Positions 1 through 64,000 of a stretch of 64,000 nt of DNA are shown piece by piece. The position numbers and the translations under genes were made by a program. The stretch's first letter is position 1, and each line of letters starts with the position of its first letter. Origin of the DNA: Sipunculus nudus (Eukaryota; Annelida; Sipuncula; Golfingiida; Sipunculidae); contig CM049311.1 of the NCBI GenBank assembly GCA_026874595.1, forward strand, positions 60,518,453 through 60,582,452, written 5' to 3'. The notes under the pieces are model-generated. The model was not told the origin of the DNA, did no database searches, and was given only the letters and a program-made list of their open reading frames with translations.

Positions 1-1694
1 ATGAGATATGCTTATATTTCTGAACAAACATAAACTACCATAATGTCTACATTAGTTCATATCCTTCATTAGTTCGCACACTATAAATTTCCTTAAACAT
101 ATTTTTCTATAATACATATATGAATTCGTACACCAACATACTGTGCCGATATTAGATATTGCCGGTGACCACTGGCGGTCCGTATGAACCATATATGTTG
201 CTATGATTAAAATGGCTTTGCATGCTGAGATGAAACAAATGTCGACGCTGTTCACCTGATAACAAGACATCTTTATGTCCTAGTGCGTGACAGTAACATG
301 ATAATTTATCGGAACAATTTTATCAGATTTGCGACTTCATGTTTGTAAACGAAAAACTGTCACTTAACTGATACCGATGGGCCATCTTTGCTTCAGACTT
401 GTTACAACATGAATGTGATTTGAACAATAGAACTCGAGGTAAAAAATGTGTTTTAATCGATAATATTTTGTTTACTTAATAATAGAATAAGAAGGATTTG
501 TAACTGGGACAAAAATCACATTTGCTGATGATCATATACTGGTAATCCACTCGGGACAAACCTCGCACGGACCACTGATCACAGGCATGACCTGGTGCTG
601 CAAGACATCAAAGGTTAAATGGAGATCGTCAGAGTGCTTTGAACTGCAGCTAAAAAGGATATACCGCTGTCTTCTAGAGTTTTTATTTGATAAATCCCGG
701 TAATGTCCGTGAAATAATTTATTTTGTTACCCCGCTGTATGAATCTTATTAGAATGTCCCAAATAAAAACTTATGTGTGTTACGTTGGCTTCTGTGGTGA
801 ATTGGTTAGAGTCGCATGAACAGTGAGAAAATTAACCTTATTCCCCTGGTTCACCCCTGTAACATTTTTCCCCTTTATGTTATTCCCCCGTCTCAATTTA
901 GAAATATGATAAACATATTTTTCATTTATTTCTTTCCACTGGAATTACCAAACGTGTAAAATAAACATTTAATTTATTGAAATATATAAATAAATCTGGT
1001 GAGATTACATATTCACGGCTGTAATAAGTTCACTTGCTGCCAGGTGGCACCCGGAATAATTTTCATTAACGCCCTGAGAAAATCACCATTGCTTTTTTTA
1101 GGGCGTATTCTGAAATCCATACAAATATGTTAGTTAATGAATTAAATGTTGCCATGAATTATTACAAAACAATAGCCCATTTTCTTACCGCTAATGATGC
1201 TACGCACTGATGTACGCTGTGAGAGACCCCTAGCTAATGATGTTTTCCTTTCATGTCCAAACTGTTAAACCTTTCTAAGATCGTTGCTTGTTTGTTTACC
1301 AATAATTTATTTGATGTGTAATATTAAGGTGATCAGTGACTCCTGTCAATTTTGTCTGCACCATGGCCGTGATCAAATAAATTTGTTAACATACTAATGA
1401 GGTACAAATTTAACAGTTTGGGGTAATAAATAACTGTAGTTCCATTGCCGGTAGCTGGATTTTTTGACGATCTTTATGATCTTTTGTGCCGGTCTGTGGG
1501 TTACAAATGTTTAGTTTGTTCCGGCCGGCAGTACAGGCCGTCCCCAGCGGTTACCCCCGTTATATATATATATAAAAACACTGGTTTATAAAATGTCAGT
1601 TACAGGATAAAATGGATATCTTTTCCATCACCAGCAGCGCTCACATATATTCCCGAACAAGTGTTAAATAATATTTAACATGAAGTTTCCGTAC
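1..1694. other. Unassigned sequence, PLD 3' side
   Basis: No coding exon, RNA gene or clear repeat was recognised. Short open frames have no family motif. This stretch should belong to the last visible PLD intron or to sequence downstream of the gene. A short (TA)n lies at about 1560-1573. Confidence 0.5.
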
Positions 1695-1745
1695 ATTCTC
1701 TATTATCGCCCACCGCCGATTCTCAGGTGTCAGACGATCTTCTCT
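1695..1745 (-). repeat. Short segment shared in inverse orientation with 6968-7010
   Basis: The minus strand reads AAGATCGTCTGACACC ... AATCGGC ... GCGATAATAGA. The plus strand at 6968-7010 reads almost the same, about 36 of 41 bases by eye. The second copy is inside the Tigger-like element at 6631-8413, which links it to the transposase remnant next to this segment. Confidence 0.6.
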
Positions 1746-1932
1746 CCTGCAATATTCTAATTTTTCATATTTTACATATAATAATTAACGCACTGAGAAA
1801 AATAATTATTTTTTCCTGTACGAATTCAAGTAGGCATTACGGTAAATGTATATATATATATATGAACCGGCGGTTGATCTACTAAGGTCATGTGTGTCAA
1901 AAGAATGCAAGCATATCTGTCTGGTATCTTGT

Positions 1933-2272
1933 TCTTTTATTTTTTCATTTTCACGGACTTCTCTAAGCAGTCGGCATCAACGTCCCCTGCAGCTAAGCCC
2001 TACTCCTCAATATACCGTAGCCCTGTTTCCATTCCCCCAATCGTGTCTGTGAGAGTTACTGGTTTAGGAGGACCATCTTCTCCCTCAGACTCGCTGTCAC
2101 TGTCGCCCCCATCTTCTTTGACCATTGACACAATATATGCGGCCGTCAGCATTGCTTCCGTGGGCTCCATGTGGTCAAATAAGAGGTATCGCTCCGCGGT
2201 CACATGGTCCGCGCTGTTGAGTGCCTGGAAAAGGTCCCCGACACCGTTCTCCACCTCTGTGTATTCCACACA
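1933..2272 (-). pseudogene. Tigger/pogo-like transposase C-terminal fragment
   Basis: The minus frame gives HMEPTEAMLTAAYIVSMV, then an acidic run (GGDSDSESEGEDGPPKP) and GMETGLRYIEE, a stop, and an in-frame continuation GLAAGDVDADCLEKS. Tigger/pogo (jerky-like) transposases end in this way: an acidic spacer, a helix with 'ALETLRRYIE(E/Q)', and a short tail. The TAG after YIEE probably replaces a CAG codon, so the gene is broken. No DDE catalytic region or DNA-binding domain was found upstream. The family call rests on the pattern only. Confidence 0.5.
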
Positions 2273-2637
2273 CCGAGAGGTTCATGTGTGCCACATACGG
2301 ATGTAAACTGACTTAATTAGTGAGCCATATTGACTCAATAATTGGTTCTCGTGTACAGTTAGAACAATATGCATCGCTGCATTTCACGCCTAATTGATCA
2401 GGGTGCTGTGTGCATGAGCCCGACGACTGACATCAAAGGACAATATACCGGTCGGATTGTCAAGTCACAAAATACGTCGGTATCCTTGTTTGTGTTGGGA
2501 AATGTCATGTCGGAGTCGGTTTGTCAAGGCTAATTACTATGGGTCCCGTTCGTTTATTGCAAATTACCGTCGGATTGCAAGGTTTCCGGATTGTTAAGGG
2601 TCGGAATGTCAAGTCACAACTGTATATCAAAAGTGCT

Positions 2638-3952
2638 CTCAGGAAACAAACTTGCCATGGTCAAAGTTGGGCAAAATATAAGGTACTAATTTTATATTTT
2701 TCTAATAACTTATAAAATTTGAAAAATTCAGAACTAATTTTTGGTATTCAATTGAATCTTGATTAAATAATGTTACATCCCTGACAAAAAACTTCTAGCT
2801 TCAGCAATCCTCTTGTTAAGGGAGTAAATATATTTCTTGAATTTTTAAAAAGTGCATTATGTTTGGGCCCATAACTTAAAACAATTACGCAATACTGACA
2901 TCAGTTGGGCATGTGCATACCGAATGTATAGAAAAATATGTATATTATATAAGATCAAAGTCAGATCAGTGGTTTTGATATTAGGCAGTCTTACAGTGTA
3001 ACAATGGGTTTTTAATGGAAAAATGAAGTTTTTCATTAATATTTCGAAGGAATTAAGTCCTAGTGATCAAATTCTTGGCATGGTAGGGGATTTTGGAGAC
3101 ATCTAACTATATGCTAAATTTAAGGAACTTAGAGCTGAAGCTGGGGAGCTGAGCTCTAGCAAACTGTATAACACTAGCTTGATGTAAACTTGATGTGACA
3201 TGGTGCTTGAAAACTTGAATAAAATCTACAGTTTTTGATGAACTGGTTTCAATTTTTTTTGTGTTAACAGACAAAATGTTAACAAAAACATGCTGTGAAA
3301 ATTAAATCCACAGTACTTACAGGAAAAAAACGTGCCATGGTCAAACTTGGGCAAAATTTAAGGTACCAATTTTATATTTTTGCCAATATTTAAAAAAAGT
3401 AAACAGATTTTGATCTAATTTTTTATATACAATTAAATTATGATCAATTAAAGTTGTATTAATGAAAAAAAGTCCCTACCTTTAACACTTTTGGTCTTAA
3501 GTGACCAAATATCTTTCCTGATTTTTTTTACAAAGTCCATTATGTTTGGGCCCATAACTTTTTGAAATTATATAATACTGACTTAATTTCTGGCATGTAC
3601 ATAGGAACTATAAAGAGGAATATTTATGGTAAATATGAAGAAAACCAGATGACTGGTTTTGATATTAAGCAGTCCTGAAGTGTGAAAATAGATTTCTAAT
3701 AAAAAATTGAGGTTTTTCCTTAATATCTCAAAGGAACGAAGTCCTATTGACCCAATTTTCGGCATGGTAGGAGATTTTGGGGACATCTTACTGCATGGCG
3801 TTTTTCAGATTCGTAGGTCCAATGGTGTGGAAACGTGCCAGTCTTACGGACGGACATCCGGCCAGCGGACGGACGGACAGACAGATGGACGGACGACGGA
3901 CAATGGACCAAGACTATAGCTCAGATGACTTATAGTCAGCTGAGCTAAAAAT
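2638..3952 (+). mobile_element. HINE/pearl-like repeat, family B core with A-type tail
   Basis: It holds about two diverged copies of a roughly 650-bp monomer (CAGGAAA...TGCCATGGTCAAA..TTGGGCAAAAT at 2638 and 3320). An (ACGG)/(GACA)-rich stretch follows at 3848-3905 and then the hairpin AGCTCAGATGACT-TAT-AGTCAGCTGAGCT and AAAAA. The same core occurs at 54230-55524. The head that should carry GCTCAGCTGAC was not found here. Confidence 0.75.
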
Positions 3953-6037
3953 GCGTAAACTTTAAAAAATTACAGGTGGCTCCACCAGTCTGCAGAAACT
4001 AATAAAAACACATGGTCCATATGCATGCAAAGAATCATGGTGATATCTGCATTAGTTGTTCAGATACTTCAGCTTTTGTATCATATTTTCCATTATTCTG
4101 AGGGATACTTCTGAGTCCTATAGCTTGAAGGATATGGGAAACAGAGACCTAATTTCAGGTTTCCACAGACACTTTTCATGGGCCTCCATGCATTACAAGA
4201 ATGAAGAATCTAGGTCCAGTTGTTACGATTTGTACCCTGTTGACAGATAACAACATCTTTAAAGATCTCTAAAAATAGAGAAAAAAATTCGTAAAAATTT
4301 GAAAAAAATAGAGGAGGTACACCCCGTCTGCAGAAACTGATGGAACACCTCATGATCAATATGTATGCCAAAAATAATGAACATCAGTGTTGTAGTTATT
4401 GAGATACTGCAGTTTTTGTATTTTGCAGTTTTTCATTATTCTGGGGGGTATTTTGGAGCCATACAGCTTAAAGGATATGGGTAACAGAGACCTAATTTCA
4501 GGTTTCCATGGAACCCTTTTCATGGGTCTCCCTGTGTGTCAGGAATGAAGATTCTTGGTCCAGTTGTTATAATTAGTGCCCTGTTAACAGATGTTCATAT
4601 CTTTAAAGGTCTCAAAAATTGAGATAAAAAATTCGTAAAAACACCCAAACAAGTACAGATGGTGCCACAAGTCTGCAGAAACTGATGAATCAATCAATGA
4701 TCAATATCCATGCAAACAATTATGGTGATCTCTGCATTAGTTGTTCAGATACTTCAGCTTTTGTATCAAATTTTCAATTATTCTGAGCTGTACTTTGGAG
4801 TGCCATAGCTCAAAGGATATGGGTAACAGAGACATAATTTCAGGTTTCCAAGGAGACTGTTCATGGGTCTCACTGTGTGTCAAGAATGAAGATTCTAGGT
4901 CCATTTGTTACGATTTGTACCCTGTTGACAGATAACTACATCCTTAAAGTTCTCAAAAATAGAGAAAAAAAATGGTAAAAATTTGAAAAAATACAGGTGG
5001 CACCACCAGTCTGCAGGAACTGACAGAACACCTCTTGATCATTATGTATGCCACAAATCATGACCATCAGTGTTGTAGTTATTGGGATGTTGCAGTTTTT
5101 TTTTACCAAATTTTCAATTATTCTGGGGGTGTAATTGGGAGCCCCACAGCTCAAAGGCTATGGGTAACAGAGACTTTATCTCTGGTTTCCATGGAGACCT
5201 TTCATAGGTCTCTCACTGTGTCACGAATAAAGATTCTAGGTTCAGTTCACGATTTGTGCCCTGTTAACAAGATGTTCATATTTTTAAAGGTCTCAAAAAC
5301 AGAGAAAATAATTAGTAAAAAATTGAAAATTCAGGTGGTGCCACCAGTCTGCAGAAAGTGATGAAACATCTCATGATCAATATGTATGCCAAAAATCATG
5401 ACCATCAGTGATGTAGTTAATAGGATATTGAAGTTTTTGTATGAAATTTTTTACTATTCGTGGGGGGGGGGGTACTTTGGGGCCCCATAGCTTGAAGGAT
5501 ATGGGTAATAGAGACCTAATTTCTGGTTTCCATGGAGACTTTGCATAGGTCTCTCAGTGTGTCAAGAATGAAGATTCTAGGTCCAGTCTTTAAGATTTGT
5601 GCCCTGTTAACAGATGTTCACATTTTTAAATGTCTCAAAAATAGAGAAAAAAAAATCGTAAAAAAAAGATAGAAAAATACAGGTGGCCCCACCAGTCTAC
5701 AGGAACTGATGGAACATCTCATGATCAATATGTATGCCAAAAATCATGACCATCATTGATGTAGTTAATGAGATATTGAAGTTTTTATATAAAACTTTTT
5801 ACTATTCTGGGGGGTACTTTGGGGCCCCATAGCTCAAAGGATATGGGTAACAGAGACCTCATTTCTGGTTTCCAAGGAGACTTTTCATGGACCTCTCAGA
5901 ATGTCAAGTTACAAGTTTCTAGGTCCAGCGGTTACGATTTGTGCCAGGTTAATGGACGGACAGACGGACGGACTGACAGACAGACGGACAAAGGATGATG
6001 GCTATAGCTCAGATGACTTACAGTCAGCTGAGCTAAA
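3953..6037 (+). mobile_element. HINE/pearl-like family A array, six monomers of about 341 bp
   Basis: Monomers start at about 3974, 4314, 4659, 4996, 5335 and 5682, each with GGTGGCACCACCAGTCTGCAG or a close variant. Each goes on through CATAGCT..AAGGATATGGGTAACAG, GTTTCCA.GGAGAC and GATTCTAGGTCCAG. The array ends in an (ACGG)n stretch (5953-5993) and the A-tail hairpin ending GAGCTAAAAA. The organisation (core tandem repeats, ACGG microsatellite, hairpin tail) is that of pearl/HINE elements. Short ORFs here are repeat shadows. Confidence 0.85.
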
Positions 6038-6538
6038 AAGTCTGTACAAGTGCATTTTTCATGAATTTCCTATGTTCAAGAGCCGTCATATCATCAAAAG
6101 TAGGTCCACCGGAATGAAACCCTAACTCTATCTGTAAGTAGGCATTATGCTCCTACACACCAAAAATCAAGCCAATATGTGCAAGCACTGGGAAAAAAGG
6201 CTGTGCATTTGCATTTATCATGAAAATTTCTATTTTTCCTGAAATTTTTTATGTTCAGGAGCAGTCTTACCATCAAATAGGTTGTTATTGAGTTATAGTG
6301 TTATAGAAAATCAGCAATAAGGCTGTGGGGCCATGTTGGAATTCCAACAGGTGTGTAATTCAATAGGTCTGGAGCCCTCATATGTACCAACCATCCCTGT
6401 ATATTTGGGAAAGCTGCAGTATATTGTTGTTGAGTTATCCCGCGCAAAAGAAAGTGTCACTGATGGAAGGACGGAAGTACAGATGGATGGACTGACACTG
6501 TGATCACTATAGGGCCCCGTGTTAAGCGGGGCCCTAAT
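6038..6538 (+). mobile_element. Family D-like monomers followed by a family M hairpin tail
   Basis: 6038-6265 contains diverged D monomers (GTCTGTACAAGTGCATTT, AAAAGTAGGTC, ACACCAAAAATCA). The end at 6511-6535 is a strong hairpin, AGGGCCCCG-TGTTAAG-CGGGGCCCT, followed by AAT. A plus-strand copy of AGGGCCCCG also occurs alone at 15738, possibly a head of the same family. Confidence 0.6.
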
Positions 6539-8608
6539 TATCAAGATATTGGAGGATTTGTATCAAATTTTTTTATTATTCTGGGGGGGGGGGGGGGGGT
6601 ACTTACAAACCCCATAACTCTGAGCATCTACCATAAAAACTCACATATAAGTGGATCTCGCATATAAGTTGAGTATAGATTTTAAGGGTAAATATCAGGT
6701 AAAAATTTTTTCAAGCCATTCTGGAGGTCAAAACAGGTCTGAAGCAGCATACATGACCATCGAGAGTAGGGTGACAGGCCACTTGGGAAAGGTGGATTGT
6801 ATGACTGGCCACTCGTTTTTGACATTCATACCACTCCATTTTTTTTTTTTAACTGTAAAAATAACATTCGTTTTGTTGTGCAATCTATTTAAAAGTTATT
6901 TGGCATCATAAAGACTCTAAGATTAATAAATATAACAGGTTGATACTTTAAGTATTTTGCAGAAATTAAGATCGTCTGACACCCAAAATCGGCAGGTGCG
7001 CGATAATAGAACAGCCAAGGATTTCTCACACTTTCCGTCGTTGCTCATTTATTTTAAACTTATAATGATTGTTTGTGTCAGATATAAATAAAAACATGAC
7101 TATTTAAGCGTGTTATTAAAACAGGATTGTCGCAGACTTCTCTACATTTTATATAATCTTATTTGAAAAGAACACGCGAAGTTGGGACCAAGCGAGTCGC
7201 CTGAAAAGGCCACGTGACAGTGTAAGCTGTCCTCAGCTTGGTCATATCCGTGGATCAAGGGCAGGATTTTATTATCAGAGATTTTTATTATTGATTCTGA
7301 GGAAACACAAGGCGGTATTCAAGTTTTAATTAACTCCGGTCTTCCTTGCCTCCACAGACGGACGCACTAATGAACAATTAAATGCGATATAACTGCATAC
7401 ATGCAGCGTAGGTATCCAGCATAGCGAACCGCAGAGTGAGAGCACAGAAGCCAGGGCAACACGTGAACAACACGTCAGTCGTTCTTTGATCAAACTCCAT
7501 TTTCCTATCTTTTTTATGAAAGTTTTCGTGAATGAATCATATATTTCACATTCTGTGGAGTACTAATTTTGACTAAGTTTTGCCGGTGTGTGTTCGTTTG
7601 TTCATAGCGATATCGATGTCTGGTTGAACATCGGTCTATTTTTCTCCCCGAGCTTTGCTCAGGGCCACAGTCATTCACTACGATTTGGGGTAATTTTTAA
7701 GTAGGAACTTCCGAACGGAGTGATAATTGTCCCCACGTGTAAGTACACAGGTGAACAGCGTGACCTAGTTTTGGGCTTCTTGGGACAGGCAGCCATCCCC
7801 GTACCGAGTGAGCACTAATCGGTGCTGTTATCAGCCATTTGTCACCTGTCTGTAGTTCAGATACCACGGCCCACAGGCTTTTGCCGTTCACATGTTGCCG
7901 TAAGTTGCAAACTTACGCAAGCACCAAATAATTTTGTGGGGAAATACTGTAACATAATTGGATGTCAAATACACAGGGGCCGATGCCCTGGATAAAATCC
8001 CAACTGATTACGCAATACCCGTGCCTCCTGCACTCGTACTTAATCGCCCGTGAATTAAGCTCATTATAGCTAGACGCGGGTCATTTCCTGGTTGTCATCA
8101 ACCATGTAAATTGCAAACATTTTAATATATTGCATTATCCAAATGAAAGAACAGCGTAAATGGTCAAAAGTTAAAAAAAAATATTCGGAAACCTTATTAG
8201 ACTGTATTTTTGGACCGAAAGGGGGACTTGTGTACCTGACTTCACCGGAAATGGATATCTAGTTGTCGATCAGTTAAGACATTCAGGCTGGCAGTTTGAC
8301 TAAGTTTGTGCAAAATTTTGCCTCTCAGGCTTAGACCCGCACATACATGGACTTCCCTTTCTTGGATTATTTTTTTGAGAACGAATTTCTCGACTTATAT
8401 GCGTTTTTTACAGTAGGTCACAGTGACCTAATTTCAGGTTTCCATGGAGATTGATTGTGAACCTCCCTAGATATTTAATTACAGGCTTCTAGGGTCAGCG
8501 GTTACGATTTGAACCCTGCTAACGGACGACTGGAAGGCCGGACGCCCAGAAGGTCGACGTACAAAGTGCCATACCTATACCTCTGATGAATTTCAGTAAG
8601 CTGAGCTT
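6539..8608 (+). mobile_element. Family A remnant split by a Tigger-like element
   Basis: The A monomer is present at 6539-6630 (with an expanded G-run at about 6584-6598) and resumes at 8416-8608 at the matching position (CACAGTGACCTAATTTCAGG). It then reaches a decayed A tail ending AAGCTGAGCTTATAA. The two halves join in register once 6631-8413 is removed, which shows that the insertion came later. Confidence 0.7.
6631..8413. mobile_element. Non-autonomous Tigger/pogo-like DNA transposon, TA flanks
   Basis: The left end is CCATAAAAACTCACATATAAG and the right end (minus strand) is CTGTAAAAAACGCATATAAG. Both are flanked by TA (6629-6630 and 8414-8415). A second CGCATATAAG-type repeat lies just inside the left end at 6659. 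The interior (1.78 kb) has no transposase frame and is more CG-rich than the surroundings. Insertion at TA is typical of the Tc1/mariner/pogo group. The segment at 6968-7010 is shared with the transposase remnant region at 1.7 kb. Confidence 0.75.
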
Positions 8609-8620
8609 ATAACAATTGAC

Positions 8621-8938
8621 CAAGGGGTCATGTTGCTCAGCTGTCTAGGAAGACATTCACAAAAGGGAATTTTATCATATGAATGCCAAACTTTGTAGGT
8701 GGTATCCCATTGGATTCAAGGGAAACATAGCTCAAAGGATATAGGTAACAGAGAATTCAATTCAGGATTCAAAGGAGATTTTCATGGACCTTCCATGAAA
8801 ACAAGTAAGAAGATTCTAGGTGCAATGGATACTACTGGTGCCCTTTTAACTGACGACTGCATCTTTGAAAGTCCCAAAAATAAAAATTTTAAGGAACTGC
8901 ATAAAACTCAGAGGACTTTCATTCAGCTGAGCTAAAAA
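8621..8938 (+). mobile_element. Short family A element, about 0.32 kb
   Basis: The head CAAGGGGTCATGTTGCTCAG is a decayed form of the A head (CAAGGGACCCATGGGTCAC + tag GCTCAGCTGAC). It runs through TCACAAAAGGGAATTTTATC, also seen after the head at 63117, one partial A monomer, and a decayed tail ATTCAGCTGAGCTAAAAA. It looks like an internal deletion derivative. Confidence 0.65.
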
Positions 8939-9302
8939 CCAATCCAACAGTCAGAGCAAAAACAAAAAGACACACCAGGGGAGTGAAAAAGGTGCCACCT
9001 GTCTAAGTAACTGGAACAGAGTTATATATCATTATAAATGGCACAAGCCCTTATGGAATATAAGATTATATAAAATGAAAAAAGATACAGGGCAAAACAC
9101 ACTGATGTTGGTGGGACTTTGCCAGCAAGCATTCATGCAGCAGGTCCGCTGCATTTTCAAAAGAGACTGGCAGCTAATTTTGTAGAATCACTGTGGCATA
9201 TTGAGAAATTTTGTGGTATTTTACATGTTTGTCAATATATACCCCTTTTTAGCAAAGATTTTATAAAATAGCCATGAAAATACTAAGTGAATCATAATTA
9301 TG

Positions 9303-9540
9303 ATTTAATATATATATATATAACATATATACATTTAAGTTACATATAGACCAAGGCCTACAGGCCTAAGAACCTGTGCCATGGGATATACACAAGGTAA
9401 AATGCTGCAATACTGGACCATTACTTTCAAGTACATGTGTAACATATATATGAACAATGCAGGCCTTAAACAACATTGATACAATACTGAACAGCAATGC
9501 CAGTCATATGTAAAATAAAGGAAAGCAATTTTTCCACTTT
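9303..9540 (+). repeat. (TA)n and family G head fragment
   Basis: A short (TA)n at about 9308-9322 is followed by CCAAGGCCTACAGGCCTAAGAACCTGTGCC, the family G head palindrome with a decayed tag. The sequence after it (ATACAC.AGGTA..ATGCT.CAAT.CTGGACCAT) matches the copy after the head at 41859. No G tail is nearby. Confidence 0.6.
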
Positions 9541-9606
9541 GTTGCCTGCGCAGGTGTGTTTGGTCCTTTAGTTTTCATCAGTTTTCTGTTTTTTCTTCTG
9601 TCTTAC

Positions 9607-9724
9607 CTTGTCAAAGACTAGCGTATTAGTGGCAGCTCTGGTGAACCACACATCTTTGTAGAAGCTCTTGCTGACAGGATCACTGATGTCTGTGCCATCA
9701 TCTTTCTTCAGGCCAAGGTGCTCC
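9607..9724 (-). CDS. PLD1: PLD exon x: after HKD2, last exon found
   Basis: It encodes EHLGLKKDDGTDISDPVSKS, then FYKDVWFTRAATNTLVFDK. It matches the HLG ... DP-V-S-x-x-F-(Y/F)-K-(D/E)-VW-x-x-(T/A)A-x-x-N segment of PLD1/2. Acceptor GTCATTCAG; donor AAG|gtaaga. Reading past the donor gives only VRQKKKQKTDEN and a stop. The family normally has about 65 more residues ending in V-W-T; they were not found downstream. Confidence 0.94.
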
Positions 9725-9778
9725 CTGAATGACACAAAACAGTCAATGTGTTTACAGAGAGTCAAGTTACATTTGTAC

Positions 9779-10030
9779 AAAAATTTTTTTCCTGATCGGT
9801 CAAACGGTTCCCGAGATATGTTGGTTTATGTGTGAAAACAGACGCACAAATGGAGGCTGGGCAGAGAGGACTTGGTTATGCACCAGTTCACATGTGACCT
9901 GATAATTCGTGTACGTTTCGGAAAAATCCATCCAGTAATCTCAGAGGAGTTCTCCGGAAACGAATGTGGTGGCGGAACCCGGTCAAAAACTTAGTATCCG
10001 CAAAACTTTGTTTTGGCCGATACAAGTATT
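9779..10030 (+). mobile_element. Family F fragment (3' end only)
   Basis: It begins in the F monomer (CCTGATCGGTCAAACGGTTCC), continues through CAGACGCACAAATGGA and TTCACATGTGACCTGAT, and ends with the F tail hairpin GTATCCGCAAAAC...GTTTTGGCCGATAC. The 5' part is absent. It lies 54 bp from the PLD exon x acceptor, inside the 0.6-kb intron between exons w and x. Confidence 0.8.
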
Positions 10031-10315
10031 CATAATGAGTTTTTTTACTGTATTTTTTATTTAATTGTATAAAAAAATATGACAGAAATAGGAGCAGCTG
10101 AGTCTCTTTCAGGTCTTAATGAAAAAGAGATAAAAAGTTAATGACTCAGTCCTTCACAGTGCTTTAAGATTTAAACTTTCAGGAGGACATAGGCAAATGG
10201 TTAAGGCATTTGACTTCAGATCTGAGGGTCTCCAGTTTGATGCCAACATTTAGATAGAACTTTAGAAAGCAAAGTAAATTGCAATTGTGTGTGATAAATA
10301 AAATAAGATTTGAAC

Positions 10316-10533
10316 CTGAACAAAGCTTTTCTGAGGCTTGTGGCAAAATATCCAGCCTGGTAGCTCTGTCCGTCCATCACTGAGGATGCAGTCAGGGTGT
10401 CCTCCACCAGCACGGCCAGCTCACTGTCTCGCTTACCCAGCATGCTGCGGTCATTGATGTTGGCAGACCCTATGATGACCTTTCTGTCGTCAACAATCAT
10501 GAGCTTGCTGTGCACATACACAAGTTCAGTTGT
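10316..10533 (-). CDS. PLD1: PLD exon w: HKD motif 2
   Basis: It carries the second catalytic motif: [20 protein letters not shown] followed by [20 protein letters not shown]. The HxKxxxxD residues are H1203, K1205 and D1210 in the visible protein. [17 protein letters not shown] is diagnostic for PLD1/2. It continues with the MDG-x-x-YQAG-x-FA-x-x-LR segment. Acceptor TAATTTCAG; donor TTCAG|gttcaa. This is the strongest single piece of evidence for the gene's identity. Confidence 0.98.
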
Positions 10534-11376
10534 CTGAAATTATGAAGAAATATTCATAAATGATAGTACATGTAGTTTATGCTTTTTAAGCTCTTTAATA
10601 AGTAAAGATATTGCCTATTATTTTACTCTCTATTAATTAGCTTATATTACCTTAATTAGTGAACTCTGATTAAGTTCAAAATTACTCCTACTTAAAAAGG
10701 AGGAGGAGTACAGTTTAACACTGTGTGTGTTTGTGCACATTCATTCAAGACATTTGATGAATGAATCATGGATTTTATTAACTTTAGACAAAGATCTGTA
10801 GTGTAAACTTCTGAAAGTGATTAAACTTTTGAGGGAATCCCAATATAACAATACTGTTCAGAGGAATGCTAAAGTTCACTCAAGACTGGCACCTTGAACA
10901 CACTCAGGAGTGAAGGTCTTCTTTGGTCAAACATAATGCACACTTATTTTCAAATGATCCCCATTAACCTAAAGGTATAACCCTCTCTGGTGTAAAGTTT
11001 GTGAAGATACAACAAAAGGTGAGTAAGATATTACTAATAAATTAAAGTACTGAACAGTAAAAGGCCAAGACCTATGTATGGCAAATGCTTAGAAGTGTAC
11101 CAAAGCAAACCCCACAACAGACATATGAATAAGAGGTCAAAATATACTAGCAAATGCACCACACTACGCTAGTATGATGTATGAAGGTGAACCCCTAAAG
11201 AGGGTCTCGAGACACAATATTTACCCCCATCCCCTCACCTTCCTCAGTAGACTAGCAAAATCATCTCTGTACAAGTAATTAATATTTCAACTATAAAAAC
11301 ATATGTAAACCTTTCTGAATTTATAGAAAGTTACAACAAGAGTGGCCTGATATGGGAAATATTGACACATTTAATG
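10534..11376. other. Intron sequence without recognised features
   Basis: This is PLD intron between exon w and the 37-bp array. No open frame with a family motif and no terminal repeats were seen. Confidence 0.6.
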
Positions 11377-13294
11377 CTAGAATGAGTAGATACTAACCAG
11401 CCCCTTGGTTAAACTAGCAAGAATGGACACTAACCAGCCCCCTGGTCAAACTAGAAAGAGTGGATACTAACCAGCCCCTTGGTTAAACTAGAAAGAGTGG
11501 ATACTATCCAGCCCCTTGGTTAAACTAGAAAGAGTGGATGCTAACCAGCCACTTGGTTAAACTAGAAAGAGTGGATACTAACCAGACCCTTGGTTAAACT
11601 AGAAAGAGTGGATACTAACCAGCCTCTTGGTTAAACTAGAAAGAGTGGATACTAACCAGCCCCTTGGTTAAACTAGAAAGAGTGGATACTAACCAGACCC
11701 TTGGTTAAACTAGAAAGAGTGGATACTAACCAGACCCTTGGTTAAACTAGAAAGAGTGGATACTAACCAGCCCCTTGGTTAAACTAGAAAGAGTGGATAC
11801 TAACCAGCCCCTTGGTTAAACTAGAAAGAGTGGATACTAACCAGACCCTTGGTCAAACTAGAAAGAGTGGATACAAACCAGTCCCTTGGTTAAACTAAAA
11901 AGAGTGGATACTATCCAGCCCCTTGGTTAAACTAGAAAGAGTGGATACTAACCAGCCCCTTGGTTAAACTAGAAAGAGTGGATACTAACCAGACCCTTGG
12001 TTAAACTAGAAAGAGTGGATACTAACCAGCCCCTTGGTTAAACTAGAAAGAGTGGATACTAACCAGCTACTTGGTCAAACTAGAAAGAGAGGATACAAAC
12101 CAGTCCCTTGGTTAAACTAGAAAGAGTGGATACTATCCAGCCCCTTGGTCAAACTAGAAAGAGTGGATACTAACCAGCCACTTGGTTAAACTAGAAAGAG
12201 TGGATACTAACCAGCCCCTTGGTTAAACTAGAAAGAGTGGATACTAACCAGCCCCTTGGTTAAACTAGAAAGAGTGGATACTAACCAGCTCCTTGGTTAA
12301 ACTAGCAAGAATGGACACTAACCAGCCCCCTGGCCAAAATAGAAAGAGTGGATACTAACCAGCCCCTTGGTTAAACTAGAAAGAGTGGATACTAACCAGC
12401 CCTTTGGTTAAACTAGAAAGAATGAACACTAACCAGACCCTTGGTTAAACTAGTAAGAGTGGATACTAACAAGACCCTTGGTTAAACTAGAAAGAGTGGA
12501 TACTAACCAGCCCTTTGGTTAAACTAGAAAGATTGAACACTAACCAGCCCCTTGGTTAAACTACAAAGAGTGGATACTAACCAGCCCCTTGGTTAAACTA
12601 GAAAGAGTGGATACTAACCAGCCACTTGGTTAAACTAGAAAGAGTGGATACTAACCACACCCTTGGTTAAACTAGAAAGAGTGGATACTAACCAGCCCCT
12701 TGGTTAAACTAGAAAGAGTGGATACTAACCAGCCCCTTGGTTAAACTAGAAAGAGTGGATACTAACCAGACCCTTGGTTAAACTAGAAAGAGTGGATACT
12801 AACCAGCCCCTTGGGTAAACTAGCAAGAATGGACACTAACCAGCCCCCTGGTCAAACTAGAAAGAATGAACACTAACCAGCCCCTTGGTTAAACTACAAA
12901 GAGTGGATACTAACCAGCCCCTTGGTTAAACTAGAAAGAGTGGATACTAACCAGCCACTTGGTTAAACTAGAAAGAGTGGATACTAACCACACCCTTGGT
13001 TAAACTAGAAAGAGTGGATACTAACCAGCCCCTTGGTTAAACTAGAAAGAGTGGATACTAACCAGCCCCTTGGTTAAACTAGAAAGAGTGGATACTAACC
13101 AGACCCTTGGTTAAACTAGAAAGAGTGGATACTAACCAGCCCCTTGGGTAAACTAGAAAGAGTGGATACTAACCAGCCCCTTGGTTAAACTAGAAAGAGT
13201 AGATACTAACCAGACCCTTGGTTAAACTAGAAAGAGTGGATACTAACCAGACCCTTGGTTAACTATAAAGAGTGGACACTAACCAGCCCCTTGG
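11377..13294. repeat. 37-bp minisatellite, about 52 units, seeded at the exon v splice donor
   Basis: The unit reads CTAGAAAGAGTGGATACTAA then CCAGCCCCTTGGTTAAA on the plus strand. On the gene's strand each unit contains AACCAAGGGGCTG|GTTAGT, the same sequence as the end of exon v and its donor. The array ends exactly in the exon (13284-13294 is coding). Variants such as CAAGAATGGACACTAACC recur. A nine-unit block is duplicated (12533 and 12866, 333 bp apart), showing recent expansion. Confidence 0.97.
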
Positions 13295-13351
13295 GAAGCT
13301 CAGCATGTGTCCTGAGGCCACAGAATGTCACATACTCCTTGGCATCAGGCA
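13284..13351 (-). CDS. PLD1: PLD exon v: FCGLRTHAEL, donor inside a minisatellite
   Basis: It encodes PDAKEYVTFCGLRTHAELPK followed by GL. FCGLRTHAEL is a PLD1/2 signature just before HKD2. Acceptor TTATTCACAG. The donor CTG|gttagt lies inside the first unit of the 37-bp array, so the last codons (P-K-G-L) and the donor are repeat sequence. This donor is needed to join in frame to [11 protein letters not shown] in exon w. Reading past it gives VSVHSL and a stop. Confidence 0.93.
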
Positions 13352-13410
13352 CTGTGAATAAAGAAATATAGCTTTTCAGTATATTTATTAACAATACATC
13401 AAAGCAATTA

Positions 13411-15471
13411 AAACTAGATGTGTCGGTACGACACGAATGCCCCCGCCTGGGGCAAATTAGAAACATTTGTCAAATTTTGTAAAATTTTTTTAAGTTCAGG
13501 AGGTGTTGTATGGTCAAAAGTAGGTCAAGAAGGGCAAAATGCAAACTCGATCTGTAACGGGTCATTATCAAGGAACACACCAAAAATCAAGCCAGTATGC
13601 AGGCACTGTGAAAAAAGGTCCATACATGTGCATTTTTCATAAAAAATTCTCTTTTATGAAATTTTCTATGTTCAGGATCTGTCATATGGTCAAAAATAGG
13701 TTAACTGGGATGAAACGCGATCTTGACCTTTAAGTGGTCATTATGCGCCTACAGACCAAACACTGGGCCAGTATCTGTAAGCACTGTATTGCGAAACTAG
13801 AATATTAGCAAAAGCTGGTAATCAGTTATAAATTTAAATTGGAGAGGTATGTACCATGTTTTATAACAATCCACCAAATGCTTCCTGAGAAATATCCCCC
13901 TAAGTTTTTTTTCTATACTAAGCTCTGTGACCTTGAAAAGTAGGTCAAGACCACCCATCTTTGAACCTGACCAAGATTTTGTAAATATGATGCAAAAGCA
14001 CTGAAGTAATGAAGTTCTTCAGTTGAATACCTTTGGAGATATCCTGCACAAAGGCCAAAATTGAAAAATCCGATAAAATTTCATTAAAAAATCAGAAATT
14101 GCAGGTGACGCCACCAAAATTGTGCAGAACTTACAGACCATCAGTCCCAATGATCATAGTAAGTTTTGTGAAAATCCACACAATGGTTCCTGAGATATAA
14201 GCTTCTGAGGGTTTTTCTATAATCAGCTCTAAAATGTAGAAAAATGGGTCAAGGTCACCCATCTTCGAACTTGACTGAGATTTTATCGATATTTATCTTC
14301 ACTGATGAAATATAATTCCAACGGTGAATCCTTTTAGAGATATCCCGCTCACAAGGTAAAAGTTAATAGATGCGGAACGGACAGACGGACGGACGGACAT
14401 CGACAGACAGATGGACGGATAGACGGACAGCTTGTGTGACGACAATAGCCCATCAGCCTATGAGCTGAGGGCTAAAAACGGCTGTACATGTACATTTGTA
14501 ATAAAAATTAATTTTCATGAAATTTTCTATTTTTAGGAGCCGTAAAACAATCAAAAGTAGGTCAACCGGGACGAAACGCGAACTCGATCTGAAACTGGTC
14601 ATTATCTGCATACACACCAAAAATCAGGCCAATATCTGCAAGCATTGTGAAAAAAAACCGTACAGGTGTATTTGTCATGAAAATTTCTATTTTTCATGAA
14701 ATTTTCTAAGTTAAGGAGCCATAAAACGGTCAAAAGTAGGTCAACCTGGACGAAACGCAAACTCGATCTGTAACTGGTCATTATCTGCCCACACACCAAA
14801 AATCAGGCCAATATCTGCAGGCATTGCGAAAAAAAGTCCGTACATGTGTATTTGTCATGAAAATTTCTATTTTTCATGAAATTTCTAAGTTTAGGAGCCG
14901 TAAAACAGTCAAAAGTAGGTCAACTGGGACGAAACGCAAACTCGATCTGTAACTGGTCATTATCTGCCCACACACCAAAAATCAGGCCAATATCTGCAGG
15001 CATTGCGAAAAAAAGTCCGTACATGTGTATTTGTCATGAAAATTTCTATTTTTCATGAAATTTTCTAAGTTTAGGAGCCGTAAAACAGTCAAAAGTAGGT
15101 CAACCTGGACGAAACGCGAACTCGATCTGTAACTGGTCATTATCTGCCCACACACCAAAAATCAGGCCAATATCTGCAGGCATTGCAAAAAAAAGTCCGT
15201 ACATGTGTATTTGTCATGAAAATTTCTATTTTTCATGAAATTTTCTAAGTTAAGGAGCCGTAAAACAGTCAAAAGTAGGTCAACCGGGACGAAACGCGAA
15301 CCCAATCTGTAACTGGTCATTATCTGCCCACACACCAAAAATCAGGCCAATATCTGCAGGCATTGCGAAAAAAAGTCTGTACAACTGTTTTATTTCGGAA
15401 GGACGGAAGGACGGAATGACGGACATGGGTAAAACTATATGCCCCGGCCACTTTGTGGCGGGGGCATAAAA
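13411..15471 (+). mobile_element. HINE/pearl-like family D element with tandem monomers
   Basis: The head is CTAGATGTGTCGGTACGACAC (hairpin GTGTCG/CGACAC) followed by tag ATGCCCCCGCC at 13437-13447. The tail at 15439-15467 is ATGCCCCGGCCAC-TTT-GTGGCGGGGGCAT, followed by AAAA. Inside, monomers of about 180 bp (CATGAAAATTTCTATTTTTC, AAAAGTAGGTCAAC, GAAACGCGAACTCGATCTG, ACACACCAAAAATCAGGCC) repeat from about 14480 to 15390. A GGAAGGACGGAATGACGGAC stretch precedes the tail. A family E element is nested at 13797-14478. Confidence 0.85.
13797..14478 (+). mobile_element. Family E element nested inside family D
   Basis: It starts CTAGAATATTAGCAAAAGCT and ends GCTGAGGGCTAAAAA at 14464-14478. It interrupts a D monomer between GCACTGTATTGCGAA and CGGCTGTACATG. 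Compared with the E copy at 26135 it lacks about 90 bp after the head, including the tag. It carries (GACG)n at 14382-14430 and the box variant GGTGACGCCACC at about 14105. Confidence 0.8.
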
Positions 15472-16076
15472 ATGCCCTGGCAGCAATGTGATAAAAGGTC
15501 TGTGTTTGCTCTAGACCTTCAACATGGCTAATTTTCCAAAACTGATCTATGGGCAAAATAATAATGACAGGTGACAGATTCACATGTGGGATTCAGTTTT
15601 GAAATTGACCCACTTAAGTTGTGAATTTACAGTTTACTTTTTTCATTAATAAGTCCATTATTGCTCAATGGTATTCTGTATGGATCGCTTCCATGGACAG
15701 CTTTTCCCCATAACAATCAAACAGTCCTCTCAGAAAAAGGGCCCCGGTCATATATATTCCAGAAGTTTAAAATCTTGCATTAACAGAGCTGCAGGTATTG
15801 GGAGTTGAATGGTAAAGGAGCAGTTTCCCTTGCTATCTTCAAATGCAGATCTCTGGTTTACCTTTACCTTTTGACCTTAACCTTGCTGATTACTGAAGTT
15901 ACTGATACTACACATCATTATCTTAACATCTGGCTAATAACTACTGGGCTCTGTTGGGCATCTGGGAGGATGAGACCAAAATGTTTCATGAAAATGAGGA
16001 GACAGATTTTGAGGATGAGTTCTCACCTGACTGCTTCAATCATTTGATCTTAGACCAAATAAATATAGACATGTAA
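15472..16076. other. Intron sequence, mostly unassigned
   Basis: No exon or complete repeat was found. AGGGCCCCGG at 15738 matches the arm of the family M tail hairpin (6511) and may be an orphan head. Confidence 0.5.
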
Positions 16077-17341
16077 CAAGTAACCCGTGGGTCATGACGC
16101 TCAGCCGACTGACATGTTGACAATGTCCTTGCACAGACAACTAATTAAGATAATGTAGGTGGCATCATTGTTCATGCATAATAGCTTAAGTTTATCAAGA
16201 CTCATAAGCACAACGAATCTGATGACAAACCAACTGGCCTTTCATGAGGAATCTGGTAATTTGTGTGTATTTTGCATTTTTCTAGGGTGCTCAAACATAC
16301 CCCCAAACTCTGATAATATAGTTACCTGTGACCAAATTTCAGGTTTCCAAGGAGATTTTCATAGACCTCCCTGGATTTTAGGTTAGAAGATTCCAGGTCC
16401 AATGTATATGATTTGTGCCTTGCTTTGGTATCAAATTTTTAATTATGATGGGGAGTGCTTATAAGCCCAATAGCTCAGAGAATATGGGTAACAGAGACCT
16501 AATTTCAGGTTTCCATGGAGACTTTTCATGTACCTCCCTGGATGTAAAGTGAGAAGATTCTAGGTCTAGTTGTCACGCTTTGAGCCCTGTTGACAGATGA
16601 CCGCATCTTTTAAGGTCTCATAAATAGATAAAGAAATGGTAAAAAATCGAAAAAATTCAGGTGGCACCACCAGTCTGCAGAAACTGATGAAAAACTCCAT
16701 GATGAATATCCATGCAAAGAATCATGGTGATCAATGCATTAGTTGTTCAGATACTTGAGCTTTAATATCAAATTTTTTTCTGGGGGGTACTTCGGAACCC
16801 ATAGCTTGAAGAATATGGGTACCAGAGACCTAATTCCAGGTTTTCAAGGAGACTTTTCATGGGCCTCCCAGCATGACGAGACAAAAGATTCTAAGTCCAG
16901 CGGTTACAATTTGTGCCCTGTTGACAGATGACCGCATCTTTTAAGGTCTCAAAAATAGAGAAAAAAATAGTAAAAAATGGAAAAATACAGGTGGGGCCAC
17001 CATTCTGCAAAAACTGATGTAACACACAATGATCAATATCCATGCAGAGAATCATGGTGATCAATGCATTAGTTATTCAGATACTTGAGCTTTTGTATCA
17101 AATTTTTCATTTTTCTGGGGAGTACTTCGGAGCCCCATAGCTTGAAGAATATGGGTAACAGAGACCTAATTCCAGGTTTTCAAGGAGATTTTTCATGGAC
17201 CTCTTTGGATGTAAAGTAAGAAGATTCCAGGTCCAGCGGTAAGGATTTGTGCCTTGTTAACCGACAGTCGGCCCGATGGCCGGAAGACGGACAAAGAGTG
17301 ATCGCTATGGCTCAGATGACTTACAGTCAGCTGAGCTAAAA
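16077..17341 (+). mobile_element. Complete family A element, about 1.27 kb
   Basis: The head CAAGTAACCCGTGGGTCATG is followed by a slightly decayed tag, GCTCAGCCGAC. It has three A monomers (boxes at about 16660 and 16990, plus a partial one from 16310), a short degenerate CCGACAG/GACGG stretch, and the tail AGTCAGCTGAGCTAAAA. The tail ends 77 bp from PLD exon u on its donor side. Confidence 0.8.
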
Positions 17342-17418
17342 CACAATTCATAATCTGGCTACAGAAGTACTTGTATTCATAAAATCTGTTAAAACTCCTG
17401 TGCCAGATCAATCCTTAC

Positions 17419-17582
17419 CAATGGAAGCTAGTCGCCCTAGTAGTGACTTTTTCCCTCGACAGATGGAGCTGTAGTTCCAGTGGGTGATGGCTTGCAGCTG
17501 TGTTCCTGTTGGTGTTCCAATTTCTCCCTCAAAACTTGGTAACAGTGGCATGATCACGTACACACGGAAGTTTGTCCCTTCC
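17419..17582 (-). CDS. PLD1: PLD exon u: catalytic half 2
   Basis: It encodes EGTNFRVYVIMPLLPSFEGE, then IGTPTGTQLQAITHWNYSSI and CRGKKSLLGRLASI. The F-(R/K)-V-Y-V-(V/I)-(I/M)-PLLP-x-FEG block, the Q-x-I-(M/T)-H-W-x-Y segment and the C-R-G-x-x-S-L-L/I-x-(R/Q)-L segment are conserved. Acceptor CTCTAAG; donor ATTG|gtaagg. Confidence 0.96.
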
Positions 17583-17930
17583 CTTAGAGGAGGAAAGAAG
17601 ATAATATAGTTCTGATGGATGTTTTACTGATTTTCTTTGGTTGGCATGATAAAAGACACCCACAGTGTCAAAAGTTGAAGTCACACAATGACTGTACACT
17701 TGGACTTTTTTATTGTGACTGATAAGAACGTTTTATGTCCCATATATAATGGACTTCAATTTCACAGAAATCTCACAAATAGAATTTGTAAACATTTTTC
17801 AAACTCTATGATTTTGACCCATTAAGTTGTTGAGTGTACACTCTCACACTGTGGTTTCCAACTACTTTGTTTAATATCTCACAAAATCATAGCAAATATC
17901 ATAGTGTATCAAAGTTCCAAATACAACTAG

Positions 17931-18743
17931 ATGTGTCAGAACAACACGAATGCCCCCGCCTGGAGCAAATTAGAAATATTTGTTAAATTTTGAAAAATTT
18001 TTTAAGTTCAGGAGGTGTCATATGGTCTAAAGTATGTCTGTAACTAGTCATTATCTGCCCACACACGATAAATCAGGTTAATATCTGCAGGCATTGCGAA
18101 AAAAAGTCTGTACACGTGCACTTGTCATGAAAATTTATATTTTTCATGAAATTTTCTATGTTAGGGCACCGTCAAACGGTCAAAAGTAGGTCAACTGGGA
18201 CAAAACCCGAACTCTATCTGTCACTGGTTATTATCTGCCAACACAACAAATATCAGGCCAATATCTGCAGGCATTGCGTAAAAAAGTCTGTACATGTGTA
18301 TTTGTCATGAAAATTTCTCTTTTATATTAAATTTTTTTATGTTAAGGAGCTGTATAACGGTCAAAAGTAGGTCAACTTGGATGAAACAGGAACTAGATCT
18401 GTAACTAATCATTATCTGCCCACACACCAAAAATCAGGCCAATATCTGCAGGCACTGCAAAAAAAAGCCCGTACATGTGTATTTGTCATGAAAATTTCTA
18501 TTTTTTATGAAATTTTCTATGTTCAAGAGCAGTAAAATGGTCAAAAGTAGGTCAACTTGGATGAAACGCGAACTCGATCTGTAACTGTCCATTATCTGCC
18601 CACACATCAAAAACCAGGCCAATATCTGCAGGCATTGCGAAAAAATGTCCGTACAACTGTTTGATTTTGGAATGACGGAAGGACGGAATGACGGACATGG
18701 GTAAAACTATATGCCCCGGCCACTTTGTGGTGGGGGCATAAAA
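17931..18743 (+). mobile_element. Second family D element, about 0.81 kb
   Basis: Head CTAGATGTGTCAGAACAACAC with tag ATGCCCCCGCC; tail ATGCCCCGGCCAC-TTT-GTGGTGGGGGCAT followed by AAAA. The first head hairpin is decayed. Four D monomers are inside. It shares about 50 bp of head with the copy at 13411 and differs in monomer number, as expected for these elements. The tail ends about 21 bp from the exon t donor. Confidence 0.85.
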
Positions 18744-18764
18744 ATGTTTTACAGATATCCTCAC

Positions 18765-18853
18765 CTGTAAGCCCGGACTATCCTCTCATATAAAGCATCA
18801 GCTATTTTGTTTTCTACCACATCATGTCCCGCAATCGAAATGAAGAACTGGTT
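18765..18853 (-). CDS. PLD1: PLD exon t: catalytic half 2, 'NQFFIS'
   Basis: It starts with NQFFISIAGHDVVENKIADA and ends LYERIVRAY plus a split Arg. The (I/E)ENQFFIS motif crosses the border with exon s. Acceptor CTCTCCTCAG; donor ACAG|gtgagg. The tail of a family D repeat lies about 21 bp beyond the donor. Confidence 0.94.
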
Positions 18854-19590
18854 CTGAGGAGAGAGGTGTTTACAAAGTCAGAATATATGTGAACACTCAA
18901 CAATGTGAAAAGTTGCTTCCAAAACATGTCTAATTATTTTGAGTTCCTGCCATGTAACAGCCATAAACTGATATAAATTTTTCAAATATTGACATATAAA
19001 TTTCATATTTAGATTAAGAAAAAGAAAACATAACCTTGATCAATATGGATATATTTACTGCTAATTAATATTATTATTTGGTTATAACTGAACATTTGCC
19101 TGTGATACATATGTATCAAATTAAACATCATTCTCAAAGTAAAAGTGAGTTTCTGTACTGTTTTTGTACTGACTTTAATTTGCTATTATTGATCATTCAT
19201 GGAAAGCTATGTCCTACTACATCTAACATTGGTAAGTCTACAAGCCCAAGTTATTGGTTAGAAACAAGCTAAATGAAATATGAATGGCTGATTGTCTGGA
19301 AATTATTTTACTTTGTAATGGTTTGGATTCTTATTTTATGATAAGTCTTCTGATCTTTATAAGAGCAAGGAAGAATTCTATATACCGTATTTGTATCACA
19401 TCATGCATCATATCATTAGTAAAGTACCAGGAAACATATTATATGTATTATCTTTATGTATTGTTACAGTCCTAGTTTACAATGATTCTTATCTGCTTCA
19501 CCAAAACCAGACAAAAGACCTATATTTTTACACACAAACCCCCACTGTCTTTACAAAGTTCATGGTGACTATTAGCCTCACAGTTCATAC

Positions 19591-19701
19591 CTCTATAAAG
19601 ATGTAATGGTTGGCGTTCTTGACGAGGTCTAGGTAAGCCTTGTGTATTGAACTCTCCACATACTGTATACCACATGACCACCTGCTTGCACTGCGGAGGA
19701 T
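19591..19701 (-). CDS. PLD1: PLD exon s: catalytic half 2, 'HYIFIE' strand
   Basis: It encodes ILRSASRWSCGIQYVESSIH, then KAYLDLVKNANHYIFIE. It matches LRSA-x-x-WS-x-G-I and the E-x-SI-x-x-AY ... HYIYIENQFF strand, with the N-Q-F-F in the next exon. Acceptor TTCTTACAG; donor GAG|gtatga; phase 0 both sides. The acceptor tract lies within about 12 nt of a repeat head (see the A head at 19711). Confidence 0.95.
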
Positions 19702-19710
19702 CTGTAAGAA

Positions 19711-19745
19711 GAAGAGACCCATGGGTCACAATGCTCAGCTCAATA
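19711..19745 (+). repeat. Orphan family A head next to a PLD acceptor
   Basis: GAAGAGACCCATGGGTCACAATGCTCAGCT matches the A head and the start of its tag. No monomer or tail follows before exon r. On the gene's strand its first bases form part of the pyrimidine tract (CTTCTTCTTACAG) of the exon s acceptor, which begins 10 nt away. Confidence 0.7.
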
Positions 19746-19922
19746 CGGTGCTAACAGTAAGGACCCATACAATTGAGAAAACAATAAGAAACATCTAAAA
19801 AATGAGTGGTACTCAATTTCAGACTTTTATCTTGAAATCACATTCTACCTTATAGTACAGAATTTAATGGCACCATGAAAAATTTAGACAATAAACAAAC
19901 AAGAAAAGTGGCTGGCACGAAC

Positions 19923-20033
19923 CTGGCAGGAACACTTGATGGACATCTTTTGAAAGCCTGGGGGTACAAAGGCCCGGGCATTAGACTTTGGCAGGAGCAA
20001 TGGGTATAAATGATTTTTTTTCATTTTCTGCAC
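19923..20033 (-). CDS. PLD1: PLD exon r: catalytic half 2
   Basis: It encodes VQKMKKNHLYPLLLPKSNAR and then AFVPPGFQKMSIKCSCQ. It matches the Y-P-(F/L)-L-L-P-K-S segment of PLD1/2; the part after it is less conserved. Acceptor TTTCAG; donor CAG|gttcgt; both phase 0, 37 residues. It is separated by 7.7 kb of repeat-rich intron from exon q. Confidence 0.9.
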
Positions 20034-20094
20034 CTGAAAGAAATAGAACCCATAACATAACAAATCTGAAAATTCAGCATTTGCAAAGCTAAGA

Positions 20095-20580
20095 GGAAAT
20101 GATCCTGCTATTTGGTGATAATCATATACTAAACATATTACTGCCTAACTAATACTCTCATATGACTGCCATGGTAAAAACAGCTTTTTTTATGTATTGT
20201 GTATGAAATATTTACAGATCGACAGACAGGTTGACATAAAAGACTGATAAACTTTTCATTTCTGCTTAGGCAGGGATATGATTTTTAGTTTATATTAAAC
20301 TCTGTTTTTCAGCATGTCCATTTGGCAGGAGAATAAGGCTTTATTTAATGAATTTAATGAATTATATTGAATTTTATTTCAATTTTTCAAATTTTATAAA
20401 ATTGCAATATAAACAAAAATCAGCAAATATAAGTATATCTAGAATTATAAGATGCATCATTATTTATCCTTAGTTTGATCATGTCAAATTAAGATGTCAC
20501 ATAATTACTATTTTTCAAAATCATAAAATTCTTGAATAAATTTAGAAGAAATTATTTTTAAAGATAAAATAACTAAAAAA
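20095..20580 (+). repeat. Diverged repeat shared with 53110-53730
   Basis: GCTAAGAGGAAA..GATCCT.CTA.TTGG, ACTAATACTCT.A.A.GACTG.CATG and a GACAGACAGGTTGACAT stretch match the copy at about 53118-53300 in order. No terminal motif was seen. It is AT-rich and noncoding. Confidence 0.5.
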
Positions 20581-21481
20581 AAAGGGACCTATGGGTCACT
20601 GTGCTCAGCTGACGTTAACCTAGAAGGTAAAAATCTAAAATAATAGCTAATGGAGATAAAGTGCAAGAGGAAGAGGTAATAAAGGCCATGGTTGGTTTAT
20701 ATGATTGGTTTGTATTGATGAGCAAGAAATTGTTGCAAAAAATATTTTGTGACCTGGCCATGTGTTTCCTTATGTTTGTGAACAAATGATCTGTACTATT
20801 ACCATGATCATTAGTTGGTTTTTTGATTAACTGTTGACATTTCAGTAGTTTACACATTTGTTCAATTGAATCTATTTTTTGTATAATATATATTATTAAA
20901 TATATATGTATTTTTTTTATGAAATGTATACAGTTGAAATATAGCTAATTAACAACATAAAACAGGGCAAACAAAGCCTGATCTCAAATTTTGCTGAGGC
21001 AGGAAAATAATGAACAAATGTTTGTATTAAATCCTCATTTTTTTATCACATCAATTATTTTCTAATTTAAGTTTATATTTCTATACATTTCCAATTTAAC
21101 ATATATATCTGAATATAAAAGTTGATTCATAATTCTCAATTGCATCATCATAAATCTCAATCTTGTCAGATAACACCACATCATGCATACAAATGTTTAT
21201 TTATTTTTACCACAAAAATATATCTTTTAAATCTGCAAAACAATAAATATCTAAAAATAATACTTGATTTAGATTTCACAATTTTTAATTGTGTCTTTAT
21301 TTATCCATAATGTGCTTCATATTTTATAATAATTTAAGCATACTGATGGGTTCAAATATATTTGTTAAAATCATTTAAAAGAAAATTGATTTCTTTAAAA
21401 ATGCTACATTACACAACATTGCATCTTCTGGATTACACCTTGAATTATTTTTTAATGACTTATAGTCAGCTGAGCTAAAAA
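20581..21481 (+). mobile_element. Family A termini around an unrelated AT-rich core
   Basis: Head AGGGACCTATGGGTCACTGT with tag GCTCAGCTGAC, and tail TAATGACTTATAGTCAGCTGAGCT + AAAA. The core has no A monomers. Just outside the tail, CATCTTCTAGATTATTCCTT repeats a phrase found before the tail at about 21422, and the sequence to about 21760 resembles 53560-53710. Confidence 0.6.
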
Positions 21482-21807
21482 CATGGCATCTTCTAGATTA
21501 TTCCTTGGATCACTATTCCAAAAACGTTTTGTACACTGGAGTTTTTCAGTTTCAAGTACATACTTCATTTTATTCACTAAAAAAAAAGATTCAGTAAAAC
21601 TGATTAAAAATTCCCTCTTCAAATCAGGCATACACACTGTTGGTTGGTTGAGGGAAGAACAAGATCATTATGCTAAATATAATCTCAACTATGTGTCGCA
21701 AGAGGACTGTGACTTAGTTATTGTATTGCATGTTATAGTAGGGAGTATAAACAGATGATTGTTTTGATAATTTACTGTACATTTTTATGGAGTATCATGT
21801 TTTATTA

Positions 21808-22640
21808 TTAGCCTGAGATCTTTGATAAAAGAGCACGTGTCTTATTTGGTGTTGGTTTCAATACAGTTAAAGGCCTGCTTCCACCCTCTGGGTGTTTTTG
21901 CATATATGAAAGGTCTGAACCTACAAATAGAATAGATGTAAAAATTACTGACATTGGGGAGCTACTATCCGTGATAGGAACGAATATGTGAACAGAGTCC
22001 TGGGAGCCCCCTGAAAAAGTTGAGACAGCCCTTGGTTGCGCGTCCACGTGGTTTCAGCAAGGCCGGACGGGTCGATCTGATCAAGCGAGTCGGAGGAATC
22101 ATCGTAAGATGACAATGTCTGAGACACGTTAAAGGAGAATAAAGCGGCGAATTTAGATCTGTAGATTTATGGCAACTTCGACATTAGCCTCATGTAATTT
22201 TGGACCATGTATACGTTGTTAGAAACAAAAGTCGGTGACACAGACAGCGGCCGCTGCAAGCCAACACTGGCAACAGGTTTGATTCCAGTGACGAAGTGAC
22301 AGGCTGTACAAAATCGAGGATGGAGTCTGTGGGAATTTTAAGGGATATTCTCAATCTGGTGTTTATAATCAAAATAACGAGATTATTCAGTAATATAATA
22401 TTTGAAGCAAGAAAATGTTGAGTAGTACCAGATGCCAATGGTGAATCTTGACTTGGTCGAGTTTGTCCAATATCGCTCGCGACGCTTTGCAACAAAGTTT
22501 GTTGTTGTGATACATTAACAATGTTGTGACTGGAGCCGTGGTGGCATATTTTGATTCTGCAAATATCAGCTGATAAGCAACTTGGTTTTGTCGTATGAAT
22601 AAAGCGCTGGTCCTTTTTTTTTATCATAATTTATAAATAC
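21808..22640 (-). other. CG-richer island with a possible unassigned first exon
   Basis: This stretch is richer in C, G and CpG than its surroundings. A minus-strand frame from ATG at 22127 reads MSQTLSSYDDSSDSLDQIDP then SGLAETTWTRNQGL, which looks like a natural disordered N-terminus, but I recognise no family and no strong splice donor follows. It lies inside the PLD q-r intron and could be an internal promoter, a nested gene, or an old repeat. Confidence 0.25.
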
Positions 22641-22967
22641 ATGCTTCATAATCAGAAATGCAAAATTGCTGTTTTGACATTGATAAGCGCTTTTTTGTAT
22701 AGCGGTAGTATTACTATATATACTTTTCGTATAATATATAAAGCGAGTTTTGACTTGGCAGGCCTTACCTCATAAATACATGTAACCTTATAGTACCACA
22801 CACGGGGCTAGTCTTAAATGAAGCTGTTTACGTACCACACCCATCCCGATGGAGGGTGGTACTAATTTTAAGAACTCCCTCCTCCCCCCCCCCCCCCTCG
22901 GCCCATCATCATGGAGATGATACATACATTTGATTATCTATATAATTTACACTCTTTCCTTTTATAA

Positions 22968-23053
<86 letters not shown>

Positions 23054-23847
23054 TAAATTTGAAATATATAATACAAAGCATGAAATTCACATTTTTAAAT
23101 GAATTATGAAAGAGTCATGTTTCATAATACAAAAATCACACACAGTGACATTATAATTATACACAGTATATATGTATGATACAGTTCTGTATATAACACT
23201 CCACCAGACGGAAAGCCCCATGACCATGGCTATTAATGAAAGTATTATTAATCTGTTTTATGTTGGCAATGTTATAGGTCAAGTTCTTGCCATACTGCCT
23301 CAGCTAGGCTTTACTTGTGCAAACAAAAATTTAACAAGCAAGATTTTAAGAATAATTGCTCTGTTTTTGTTTGGGCTGATGTAAAACAGTGTATCTGGAT
23401 TTCAGGGGTACTTTTAGTATGCCCCAATTTAAGAAATGTGTAATGTGAAAAAAAAAAATGTGCTCAGAAACCATACATGTATTCCAGTTATAATACTCTG
23501 CATGATAGCAGATTTAATTCCAAGAAAAGTACATTTACAATAAATTAACATTTAAAATTATACAAAATTACCCATATGTTGTCTTTGGTAAGGTTGATCA
23601 GTATATGTATAGGTATATATGGACTAAATGCATGGGTACTTTGGCAAGTGTATCATCTGAAGGTTCAAGTGTAACATCTTTGAGTGCAATATGGCAAATC
23701 ATACTAACAAGGAAGGAGTGAGACTGCTGAAACAGATTTGGAGTTCTCTTTATGACTGACTGGGTAATTGATTTGATATTTTGTTATATACATACTACAA
23801 GTGTCTATCTTTATATATCTACACACACACACACACATATATATATA

Positions 23848-23895
<48 letters not shown>

Positions 23896-24650
23896 ATATT
23901 TACATGTATACACGTTTTATATTCATATTTCATATACAAGTATTACATACTTAAATTTACATACTTATTACATTTTAATCACACCTCTTAAATTATATGT
24001 ATGCGTGTGTGTGAATACTTGGCGTAGAATTTGTTTTTTTTTTTGTTATATAAAAATGGATAAAACATTGCTTATCACATTTTATACAACAAATACACAT
24101 TTTTAAAACAATATAACTGTTTTTAATTACATATATTTAAATGAAAACTTTAAAAAAATTTCAAACAGAGTGAAAATATCCCCAACCCATATATAACACA
24201 CACGTTTAATGTAAGGAAGCCATTACGAAGCCTATTTTTTCATATTATTTGGGCACAGAAATAAAATATGCTGAAATGCATGGTATAATTTTTTAAAATT
24301 GGTAATTGTCTGATATTTCAAAAGATTTGAAATATTAAAATTAATTATTTTGATTATTGTTAACAATAAGGAGGAACGATTTTTAACATGGTCCTGGGTT
24401 TATTTTCTTAAGAATCCTATAAATTGTTTCTCCAATGTTAATGCCTTTGCTGCGGCACCATGCACCGAGCTTTACTTGACCCCTACGGTCATATGTGTCT
24501 TGAAACTTGTAAAAAAAAGGCCCAAAATAAAAAATAAGGTTTTTATCATTTACAAGCGTTCAACACATTTAATAATAAATTAATTGATTGATCAGTTTGA
24601 TATTATTAAACTTATACGAAAAAAAAAATCAACAAGCAGCTATATGTTGG
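22641..24650. repeat. AT-rich intron with TA, GA and CA microsatellites
   Basis: C-run at about 22885-22897; (TA)n then (GA)n at 22972-23048; (CA)n then (TA)n at 23821-23893. Open frames here are read from dinucleotide repeats. No exon found. Confidence 0.85.
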
Positions 24651-26133
24651 TTGTCATATAACACGTCGCTTGAAATCCTGATACGACGTCAGTGCAGACT
24701 GCGTGGTGCCAGCTCCCAACGTGTCAAGGCCAAGTCGGGGAATAACAGTTGCAAAGTTGAAGACTAAGAGATACAGGAGTCGTAAAGATGAAAAGCAGCA
24801 TCATTTCCTAGTTAGCAGCCTACGTATGTAAGGGATGTAGAGTGGCAACAAAGGTGACTAAATGTCAGGAAAAGTCCGTCCGCACCCTCATGTCAGTGGC
24901 CAAACCTGGGGAATCCCCTTCCCAGATCATGCTCGGCCGGGTCCAGTTAAGCCTCTTCTGTTAAGAAAATCCTGTCCATTTGGCACGAACATGTGGCTTA
25001 TACACTTGTTAAAATATGATTAAGCTCACACCATCACCCTTGATGTTACTGCTCAACCCGACGACGCAATACTTTGGCATATTTTCCCCAGATCGTGTTA
25101 AACTCAACTGATGCCATTACAATACCGCCCGGTGTGTTCTGGTTGTGACGTCACAATCGCCTTGGCCAGGACGCTTCTGTTTGGCTTGGGGCCCCTGAGT
25201 GGGGTGGATTATGGGTCTTTCGATTTAAATTTTAACAGTTAAGTGCGCAAAACTTGATTTTATTATACCATAATTTAAACATATACATGTAAATGAATAA
25301 ACCTTCAGTAGTATTTCATTTTATTTTTTTCATGGAAGTAGGCCTTTAAATTCTGTGTGAGCCATCTCTGTTTGGCAGTCTCTATAGTTACAACTGTTTG
25401 TTGTGGACATGTAATAACTGGCAGTCGGCATAATAGGAAGTGGTGATTAGCCAGAAGATGGTCAGGACTTGTGACATTAGCATGCATATATAAGACGTGA
25501 TAAAGATGAAATTCACTACAAGTGCCTGGTCAGTGTGCCAGTTCGTGAAGCCTGACGATATCTAAGAGTGGCAGGTCTGCAGGCATCAGAGTTTAGACAG
25601 GCCTGTCTGAGTAAGGCCACAGTGATTTATCTGTAATGGACTACAGAGTGAGAATCGCATTTTTGCCGACAGACTGGTTAATCTGGCAATTTAAACCTGT
25701 TGGGAGCACTTTCAGGAACAAACCAAGGCCATAATTAAAATGCATAACTCTGGAGGTTCTGGATATTGCTGTGTGGAAGCATATTCGATTACCTAGAGCT
25801 GCTTGGTTCCAAATCAGCTGTGAACAACACTGACTTTAAGTAAAGATAGGATCGTCTGTTGTAATTAGTGAGTACTGTGTGAACTGTGTCTCGAGTGTAC
25901 TCCAGTGAGGGACTATTGGTTGTCAGAGCTCCTGTGTATCAAAAGTGGACTGATTGTACTGTGTACATGATGCGAACAAACAGTGAGTGTACTGTAGTTA
26001 ACAGACTTGGTGGTTGTTTCTGTGATTATTATATAACTTTTATGATCTTCAGTGCCTAGATGTATGGAGCGAGATTATTTATCTTTTTGAGTGTATGTAT
26101 GCTGAGTTTCAGCCAGTTGGTTTGACAGTTTAA
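24651..26133. other. Less AT-rich noncoding stretch, unassigned
   Basis: Between 24660 and 25200 and again 25500-26000 the sequence is CG-richer than the flanks. All frames are short, and no termini or monomers of the named repeat families are present. Confidence 0.35.
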
Positions 26134-26134
26134 A

Positions 26135-27174
26135 CTAGAATATCAGCAGAAGCTGACAAAAGCCCTCAGCCAAAAACAACAGTGTTTAGAGGTGATAACA
26201 GTAACAAGTACTAAATATCTGTTCTCACATGGATGTATATCTGTACATGTCTCAGTTATAAATTTAAAATGGAGAGGTATGTACCATGATTCATAACAAT
26301 CCACCAAATGCTTCCTGAAAAATAAGCTTCTAAGTTTTATTCTATTATAAGCTCTGTGACCTTGAAAAGTAGGTCAAGGTCACCCATCTTCGAACTTGAC
26401 CGAGATTTTGTAGATATACGTCTTCACCAAAGAAATAAAATTCCTCTTGAGAATCTTTTTAGAGATATCCCACTCACAAGGCCAAAGTTGAAAAATCCAA
26501 GAAAAATTCATTAAAAATCAGAAATTGCAGATGGCGCCCCAAATTTATGCAGCAGTTACAGACCATCAGTCCCTATAATCATAGTAAGAATTGTGAAAAT
26601 CCACCCAATGGTTTCTGAGAAATAAGCTTCTAAATGTTTTTTCTATAATCAGCTCTAAAACGTAGAAAAATAGGTCAAGGTCACCCATCTTCGAACTTGA
26701 CCGAGATTTTGTAGATATACGTCTTCACCAAAGAAATAAAATTCCTCTTGTGAATCCTTTTAGAGATATCCCACTCACAAGCCCAAAGTTGAAAAATCCA
26801 ATAAAAATTCATTAAAAATCAGAAATTGTAGGTGGCGCCACCAAACTTGTGAAGCAGGTACAGACTAACAGTCCTAATAACCATAGTAAGTTTTGTGAAA
26901 ATCCACCAAATGGTTCCTGAGTGATAAGCATCTAAGTGTTTTTCTATAATCAGCTCTAAAATGTAGAAAAATAGGTCAAGGTCACCCATCTTCGAACTTG
27001 ACCGAGATTTTGTCGATATACATCTTTACCGAGGAAATAAAATTCTGACGGTGAATCCTTTTCAAGATATCCCGCTCACAAGGTAAAAGTTAACGGACGC
27101 CGGACGGACGGACGGACGATGGACAGCTTGGGTGATGACAATAGCCCATCAGCCTAAGGGCTGAGGGCTAAAAA
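26135..27174 (+). mobile_element. Complete family E element, about 1.04 kb
   Basis: The head CTAGAATATCAGCAGAAGCTGAC contains hairpin TCAGC/GCTGA, followed by tag AGCCCTCAGCC at 26161-26171. The tail is AGCCCATCAGCC-TAAG-GGCTGAGGGCT + AAAAA at 27143-27174. Inside are about three monomers of around 300 bp with GGTCAAGGTCACCCATCTTC and the box GGTGGCGCCACC (26831). (ACGG)n lies at 27095-27118. Confidence 0.88.
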
Positions 27175-27319
27175 CCTGGTTGTTCACATCTCTTGTGGTG
27201 TCACACTATGATTTAATACTGAACTTCACACATGTAAAAAAAGAGAGCAAACAATTTTAAATCTTATTAAGCATGGAATTCCTCACAACATGCACACTCA
27301 CACTTTTATAGCAATACAT

Positions 27320-27643
27320 ACCACTGAAACTGGCCATGGTCAGTAGGATTAGCAAGAACAATGGCAAATCATGCATAAATTATTGAGATTCTTGAGCTTT
27401 TGTATCAAAAGTTTAATTATTCGGGGTTGAACAAACAAGCTCCACAACTTGTAGGATATAGGTCACAGTTGCCTAATTTCAGGTTTCTTAGGAGATTTTT
27501 CAAGGACCTCCATGAAGATTCAGTGAGAAGTTTCAAGATCCAGTGGTTATGATTTGTGCTGTGCTAATATGAGGGACGGAAAGATGAGGGACAAGGGGCG
27601 ATCGCGATACCTCAGCTTGACTGAGAGTCATCTGAGCTAAAAA
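27320..27643 (+). mobile_element. Diverged single-monomer family A remnant
   Basis: It contains CATGCATAAATTATTGAGAT, TTTGTATCAAAA, AGGATATAGGTCACAG and CCTAATTTCAGGTTTC of the A monomer, then GAGGGACGGAAAGATGAGGG and a variant tail CTCAGCTTGACTGAGAGTCATCTGAGCT + AAAAA. No head was seen. It lies between the E element and exon q. Confidence 0.7.
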
Positions 27644-27760
27644 TGTAAAAGTTATACATAAAAAAAATAAAATATCAGTATTAAAATTGTTGTATAATAG
27701 GTATGTAAGTGATCACTGCATAAGAATGTAAGGTGAAGTGACAACCAAATATTTATTAAC

Positions 27761-27879
27761 CTTTGTGAAGTTCCATCGCTGTATGAAGTGTCGTGCAACA
27801 TCTCGGGCAGACTTCCCGTACACCACAGCTGCAATGTCATGCCAGGGCATTCGAGGGGTGACTGCTCTGCTTATGAAAT
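27761..27879 (-). CDS. PLD1: PLD exon q: catalytic half 2, PRMPWHD motif
   Basis: It encodes [20 protein letters not shown], then [26 protein letters not shown] and the [14 protein letters not shown]-x-K block are among the most conserved sequences of eukaryotic PLD1/2. Acceptor TTGTTTCAG; donor AAAG|gttaat. The intron before it holds a family G repeat with a nested family F copy. Confidence 0.97.
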
Positions 27880-28110
27880 CTGAAACAAAAGAAAAAAACA
27901 TAGGAAATATTCATACAATATATATTACTGTGGTATCTGCTCTGACCATTTAATTTCTCAATATTTGGTGCAGAAAACTGATAAAGATATAAATGTGTTG
28001 TGAACTTTGCAAATAACTTGAGTATAAAACTTAATTACCTTGATGTTATTTAAAGACTAACCTCAAGAGGAATTACTGAAATCTGCGAAGTTTTTCAAGA
28101 TTAAGGTTAA

Positions 28111-30154
28111 CAAGGCCTACAGGCCTAATGCGAACCTGTGCAAAGTTTAGGAGTATGAATGGAGGTTTATTTTAGAAATTTAATATTGATCCTCTTAAGT
28201 CCTGCATATCTACCTTAGTCATTATGATTTCAGCAAACTGGAAATTTCAGACCTGCAAGTTTCAGACTAGGACATTTTAAAACCAGAATATGGGTAGTCG
28301 ACAAGCGACTAAGTGTATCTGCAGAAATCAGAGTGGGACGGGTGAAGTGAGGCATGGATTAAGTGGCAAGGGGAATAGAGTGAGGTGTGTTGCATATTAG
28401 CATGGATGTCTGCAGCTTAAACGTGAATGTAGGTGGTGCCACCTGTCATAAAATCGAGAAAATTGTCCATGATGTATAAACCTGCAAATTTCAGGTGGAT
28501 AAGTCAAACCACTGCTGAGATATGAGTGATTTTATCCTAAGGCAGATGAACAGATGGACGCTGTGCATAAGTGGTTGCAGGTGGTGCCACCAGTTTTGCC
28601 TATGATGAAGAGCTATGTGAGATCTATACACATGCAAAATTTTGACCCAATCGGTCAAACGGTTCCCGGTATATGAGCTTGGATGTCTGCAGAGTAATCC
28701 TGAATGTAGGTGGCGCCACCTGTCATAAAATCAAGAAAGCTGTCCAGGATGTATAAACCTGCAAAATGTCAGGTGGATAAGTCAAACCACTTCTGAGATA
28801 TGAGTGATTTTATCCCAAGGCAGATGAACAGATGGACCCTACAGGTGCAAAAGTGGTTGCAGGTGGCGCTACCAGTTTTGCCTATGATGAAGAGCTATGT
28901 GAGATCTATACACATGCAAAATTTTGGCCCAATCAGTCAAATGGTTCCCGAGATATGAGCTTGGATGTCTGCAGAGTAAATATGAATGTAGGTGGTGCCA
29001 CCTGTCATAAAATCGAGAAAGCTGTCCAGGATGTATAAACCTGTAAAAAATTCAGGTGGAAAAGTCAAACCACTGCTGAGATATGAGTGATATTATCCCA
29101 CGGCAGATGAACAGATGGACGCTACCATTTTTAGTGTTTGTTATAAAGCTATCAAAGGGCTACATTTGTGCAAAATTTTTAGCCTGATCGGTCAAACGGT
29201 TCCCGAGATATGTGGGTTTATGTGTGGAAACAGACGCACAAATGGACGCTGGGCAGCGAGGAAAGGTCAGAGATCAACCAAAAATGAGGGCGCAGCAGTT
29301 CACATGTGACCTGATGAAAAACCTGATTCGCTAAAAATGCAAACCAAATTTTTTCAAACAGTTGAAAGATATAGTTCCAATAATCTTGGAATCCTGCATC
29401 TAGACATCTAGACATCTAGACGCTGTGTCTGAAACTCAGCATGTTGTCAAATCTGTTTTCAAACACAGAAAGCCTTTTTCAAATGGCTACACTGCTTTTT
29501 TAAGCTGTATTTACCCAATCTATTCTTATAAAACTGGCAGAACCCTACCAAAGAATAATTCTAGTAAAGTTCAAACCAATCAGCTTAACAGTTTCATCAT
29601 AAATCAGTGTATAAGCTTGAATAGAGTTTAAAATTACATTTTTGCTAGTAAAAAACACATCAATGTCGGTGGTGCCACCAATACCTCAATTTCAGATATG
29701 ACATATGTGACAAACATTGGTATAAAATTTGGTGATTATAGCCGTTTCTGAGATTTTAATTTTTTAGAGTGCTTTTTTGGACAGATGACTAAGTTCAACC
29801 TCCTGTAACTCAGCCAAAAATCTCCGAAATGGAACCATTCGAACAAACTTGAGAAAGATTGTTCCAGGGATCATTTCTGTGAAATATTGGACAATTTGCC
29901 TGGACAGTTTTGGAGAATAAGATTTTAAAGCTTTTTTTTAGCTTTTTCCCTATAAAAGCCAAGAAAATGCAGTTAGGAAAAAAATAAACAAAATCCAATA
30001 GAGTTTTTTAGATGACTGATTATTTGCAAAACATTTGGTGATGCTAGCTTCAGCCATTTTTGAGATAGCTATGGTTAACGTACAGACGACGCACAACGCA
30101 CAACAGACGATGCACGACGCCCCACCATTGCATAAGCTCACAGGTTCGCTAAAA
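28111..30154 (+). mobile_element. Family G element carrying a nested family F copy
   Basis: The head CAAGGCCTACAGGCCTAAT is followed by tag GCGAACCTGTG (28130-28140). The end is the inverted tag CACAGGTTCGC + TAAAAAA at 30139-30154. The G core includes GGTGGTGCCACCAATACCTC and TTTGGACAGATGACTAAGTT. ACGACGCACAACGCACAAC precedes the tail. F sequence occupies 28283 to about 29312. Confidence 0.7.
28283..29312 (+). mobile_element. Family F copy nested in G, tail missing
   Basis: Head AGAATATGGGTAGTCGACAAGCGACT (hairpin around ACAAG), then three monomers of about 280 bp with GATGTCTGCAG, GGTGGCGCCACC (perfect at 28709) and GGTTCCCGAGATATGAGCTT. It breaks off after TTCACATGTGACCTGAT, with no GTATCCGC hairpin. 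Confidence 0.75.
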
Positions 30155-30370
30155 AACATTTTAAGACAGTTAAACTTTGCTATAAAGACCACCAACAGGA
30201 CCTCAATAAAGTGGTCACATTCAGAGGTGGTCGTCTAAGTAAGGTTTATATAAAGAGCAAAGTAGAATCGAGAACCTGAACGACTGGTCGTTATTTTGAG
30301 GTGGTTGCTAAACCAAGGTGGTCGTTAGATGAGGTTTTCCTGTACCTTCTGTTTATCTTAGAAAACTTAC

Positions 30371-30522
30371 CTGAGAAAGGTTTATCAAGATCTACAAAGT
30401 CTTTTGCTATAAAGTTGGTGTAATCTTTTCCTATCCAGATCTTGGTGCCTCCCTCTATTCCCATCTCTCTCAGCATCTCCTCCTCAGCCATGTTTTGTTC
30501 TACATGTAGGGGACGGAATGAA
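30371..30522 (-). CDS. PLD1: PLD exon p: start of catalytic half 2
   Basis: It reads SFRPLHVEQNMAEEEMLRE, then KIWIGKDYTNFIAKDFVDLD and KPFS. The (W/I)-x-GKDY-x-N-F-x-x-KD-(W/F)-V-x-LDKPF segment is diagnostic for the beginning of the second half of PLD1/2. The acceptor TTGTACAG keeps frame with exon o (AG+T gives Ser); donor TCAG|gtaagt. Confidence 0.94.
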
Positions 30523-31131
30523 CTGTACAACAAGCAAAACTGACTGGTTATACTTTGTGATGATACTGGATATACATTTACCACCATGCATGGATCATAT
30601 ATCGGAAATGTATGAGACAAACAAAGTGGAAATGAAAATTAACTGTGTGAAAATTACCTAAAAAAGGACATAAAAATCATTGTTGATATTTTTTAATATA
30701 CAGAATCTATGATACCCATATCTAAATCTCATTGCTGTGGTTTCAAATGGGGGGAGTTCATGAATACAGAGTAAATGTCATCCCCCCACCCCCCACTCCA
30801 TATCCTTGTTATGTCATGACCAGGAGGAAATAAGTTGCTAAAGGCACATGAAGCAGAGCTGAAATTGGCACACATTTTTAAGTTTGTACATATACTACTC
30901 TTTCTATAAAAGGTTGCAGTATGGCACAGGTGTAGGTTTGACAGAAGAGCACTTAGTACACAACAGATTTTTTTTTTTATGTATAAATCAATTGACTATT
31001 AAGCTTGCAATTTAAAAGGAAGGGGTATTTAGTGCATATATTGTACCATACTTAGCTAAACGTAAAAGGCTGGAGTAGACATGATTTTGATTACTATAAT
31101 CTCTTATGTCAATAAAGCTGTCTATAATCAC
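30523..31131. other. Intron o-p, no recognised feature
   Basis: AT-rich, with a C-rich run near 30782-30794. No exon, terminal repeat or monomer of a named family was seen. Confidence 0.6.
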
Positions 31132-31229
31132 CTGAAATCAAACTCTGTGGACTCATTGGACAACCTCACTTCTACAGACATTGATTTTCTCCTCCGAAAT
31201 CGTTCCTTTAAATTGTGAGCCTTCTCAGC
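31132..31229 (-). CDS. PLD1: PLD exon o: end of the loop
   Basis: It encodes AEKAHNLKERFRRRKSMSVE and then VRLSNESTEFDF plus a split residue. RRRKSMS is a typical basic-directed (PKA/AKT-like) phosphorylation context, which is inference. Acceptor CATTTTAG; donor TTCAG|gtgatt. Phase agrees with exons n and p. No strong PLD motif lies inside. Confidence 0.82.
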
Positions 31230-31901
31230 CTAAAATGATACAATAAATTCATATAAATGAAACAAAAGTAGTAGCTGTTCAAATCTGTAAGAAAACAGGA
31301 TGGTCAGCTGAAGATCCTCAGTCATACATTTTTCTGTTCAATCATTTTTAATTTTGAGTTTATCATTTGTATGTATTCTCCATTTTGAATTTGGCATTTT
31401 GCACTATTTTGTAATATTATGAAATATGAAATAAAAACTCATGTTCTATTAACCATTGCAGGGAGAGATAGAAAATATTATTTCCAATCAACTGTGTTTC
31501 ATACAGTAATATTATTTTCACTACTTTATAAAATAATGTATTTAAAAAATATCAACAATATAAATTAACCATATTTATAACTAGATGTTTGCAACTGCTG
31601 AGCAATCAATTGAAGCCTCCTCCTGACACCTGACACTGAGCAATAATAGGGAATAGATCAATAAGTGTTTACAAACTTATAAATTAAGACTTAAAATTTT
31701 AGTCTTAAACTAAGTCAAGGTCAAAAATGAACATCAAGTCCAAATCTGTTACCTATTGTGCCAAAAGGTCAGTTTTTGTAAACCAGCCATATCTGATATT
31801 GAGTGCAAACTTAGTCCAAAGAAGGAAAAAGTAAAAAAAAAATGTAATCTATCAATCCCTACAAGTCCCCAGTCAATACTGAGGGAAGCTTAAATACTTA
31901 C
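31230..31901. other. Intron n-o, no recognised feature
   Basis: AT-rich, non-repetitive by eye, with no coding frame of note. Confidence 0.6.
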
Positions 31902-32186
31902 AAATTTCCTCCTGGTTTTTGGTGTGGTTGGTTTTGCCACACCTTGGGGTAAACTGAGACTCATGTTGTGCAGACCGTCAGCTAGCTCAGCCAGAGACAG
32001 GTCAAGGTCAGGTGGCCGGCTGCGTTTGTTCTTGAAGAGTTTACTCAGAGAGCTCTCACTGGTATCGGAAGACTGTGAATGTTGCTTGTGAAGTTTTGAT
32101 CGCTTTTTCTCACTGGTATCAGAAGACTGTGACTGTTGCCTAAAAAGTTTTGCTCGCTTTTTCTTTTCAGGCTGCTTGGCAGAAAG
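31902..32186 (-). CDS. PLD1: PLD exon n: loop with basic/serine tandem repeat
   Basis: It encodes 95 residues beginning LSAKQPEKKKRAKLFRQQ. An 18-residue block is tandemly duplicated in frame: KKRAKLFRQQSQSSDTSE is followed by KKRSKLHKQHSQSSDTSE, and a third partial copy SSLSKLFKNK follows. Then come an acidic-hydrophobic helix (PDLDLSLAELADGLHNMSL) and a basic end. Acceptor TTATTATAG; donor TTT|gtaagt; both phase 0. The basic blocks could bind membranes or act as localisation signals, which is inference. Confidence 0.88.
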
Positions 32187-32316
32187 CTATAATAAAACAA
32201 AGATGTCAAAATGATTCACTCAGCCATGCCTGATGATGGTGAAGTCAAAATATTTCATGAAAACATATAAATCTTTAGTGCAAGAGAGGGATTTTTATGA
32301 TGTGCAGCCTATGTGC

Positions 32317-32460
32317 CATTTTGAGTGACACCTTGTGTACAGAACATGCAGCAATTTGAGTGACACCTTGTGTACTGAACATGCAGCAATTTGAGTGACA
32401 CCTTGTGTACTGAACATGCACCAATTTGAGTGACACCTTGTATCATTAATGTGCAGCTCC
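32317..32460. repeat. 35-bp minisatellite, about four units
   Basis: The unit CAATTTGAGTGACACCTTGT GTACTGAACATGCAG (35 bp) repeats at 32317-32425 and decays to about 32460. It lies inside intron m-n and is not at a splice site. The rest of the intron (32187-33396) shows nothing else. Confidence 0.85.
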
Positions 32461-33396
32461 TTGAATTTCACTTTATGTTCAGAACATGCACTCACTGAAA
32501 GGAGAAACTGCATTGTAAACACGTATATGTTGCAGGGGGATCAGGTGTTCTGAATTTGCACCAGGATTGACACTGTTTTCTAAGCATGCAGCTGAGTGAC
32601 ACATTAAGAACTGAACACAAGCCTGCTCTAGGTCTTTCTTTTTAAACATGGAGAATCATAAGAATGCAGTGCCCAATGACATGAGAAGAGGACTAACGGC
32701 CAAACCTGTCTGGATGAAATATATATCATATGTGCCAAAGAATAGGTCATACATATCCCATGGATATTCAACCTGACTGTATAATTACTTCATTAATTTT
32801 ACAGAAATATTTCTGCTATTAAACTGTCTCATTACTTTCAAGGTATGTATATCAGTATAATATTTATTATTCTTATGGCAAATTTTTTTTCTCTACCATA
32901 AATATTATCAATTGACTTTCAAGGCTTTTTCTGCAGTGAAAGATTGTCACTTGCATCCACATAAATCCAAATGTCTTTATACAACATAAATTGTCATATA
33001 AACAATGTGAATTACAAATTTTAAATAAAACTGCTTTTCATCCAAAATTATATGAATTTATTTCCTCAATCATAAAATTACTCTTTAATTATCCTTAATA
33101 TCCTCCACTTTTAGGTACTATTTAAGGGGTAAAGGTGCATCTATCACTGACCATCATTTTTGCTTAATTGTAATAAGGAAATTTTTAAAGCTAAGCACTT
33201 CTGTGTTATGTGAGATTAACAACCATTAGTTTACAGCCGATACTCAAAAATAAATAATGGTTTTAAAGAATGTTGTACATAATTCTTTTTAATACCAACA
33301 GCTCATAATTTTTTTCTGGTTCTTCACAAATATCTTTGTGCAGAATAACAGTGCAAAAGCATGCAGTATGAAAGTATGTGGACATAAAATACTCAC

Positions 33397-34484
33397 ATGT
33401 ACAACATCTTCTTTAACTGCGACTAACCCAGAGCTGTTCTTTGGCATCACGCTCTGTGAACTACTGTCATGACTAGCATCTGGACATTCACCATTTTTAG
33501 ATATGTCTGTATAGCTGACATCCTGAGCAGAAGGTTTGGCTGATTTGTGTTTTGACTGATTTTTACCCTCGTCTCTAGCACTGCTGGTTTCTCCAGCTGT
33601 GCCATAGGTCCAATTCTGTTTAAGCAGGTGCTCTTTAGACTCTTGGGAGTCAAAGCTTTTATCTAACTCATCCTCATCTGCACTACTAAAGGACTGATTA
33701 TCAAAACATTTGTTAGAAACTTTCCTCCCATTCCTCTCCCCTGATTGGCTCATTTCTATTGACTCCCTGTCTGACTGGCTGTCACTACCTTGGTCAGATG
33801 TCCTTTTAGAACTGACCCGTCTCAATGATTGTTCAATCTGTTCCATTAGGTCTGGGTCTATAGTGTAATTTGTTGTAGGTGCTGCATCCAGTGAGATACT
33901 CCTTTGGAAAATGTTTCTATTTGTTTTGTTTTCTGTGCTTTTTGATGTCATGGACTGTTGTGTACCAGTATTTGCTGATTGGTCGGCTACTGGCTTAGTG
34001 CCTGATGACTGGTCATTTGCTGAATCAATCTCATCTAACAGAGGTTTCTTCCGTGTGATGGTCACAACATCTTCTTTGGTGACCACAGGCAGTTCATTTC
34101 CACTATCAGTCACTGGACCACTATGCACTTCAATAGAGGCTCCACCTTCTTGCATCATTTCTGCCAGCTTTGCACCCACAGACTTGCTTTTTATTTTTCT
34201 TGTATTATATAACATATGTTCAGTATTAGCTTTTGTATATAAATCAGTGCTGTTCTCAGGAACCACTGATTTGTCCACTTCGTCTAAGCCTGGGTCGTGG
34301 GTGATTTGGATGTCAGGTATAGTTTGTTCAGGGCCAAACCTCAGCTGCACACGATCTGTTTCAGCTCCGTTCCGAGTGATTTCAATTGTTTCAGTTTCTT
34401 CAATTATTGTAACATTTTTCTTGATGCTCTGTTCTCTCTTTATTTCAGGAGAATCTTCTGGTATTGTTTCTAGGTTTATAGTTC
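33397..34484 (-). CDS. PLD1: PLD exon m: giant disordered loop exon
   Basis: This 1,088-nt exon adds 362 residues between HKD1 and HKD2. It starts TINLETIPEDSPEIKREQS and ends AVKEDVVH. It is rich in Ser, Thr, Glu, Asp, Lys and Gln, with no membrane segment and few hydrophobic runs, so it is predicted disordered. Acceptor TTTGTAG; donor CAT|gtgagt. The mammalian PLD1 loop is only about 116 residues in all and is encoded by small exons. Its function here is unknown; in mammals the loop is regulatory and not catalytic. The open plus-strand frame opposite is a shadow. Confidence 0.9.
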
Positions 34485-36249
34485 CTACAAACACAATACA
34501 GGACAGCTTAAACTAATGCATAACCCTGATAAACCTCAGCTCATTAGATATATACATATATATTTATATATGACATATATTTTCACAATAAAATGAAGAG
34601 CACATGCAGCGGTCATTTGTAGAGCCACATATTTTCTTTACCATACAGAATCATACAGAATTCAAATTATTGGTGTTAAACTGAAAGGACCATGACAAAA
34701 TAAGTCAAATAATCCAAAACGCTGACTGTAATCATGTGGTTACTTAAATAATTTTCATTAAAAAGAGTAATCCAGCTCTTGGTTGTAAACCTTACTTCAT
34801 GTTGTTCATACCCAGTGAAAACAACAGTCAACCATATATTTTATCCCTTTGCTAAATTTGGAAACTTAGTGTATAAAGAATCTTTATGAGTTTTTTTAGA
34901 TCTAAACAGAATTAGAACTTTATAGAAATTGAGCATTCATTTTCTCTTGAGAAATAATTAGGCAGTTACTTATATCTAGCACATGGGATTTGAAATTAAA
35001 GCAAACTGTATTAAAAGTCATAGTAACTTTAAGTGAAGTATTAAAGCAGATATTATCAAAATAGATTTACTCCTTGACTGGCCAGTAATGGTTACTTAAG
35101 GTACCCTACTCAATAATGTTTTACAAAATTTATTTAGCAGATTTAAACTAGCAGTAAGGGGAGTACAGTTTTCAATTAGGCCAATTCGGGGCCATACAAC
35201 AAAAGAAAATTTCCTTCTGGCTGTCTATTGGTGACACTAGATATCTGATGGATATAAAATTGGATGAAGTTTATATCATCTCACAGGGACCAACCATCTG
35301 AAAACATTTCATAGCAAGCTCTAAATCAGTTCTTGAGATAATCCAAGACCTCTGTCTGGCACCCATATTGGATTTCTGAGGGGACTAAAATTTCCTCACA
35401 GAGAGGCCAATCTTCAGTATAATTTTTCTGATCAAATTTAAGATGTGGAAGAAGATATCACAATGGACTGATAGACATACAGACAGAAAATTAAACACTA
35501 AGGAGACCTGCCTTGGCCTGAGTACTAAAACTAAAATGCCATGTCATGATGTGGCAACTGTGCTCTCAAATTCAAAACATGCCCCATGAAAATGTTTGTT
35601 TGGGCATATGGAAAACAAAAGTGAAGAGTATTCACTAACGCTTAGCTGATACAAAGCCACCATAACTAACAATACATTCACATGTGGATGCAGATTACAA
35701 CTGAAGATATTAAATGCTATTGTCATAGCTAAATTATACTCCACGCCACATCACTGATATTTATTATCACAGGAGCAAACAATATAATTAACAAAATATC
35801 TTCTTAACAGCCATAATTGGGTAAACTAATGATAACATTATAAAACTTCACTGTTTATTACAGATGGAAGTGTTGCTTTGATGTAGCTTAGTATATAATG
35901 GTAAATCTTCTGTTGATGGTGCTTTGGTGCAGTTTTATTGTACTCTTGCACATGAAATAAACTGCATCACCATTTACGTCTTCTCTGGACACAAATGTTA
36001 TTTGAAGTCTTTTAAACTGAATTAATGTTTCAGTTTATCTTGTTTACACTGATCTGGTTCTTGATTGATACTTATAAAAAATACAAATTTTCTTGAATGA
36101 ACATGCCTTTATAAAGTTAACTTTGTTTAACTAACTCTACACCAGATGGCACTGCTAAAGTTTGTGTATTACTGTAAATAACAATTATCTGTAAATATCA
36201 ATCACTTCAAAGTACCCAATTAAATATATATCAGAGGTTTGTAAATGAC
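34485..36249. other. Intron l-m; possible small repeat at 35147-35533
   Basis: Mostly unassigned. 35147 begins AACTAGCAGTAAGGGG and 35480-35533 has GACATACAGACAGAAAA then CTTGGCCTGAGTACTAAAA, which resembles the head and tail style of the HINE-like families. A matching tag pair was not convincing. Confidence 0.35.
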
Positions 36250-36322
36250 CTGAAGCTGGTCTGTCTCTCAGTTCTGCATTGCTTGGAATGTGGTTGTTGA
36301 ACACTGCAATTCCTGGTATTTC
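36250..36322 (-). CDS. PLD1: PLD exon l: loop (candidate)
   Basis: It encodes EIPGIAVFNNHIPSNAELRD and then RPAS. There is no family motif, because the loop is not conserved. Support is structural: acceptor TTGATAG and donor TTCAG|gtcatt keep the frame from exon k and into the long exon m. A nearer AG acceptor (CCAG) would put a stop in frame. It could be an alternative exon: at 73 nt it is not a multiple of 3, so skipping it would break the frame. Confidence 0.7.
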
Positions 36323-37085
36323 CTATCAATGACAAAAAAAAGTTGGAAATTAGTATCCTAGCACATTTGTGACTTTCATTAACTTAACTGCAAATGAAAA
36401 TCCCTGGGTCCATTTTAAGCACTTATCTCTCCACGTGAGATCCATAACAGCTATTGATTAAAGCTAATTCACTTAAATTATGTCATGGGTGTGTCTTAAT
36501 ATAGGAGAAATGATTTAGTTATGGAGGACACAGGTGTGGCAGCTTCACTGTTGTGTTTATCTGGACACCTACCTCCTGGTCAGAAACTGGCACTGGTACT
36601 GCCATCTAGAGAAAGCTTTTTTGTGGCATTTAAACTTTAGGCAAGATATAACCAACCAAATTTGGCAGTTTAAAGCAGCCAATGGTTGAAGTATAAGCTC
36701 TCTGTTTACAACAATTTCAATAATTACAGGTCGCAAGAGAACTATTCACACAAATTTGTATCTTTATGATAGCAAGTGAATCATAATATTCTATAATGGG
36801 TCCATCAGACAATTCAAAACCACTATGTTGACTATCAAATCTCAATCACTGTAAGGATTAATCACCTATCACATCACTTTCACATATCAATATCAGACCA
36901 GCATCACCAATGATTGGTACACATGACAAACACTACTGTGTCATGAAAAATTACTTAAATATGTGCATGATTAACTGTCTGACTCACGTTATCTGTAACA
37001 TATATAAATATCACCTAATAATATCACGTTGTTCACTGCAGTCTTGATTGTACTAATCTTTACTTTGAAGTATTATCTGATTCAC
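36323..37085. other. Intron k-l, no recognised feature
   Basis: AT-rich and apparently unique. No exon or repeat was recognised. Confidence 0.6.
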
Positions 37086-37137
37086 CTGTGATAGTGGCCT
37101 CATTATGGAATCATGCTTTACTCCAAGATCTGACAAC
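37086..37137 (-). CDS. PLD1: PLD exon k: start of the loop
   Basis: This 52-nt exon reads LSDLGVKHDSIMRPLSQ. With the split Arg before it, it continues ...SHR-LSDLG, matching the H-R-L-(T/S)-D-(V/L)-G segment just after HKD1 in PLD1/2. Acceptor TTTTTGTAG; donor CAG|gtgaat. It is a small exon, supported by phase at both borders and by the conserved RLSDLG. Confidence 0.85.
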
Positions 37138-37189
37138 CTACAAAAAGTAAAGCAGTGACATTAATGTGAATTAGAATAAGCTTGTTTTT

Positions 37190-38865
37190 ACAATGCAAAA
37201 ACAGATTTTTGTCTCCCTTCCAAATGGGCCTCCCATCCCTAAATTTGAGGGAAAAATACAGACTACTTCAAAAACCACAGCATTCACAAATAATTTCTTT
37301 TCCAGCTAATTTGATCTTGAAGATAAAGGTCAAGGTCACTTGTTTTCAAAAACTTCCAAGATTTTTCCAGAAACATTTCAGATGTATCAAATTTCATGGA
37401 AATATATTGAGTGGTTCAAAAGTGATAGTGACTGACTGACTGACTGAAGAAGTTTTCGCTCGTCAAGCAGCTACAGGTTGCTGTGGTCAAGACCTCAGCC
37501 CTGCGCACTCCTTAAGCATGTTCTCTGAGCCAACAGAAGCGATGCCACACCAAGCCAAGCATAGAGCGGCAAGAGACCGCCACTGTATATTCCATACCGG
37601 TGACCTAATAGGAAAGCTACACCATCCAAAGCTGCAAAGGCAGAAGCAACCCACATTCCCTCTACCAATCCCAGCGGAGGAGACCCAGCCATGTCATCCG
37701 AGGGCTGAACCCAATCTTGTGAACGACAGTGTTTTGAGACGGATTGCCTTTATACTTGCAGTTTCAGCCATTTAGACCGTATTAACCAGTTTTAACCAGT
37801 TTAGCAAATTTTAGCAAGTCTTTTTGTCATCAGCATAAGTGATAGTGTAAACCACATGTTTCTTTTTCTGCTGATTTTACCTTGAAGATGAAGGTCAAGG
37901 TCACTGGTTTTTTAACACTCCCAAAATTCTGATGGAAACATTTTAAAAATAGAACTGAGTGGTTCTAATGTTATAGTGTTCACAAACAATTTCTATTCCG
38001 GCAGATTTGACCTTGAAGATGTAGGTCAAGGTCACCAGTCTCCAAACACTTCTGAGATTTCTCTAGAAACATTTCACTTATCAAATTTCAGGAAAATGTA
38101 TTCAGTGGTTCAAAAGTCAAAGCGTTCACAAATAGCTCTTCTATTCAGGCTGAATTGACCTTAGAGATAAAGATCAAGGTAACCAAAAGTAATGTAAATG
38201 TAAATAATTACTTTTTGTAAGTAAGAGACTAGCACAGCATATCAAAACTTTATGTCAAGGTAACCAGTTTTTGAACTCCTCAAAGGACATTGTTGAACAT
38301 TAAGTGTTTCAAATTTATGGAAAAAAATATGTGATACTACCAAAATTATGGGGATCACAAAAATTTCTATTTTGGCTCATTTGACCTTGATGATGAAGGT
38401 CAAGGACACCGGTTTTCAAACTCATCCAAGATATTGGTATAAATAAATAAATATCAAATTTAATGAAAAATGTTGAGTGGTTAAAAATTTAAAGCATTAA
38501 CAAATAATTTCTGTTCCTGCTGACATGACCTTAAAGATCCAGGTAGAGGTCACCAGTTTTCCAACTTGTCAAAAATTTTGTCAAAACAATCAAGTGTTGC
38601 AACAATTGAGGAAAAAGTATGTGATACTTCAAAAGTCACAAAAAATTATATTGCGACCTATTTGACTGTGATGAGGAAGGTCAAGGTCAGTAACTCTTTC
38701 ACGATATTGGTAGAAACATTTTAAATTTCAAATTTCATAAAAAAATATTGATATGTTCAAAAGTTATCAAGTTCACATGAAATGACACAGATGCCAAAGA
38801 CTATGGACGCTGATGCCGAACCAAACACTATGTGTCTCCCCCATGGGAGGGGAGACATTATATGA
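37190..38865 (+). mobile_element. HINE-like family J element with TCAAGGTCA monomers
   Basis: A head tag TGTCTCCC at 37210-37217 and a tail hairpin TGTCTCCCCCAT-GGGAGGGGAGACA at 38833-38857 frame about eight monomers of around 150 bp. Monomers share TTCACAAATAATTTCT, TTGACCTTGAAGATGAAGG + TCAAGGTCACC, and GAGTGGTTCAAAAGT. The array is interrupted at 37441-37835. No ACGG stretch is seen, but (GACT)n occurs at about 37431-37445. Confidence 0.65.
37441..37835. other. CG-richer insert inside family J
   Basis: This 0.4-kb block differs in composition from the J monomers on each side (GACCTCAGCCCTGCGCACTC, GGCAAGAGACCGCC). It contains open frames on both strands with no recognisable product. Origin unknown; it might be a small transposon or captured sequence. 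Confidence 0.4.
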
Positions 38866-39337
38866 TGACCAATGTGCTACATCAATGGTAACAATCAGCT
38901 TTAATGCAAACTGCTGCTTGAAAAAAGCCAGCAAGTTTGAATTTTTCATGGTGGGTCTGCAAAACTTAAATTTTTATCCCTGTATGAACAATTAAAATAA
39001 TGTTTTGGCATTTTAAGACTCAAACCTTGATACAAGACATATTCAAGCTGAGATTAACCTCCCTCACAAATGATGAATCTTTTGTAATTTTTTTTTTTTT
39101 GAGTTTTGGAAATGAAGCAAAGTCTTCCAACTGTTTGAATACACATCACACAGGCCAAAATCAATTCATACTAGACTGGATCACATGTTGAAACATATAT
39201 CAGTTATTGTTATGAAATAAGTTCAGCTGAAATCTGAACTGAAATTGGTTCAAACTGAGATTTGAAAATGTTCAAACTATTTAACTATCTGAAAGGGTTC
39301 TTATTCTGATTATATTATCTGATTAGAAGACTCATAC

Positions 39338-39465
39338 CTGTGAGAGGGTGTGTCCCATCTCCCGTAACACAGGTCTACTCCACCAAGGAAGGAAATCCTC
39401 TGATCAATAACAACGCATTTTTCATGATGTGCCCAGAATGAGATCCCATCAGGGTGTCGCAATAC
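39338..39465 (-). CDS. PLD1: PLD exon j: HKD motif 1
   Basis: This exon carries the first catalytic motif, [20 protein letters not shown], followed by DLCYGRWDT. The HxKxxxxD residues are H363, K365 and D370 in the numbering of the visible protein. In the PLD superfamily one HKD histidine acts as the nucleophile and the other as a general acid. The GG(V/I)DL-x-YGRWD sequence after it is diagnostic for the PLD1/2 class. Acceptor AACCAG; donor CACAG|gtatga. Confidence 0.98.
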
Positions 39466-39880
39466 CTGGTTAAATAAACATGAATATTCAAGTTTTCCCA
39501 TTTCACAGGGGTTACAATTCATAGTAGGCCCTTTCAGTGAGTTGTTTATTCATCGCTAATTCTATGTGTTATATAGTAATTGGCTGTTGATCATATTGTT
39601 GCTATATCTGATTTGTCTGTTTTGTATTCAGACTTTTGTCTTATTTTCTGTGTCAGTACTGTTGTGCTTAAAGCTATGTAAAGGCATTGAAAGCTAACCT
39701 TTTTCTGCCCAAAGGAAAAAAAAATAAACATGTGGTGATCATCTGACAACAAAGCAATATTTTCCCTTGCATGACTTTTATATAATGAAGGAAAGTTGAA
39801 ATCTGACCTAAATATACAGCACTGCCACATTTAATTGATTCCCTAAGCTGATGAGATTCAGCTAGACACATTTGACAATA

Positions 39881-40922
39881 CAGTCCAACCTCTTTCATTC
39901 ATCAACCTTGGGACTGACAGAATTTATGGTGGTAAGCAAGGTTGGCAGTTGATCGAGGGGTCCAAATGGGATGGACAGGGAAACAAAAATCGGACCATTC
40001 ATTTCTTAGGCTCATATATTATAGAAACAACATTTTATACATTTAAATAACTTCATTCACATAAAGAAGAAAAAAATTACATATAACTACAGAAAAATAC
40101 AGTGTAAAAATTTTTAACAGAGATATACTTGTATAATATATCTGGTCAAATTATAAAATTTTCCTGGTGCCGTTTCACTTTCATTCAAGTGTGCCCCCAA
40201 AGAATTCCGTAATGGAGCATTGTTTGCCAGCTTGTGACTGAAGAGCTGTTATTCTTTGGTCAATTCCGTAAAATGTGTCAATATCAGACTTTCACTATAG
40301 TAGGAGCTCTTGAAATAGAAGGTTGAAGGTTGAAGGGAAACATTTAGACAGAGTGGCAGTAACATCAGGAGTGCCACAGGGCACTGTTCTTGGCCCAATC
40401 CTTTTTTTATATTTATTAATGACCTCCCAACAGACAACATTGTTGTCTGTACATGATATGTATAAGCTGCTGGGACTTGTACCCCTGTTAAGTGCTCCAA
40501 ACTACTCATCTGGTTTGCCTCAGGTGTAAAATCAATACTGGTCACTCAGCTGATGACAGCTGACCTCAAACAACTCAAGGGTGCTAAGTCATTAATTAAT
40601 CCTTGGCACTGGGTACTTGATCCATAAGCAGTGAGGCGTGACATTTTGTAAACACAGACAAGGCCAGGTCAGCTGAGCCCAAGCCAATAACATCCCGGCT
40701 TGACAAAATATTTCTGACGTGTCTTTAGCTAGAAACTGGAAGTTGGGGTATGATCAAGGGAATATGGCACATTTGTGTAAAAAAGCACCAGGCGGATGGT
40801 GGATAGTGAGGCTGGCAAATGCACGGGTTAAATAATGTAGTAAGGAAATCGTGACTTTGTCATTAGTTGGCGGAAGGCGAGGTTAGCGGATTAACAAGGG
40901 GCAAATGAAAGAGGTTAGACTG
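39881..40922. mobile_element. 1.04-kb Tigger/pogo-like element with TA flanks
   Basis: The ends are CAGTCCAACCTCTTTCATT (left) and, on the minus strand, CAGTCTAACCTCTTTCATT (right), one mismatch in 19. Both sides are flanked by TA (39879-39880, 40923-40924). No transposase frame lies inside. A LINE reverse-transcriptase fragment sits in the middle. It fills most of PLD intron i-j. Confidence 0.85.
40315..40440 (+). pseudogene. Non-LTR retrotransposon reverse-transcriptase fragment
   Basis: The plus frame reads VAVTSGVPQGTVLGPILFL, then shifts by one in a T-run and continues FIFINDLPTDN. SGVPQG-x-VLGP-x-LF-x-x-(Y/F)-INDLP is the reverse-transcriptase finger/palm motif of Jockey/CR1-like LINEs. 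It is a short, frameshifted remnant with no active-site YADD in view. It is nested in the DNA element at 39881-40922. Confidence 0.85.
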
Positions 40923-41092
40923 TACATGCAGAAGACATCACAATTGCATTTGTACTTTAACCTGAAAAGCTCCTGCAACCTTTTGATCAGAAAGGTTTAC
41001 ACTGCTGCACTTGTAAGAAAATTTTTCTCGGAAAAACATGCGGACACAGGTACAAGTAGTGGGACAGACTTTACCCGTGTTATTTTGCATAC

Positions 41093-41206
41093 CTTAATGT
41101 TGGTTGGGTGAAGCTTCATCAGGGCCTGCTTAGTGTAGTAGCTGTTTATACCAAGGGCAACTTCCATCTCTTTATAAATTATGATGAAAATCTTCACACC
41201 CTCTTC
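41093..41206 (-). CDS. PLD1: PLD exon i: catalytic half 1
   Basis: It encodes [20 protein letters not shown] and then [18 protein letters not shown]. It matches the G-V-(R/K)-I-F-I-x-x-(Y/F)-K-E-(V/M)-E-x-ALGINS segment of PLD1/2. The acceptor is ATCACAG and the donor AAG|gtatgc. Both ends are phase 0, and the exon adds exactly 38 residues. Confidence 0.95.
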
Positions 41207-41501
41207 CTGTGATGTGATTGAATCCATTATATAACAATAAGTATCCAAGAGTTCACAAGTGCTATAAATGTGCTTCAAAAATTAAACAGCTTATTTCAAA
41301 ATTGACAAATCTTTAAAAGGCATATTCTTTTCAATGTTAAACAGTGAGGTTTTATAGAAAAATTAAAAATCATGATAATTTATTTTTTCAAATGCATGTA
41401 CTTTAAAAGTAATGCAATTATGCAAAAAAAGTTTTTATTTATAATTTATAAATGTTACCAAAATCAAATGATAACAAGCTATGTCCATTGACAGTACTCA
41501 C

Positions 41502-41580
41502 AGCTTTGCGCTTTAACATGCAGTCCAGTCGCCAATGGTCCCCATCAACTGGTCGCTTCATGTAGACTTCAGGGCTCAAC
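41502..41580 (-). CDS. PLD1: PLD exon h: catalytic half 1
   Basis: This 79-nt exon encodes [10 protein letters not shown], then VDGDHWRLD and CMLKRKA. It matches the L-S-P-E-(I/V)-x-(L/M)-K-R-P segment and the W-R-L-D-x-(I/M)-L-K-R-K-A helix that follow the DWW strand in PLD1/2. The acceptor is TTGTCAAG and the donor GCT|gtgagt, ending in phase 0. Confidence 0.94.
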
Positions 41581-41630
41581 CTTGACAAATCAATACATAG
41601 CTCCTATCAACTTTTTTACAACAAATAAAT

Positions 41631-41760
41631 TCAGTGGAACTTCATTATTTTAGACACCGGCAGTAACTGGGATAATGTCCATTATAAGGAGGTGTCTGCA
41701 TTAGATAGGTTACATATACAAAGGCTGAATTTTCACCATCTCAAGTGTCCTCACTGTGGA
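41631..41760. mobile_element. Possible one-ended DNA-transposon fragment
   Basis: CAGTGGAACTTCATTATTTT AGACACCGGCAG resembles the style of pogo/Tigger ends (CAGT-x-x-AAC-x-TC). No opposite end was located. Confidence 0.3.
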
Positions 41761-42032
41761 GGTCCATGTACTGTAATTGGCCAAAAAACTTTTCATACAT
41801 GTGCAACTTGATACTTGTAATTATAGTTTTAATCATGTTCAGTGGGTAAACATAAAACAAGGCCTACAGGCCTAATGCGAACCTGTGCATTGGGAAATAC
41901 ACCAGGTATTATGCTTCAATGCTGGACCATGACTTCTCATGTATATGAAAAATGCAGGTATTAAACATTTTGAATAAGAAACAATTACACAAACATCACT
42001 GCTGAAATTCTGGCATGCATGCACACAACACA

Positions 42033-42810
42033 ACTAGGGACCCATGGGTCTCAACGCTCAGTTGAATTTGTCTATAAGGATATTTTGTAAGAAATTTTTC
42101 AGAATGACAGTCCTGTGACCTTAACCAATGACCTTGTAACCAAAAAATCTTAGAACTTAATATCCTTGAACTTGCAGCATTAGGATTATTGTAACAATCT
42201 TTTAAAAAGTGACCTTGACCTCTGACCAGATAACCTCAAATTCTACAGGTTTCCTCAATTTGGGCAAGTAAGCCATGTGTGAACGTTGGAAAGTTCAGGA
42301 TGAAAAGTTTGATTTACAGTGCATCCACAATCTTTTTAAAAATGTGGCTTCTGTGACCTTCAACTTAGATCGCTGGACCCTGAAAATCAAAATGAATTTA
42401 CATATGTGGTTGGTCATTATTAAATCAAGTTTGAAGCCAGTCTGTCTATCCAAAGCAGAATTATCATCCATAAACTAATTTGTGAATGGATGGGCCCTGT
42501 GACCTTGACCTTTGACATATGACCCAAAAATCAAACAGAATCTTCCCCTAGTGGCTGGTTAGCAATATCTTGAAGATGGAAGGTTTGCGATGAAAAGTTT
42601 GGCTTCAAATGCATACACATTCCTTAGTGGTGGGCCATTTATAAGCTAAGTTTGAAACCAATATATCAAACTTAACTGGAGTTATCATCTGGAAACTAAT
42701 TTGTGTGGATGAAGGGTTGACAGACAGACAGACATACAAACAGACAGACTGACAGACAGGGTGATTAGTATAGGGCATCCACTTGTGATAAATAAACACA
42801 CCAGGTTTTG
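42033..42810 (+). mobile_element. A-like head with a different core and GACA tail stretch
   Basis: Head CTAGGGACCCATGGGTCTCA then ACGCTCAGTTGA. The core has about 265-bp diverged monomers with TGACCTTGACCTCTGACC and GGAAAGTTCAGGATGAAAAG. It ends with (GACA)n at 42719-42765 and GTATAGGGCATCCACTTGTG. No A-type tail hairpin is present. Confidence 0.5.
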
Positions 42811-42889
42811 GGACACCAGATGTAATGACAGCTGAGAAACTGACATGATTGTTGTCATTTTATAGTAAATAAATAGAAAAATATTTGTT

Positions 42890-43251
42890 AAAATAGGAAA
42901 ACCACCACGTTTCAGGAACTGACAAAACTAGTCATGGTCAATATTCAAGGCAAAATTCATGACAAACCATGCATTAATTATCAAGATATTGAGGGTTTTG
43001 TATCAAATTTTTTACTATTCTGTGGGGTACTTTCAAGCCCCATAGCTCATAAGAAAAAGGTCGCAGTGACCTAATTTCAGGTTTCCAAGGAAATTTTTAA
43101 TTGACCTCCCTGGATGTCCACTTAGAAGTTTCTAGGACCAGCTGTTATGATTTGTGCCCTGCTAACGGACGGACGGACAGACGTCCAGACGGACGACGGA
43201 CAAAGCGCCATTCCTATACCTCAGTTGACTTACAGTCAGCTGAGCTAAAAA
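42890..43251 (+). mobile_element. Family A monomer with tail, head missing
   Basis: One monomer (AACTGACAAAACTAGTCATG, ATTATCAAGATATTGAGG, CCTAATTTCAGGTTTCCAAG), (ACGG)n at 43167-43203 and tail TTGACTTACAGTCAGCTGAGCTAAAAA. Confidence 0.8.
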
Positions 43252-43254
43252 TGA

Positions 43255-43620
43255 TTGTAGCTGGCACCACCAGTCTTGTATACAAAAAGGTTTCAGAGAT
43301 ATATACATATGCCCAAATTCAGACTGATATATCAAACCCCTCCTGAGAAATAAGCAGGGACACACACTGTGCAAAAAATTATTGTTGGTGGCACCACCTG
43401 TCTTGTATAGTCCAAGTATACAATAATTAAAATACGATAGGTATAAATATGCCCAATTTCAGGATGATATATCAAATTCCTCTATAGAAATAAGCAGGCA
43501 CAAAAGTAACACACTGTGCAAATGTCATTGTAGGTGGTGACACCTGTCTTGTGAAAGAGAAACCCATCAAAGACACATAGACAGGTCAAAATATTAGGCC
43601 AATACATCAAACTTACCTTA
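43255..43620 (+). repeat. Family O tandem monomers, about 130 bp
   Basis: Three units start near GTAGCTGGCACCACCAGTCTTG (43258), GGTGGCACCACCTGTCTTG (43387) and GGTGGTGACACCTGTCTTG (43533). They share CAAATTCAGACTGATATATC and CCTGAGAAATAAGCAG. They look like simple versions of the F/H monomers. Confidence 0.7.
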
Positions 43621-44080
43621 AGTCTGATGCATGGGGCTGACCACGCTTAGGTACGAAAGGCAGCAGCCCCGAGTGAACTGTGACAAATTTGCTAGCTCAG
43701 GCTACTGCACTGAGTTAACTCATGACCTGCACCTGGCTAGACTGGGTGAACTTTTGACCTGTACCTGGCTGCACTGAGTGAACTCTTGACCTGTTGCCTA
43801 ATCTGATACAGTTGGCAGTCTGTCAAAGCTATAAATAGATTGGCTCCACATGCAGCCCTGAGGGGCATGTTACCCATGAGGTGATCACATGGTGCCCATG
43901 AGGTGGATCACATGCCTTGTGCTTGGCTGCACTGACTGAACTCTTGACCTATATCTGGCTGCACTGAATGAACTCTTGATCTTTTGCCAAATCTGAAACA
44001 GTTGGCAGTTTCTTAACATATGTAAATATACAGACAAAATCTTGGCCTGTTGGCAAATCTGTTTACACATACTGAAAGAC
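43621..44080. repeat. Degenerate short tandem repeat, CTGGCTGCACTGA-type
   Basis: Phrases of the type ACCTGGCTGCACTGAGTGAA + CTCTTGACCT repeat about five to six times between 43715 and 43990, irregularly spaced. GGTGATCACATGGTGCCCATGAGGTGGATCACATG is a smaller direct repeat at 43878-43912. Noncoding. Confidence 0.6.
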
Positions 44081-46896
44081 TTTGGCTAAAATGCTTTTTT
44101 TCAAGCTGAAATATTCATAAACTTTTTATCAAAATATCTAGAAAAATAAAAGATTCAGTTCTTTAGTTAAAGTTCTTTCAGTTAAAGGTCCAATAATTCT
44201 GCCCAAAATCATTCAAGTAAACTTGAACAAAGGCCACCTAAGAATAATTTTTGTGACATGTAACAGAAGTTATAACTGAAAAAATAATTTTGTAGAAGAA
44301 CAGTTTTGCAGTCCTTAGTATGGGTTAGACATAATAATGGCCATAAGACCAACTCAAGTTTTTTCTGATATTATTGAAAGAACCATGTCCTATGATAATT
44401 CTTTTGAAAAACTGACAGTTCAACTTGACAGTTTTATCACAAACATTTTAAGCTGAAAGAGGCTAAAATTATGAGGTTTTTGCCCATAAAAAACAGGTCA
44501 ATGTAGGTGGCACATCAAAATCTGCAACTTCAAATATGAGTCATGTGACCAACATTTGCACAATACTTGGTAATGCTAGCTTCTGTAATTTCTGAGATAA
44601 CTATGTCAGTATGCTTACCTGGCCAAATGCCCGTTCAAATTCATTTAACTCCACTAAAATTCATCAAATGCAAACCATTTGAACAAACTTGAGAGTGCTT
44701 GCCTCTGGGATCATTTCTGTAAAATATTGAACAATTTGGCTGGACTTTTTACAAGAAGACTTTTAAAGGTTTTTCAGCTTTTCCCCTATTAAATCTAAGT
44801 AAATGCAGATAGCAAAAAACATAATCTTAATCCCACAACATTTGATATGTGACAGATAATTGCATAAAATCTGGGGATGGTAGCTCCTGCAATTCCTGAG
44901 ACATTATGGGTTGATATACAGATGACCAATGACCCCCGTACAAAAAAAGGTCAATGCAGGTGGCACCATCAATACCTGAATTTCATATATAACTCATGTG
45001 ACCAACACTGGCATAAAATTTGGTGATGATAGCTCTGGCCGTTTCTGAGATACTCATTTTAGTATGCTTTTTTGGACAGATGACTAGGTTCAACTTCCTG
45101 TAATTCGGCCAAAATTCACAGAACTTGAACCATTTGAACAAACTTGAGAGAGATGGTATAAAAGATTATTTCTGTGAAATATTGAACAAATTGGCTTGAC
45201 CGTTTCAGAGGAGAAGATTTTTAAAGGTTTTTTAGCTTTTTCTCTATAAAATCTAAGAAAATGCAGTTTTTTTTCAGATGGCTAATTTTTTGCATTAAAT
45301 TTCATGATGCTAGCTCCAGTTGTTATCGAGATAGTATGGGTTAACTTATACCTGTGATTGTAAACATTACCTGGCATGAGGAATATCTAAAATCATAAAT
45401 CTACATTTTTTGAAAGTTTTTAAAAACATTCTTGTCAATTTTAACCATAGATAACCTGAAATCTAAATGTCTGGAGGCATGATGTAACGGATGCTGATAA
45501 ACTGGTTCCAGGCTAGATGTATCTGCTTTACACAGCTAACATATATGGTAAAATGACTCTATTCAATCTTTATTATTCAGCCAAAATTCATTCTTTGGAA
45601 CCATAAAAGACAATTATTATAAGAATTATTCAGGGGATTATTCTTGTAAAATATTAAACAAATAGGCCTCAGTGGCGTCAGTCAAAAAACGTTTTCCTGG
45701 TTTATAACTCATATGGGAAAATAAAGCAAAATGGCTAAGTTAAGCTTCCAATAACTCAGCCAAAAATCACTGAACCAAACCCATTTGAACAAACTTGAAT
45801 TATCAACATCTAAGGATAATTATTGTGTGAGATTTTAGAATTTGGCCCAGTAGTTTTTGAGAAGAAGATTTTTGTAGCAACTAAGCTAAAATGGGCTGTT
45901 ATGGTATATGACTAAATTCAGCTTCCTATAACTCAGCCAAAAGTCACTGAACTGAGACGATTTGAACAAACTTCAGAAAGCACTACCCTAGGATCATTTC
46001 TGTGCGATATTAAACAATTTGGCCAAATGGTTTCAGAGAAGAAGTTTTTTTGTAGCTGTCAGTATGATACGGGCACTGATGACCCCCGTTCAAGAAAGGC
46101 CGATGCAGTTGGCACCATCAATACCTGAATTTAAGACATGACTCATGTGACCAACATTGGCATAAAATTTGGTGATGACAGCTCCAGCCGTTTCTAAGAT
46201 TGTAATTTAGTATGCTTTTTTGGACAGATGACTAAGTTCAACTAGCTGTAACTCGGCTAAAAATCACTAAAATTAAAACTATTTGGACAAACTTGAGAGA
46301 GATTGTTCATGGAACCAATTCTGTGAAATATTGGACAATATCGCTGAAAAGTTTCGGAGAAGAAGATTTTAAAAGTTTTTTTTAGCTTTTTCTCTATAAA
46401 ATCTAAGAAAATGCAGTTAGCCAAAAAATAAGCAAAATCTGATAGAGTTTTTTAGATGACTAATTTTTTGCAGAAAATTTCTTGATGCTAACTCTTGCCA
46501 TTTTCAAGATAGTATGGGTTAACGTACAGACGACGGACACCGGCCGAAAGACGACGGATGCCGGAAGACGCCACACCAACGCATAAGCTCACAGGTTCGC
46601 TAAAAAGTATTTTCTATTACTACACAAATAAAAATGTGCTTTATACCATGAGATTACAGTGACACCTTTTTTACTGTGGATACCTGAGTAAGATGCCTGA
46701 AAAGCTGTCAGGGTTGTCTGTCTCCTCAATAAGTTCCATTATGTTGTTTAAATACAATAAAATTACCAACAAAAAAGAATATGGGGAAAATATAACAGTA
46801 TTCACCTGAAAAGGGATTGGAACAAGAGACCCATGGATAATGTTCACTCTTTGAATTACTGTGGACAATGGCAGGTGATTAAGAAAGAAACAAGCA

Positions 46897-47625
46897 AAAT
46901 TCATGGAATTAATGTCCCCAGCTTTGGGATCTTGTTGTTTTTCATGCTTGATAAAGGACAGACAAACAGAGTGACAGACAGACAGACAGAAGCCAGACAC
47001 TCCAAAACATATCCTAACCCGGGTAAGCATGAGTGCAATCACTGACCAAAATCTGAATGAAATCGGATAATATTTAGGAAAGTTATCCCACAGAAATGAA
47101 AACCTGACAAACTGACAGACAGACAAAGTGACAGACAGACATTAGCTAGACACCTCAAAACAAATCCAAACCAAGGTAAGCATGAGAGCAATCACTGACC
47201 AAAATTTAAATGACATTTAGGATAGTTATAGCACGGAAACAAAAACTTGGCAGACAGACAGACAAAGTGACAGACAGACAGACAAAAGCCAGACACTCCA
47301 AAACTATTCCCAACCAAGGTATGCATGAGAGGAACCACTGACTAAAAATTTGAATGAAATTGGATAAAATTTAAGAAAGTTATTGCACAGAAATAAAAAC
47401 CAGACAGACAGATAAAGTGACAGACAGACAGACAGAAGCCAGACACTCCAAATCCAATCCCAACCAAGGTATGCATGAGAGCAATCACTGACCCAAATTT
47501 GGATAAAATCGAATAATATTTAGAAAAGTGATCCCAAGGAAACCAAACCTGACGGACGGACAGAGAGACAGACAGACAGACAGATAAACCCAAATCAATG
47601 TCCCCCACATCCGCGAAGGGGGGGA
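46897..47625 (+). mobile_element. HINE-like family I element with GACAGACA-bearing monomers
   Basis: Tag ATGTCCCC near the head (46911-46918) and tail hairpin TGTCCCCCACATCCGCGAAG GGGGGGACA + AAAA at 47601-47632 frame about four monomers of around 150 bp. Each has (GACA)n, AGCCAGACACTCCAAAAC, GGTA(A/T)GCATGAGAGCAATCA and GAATGAAATCGGATAA.AT. A decayed A-like head (CAAGAGACCCATGG) lies at 46823. Confidence 0.65.
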
Positions 47626-47639
47626 CAAAAAGTGAATAT

Positions 47640-48870
47640 GAAAATACCATATATTCCTTTCGAAGTGGACTCTGTCCTATTGCACAAGGTAGGTGGAGCC
47701 ACCTGTCTGGTTTACAAGAAAACTTTCCAAGATGGATGCACATGCCAAATTTCAGACCAACTGCAGATGGTGCCACCAGTCTTGAATACAAGATGGAGTA
47801 GTCCAAGATCTATGGATGCACAATTTCAGGCCAATGTGGTAAATCAGTCCTCAGAATAGGGCATTGATTTATTCTACAAAAACTGGAAAGTAGGTGGCAC
47901 CACCTGTCTGGGTTTCAAGAAATCTTTCCAAGATGTATGGTCACGCCAAATTTCAGACCAATACTTTGAACCTTTTCAGAGATATGAGCAATTTTTACCC
48001 AAAGCAAATGTACAGATGGATGCAACAGAAAAACAATTGCAGATGGTGCCACCAGTCTTGAGTACAAGATGGAGGAGTCCAAGATCTATAGATATGCATA
48101 ATTTGTGGCCAATACGATGAATCACTCCTCAGAAAAAGGCATTAATTTATTCTATGAAAACAGGAAGGTAGGTGGCGCCACCTTTGTAGTTTATGAGAAA
48201 ACTTTTCAAGATGGATGGACATGCCAAATTTCAGACCAATACTTTGAACCTTTTCAGAGATATGAGCAATTTTCACCCAAAGCAAATGTACGGATGGAAG
48301 CAACAGGAAAACAATTGTAGATGGTGCCACCAGTCTTGAGTACAAGATGGAGGAGTCCAAGATCTATGGATATTTGAGGCAAATATGGCAAAACACTCCT
48401 TAGAAAAAGGCATTAATTTATTCTACAAAAAAAAGGAAGGTAGGTGGCGCCACCTGTGTGGTTTACGAGAAAACTTTTCAAGATTAATGGACATGGCAAT
48501 TTTCAGATTTTTTGAATCACTTCTGAGATATGAGCAATTTTCGCCCAAAGCAAATGTACAGATGGATGCCATGCCAAAACAAATGCAGATGGTGCCACCA
48601 GTCTTGTTTACCAGACGGAGGTGTTGAGTCCATTGAACTATTCCTGAGATATGGGCTGTTATCTTACTGACACCAAGGTTAGTACTGCATAGGAAGGATT
48701 GCAAGTGGCGCCACCCGTGATTGTTATGCACAACTACTTAGGCGAGGGAACAGCTATGCCAGGTTTCGGAAAGATCAGTCCAAGGGTCACAGAAGAGACT
48801 CTGTTTTGGCCAATTTTAACAAATAAATACTCAATGACATATTTAGCCGATTATAACAAATAAATAATTT
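47640..48870 (+). mobile_element. Family H tandem array
   Basis: Units start at GTAGGTGG.GCCACCTGT near 47688, 47889, 48169 and 48441. A second box (AGATGGTGCCACCAGTCTTG) occurs in each, so the unit of about 270-280 bp is a two-box dimer like family F. Perfect boxes lie at 48171 and 48443. The array ends in a decayed F-like tail (CTGTTTTGGCC, about 48800). No head was found. Confidence 0.7.
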
Positions 48871-48879
48871 ATGACATAT

Positions 48880-49477
48880 CTTCGAAAAAGTAGAAAAGAC
48901 CATCACAGCCTGCAGAGAGTAGCTCAGCACAGGTAGCACCACCTCCAGGTCAAAATCATTAAGCAGTCACATGATCAATATTCCCTTAAGTTTGATACTG
49001 AATGCTGCAGCAGTTCCTGATTTGGAAACAGACAATACATCATACATGCAAACACATCAAGTTGTCAAAATTTGCGATTGACACCATTTGAAGTTCCTTA
49101 GAGATGTCATATTGAAAATAAATTGACTGAATTTATATTCATTTCATTCTGCTTCTTTAAGCAAATATTTACTTTGATATGAAAGCCAAAATATTTATAC
49201 CTTATGACATATCTTGGAAAATATAGAAAAGACCATTACAGCCTGCAGAAAGTAGCTCAATACAAGTGGCACCACCTGCAGGTCAAAATCATTTAGCAGT
49301 CACATGATCAATATTCCTGTGAAATTTGAAATTGAAGGCTGCAGCAGTTCCTAAGAAATTTGGTAACAGACAATACATGTATGGAAACACATCAAGTTGT
49401 CAAATTTTGCGACTGACACAATTTGATGTCCATAGAGACGCCATCTTAAAAATGGCTTGACTGAATTTATAATCAAA
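48880..49477 (+). repeat. Two-unit tandem repeat, about 320 bp
   Basis: The phrase TATCTTCGAAAAAGTAGAAAAGACCATCACAGCCTGCAG at 48877 recurs in slightly changed form at 49208, and GTCACATGATCAATATTCCC recurs at 48966 and 49302. Two diverged units precede the F element. No termini were recognised. Confidence 0.7.
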
Positions 49478-51160
49478 CTAGAATACGGGTAGTCGACAAG
49501 CGACTACTTGTATCCGCCTAAATCAGAGTGGAACGGGTGAAGTGTTGCATATCAGCATGGATGTCTGCAGCCAAATTGTGTATGTAGGTTGCGCTACCTA
49601 CCAAAAAATCCAGAAAGCCGTCCAAGTTGTATACATATGCAATATTTAAGGCAGATAAGTCAAACCACTATATTGTATATGAGTGATTTTTGCCCTTGGC
49701 AGACAAACAGATGGATGCTGTGCAAAAAAGGGTTGCAGGTGGCTCCACCAGTTTAGCGTATGATAAAGAGCTTTGTGAGAACTATACACATGCAAAATTT
49801 TGGCCCAATCGGTCAAACCGTTCCCTAGATATGAGCTTGGATGTCTGCAGCGTAAACTTGATTGTAGGTGGCGCCACCTGTCATAAAATCAGAAAAGCTA
49901 TCCAGGATGTATAAGCATGCAGAATTTCAGGTGAATTAGTCAAACCACTGCAGAGATATGAGTGATTTTAACCCAAGGCAGACGAACAGCTGGACACTGT
50001 GCAAACATGGTTGCAGGTGGCGCCACCATTTTTTGTGTATGTTATAAAGCTCTCCAAGGGCTACATTTGTGTAAAAAGATTTTCCTGATCAATCAAACGG
50101 TTCCTTAGATATGAGCTTGGATGTCTGCAGCGTAAACGTGAATGTAGGTGGCGCCACCTGTCATAAAATCAGAAAAGCTATCCAGGATGTATACGCATGC
50201 CAAATTTCAGGTGAATTAGTCGAGTCACTGCAGAGATATGAGTGATTTTAACCCAAGGCAGACAAACAGATGGACACTGTGCAAACATGGTTGCAAGTAG
50301 CGGCACGATTTTTGGTGTATGTTATAAAGCTCTCCAAGGGCTACATTTGTGCAAAAGAATTTTCCTGATCGGTCAAACGGTTCCCGAGATATGAGCTTGG
50401 ATGTCTGCAGCGTAAACGTGAATGTAGGTGGCGCCACCTGTCATAAAATCAGATAAGCTATCCAGGATGTATACGCATGCCAAATTTCAGGTGAATTAGT
50501 CAAGTCACTGCAGAGATATGAGTGATTTTAACCCAAGGCAGACGAACAGATGGACACTGTGCAAACATGGTTGCAGGTGGCGCCACCATTTTTGGTGTAT
50601 GTTATAAAGCTCTCCAAGGGCTACATTTGTGCAAAAGAATTTTCCTGATCGGTCATACGGTTCCCGAGATATGAGCTTGGATGTCTGCAGCGTAAATGAG
50701 AATGTAGGTGGCCCCACCTGTCATAAAATCAGAAAAGCTATCCAGGATGTTTGCGCATGCCGAATTTCAGGTGAATTAGTCAAGTCACTGCAGAGATATG
50801 AGTGATTTTAACCCAAGGCAGACGAACAGATGGACACTGTGCAAACATGGTTGCAGGTGGCGCCACCATTTTTGGTGTATGTTATAAAAAATTTTCCTGA
50901 TCGGTTAAACGGTTCCCGAGATATGTGGGTTTATGTGTGGAAACAGACGCACAAACGGACGCAGAGCCAAGAGGAAAGGTCAGAGGTCAAAACAAAATCG
51001 GGGCGCAGCAGTTCACATGTGACCCGAACATAATCCCGGGTTTCGGAAAATTCCGCCCAGCGGTTACGGAGGAGTTCTCCGGACACCTACGCGGCGGCGG
51101 CGGCGGCGGCGGCCAGCTGAAAACATAGTATCCGCAAAACTCTGTTTTGGCGGATACAAT
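49478..51160 (+). mobile_element. Complete family F element, about 1.68 kb
   Basis: Head CTAGAATACGGGTAGTCG ACAAG CGACTAC (7-bp hairpin) then tag TTGTATCCGCC (49508-49518). The tail is GTATCCGCAAAAC-TCT-GTTTTGGCGGATAC then AA (51128-51160). The core has about four monomers of 280 bp, each with two palindromic boxes roughly 131 and 149 bp apart. A (CGG)n run lies at 51091-51112. This is the best example of the tag rule. Frames here are repeat-derived. Confidence 0.93.
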
Positions 51161-51379
51161 TACTCCCCTTCCTCTCAGGAACTGTTGGATATGATATGAA
51201 GGCCAAAGTTTCATGAATGTAGCTGCTGTGGCTGTTGAGATATTCAGTAACAGACTGTGGAGGGTTGATGGTGGACAGTGGTCACTGCGCCATGGCATAA
51301 GTTCACAAAGTGAACAAAAAACTAGTTTTGTACAGTACGCAGCAGCATTGCATATTCAAACAGGCAAATTTGTGGAATT

Positions 51380-51700
51380 TATATTCCCCACTTTGGCCTC
51401 TTGTTGTCATTCATGCTTGCCTTATCAATGTTTTAGTTTTTATTCTGGCCTGAAGATGTTTCCACATTTCAGGGTGGTTGTTTTTAGTTTTCATGGTCCC
51501 CCTAAGATGTCTCTATATGTCATAATTTTGGTTGTGAAATAGGATAATAATTTCTTTTTTTTTTGTTTTGGAGCTGGTGAGAATAAATTTTCAGACAGAC
51601 ACTCAAAAACCTATCTCAACCAAGGTAGACAGACAGACTGACAGACAGACAGGCAAACCCAACTCAATGTCCCTCTTTCATTGAGTCGGGGACAACATAG
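51380..51700 (+). mobile_element. Short family I element
   Basis: The head region AAATTTGTGGAATTTATATT CCCCACTTTGGCCTCTTGTT parallels 46897. It has (GACA)n at 51627-51655 and tail AATGTCCCTCTTTCATTGAG TCGGGGACA + ACA. Confidence 0.6.
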
Positions 51701-51811
51701 ATGTACTATGATGTAATAAGATGTACAAAGGCGTGATACACTATTGTTCCTGATGGAAGTTATCAAAAACTGTGTTCAAGATCAATGTTTTGGATCAAGA
51801 GTCATACATAC

Positions 51812-51895
51812 CACCAGTCAGTAATGAAGATCTCTTCTTTTGCCATTTCTATCCCATCAGCTACTGCAGACATATAGGATGCCCCATCAACAAAC
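51812..51895 (-). CDS. PLD1: PLD exon g: start of catalytic half 1
   Basis: It encodes [20 protein letters not shown] followed by EIFITDWW. This is the start of the first phospholipase D catalytic half, where the E-(E/A)-I-F-I-T-D-W-W strand is highly conserved in PLD1/2. The exon is 84 nt with acceptor TGTCACCAG and donor GTG|gtatgt. It stands alone between a 4.5-kb and a 10.2-kb intron, both filled with repeats. Confidence 0.95.
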
Positions 51896-52208
51896 CTGGT
51901 GACAGAAAAAAAAAACTAAAACACTTAGTATGAAGCAAAGTACCCCATTAAGGCTAAATATTCATATCTTTGTTAAAAATAAAAATATAATAAAGATATT
52001 TGCTGAATTTGTAGTAACATCAACAGTTCGTTTTCTTTTCAATATTTGAATAGAAAACTGACCTGAAGCAACTGCATTTGCATGTACATTAGGTTTTATC
52101 TAAAGTATCCTTATTCCAGGCCCTGTGTACAGAAAGACAGGCCTGGGAATCAGGATTCAGTGTTGAGGACATATATGTATATTATGAACAGGTAATCATA
52201 AATAAAAA

Positions 52209-55200
52209 CAAGGGACCCATGGGTCACGGCGCTCAGCTGTTATATATGATAAAAAATATGATTTGGGAAAGAGGCACATGCTTGTTTTGTGTGGTAATAA
52301 ATATAAGCTTTATTATGAGTTGTTGGTGTTTAGCTTATGTATGATTTTGATAGTATCTTTGGAGACAGGGAAGAGGATTGATTTCATTTATTTTATTAAC
52401 AAATGGAATGCTATTGTCACACAGATTTTGACTTGGCCATATAACTTATAAGCAGCACATATTATAAAAGAGTTTAACTATTTATTAAAATTTAATAAAA
52501 AATATTGTGCCAATATAATTTTTATTTTTAAAAAAATAATAAGAAAATCATGATTTTTTAAAATAAAATATAACTGAAATGATTACTGAAATAATATTAT
52601 AGAATATATTCATGAATGCATTCATGAATACATTTTAAAAGTATCTGCACTGGTATTCAAATACTTTCTTTTTTACCTGAATTCCCATTCTTATGCAATA
52701 AATTTTTTTAATGCAGTACATATTCATATTCGTATTCAAATACATTTGCAAAGCATTCGCACCATGTCTAGTATTTACAGATATGATGTTATGATAAACT
52801 ATGCTGATGAAGTGATTTATGAATTTGTGACTGTATGACACAATATCTCTTTAGTCTTGACAAGGTACATTATTGTGATGCCCACTATGTCTAAATATTA
52901 CACAATATTGACATAATTTCTGGCATGTACATAGGTACCTATGGACGTATAGTTATACAAAATATTAAAGTATGAATATATCTGATTCATCTTGTTCTGG
53001 CTTACTGAGGCTGACTTTGGGATGGGGTTCGGAGAAGGGAAAAGTGAGGGCAGCACGAAGGTGGATGTAGAAATATTCTATTGTAATGTTTTTCATTTAA
53101 ATAAGAATATGAAAAGCTAAGAGGAAAGGGGCCCTCCTACTTGGTTATAGTAAAGTTCTAAATATATGATTGCAAACTAATACTCTGACAGGACTGTCAT
53201 GAAGAAAAACAGTAAAATTTTGAGATACTGTGATGCATATGAAAATTTACAGATGGACAGGCAAGTGGACATATGGACTAATACCTTTATTTCACTTTCA
53301 AGGGAATAATGCATTTAAGTTTATATATAATCCTTTTTTTTTAAGCATATCAAATTTTTCCATTAAGAAGTTTTTATCTGAATCATTTTTTTATTTACAG
53401 GTTTTATAAATTTTTAATAAAAAAACCTGAAAATATAAGTTAAAATATTAGAATTGTTGCAAAAGTTGCAATCATATAAATACAGAGTAAAAAACTTCAA
53501 CTATAAGTTAAAATATTAGAATTGTTGCAAAAGTTGCAATCATCATATATCCAGATCACTATTAAAAAGTTTTGCACATTGGAGTTTTCAGTACATGCTT
53601 AATTTTATTCACCAAAATTAAATAAAAGTAAATTTGATAAAATAAAACATCTTTTCAAATAAAGTATACACACTGTTGGTTGAATGAGGGACAAAACAAT
53701 ATCATTGTGCTAATTACTATCCCAGCTTTAATTTATTACTGGAATTAATAGTCAATTTCACACCTGGTGAAGTTTTTACTCTTCTGAAGTAAGGAATTAC
53801 TTATCTGATGAACATCCACACTTTCATAACAATACACCACTTTGTAGACACAATTAAATGTACACTTTAATCATTGTAACCCTGATGGTACAATACAAAA
53901 TCTAAAATGTAGCATAGCCTAGAATAAGAATGAATCAAATACAGAAAATAATAACATTCATCTAGTTTATGCACCATCTGGGGGGGGGGGGAGTGCAGGG
54001 CAGAGGGGAAGCCTGCTGCTAGTGGCCAGGCTAACCCAAGGCAAGCTGCCTGGGGTGGGTTACATAATGCAAGTGAAGGCTGTACTACTAGGTGGGCTAG
54101 ATGTAAACAACACTTGACATGGTGTATGAAAACATGAATAAAAGCTATTCTTTCCAATCAATTTCTTTGAAATTTCAGATTTTAAAAGATTAAATCCTTA
54201 TGTATATATGCTGTGAAAATTAAATCAACAGTGCCAAAGTTGGACAAAATTTAAGGTATTGATTTTTTATTTATGCTAATAACTCGAAAAATTTGCAAAA
54301 TTCAGATCTAATTTTGGGTAAACAATTGAATCTTGATTAAATAAAGTTATATTCCTGAAAAAAGTCTCTAGGTTCAGCAATTCTCATGTTCAGTGAGTAA
54401 ATATATTTCCTGATTTTTAAAAAAAATTGCATTATGTTTTGGCCCATAACTTCAAAATAATACCCAATACTGACCTAATTTTTGGTATGTTCTTAGAAAA
54501 TGTATGAAAGAATGTGAATACTAAATACGATCAAAAACAGATCAGTGGTTTTGATATTAGGCAGCCTTGAAGTGTAACTATGGCTTTTTTATGGAAAACA
54601 GAGTTTTTTTTCCTTTATATCTCGAAGGAACGAAGTCCTAATGACCCAATTTTTGGTATGGTAGGAGATTTTGGGGACATTTAAAATTATGCCAACAGCC
54701 TGGGGTGCATAGAGATGTGCACTGAATGACCTACAGTCATCAAAGTGGACTGCTTGACAATGTAAGGGAATACAACAAGAGCCTCCAAAAAAATTCAATA
54801 ACTAGCCTAATTTTGCAGCTTTTATTTTCAAATTTCAGATTTAAACAGATTAAATCCTTATGTATACATGCTGTGAAAATTAAATCCACAGTACTTACAG
54901 GAAAAAAACGTGCCGTGGCCAAAGTTGGGCAAAATTTAAGGTACAAATTTTATATTTTTGCCAATATTTAAAAAAATTTAACAGATTTTGATCTAATTTT
55001 TGGTATACAATTAAATTTTGATTAATTAAAGTTGTATTACTGGAAAAAAGTCCCTACCTTTAACACTTTTGGTCTTAAGTGACCAAATATCTTCCTGATT
55101 TTTTTTACAAAGTCCATTATGTTTGGGCCCATATTTTTTTTAAATTATATAATACTGACTTAATATCTGGCATGTACATAGGAACTATATAGAGGAATAT

Positions 55201-55524
55201 TTATGGTAAATATGAAGAAAACCAGATGAGTGGTTTTGATATTAGGCAGTCCTGAAGTGTGAAAATAGATTTCTAATAAAAAATTGAGGTTTTTCCTTAA
55301 TATCTCAAGGAACGAAGTCCTATTGACCCAATTTTCGGCATGGTAGGAGATTTGTGGAAATCTAACTGTATGCCGAATTTCAGATTCGTAGGTCCAACGG
55401 TGTCAAAACGTGCCAGTCTTACGGACGGACATCCGGACAGACGGACGGACAGACAGACAGACGGACGGACGACGGACAATGGACCATGACTATAGCTCAG
55501 ATGACTTATAGTCAGCTGAGCTAA
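52209..55524 (+). mobile_element. 3.3-kb element or nest with family A termini and family B core
   Basis: The head CAAGGGACCCATGGGTCACG with tag GCGCTCAGCTG is the cleanest A head here. The tail AGCTCAGATGACT-TAT-AGTCAGCTGAGCT + AA is at 55494-55524, after (ACGG)/(GACA) at 55423-55478. The core is two B monomers (54230-54700, 54890-55400) preceded by sequence shared with 20095-21700. It ends where the F copy at 55525 begins. One insertion or several is not settled. Confidence 0.65.
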
Positions 55525-56332
55525 CTAGAATACAGGTAGCCGACAAGCGACTGTGTGTATCTGCCAAAATCAGAGTAGGAAGGGTGAAATGAGGCATGGA
55601 TTGAGTGGCATGGGGAAACAGAATTAGATGTGTTACATATTAGCATGGATGTCTGCCACGTAAACATGACTGTGATGGTGCCACCTGTTATTTGAATGAG
55701 AACCTATCCAAGATGTATACACATGCAAAATTTCAGGTGGAAAAGTCAAACCACTGCCAAGATATGAGTGATTTTATCCCACAGCAGACAAACAGATGGA
55801 CACTGTGCGAAAATGGTTGTAGGTTGCGCCATCAGTTTTGTTTATGATAAAGAGCTTTGTGAGATCCAAAAACATGCAAATTTTCAGGAGATGCCACCTG
55901 TCATATAATCAAGAAAGCTTTCCAGGATGTCTATGCATGCCAAATTTCAGGTGAATTGGTCAAACCACTGCAGAGAAATGAGTGATTTTAACCCAAGGCA
56001 GACAAACACCACCTGCAACCATTTTTCATGTATGTTATAAAGCTATCCAAGGGCTACATTTCGGCAAAAATTTTTTCCTGACTGGTCAAACGAGTTGGAA
56101 CATATGTTGGTTAATGTGTCAAAACAGATGTACAGATGGATGCACTGGAGAGAGGAAAGGTCAGAGGTCAACACTGAACGGTAAAGCACCAATTCACATA
56201 TGACCAGATAAGTGGTGTAAGTTTCAGAAAAATCAGTCCAGTAGTCTCAGTGGAGTTCCCCAGAAAAGGATATGCGGCAACAGAACCCAATCATAAACAT
56301 AGTATCCGCAAAATTTTGTTTTGGTGGATACA
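55525..56332 (+). mobile_element. Family F element abutting the A/B tail
   Basis: The head CTAGAATACAGGTAGCCGAC AAGCGACTG, with a decayed tag TGTATCTGCC, starts directly after GAGCTAA. The tail is GTATCCGCAAAATTTTGTTT TGGTGGATAC + AA at 56303-56332. About two diverged monomers lie inside. It ends about 40 bp from PLD exon f. Confidence 0.85.
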
Positions 56333-56374
56333 ATAATATTAAGTTGTTTAACTCATTTAAAATGAAATACTGAC

Positions 56375-56524
56375 CACTGGGCATAAGAAGATGTTCTGAA
56401 TGGTGCAAAGCTGTCATAACGATTTTCCTGGACATATTCTTTCCCAGTGGTGTTCTTTGCATTAAGTATCGCCTCTTTCCATAACCTTGACTTTTTATGT
56501 GTCAAGCATTTCACCAGAAGTCGC
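56375..56524 (-). CDS. PLD1: PLD exon f: end of PH and linker
   Basis: It encodes RLLVKCLTHKKSRLWKEAI and then a segment ending in NRYDSFAPFRTSSYAQW. It matches the last PH strand and C-terminal helix (R-x-L-x-x-K-C ... W-x-x-A-I) followed by the R-x-x-SF/Y-A-P-x-R segment before catalytic half 1. The acceptor is TTTCCAG and the donor GTG|gtcagt. The tail of a family F element ends about 40 bp beyond the donor. Confidence 0.94.
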
Positions 56525-56869
56525 CTGGAAACAAAGAACAGTCCCATTAAAAAGTATTACCAGTCATGTGCTTCATGTTTATAATTCTGATGTATAAAAT
56601 GTGTCTACATTTCTATAATTATTTAAGTCCAACAACTTGCATAAGCTGATAACATATGCAGCTGCTCACAGTACTCCTTTTTTTTACAACATCCCCTCTA
56701 TCCAATAACATACACAACCTAATTTCTGGGTTACTACAGCATTTTATAATATTTATTTAATTTTTTATTGGATAGTTGTATTGCATGCAAGTAGCATTGA
56801 CTATTGTACAGAAAAGTAAGAATATGAAAAGTAGGATATATAAGTAATAAGTCTTCTAGCTTTAAAGTT

Positions 56870-57430
56870 TTCTATACCAAGGGCCATAAATAATCTGATT
56901 GTCCAAGTCTGATGCCTGTTATCATCCATTATGTCCTCTTTTTGTTCAGAGACACATGGTCCATGTTTCAGGTCCAGTACAATCTGGGTAACTCCTTTTA
57001 CTTTAAATTGAATGACCTAGAGTCCATTCCTGACCCTTGATATCATCACAGACTTCCTGTTTTGCTCAGTGACTATCCTTGCTCAGTCCTTATCTAATGT
57101 CTGGTACCATACAAGGTACCCACTTTTAGATCAGAGACTACTTGATGTCTGGTACAATCCAGATAACTCGTTTTACCTTGGCAATTTTGAGACCTGGAGT
57201 CCATGCCTGACCCTTAATATTATCATTTACACCCTTTTAAGTTAAATGAATTACAGTCCAATATCTCATGGCTGGTATCATCCAAGATATCAAGTTCTTT
57301 TACATCAAGAAACTGGAAACAAAGTGTAGATGACGAGCTCCTGGCACCAACTCTAACATCCTTGTTATACCTTGAGAGTTTAAAAGACCTTAAAGGTCTT
57401 TGTTTAATCAAATTTATCCACATTTAACTA
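56870..57430. repeat. Decayed copies of the exon e / donor region
   Basis: Several blocks resemble the end of exon e. At 57171-57220, TTTACCTTGGCAATTTTGAG ACCTGGAGTCCATGCCTGACCC matches TTTACCTTGACAGATTAGAG ATTCGGAGTCCATGCCTGGTCCC at 58864. A second copy lies at about 56996-57050. They include more exon sequence than the 60-bp units and are older by divergence. Confidence 0.75.
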
Positions 57431-57516
57431 GAGAAATTCATAGGTCTGAATTTTTACCTGGACATGATAGAGATTATGAATGAATTCTTGACCATCCCGT
57501 TCTCCTCTAAACTTTA

Positions 57517-58900
57517 GTTTGTTAGCTTGAGATATTTTGGATCATGGATCTTTACCTTGAAAGATTATGGATTAGGAGTCCTTGGCTTGAGATATTTTGG
57601 ATCATGGACCTTTACCTTGAAAGATTATGGATTAGGAGTCCTTGGCTTGAGATATTTTGGATCATGGATCTTTACCTTGAAAGATTATAGATTAGGAGTC
57701 CTTGGCTTGAGATATTTTGGATCTGGGATCTTTACCTTCAGAGATTATGGATTAGGAGTCCGTGGCTTGAGATATTTTGGATCATGGATCTTTACCTTGA
57801 AAGATTATGGATTAGGAGTCCTTGGCTTGAGATATTTTGGATCATGGATCCTTACCTTGAAAGATATGGATTAGGAGTCCTTGGCTTGAGATATTTTGGA
57901 TCATGGATCCTTACCTTGAGAGATTATAGTTTAGGAGTCCTTGGCTTGAGATATTTTGGATCATGGATCTTTACCTTGAAAGATTATGGATTAGGAGTCC
58001 TTGGCTTGAGATATTTTGGATCATGGACCTTTACCTTGAAAAAATATGGATTAGGAGTCCTTGGCTTGAGATATTTTGGATCTGGGATCTTTACCTTCAG
58101 AGATTATGGATTAGGAGTCCATGGCTTGAGATATTTTGGATCATGGATCTTTACCTTGAAAGATTATGGATTAGGAGTCCTTGGCTTGAGATATTTTGGA
58201 TCATGGATCCTTACCTTGAAAGATATGGATTAGGAGTCCTTGGCTTGAGATATTTTGGATCATGGATCCTTACCTTGAGAGATTATAGTTTAGGAGTCCT
58301 TAGCTTGAGATATTTTGGACCGGGATCTTTACCTTGAGAGATTATAATTTAGGAGTCCTTGGCTTGAGATATTTTGGATCATGGATCTTTACCTTGAGAG
58401 ATTATAGTTTAGGGAGTCCTTGGCTTGAGATATTTTAGATCATGGATGTTTACCTTGAAAGATTATGGATTCTGAGTCCTTGGCCTGAGATATTTTAGAT
58501 CTGGGTTCTTTACCTTGAGAGATTTGAGATTCTGAGTCCTTGGCCTGAGATATTTTAGATCTGGGTTCTTTACCTTGAGAGATTTGAGATTCTGAGTCCT
58601 TGGCCTGAGATATTTTAGATCTGGGTTCTTTACCTTGAGAGAGATTAGGTATTGGGAGTCCTTGGCCTGAGATATTTTAGATCTGGGATCTTTACCTTGA
58701 GAGATTAGCAATTCAGAGTCCTCAGCTTGAGATATTTTAGATCTTGGAACTTTACCTTGAGAGATTAAAGATTCGGAGTCCTTGGCTTGAGATATTTTAG
58801 ATCTGGAATCTTAACCTTGAAAGATTTGAAGGTTGTGTCTTGAAATATTTTAGATCTTGGATCTTTACCTTGACAGATTAGAGATTCGGAGTCCATGCCT
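57517..58900. repeat. 60-bp minisatellite, 22 units beside the exon e donor
   Basis: On the plus strand the unit is CTTGAGATATTTTGGATCAT GGATCTTTACCTTGAAAGAT TATGGATTAGGAGTCCTTGG. On the gene's strand each unit reads CAAGGACTCC...TTTCAAG|GTAAAG, a copy of the last 30 nt of exon e, its donor and 30 nt of intron. Units closest to the exon resemble it most (GATTCGGAGTCC). A six-unit block is duplicated (57721 and 58081). Long open frames here arise because 60 is divisible by 3 and are not genes. Confidence 0.97.
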
Positions 58901-59021
58901 GGTCCCGGTTTCATCCCAGCCACACTGAACATCGAAGTCCCTGTCCATTAGCAGAACATCACCTATCAAGCCTTCTGATGGTCGCATGTATGTAATAAAG
59001 GAGTCCTTCACCACCAACCAT
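58869..59021 (-). CDS. PLD1: PLD exon e: PH domain core
   Basis: It encodes WLVVKDSFITYMRPSEG, then LLMDRDFDV and a terminus of HGLRISNLSR. These are the PH strands of PLD1 (W-x-x-V-K-D-S-F ... I-x-N-L-S-R). The acceptor is TTATTGCAG and the donor TCAAG|gtaaag. The last 30 nt of this exon plus the donor and following intron form the unit of the 60-bp array that starts here. Reading through the donor gives an immediate stop (TCA AGG TAA). Confidence 0.95.
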
Positions 59022-60806
<1,785 letters not shown>

Positions 60807-60970
60807 CTTTCTGACCAGTGGGCACATGGATTACACTTGCAGCATGAGCACAGGCCACAGCATCCCATCCTGATTCTGCGACCACCAGATCGCTTCTCCA
60901 CCAGCCCTTCCTTGGACTTGCTGCCCAGGTTATACACAAACGACAAGTGACTCACCTCCAGGAACTCAAG
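60807..60970 (-). CDS. PLD1: PLD exon d: end of PX and start of PH, with cysteine cluster
   Basis: It begins LEFLEVSHLSFVYNLGSKSK, the conserved PX terminus ('FL-x-(I/V)-S-x-LSF'), and continues with the PH start EKRSGGRR. Between them and the next exon lies CCGLCSCCKCNPC, with seven cysteines in 13 residues. In mammalian PLD1 two cysteines at this position are palmitoylated; here the cluster is larger. The acceptor is GTGGCTAG and the donor AAAG|gtataa. The last AG joins an A to make Arg just before WLVVKDSF. Confidence 0.94.
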
Positions 60971-61084
60971 CTAGCCACAACAGAAATCAAAATGCATGTT
61001 TGATTAAAAAAAGGTAAGAAGAGCAAATGTTATCAAAAAGATTATATCAGCAGCTGTGGGCAAAAATGTGGCTGGCATGTGCTT

Positions 61085-61085
61085 T

Positions 61086-61128
<43 letters not shown>
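61085..61128. repeat. (CT)n microsatellite in intron c-d
   Basis: A run of CT dinucleotides with a few interruptions, followed by CACCCACACA. It lies between PLD exons c and d. Confidence 0.9.
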
Positions 61129-61131
<3 letters not shown>

Positions 61132-61444
61132 ACACATTAGTGATTTAAACCCTGATTATGCTACTTCATAAGGTCCCAGGTCACTGATGACATAAAAATG
61201 TTTAACAGGTAAAGGTTAGTTTTTATTTTATATTTTCAACACATGAACTGGAGAAATTGTCCAGTATTGGGCATTCTATGAGAATATGACAAGCCAAATA
61301 AAAGGCAGATATTACATGGACATGAGATTTACAGAAGTGATATTATTTGTTTTATATTTTCAGTAGCAGAATAAAGTGTTAATCTTATTAAAGACTACCG
61401 TTTTCATGAGCATACACATGTCTGCCATTAACTGGCCCTCTTAC

Positions 61445-61510
61445 CGTTGCTTCATGTGTTCTGAACTGTGTGCATCGCAAAATGTTTTGCAGGTATTCTT
61501 CTAATTCTTT
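61445..61510 (-). CDS. PLD1: PLD exon c: PX domain helix
   Basis: This 66-nt exon encodes KELEEYLQNILRCTQFRTHE followed by AT. It matches the PX helix with the L-E-(D/E)-Y-L core followed by the R-x-H motif that precedes 'EFL' in PLD1. The acceptor follows a T-rich tract (TTTTTTCCAG) and the donor is ACG|gtaaga. Both borders are phase 0. Confidence 0.93.
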
Positions 61511-62411
61511 CTGGAAAAAAAGTTCAGCATAAAATAAACATTCAAACCAGCTAAATAACCAAGTTTTTCTGCTTTATAGTCATATATTCTGGATGAAATG
61601 ACCTTTAATCAACAGTTATTATTTTCCATTGTGAATACATATGATGAAATCTATTAGCTGAAGCTTAAGGATAAATATGAACCTGTCTACTAATTAATTA
61701 CACATTATTTGCAATTAGCAATAACTTGTAATACAAAATGGCAGGATACCTAAACAGCCAGTGTTCACTGAATTAAATATTCATTATATCGACATTTGAA
61801 CACATACTGTCTTGGGAGAGGTTATTTCTCTCTTCCTCTTGGGGGAAGAGACGGCTGCTTTATCATATTAAATTAGGTAGGCTCTGGGGGGGGGGGGGGG
61901 GGGGGAAATTGCAGAAAGCCTGACCTAGAATGGCTAGATATGTCTCCCCCAATTCGCCATCCCTGAATTGAGGAGAGAAATATGCACTCTTTCATAAGCT
62001 ATGGCATTTCAGAAAACATATAAATTCGCAGATCGGTCCTTAAAGATTAATGTCAAGGACACCAGTTTTGAAATTCTTCTAAGAAATTGGTGGAAAAAAA
62101 ACTTGCGTTTCAGCTATGAGGCAAAAATAAATGGTGAGTTGCGCACTCATATTAGACTTGTTCTATCAAACTGAAGAGGTTATCAACAATTCCGTCAGGT
62201 TTTCTTTTGTATTCTTTAGCATCACCTGTCTGTTTTTCTACATTTCTGGTGTATGTACATGCACAATATGGACCATGGACAAAATTGTTTTGAAAAAAAT
62301 TCTGAGTGAAACTATTCAAAGATCAGTAAAAGAGCTGGATTTAAGATAATTTAACTGATTCATTATATCTTTGTTTTTAATTTATTAAACAATTGTTTAA
62401 TCCCTTTCTAC
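61511..62411. other. Intron b-c with a poly-G run
   Basis: A G-run of about 18 lies at 61888-61905. TCTTCCTCTTGGGGGAAGAG at 61831 is a short palindrome, and CATTTCAGAAAACATATAAA at about 62000 with GACACCAGTTTTGAAATTCT resembles a J monomer fragment. No exon was seen. Confidence 0.5.
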
Positions 62412-62520
62412 CTTTCTCTCCTCAAGTCTGGCCTCACTCCTAATAAGTATGTCAAAGGTCATGGGGAAGCGTGGCAGGTGCTGCGACCTGACCTGAAAAC
62501 TTTTTCTTCTTTGTCTATGC
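62412..62520 (-). CDS. PLD1: PLD exon b: PX domain middle
   Basis: It encodes HRQRRKSFQVRSQHLPRFP and then a stretch ending in ARLEERK. It aligns with the basic proline-containing PX loop of PLD1 that ends in the 'RRK' preceding the LE(D/E)YL helix. A nearer AG (at 62493) would also give an acceptor, but only the distal acceptor TATTACAG keeps frame with exon a. The exon is 109 nt and ends in phase 0 at AAG|gtagaa. Confidence 0.9.
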
Positions 62521-62749
62521 CTGTAATATAATATTAACAAATCAAATTTAATTGGTGTATTTTTATATGATTTTGTCTTTATTTGTTATTGTGGAAAAAT
62601 TGTTCATTGAAACAATTAAGATTTATCCAGTCATATGTGAATTAGCCCAATATCTGGTCAGTATAAATACTATAATAGCAAATATATTTTTTTCAGGAGT
62701 TTACATACTAAAGCCGGATACCAACTTTTCTAAACCTTGCAGTACTTAC

Positions 62750-62878
62750 TGTCTAGAGGGCATTGGTATGGACACTTTAGCCCTGAACAGCATGAGTTGT
62801 TCATGGAGGTGTCGAAATTCCTTGTACCGTCGATACACATGCCATGTATGGTTTCCATGCTCTAGCTTCAAGTGGTAC
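62750..62878 (-). CDS. PLD1: PLD exon a: PX domain, N-terminal part
   Basis: The reading frame gives LKLEHGNHTWHVYRRYKEF, followed by a basic stretch and SIPMPSR. This is the PX fold core (strand, then R-R-Y/F-K-x-F) of PLD1/2, which binds phosphoinositides. The acceptor is ACAACAG before the exon and the donor is gtaagt. The first base completes a codon from an exon outside the window; the last two bases (CA) join the G of the next exon to give Gln. No start codon is present, so the true N-terminus is upstream of this window. Confidence 0.9.
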
Positions 62879-63116
62879 CTGTTGTCATAAGTTGAACCTT
62901 TGTGTCACCAAGTTATTCCACAAAAGAAGTACAAGAAAAATGCATTTATAATCTGCAATGTAATCTGATGCATATTTGAAACAAGCATTCTCAGATTAAC
63001 CAAACAGGCAATCAGGCAAACATTTTCAGTGACACTGACATCTTTACTGTGAATTACTGAGGGTTTTATCTTCAGAAGTATACATGAACAGATAACAATC
63101 AGTATCTGAAATAAAA
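62879..63116. other. Intron upstream of the first visible exon
   Basis: Unassigned sequence; the preceding PLD exon is not in this part of the window. Confidence 0.6.
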
Positions 63117-64000
63117 CAAGTGACCCATGGGTCATGACGCTCAGCTGACTGGGAAGAGATTCGCAAAAGGAAATTTTATCATCTGAATTGTAGTATATAC
63201 CCATTCAACTGAAGCATCAAACAGATTAACCAACAGGCCAGGATAGTGTTTGTATTTATATATCTCAAAAATAGAGAGAAAATGTGTAAAAAATACAGGT
63301 GGCTCCACCAATCTGCAGAAACTAATAAAAAGACTTAATGATCAATATGCATGCAAAGAATCATGGTGATCTCTGCATTAGTTGTTCAGATACTTCAGCT
63401 TTTGTATCAAATTTTCCATTATTCTGAGGGGTTACTTCGGAGTCCTATAGCTTGAAGGATATGGGTAACAGAGACCTAATGTCAGGTTTCCCCAAACACT
63501 TTTCATGGGCCTCCTTGCATGACAAGAATGAAGATTCTAGGTCCAGTTTTTACAATTTGTGCCATATAAACAGATGACAGCATCCTTAAAGGTCTCAAAA
63601 ATAGAGAAAAAAATTCGAAAAATTGAATAAAATATAGGTGGCACCACCAGTCGGCAGAAACTGATGAAACACTCCATAATCAATATTCATGCAAAGAATC
63701 ATGGTGATCTCTGCGTTAGTTGTTCAGATACTTCAGCTTTTGTATCAAATTGTTCATTATTCTGAGGGATACTTCGGAGTCCTATAGCTCGAAGGATATG
63801 GAAAACAGAGACCTTATTTCAGGTTTCCACAGACACTTTTCATGGGCCTCCTTGCATGACAAGAATGAAGATTCTAGGTCTAGTTGTTACAATTTGTACC
63901 CTGTTGACAGATAACCACATCTTAAAGGTCACAAAAAAAAGAGAAAAAATTTGAAAAAATAGAGGTGGCGCAACCAGTCTGCAGAAACTGATGGAACACC
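63117..64000 (+). mobile_element. Family A element running off the window
   Basis: Head CAAGTGACCCATGGGTCATG and tag GCTCAGCTGAC, then TCGCAAAAGGAAATTTTATC as in the short element at 8621. A monomers start at about 63297, 63639 and 63963. The tail lies beyond 64000. Monomers here are close to those at 3974-4250. Confidence 0.88.

Follow-up and report, generated by a model that had tools for sequence, protein, structure and literature searches.

Minisatellites that begin at exon ends and carry the 5' splice site into the intron, at two donors of a Sipunculus nudus phospholipase D gene and at exon edges of other genes

The question raised by this stretch of Sipunculus nudus DNA (the window, 64,000 nucleotides in length) is how a single gene came to hold two minisatellites, each extending from a 5' splice site into the intron downstream, and whether this layout calls for a mutational process peculiar to splice donors or could have arisen by ordinary tandem duplication at exon edges. 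The sequence-only reading had favored the former, with R-loop formation or transcription-linked slippage as its examples.

Both minisatellites lie in a phospholipase D (PLD) gene on the minus strand, along which PX, PH-like and PLDc exons follow one another in order. A tblastn search using human PLD1 as the query located 17 exons at window positions 9604..62883, from PX to beyond the second HKD motif (HKD2), one of which (61513-61445) is supported only at E 0.34. Support independent of this query came from Pfam matches to PX (E 2.3e-07) and PLDc (E 5.2e-09). The PH-like exon (58869..59021, minus strand) was placed by the tblastn search at 55.8% identity and gave no Pfam match by itself; it ends in GLRISNLSR, which corresponds to GIRIDNLSR of the human PLD1 query, and is followed by the donor gtaaag. 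The predicted succession of PX, PH and two HKD motifs, with the PH exon assigned through tblastn, is the layout of PLD1/2. Between both HKD exons lies a 407-aa open frame (33289-34512, minus strand) that by eye is rich in Ser, Asp and Glu and whose best Pfam match (E 0.25) falls below the cut-off; this frame is perhaps the large PLD loop exon.

The first array occupies positions 11377..13294 on the minus strand. TRF reported a period of 37, 51.9 copies, 92% matches and a score of 3304, and a regular-expression walk along the minus strand yielded 52 units (first step 36 nt, all others 37), in agreement with the approximately 52 units originally read. The score of 3304 rules out chance as the origin of the repeat itself. 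The unit is TTTAACCAAGGGGCTG|GTTAGTATCCACTCTTTCTAG, in which 11 nt of exon end are joined at the donor to about 26 nt of intron start. The exon concerned, exon v (68 nt, 13284..13351, minus strand), ends in YVTFCGLRTHAELPKGL (HAELPKGL) with a phase 0 donor, and its last 11 nt (13294-13284, CCAAGGGGCTG) are the first 11 nt of the array. Exon v shows weak matches to PLD1 and PLD2 structures (E 0.013-0.33), and the next exon (10316..10533, minus strand), which carries the second HKD motif, matches PLD1 structures at E 4.3e-28. Residues 6-20 of exon v align to residues 400-414 of the PLD1 chain 6u8z_A, so that its last residue (23) corresponds to PLD1 417, assuming that the last three residues are gap-free; residue 2 of the next exon aligns to 6u8z_A 419, which places its residue 1 at 418. 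The chains 6ohr_A and 6ohm_A show the same continuity. Since the PLD1 numbering runs continuously from 417 to 418 across the junction, the exon v donor is placed at CTG|gttagt (13284|13283), the putative 5' splice site gttagt occupying 13278..13283 (minus strand) within the first repeat unit. The identification of that unit with the P-K-G-L end of exon v and its donor is thereby upheld, and because it coincides with a conserved coding exon, the end of which was located through homology to PLD1, that exon is likely the source of the repeat. The accompanying statement that every unit carries CCAAGGGGCTG|GTTAGT was too strong: CTGGTTAGT is exact in 43 of the 52 units and the donor GT is intact in 49, but three units have GA instead and the G directly before CTG is altered in 15/52. 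Units differ by point changes, and a multi-unit block recurs within the array (by eye); repeated multi-unit blocks are usual in minisatellites. The array takes up 69% of the 2,750-nt intron after exon v, with 843 nt of other sequence separating its end (11377) from the acceptor (next exon from 10533). A search of a plasmid collection with the array returned no match.

The second array (TRF, 57525..58894, minus strand) comprises 23 units of 60 bp and begins 26 nt inside the PH-like exon, at the junction CAAG|gtaaag. Each unit contains about 26 nt of exon end, the donor and about 34 nt of intron, and the donor GT is intact in all 23. The 26-nt exon overlap was taken from the TRF end and the third unit (24/26 identical); scripted extension gave 11 nt against the diverged second unit and 0 against the next two, for which wrong offsets were picked. 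No relatedness between the 37-bp and 60-bp units could be detected (local score 9, equalled by 150 of 500 shuffles), and the gene does contain, as originally proposed, two independent donor arrays that each extend from a 5' splice site into the downstream intron. The conclusion drawn from this pairing, that two such events in one gene point to a mechanism, was not supported. Two arrays in one 17-donor gene have a probability of 0.002-0.004 at 0.35-0.55% per donor, a rate that is itself an assumption estimated from word counts and Markov expectations; multiplied by an assumed 20,000-30,000 genes, this probability predicts several to tens of two-array genes without any gene-specific cause. The coincidence is post hoc and lends weak support to a mechanism peculiar to donor sites. 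Longer-period tandem blocks (180-341 bp, 2.5-5.8 copies; TRF) are also found in the window, at 3964-5952, 14484-15383, 26298-27082, 28394-29125, 47758-48621 and 49549-50888, and the similar consensus at distant blocks (28394 and 49549) suggests dispersed tandem elements.

Donor arrays in the 1.43-Gb genome were sampled as three occurrences of AGGTAAGT separated by gaps of 10-40 nt, a pattern with 687 matches. Among the matches listed, 22 distinct arrays were distinguished over 331.8 Mb (C1 to C4:24.5 Mb), about 23% of the genome. Triple patterns detect only periods of about 18-50 nt; one piece (G000:C1:1041372-1046191) holds dozens of AGGTAAGT at 58-nt steps, outside the gap range, and the sample therefore misses longer periods. 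Reading of the 5' sides showed that 12 of the 22 listed arrays begin at a coding-exon donor, while nine have no recognisable exon on that side and one (L056) fills its fetched piece and was left uncalled. The twelve exons, called by eye, are those of L031, L033, L035 (PH-like), L036 (MRP1-like), L041 (PKA regulatory subunit I), L042, L048 (XPD), L049, L050, L052 (Arv1-like), L054 and its duplicate L055. Database support was obtained for five. It is strong for L041 (PKA-RI, 2.6e-24) and L048 (3.6e-07 to XPD, 5.4e-05 to rad3), and weak for L052 (Arv1, 0.0031) and L035 (PH, 0.018), both below the Pfam cut-off, and for L036, whose MRP1 match is not significant (E 2.5) yet ends at the same residue. 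The remaining seven (L031, L033, L042, L049, L050, L054, L055) were called from protein-like sequence in an open frame behind an acceptor; the L033 and L054 exons had no PDB match, and the L042 exon, like the acceptor-array exons of L063 and L069, had weak off-target Pfam matches only. We take L042 to be ACSL-like, L054 to be CEBPZ-like and L069 to be SLC5-like. L054 and L055 (C3:73.79 and 73.83 Mb) are duplicated loci about 37 kb apart, each with a 22-nt donor array, and how far they have diverged could serve to date the growth of the arrays since the duplication. The XPD exon (C3:48564800-48565500) has a second, different tandem repeat in the intron that precedes its acceptor, in addition to the donor array downstream. 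L062 and L075 resemble one dispersed family.

The placement of the repeat unit relative to the exon was examined in nine donor arrays using the second copy. In all nine the exon contributes 21-30 nt to a period of 28-44, a lean into the exon relative to uniform placement (KS P 0.0013) that had been noticed before it was tested. Scripted overlap depended on the copy chosen, with 2 nt against the third copy of L049 and 0 against the fourth of L033. The same lean, measured apart from the KS test, is seen in L052 (25/40) and in L054 and L055 (15/22); the PLD pair leans into the exon less (11/37 and 26/60). Reading past the donor encounters a stop within two units in 11 of 13 donor arrays (the PLD pair and 11 others, L055 left out). 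In PLD this stop comes at +18 nt in the 37-bp array and at +1 nt in the 60-bp array, which means that only the first donor would give full-length PLD. Two arrays of 42 nt behave differently: the stop in L036 first appears in the ninth unit, and L050 is stop-free in its fetched piece. By analogy with human IFI6, L036 (MRP1-like) and L050 could be candidates for in-frame repeat isoforms.

Enrichment at 5' over 3' splice sites had been put forward as support for a donor-linked origin, and acceptors were sampled with TTTYTNCAGG in triple (199 matches; reversed control, 38). Going by general splice-site frequencies, this word and AGGTAAGT would sample roughly similar numbers of true sites. The listed acceptor-word arrays number 21, from C3 to C14, and the 3' side of 20 was read (C13:62561039 left out), each array being judged on its exon-side end only. 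Eight of the 20 end at a coding acceptor (L059, L063, L064 (COR-A), L069, L072 (Tcf25), L073, L074 (CP2) and L076), and in 12 no coding acceptor was seen on the 3' side. Pfam matches to Tcf25 (6.9e-11) and CP2 (2e-16) lie above the cut-off and that to COR-A (9.9e-06) below it; the five other exons (L059, L063, L069, L073, L076) were called on the same three features as the seven donor exons above. According to the script, which covered six of the eight, the unit includes 18-31 nt of exon in L064, L069 and L076 and 1-2 nt in L063 and L072; for L059 it chose a wrong offset, and the overlap is about 3 nt by eye. The L073 and L074 arrays adjoin the exon (by eye). Exon-containing units are present in 12/22 donor-word arrays (at least 15 nt) vs 3/20 acceptor-word arrays (at least 18 nt; Fisher 0.011), or in 11/20 vs 3/19 with duplicates collapsed (Fisher 0.019). 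When arrays that merely abut the acceptor are counted, the comparison becomes 12/22 vs 8/20 and the difference is lost (Fisher 0.37). Recurrence at donors stands, but the presence of arrays at coding acceptors rules out a strictly 5' phenomenon. The class of junction-spanning arrays is real and recurrent, and it is not exclusive to 5' sites.

The rate at which donors acquire arrays was evaluated against word frequencies. Single-word genome counts were 45,924 for AGGTAAGT and 67,855 for the reversed word TGAATGGA. Markov expectations of orders 1, 2 and 3, derived from a 200-kb random sample, were 44,200, 37,200 and 35,800 for AGGTAAGT and 90,400, 70,300 and 66,000 for TGAATGGA. Orders 2 and 3 were chosen because they fit the reversed word, which order 1 overshoots (90,400 vs 67,855). 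They give an estimate of about 9,000-10,000 true AGGTAAGT donors, about a fifth of the occurrences; this estimate is rough, as order 1 leaves almost no excess and in-array copies inflate the count. Within 264 kb AGGTAAGT occurs 7 times, which does not exceed the mean of 8.2 for its anagrams. If true donors make up 0.20-0.25 of the occurrences, finding at least 11 of 20 arrays at donors (duplicates collapsed) has a P of 0.0006-0.004. Over the 331.8 Mb, the array rate is 12 per approximately 2,200 estimated donors (0.55%) vs 9 per approximately 8,500 non-donor AGGTAAGT (0.11%), a roughly 5-fold ratio that is based on exon calls made by eye and is uncorrected for any overall surplus of arrays in genes. 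Extrapolation gives about 570-860 donor arrays vs about 65-285 expected under uniform seeding, with intron numbers and donor frequency assumed. The reversed word in triple (538 vs 687 matches) was rejected as a control for array number; its listed places come from two long arrays.

Twenty random pieces of 10 kb from C6 (200 kb; TRF period at least 12, at least 5 copies) contained 5 TRF rows, or about one array per 40 kb, and at this density some overlap with exon junctions is to be expected. On the sides that were read, no clear span of a coding junction was found among the five rows; the rows of L028 reach the end of their piece. One piece, L019 (C6:32301242-32311241), has minisatellites at 367-892 and 6957-7205 beside exons, one of them Dpy19-like (3.9e-09), and these arrays start 32 nt and 169 nt downstream of two different donors. 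Such nearness to donors without exon overlap should belong in any census.

We consider it probable, on balance, that the PLD arrays began as ordinary tandem duplications that happened to straddle an exon edge, were tolerated there and then expanded in the intron. A short duplication would have copied the final 11 (or 26) nt of the exon together with its 5' splice site and 25-26 (or about 34) nt from the start of the intron, and unequal exchange or slippage would then have raised the duplicate copies to 52 and 23 units. Seeds of this kind may arise along genes generally, those at exon edges surviving if the exon-adjacent splice site still wins. With one intact copy remaining at the exon edge, the duplicate lies in the intron and is free to expand. 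We infer the order of duplication before expansion, the selection filter and the main use of the first donor; as downstream donors lead to early stops, a neutral origin would require the first donor to be dominant. Selection would also differ between the two ends of an intron. Duplication of an acceptor places an extra AG upstream of the real one, and splicing is likely to use it. Because donor duplication leaves the first donor in place while acceptor duplication adds an upstream AG, exon-spanning acceptor arrays should be the rarer, as was seen. The simple form of uniform seeding is opposed by a donor count above expectation, by the approximately 5-fold per-site rate and by the exon lean in 9/9 arrays. 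Uniform seeding with tolerance does not predict that lean, which is the strongest argument for continuing to consider a donor-linked process. In such a process, for example through template switching or breakage coupled to transcription or splicing at 5' splice sites, exon ends would be duplicated more often than other sequence, and PLD would have been hit twice. The per-site rates (0.55% vs 0.11%), the contrast between donors and acceptors in exon-containing units and the exon lean in all nine tested arrays speak for it, but the lean is smaller in the PLD pair itself, acceptor arrays exist and remove the contrast once abutting ones are counted, selection would produce the same scarcity of exon-spanning acceptor units, and the comparison rests on exon calls by eye with any overall enrichment of arrays within genes uncontrolled. 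The R-loop version is not supported by composition: a G-rich non-template strand is expected, but the coding-strand G-skew is +0.01 in the 37-bp array and -0.31 in the 60-bp array. We regard a donor-linked process as rather unlikely. Its broadest form is a tentative and still doubtful idea, namely that exon edges, 5' edges above all, are recurrent birthplaces of minisatellites, where a donor-tied process copies the last 15-30 nt of the exon with a short intron tail and expands them, leaving donor ladders in hundreds of genes.

Two further explanations concern what the arrays do and whether they exist as assembled. The 49 GT sites of the 37-bp array might serve as U1 binding decoys, or as a series of alternative donors whose premature stops would tune PLD output, or the array might protect the intron from early polyadenylation. 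The donor hexamer columns do vary less than the rest (6/306 vs 71/1,581 cells, Fisher 0.04), the GT is intact in 23/23 units of the 60-bp array, and in IFI6 two downstream repeat units serve as donors according to the available text of PMC4526556. Units are copies of one another, their columns are not independent, and donor conservation is therefore rejected as proof of function; moreover, 3/52 units lack the GT, and the occurrence of two unrelated units in one gene together with arrays in other genes points to a general process. A functional role of this kind appears very improbable. Long tandem arrays are prone to assembly error, but the point differences among units and the repeated multi-unit block (by eye), the confinement of all 22 genome matches of the 37-bp array, among the best candidates scored, to the PLD locus, and the recurrence of the same layout at unrelated genes make an assembly or alignment artefact scarcely credible.

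The preferred explanation, duplication at the exon edge with later expansion in the intron, can be set against several known systems. Human IFI6 (6-16, G1P3) reportedly contains a minisatellite with multiple splice donor sites (Turri, Cuin and Porter are said to have described it in 1995, NAR 23:1854), and its unit reportedly measures 12 bp and starts in exon 2. The PLD arrays resemble it as tandem repeats at an exon donor in which each unit is a possible donor, beginning in the exon end and running into the intron; they differ in their units of 37 and 60 bp and in that use of a downstream donor would lead to stop codons. Intron gain by tandem duplication, for which the available text of PMC4974935 names Rogers, Hellsten 2011 (ATP2A1), 24-bp exonic repeats of fission yeast and a potato RdRp, likewise involves the tandem duplication, at a coding site, of a short stretch that carries splice signals, whereas in PLD an intron was enlarged and no new one made. 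This model was rejected for the 37-bp array, whose unit has no AGGT (CTG|GTTAGT) and no copy at the downstream exon. The intronic minisatellite VNTR6-1 in TERT intron 6 is of similar period (38 bp, 24-66.5 copies) and affects splicing, but unlike the PLD array it is located some 3.5 kb upstream of exon 7 and has predicted G-quadruplexes, and the available text reports no exon end in its unit (PMC11830802).

A search of the open-licence literature found no genome-wide class of junction-spanning minisatellites, and the sole precedent found for a donor minisatellite is the single human gene IFI6. The layout at both PLD donors and at 12 further ones (11 with the duplicated locus collapsed) in about 23% of the genome, together with its acceptor counterparts, turns this precedent into a countable class. 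The origin of minisatellites at exon edges thereby becomes testable by a simple census, and the donor arrays constitute natural experiments on how the spliceosome chooses among dozens of near-identical donors.
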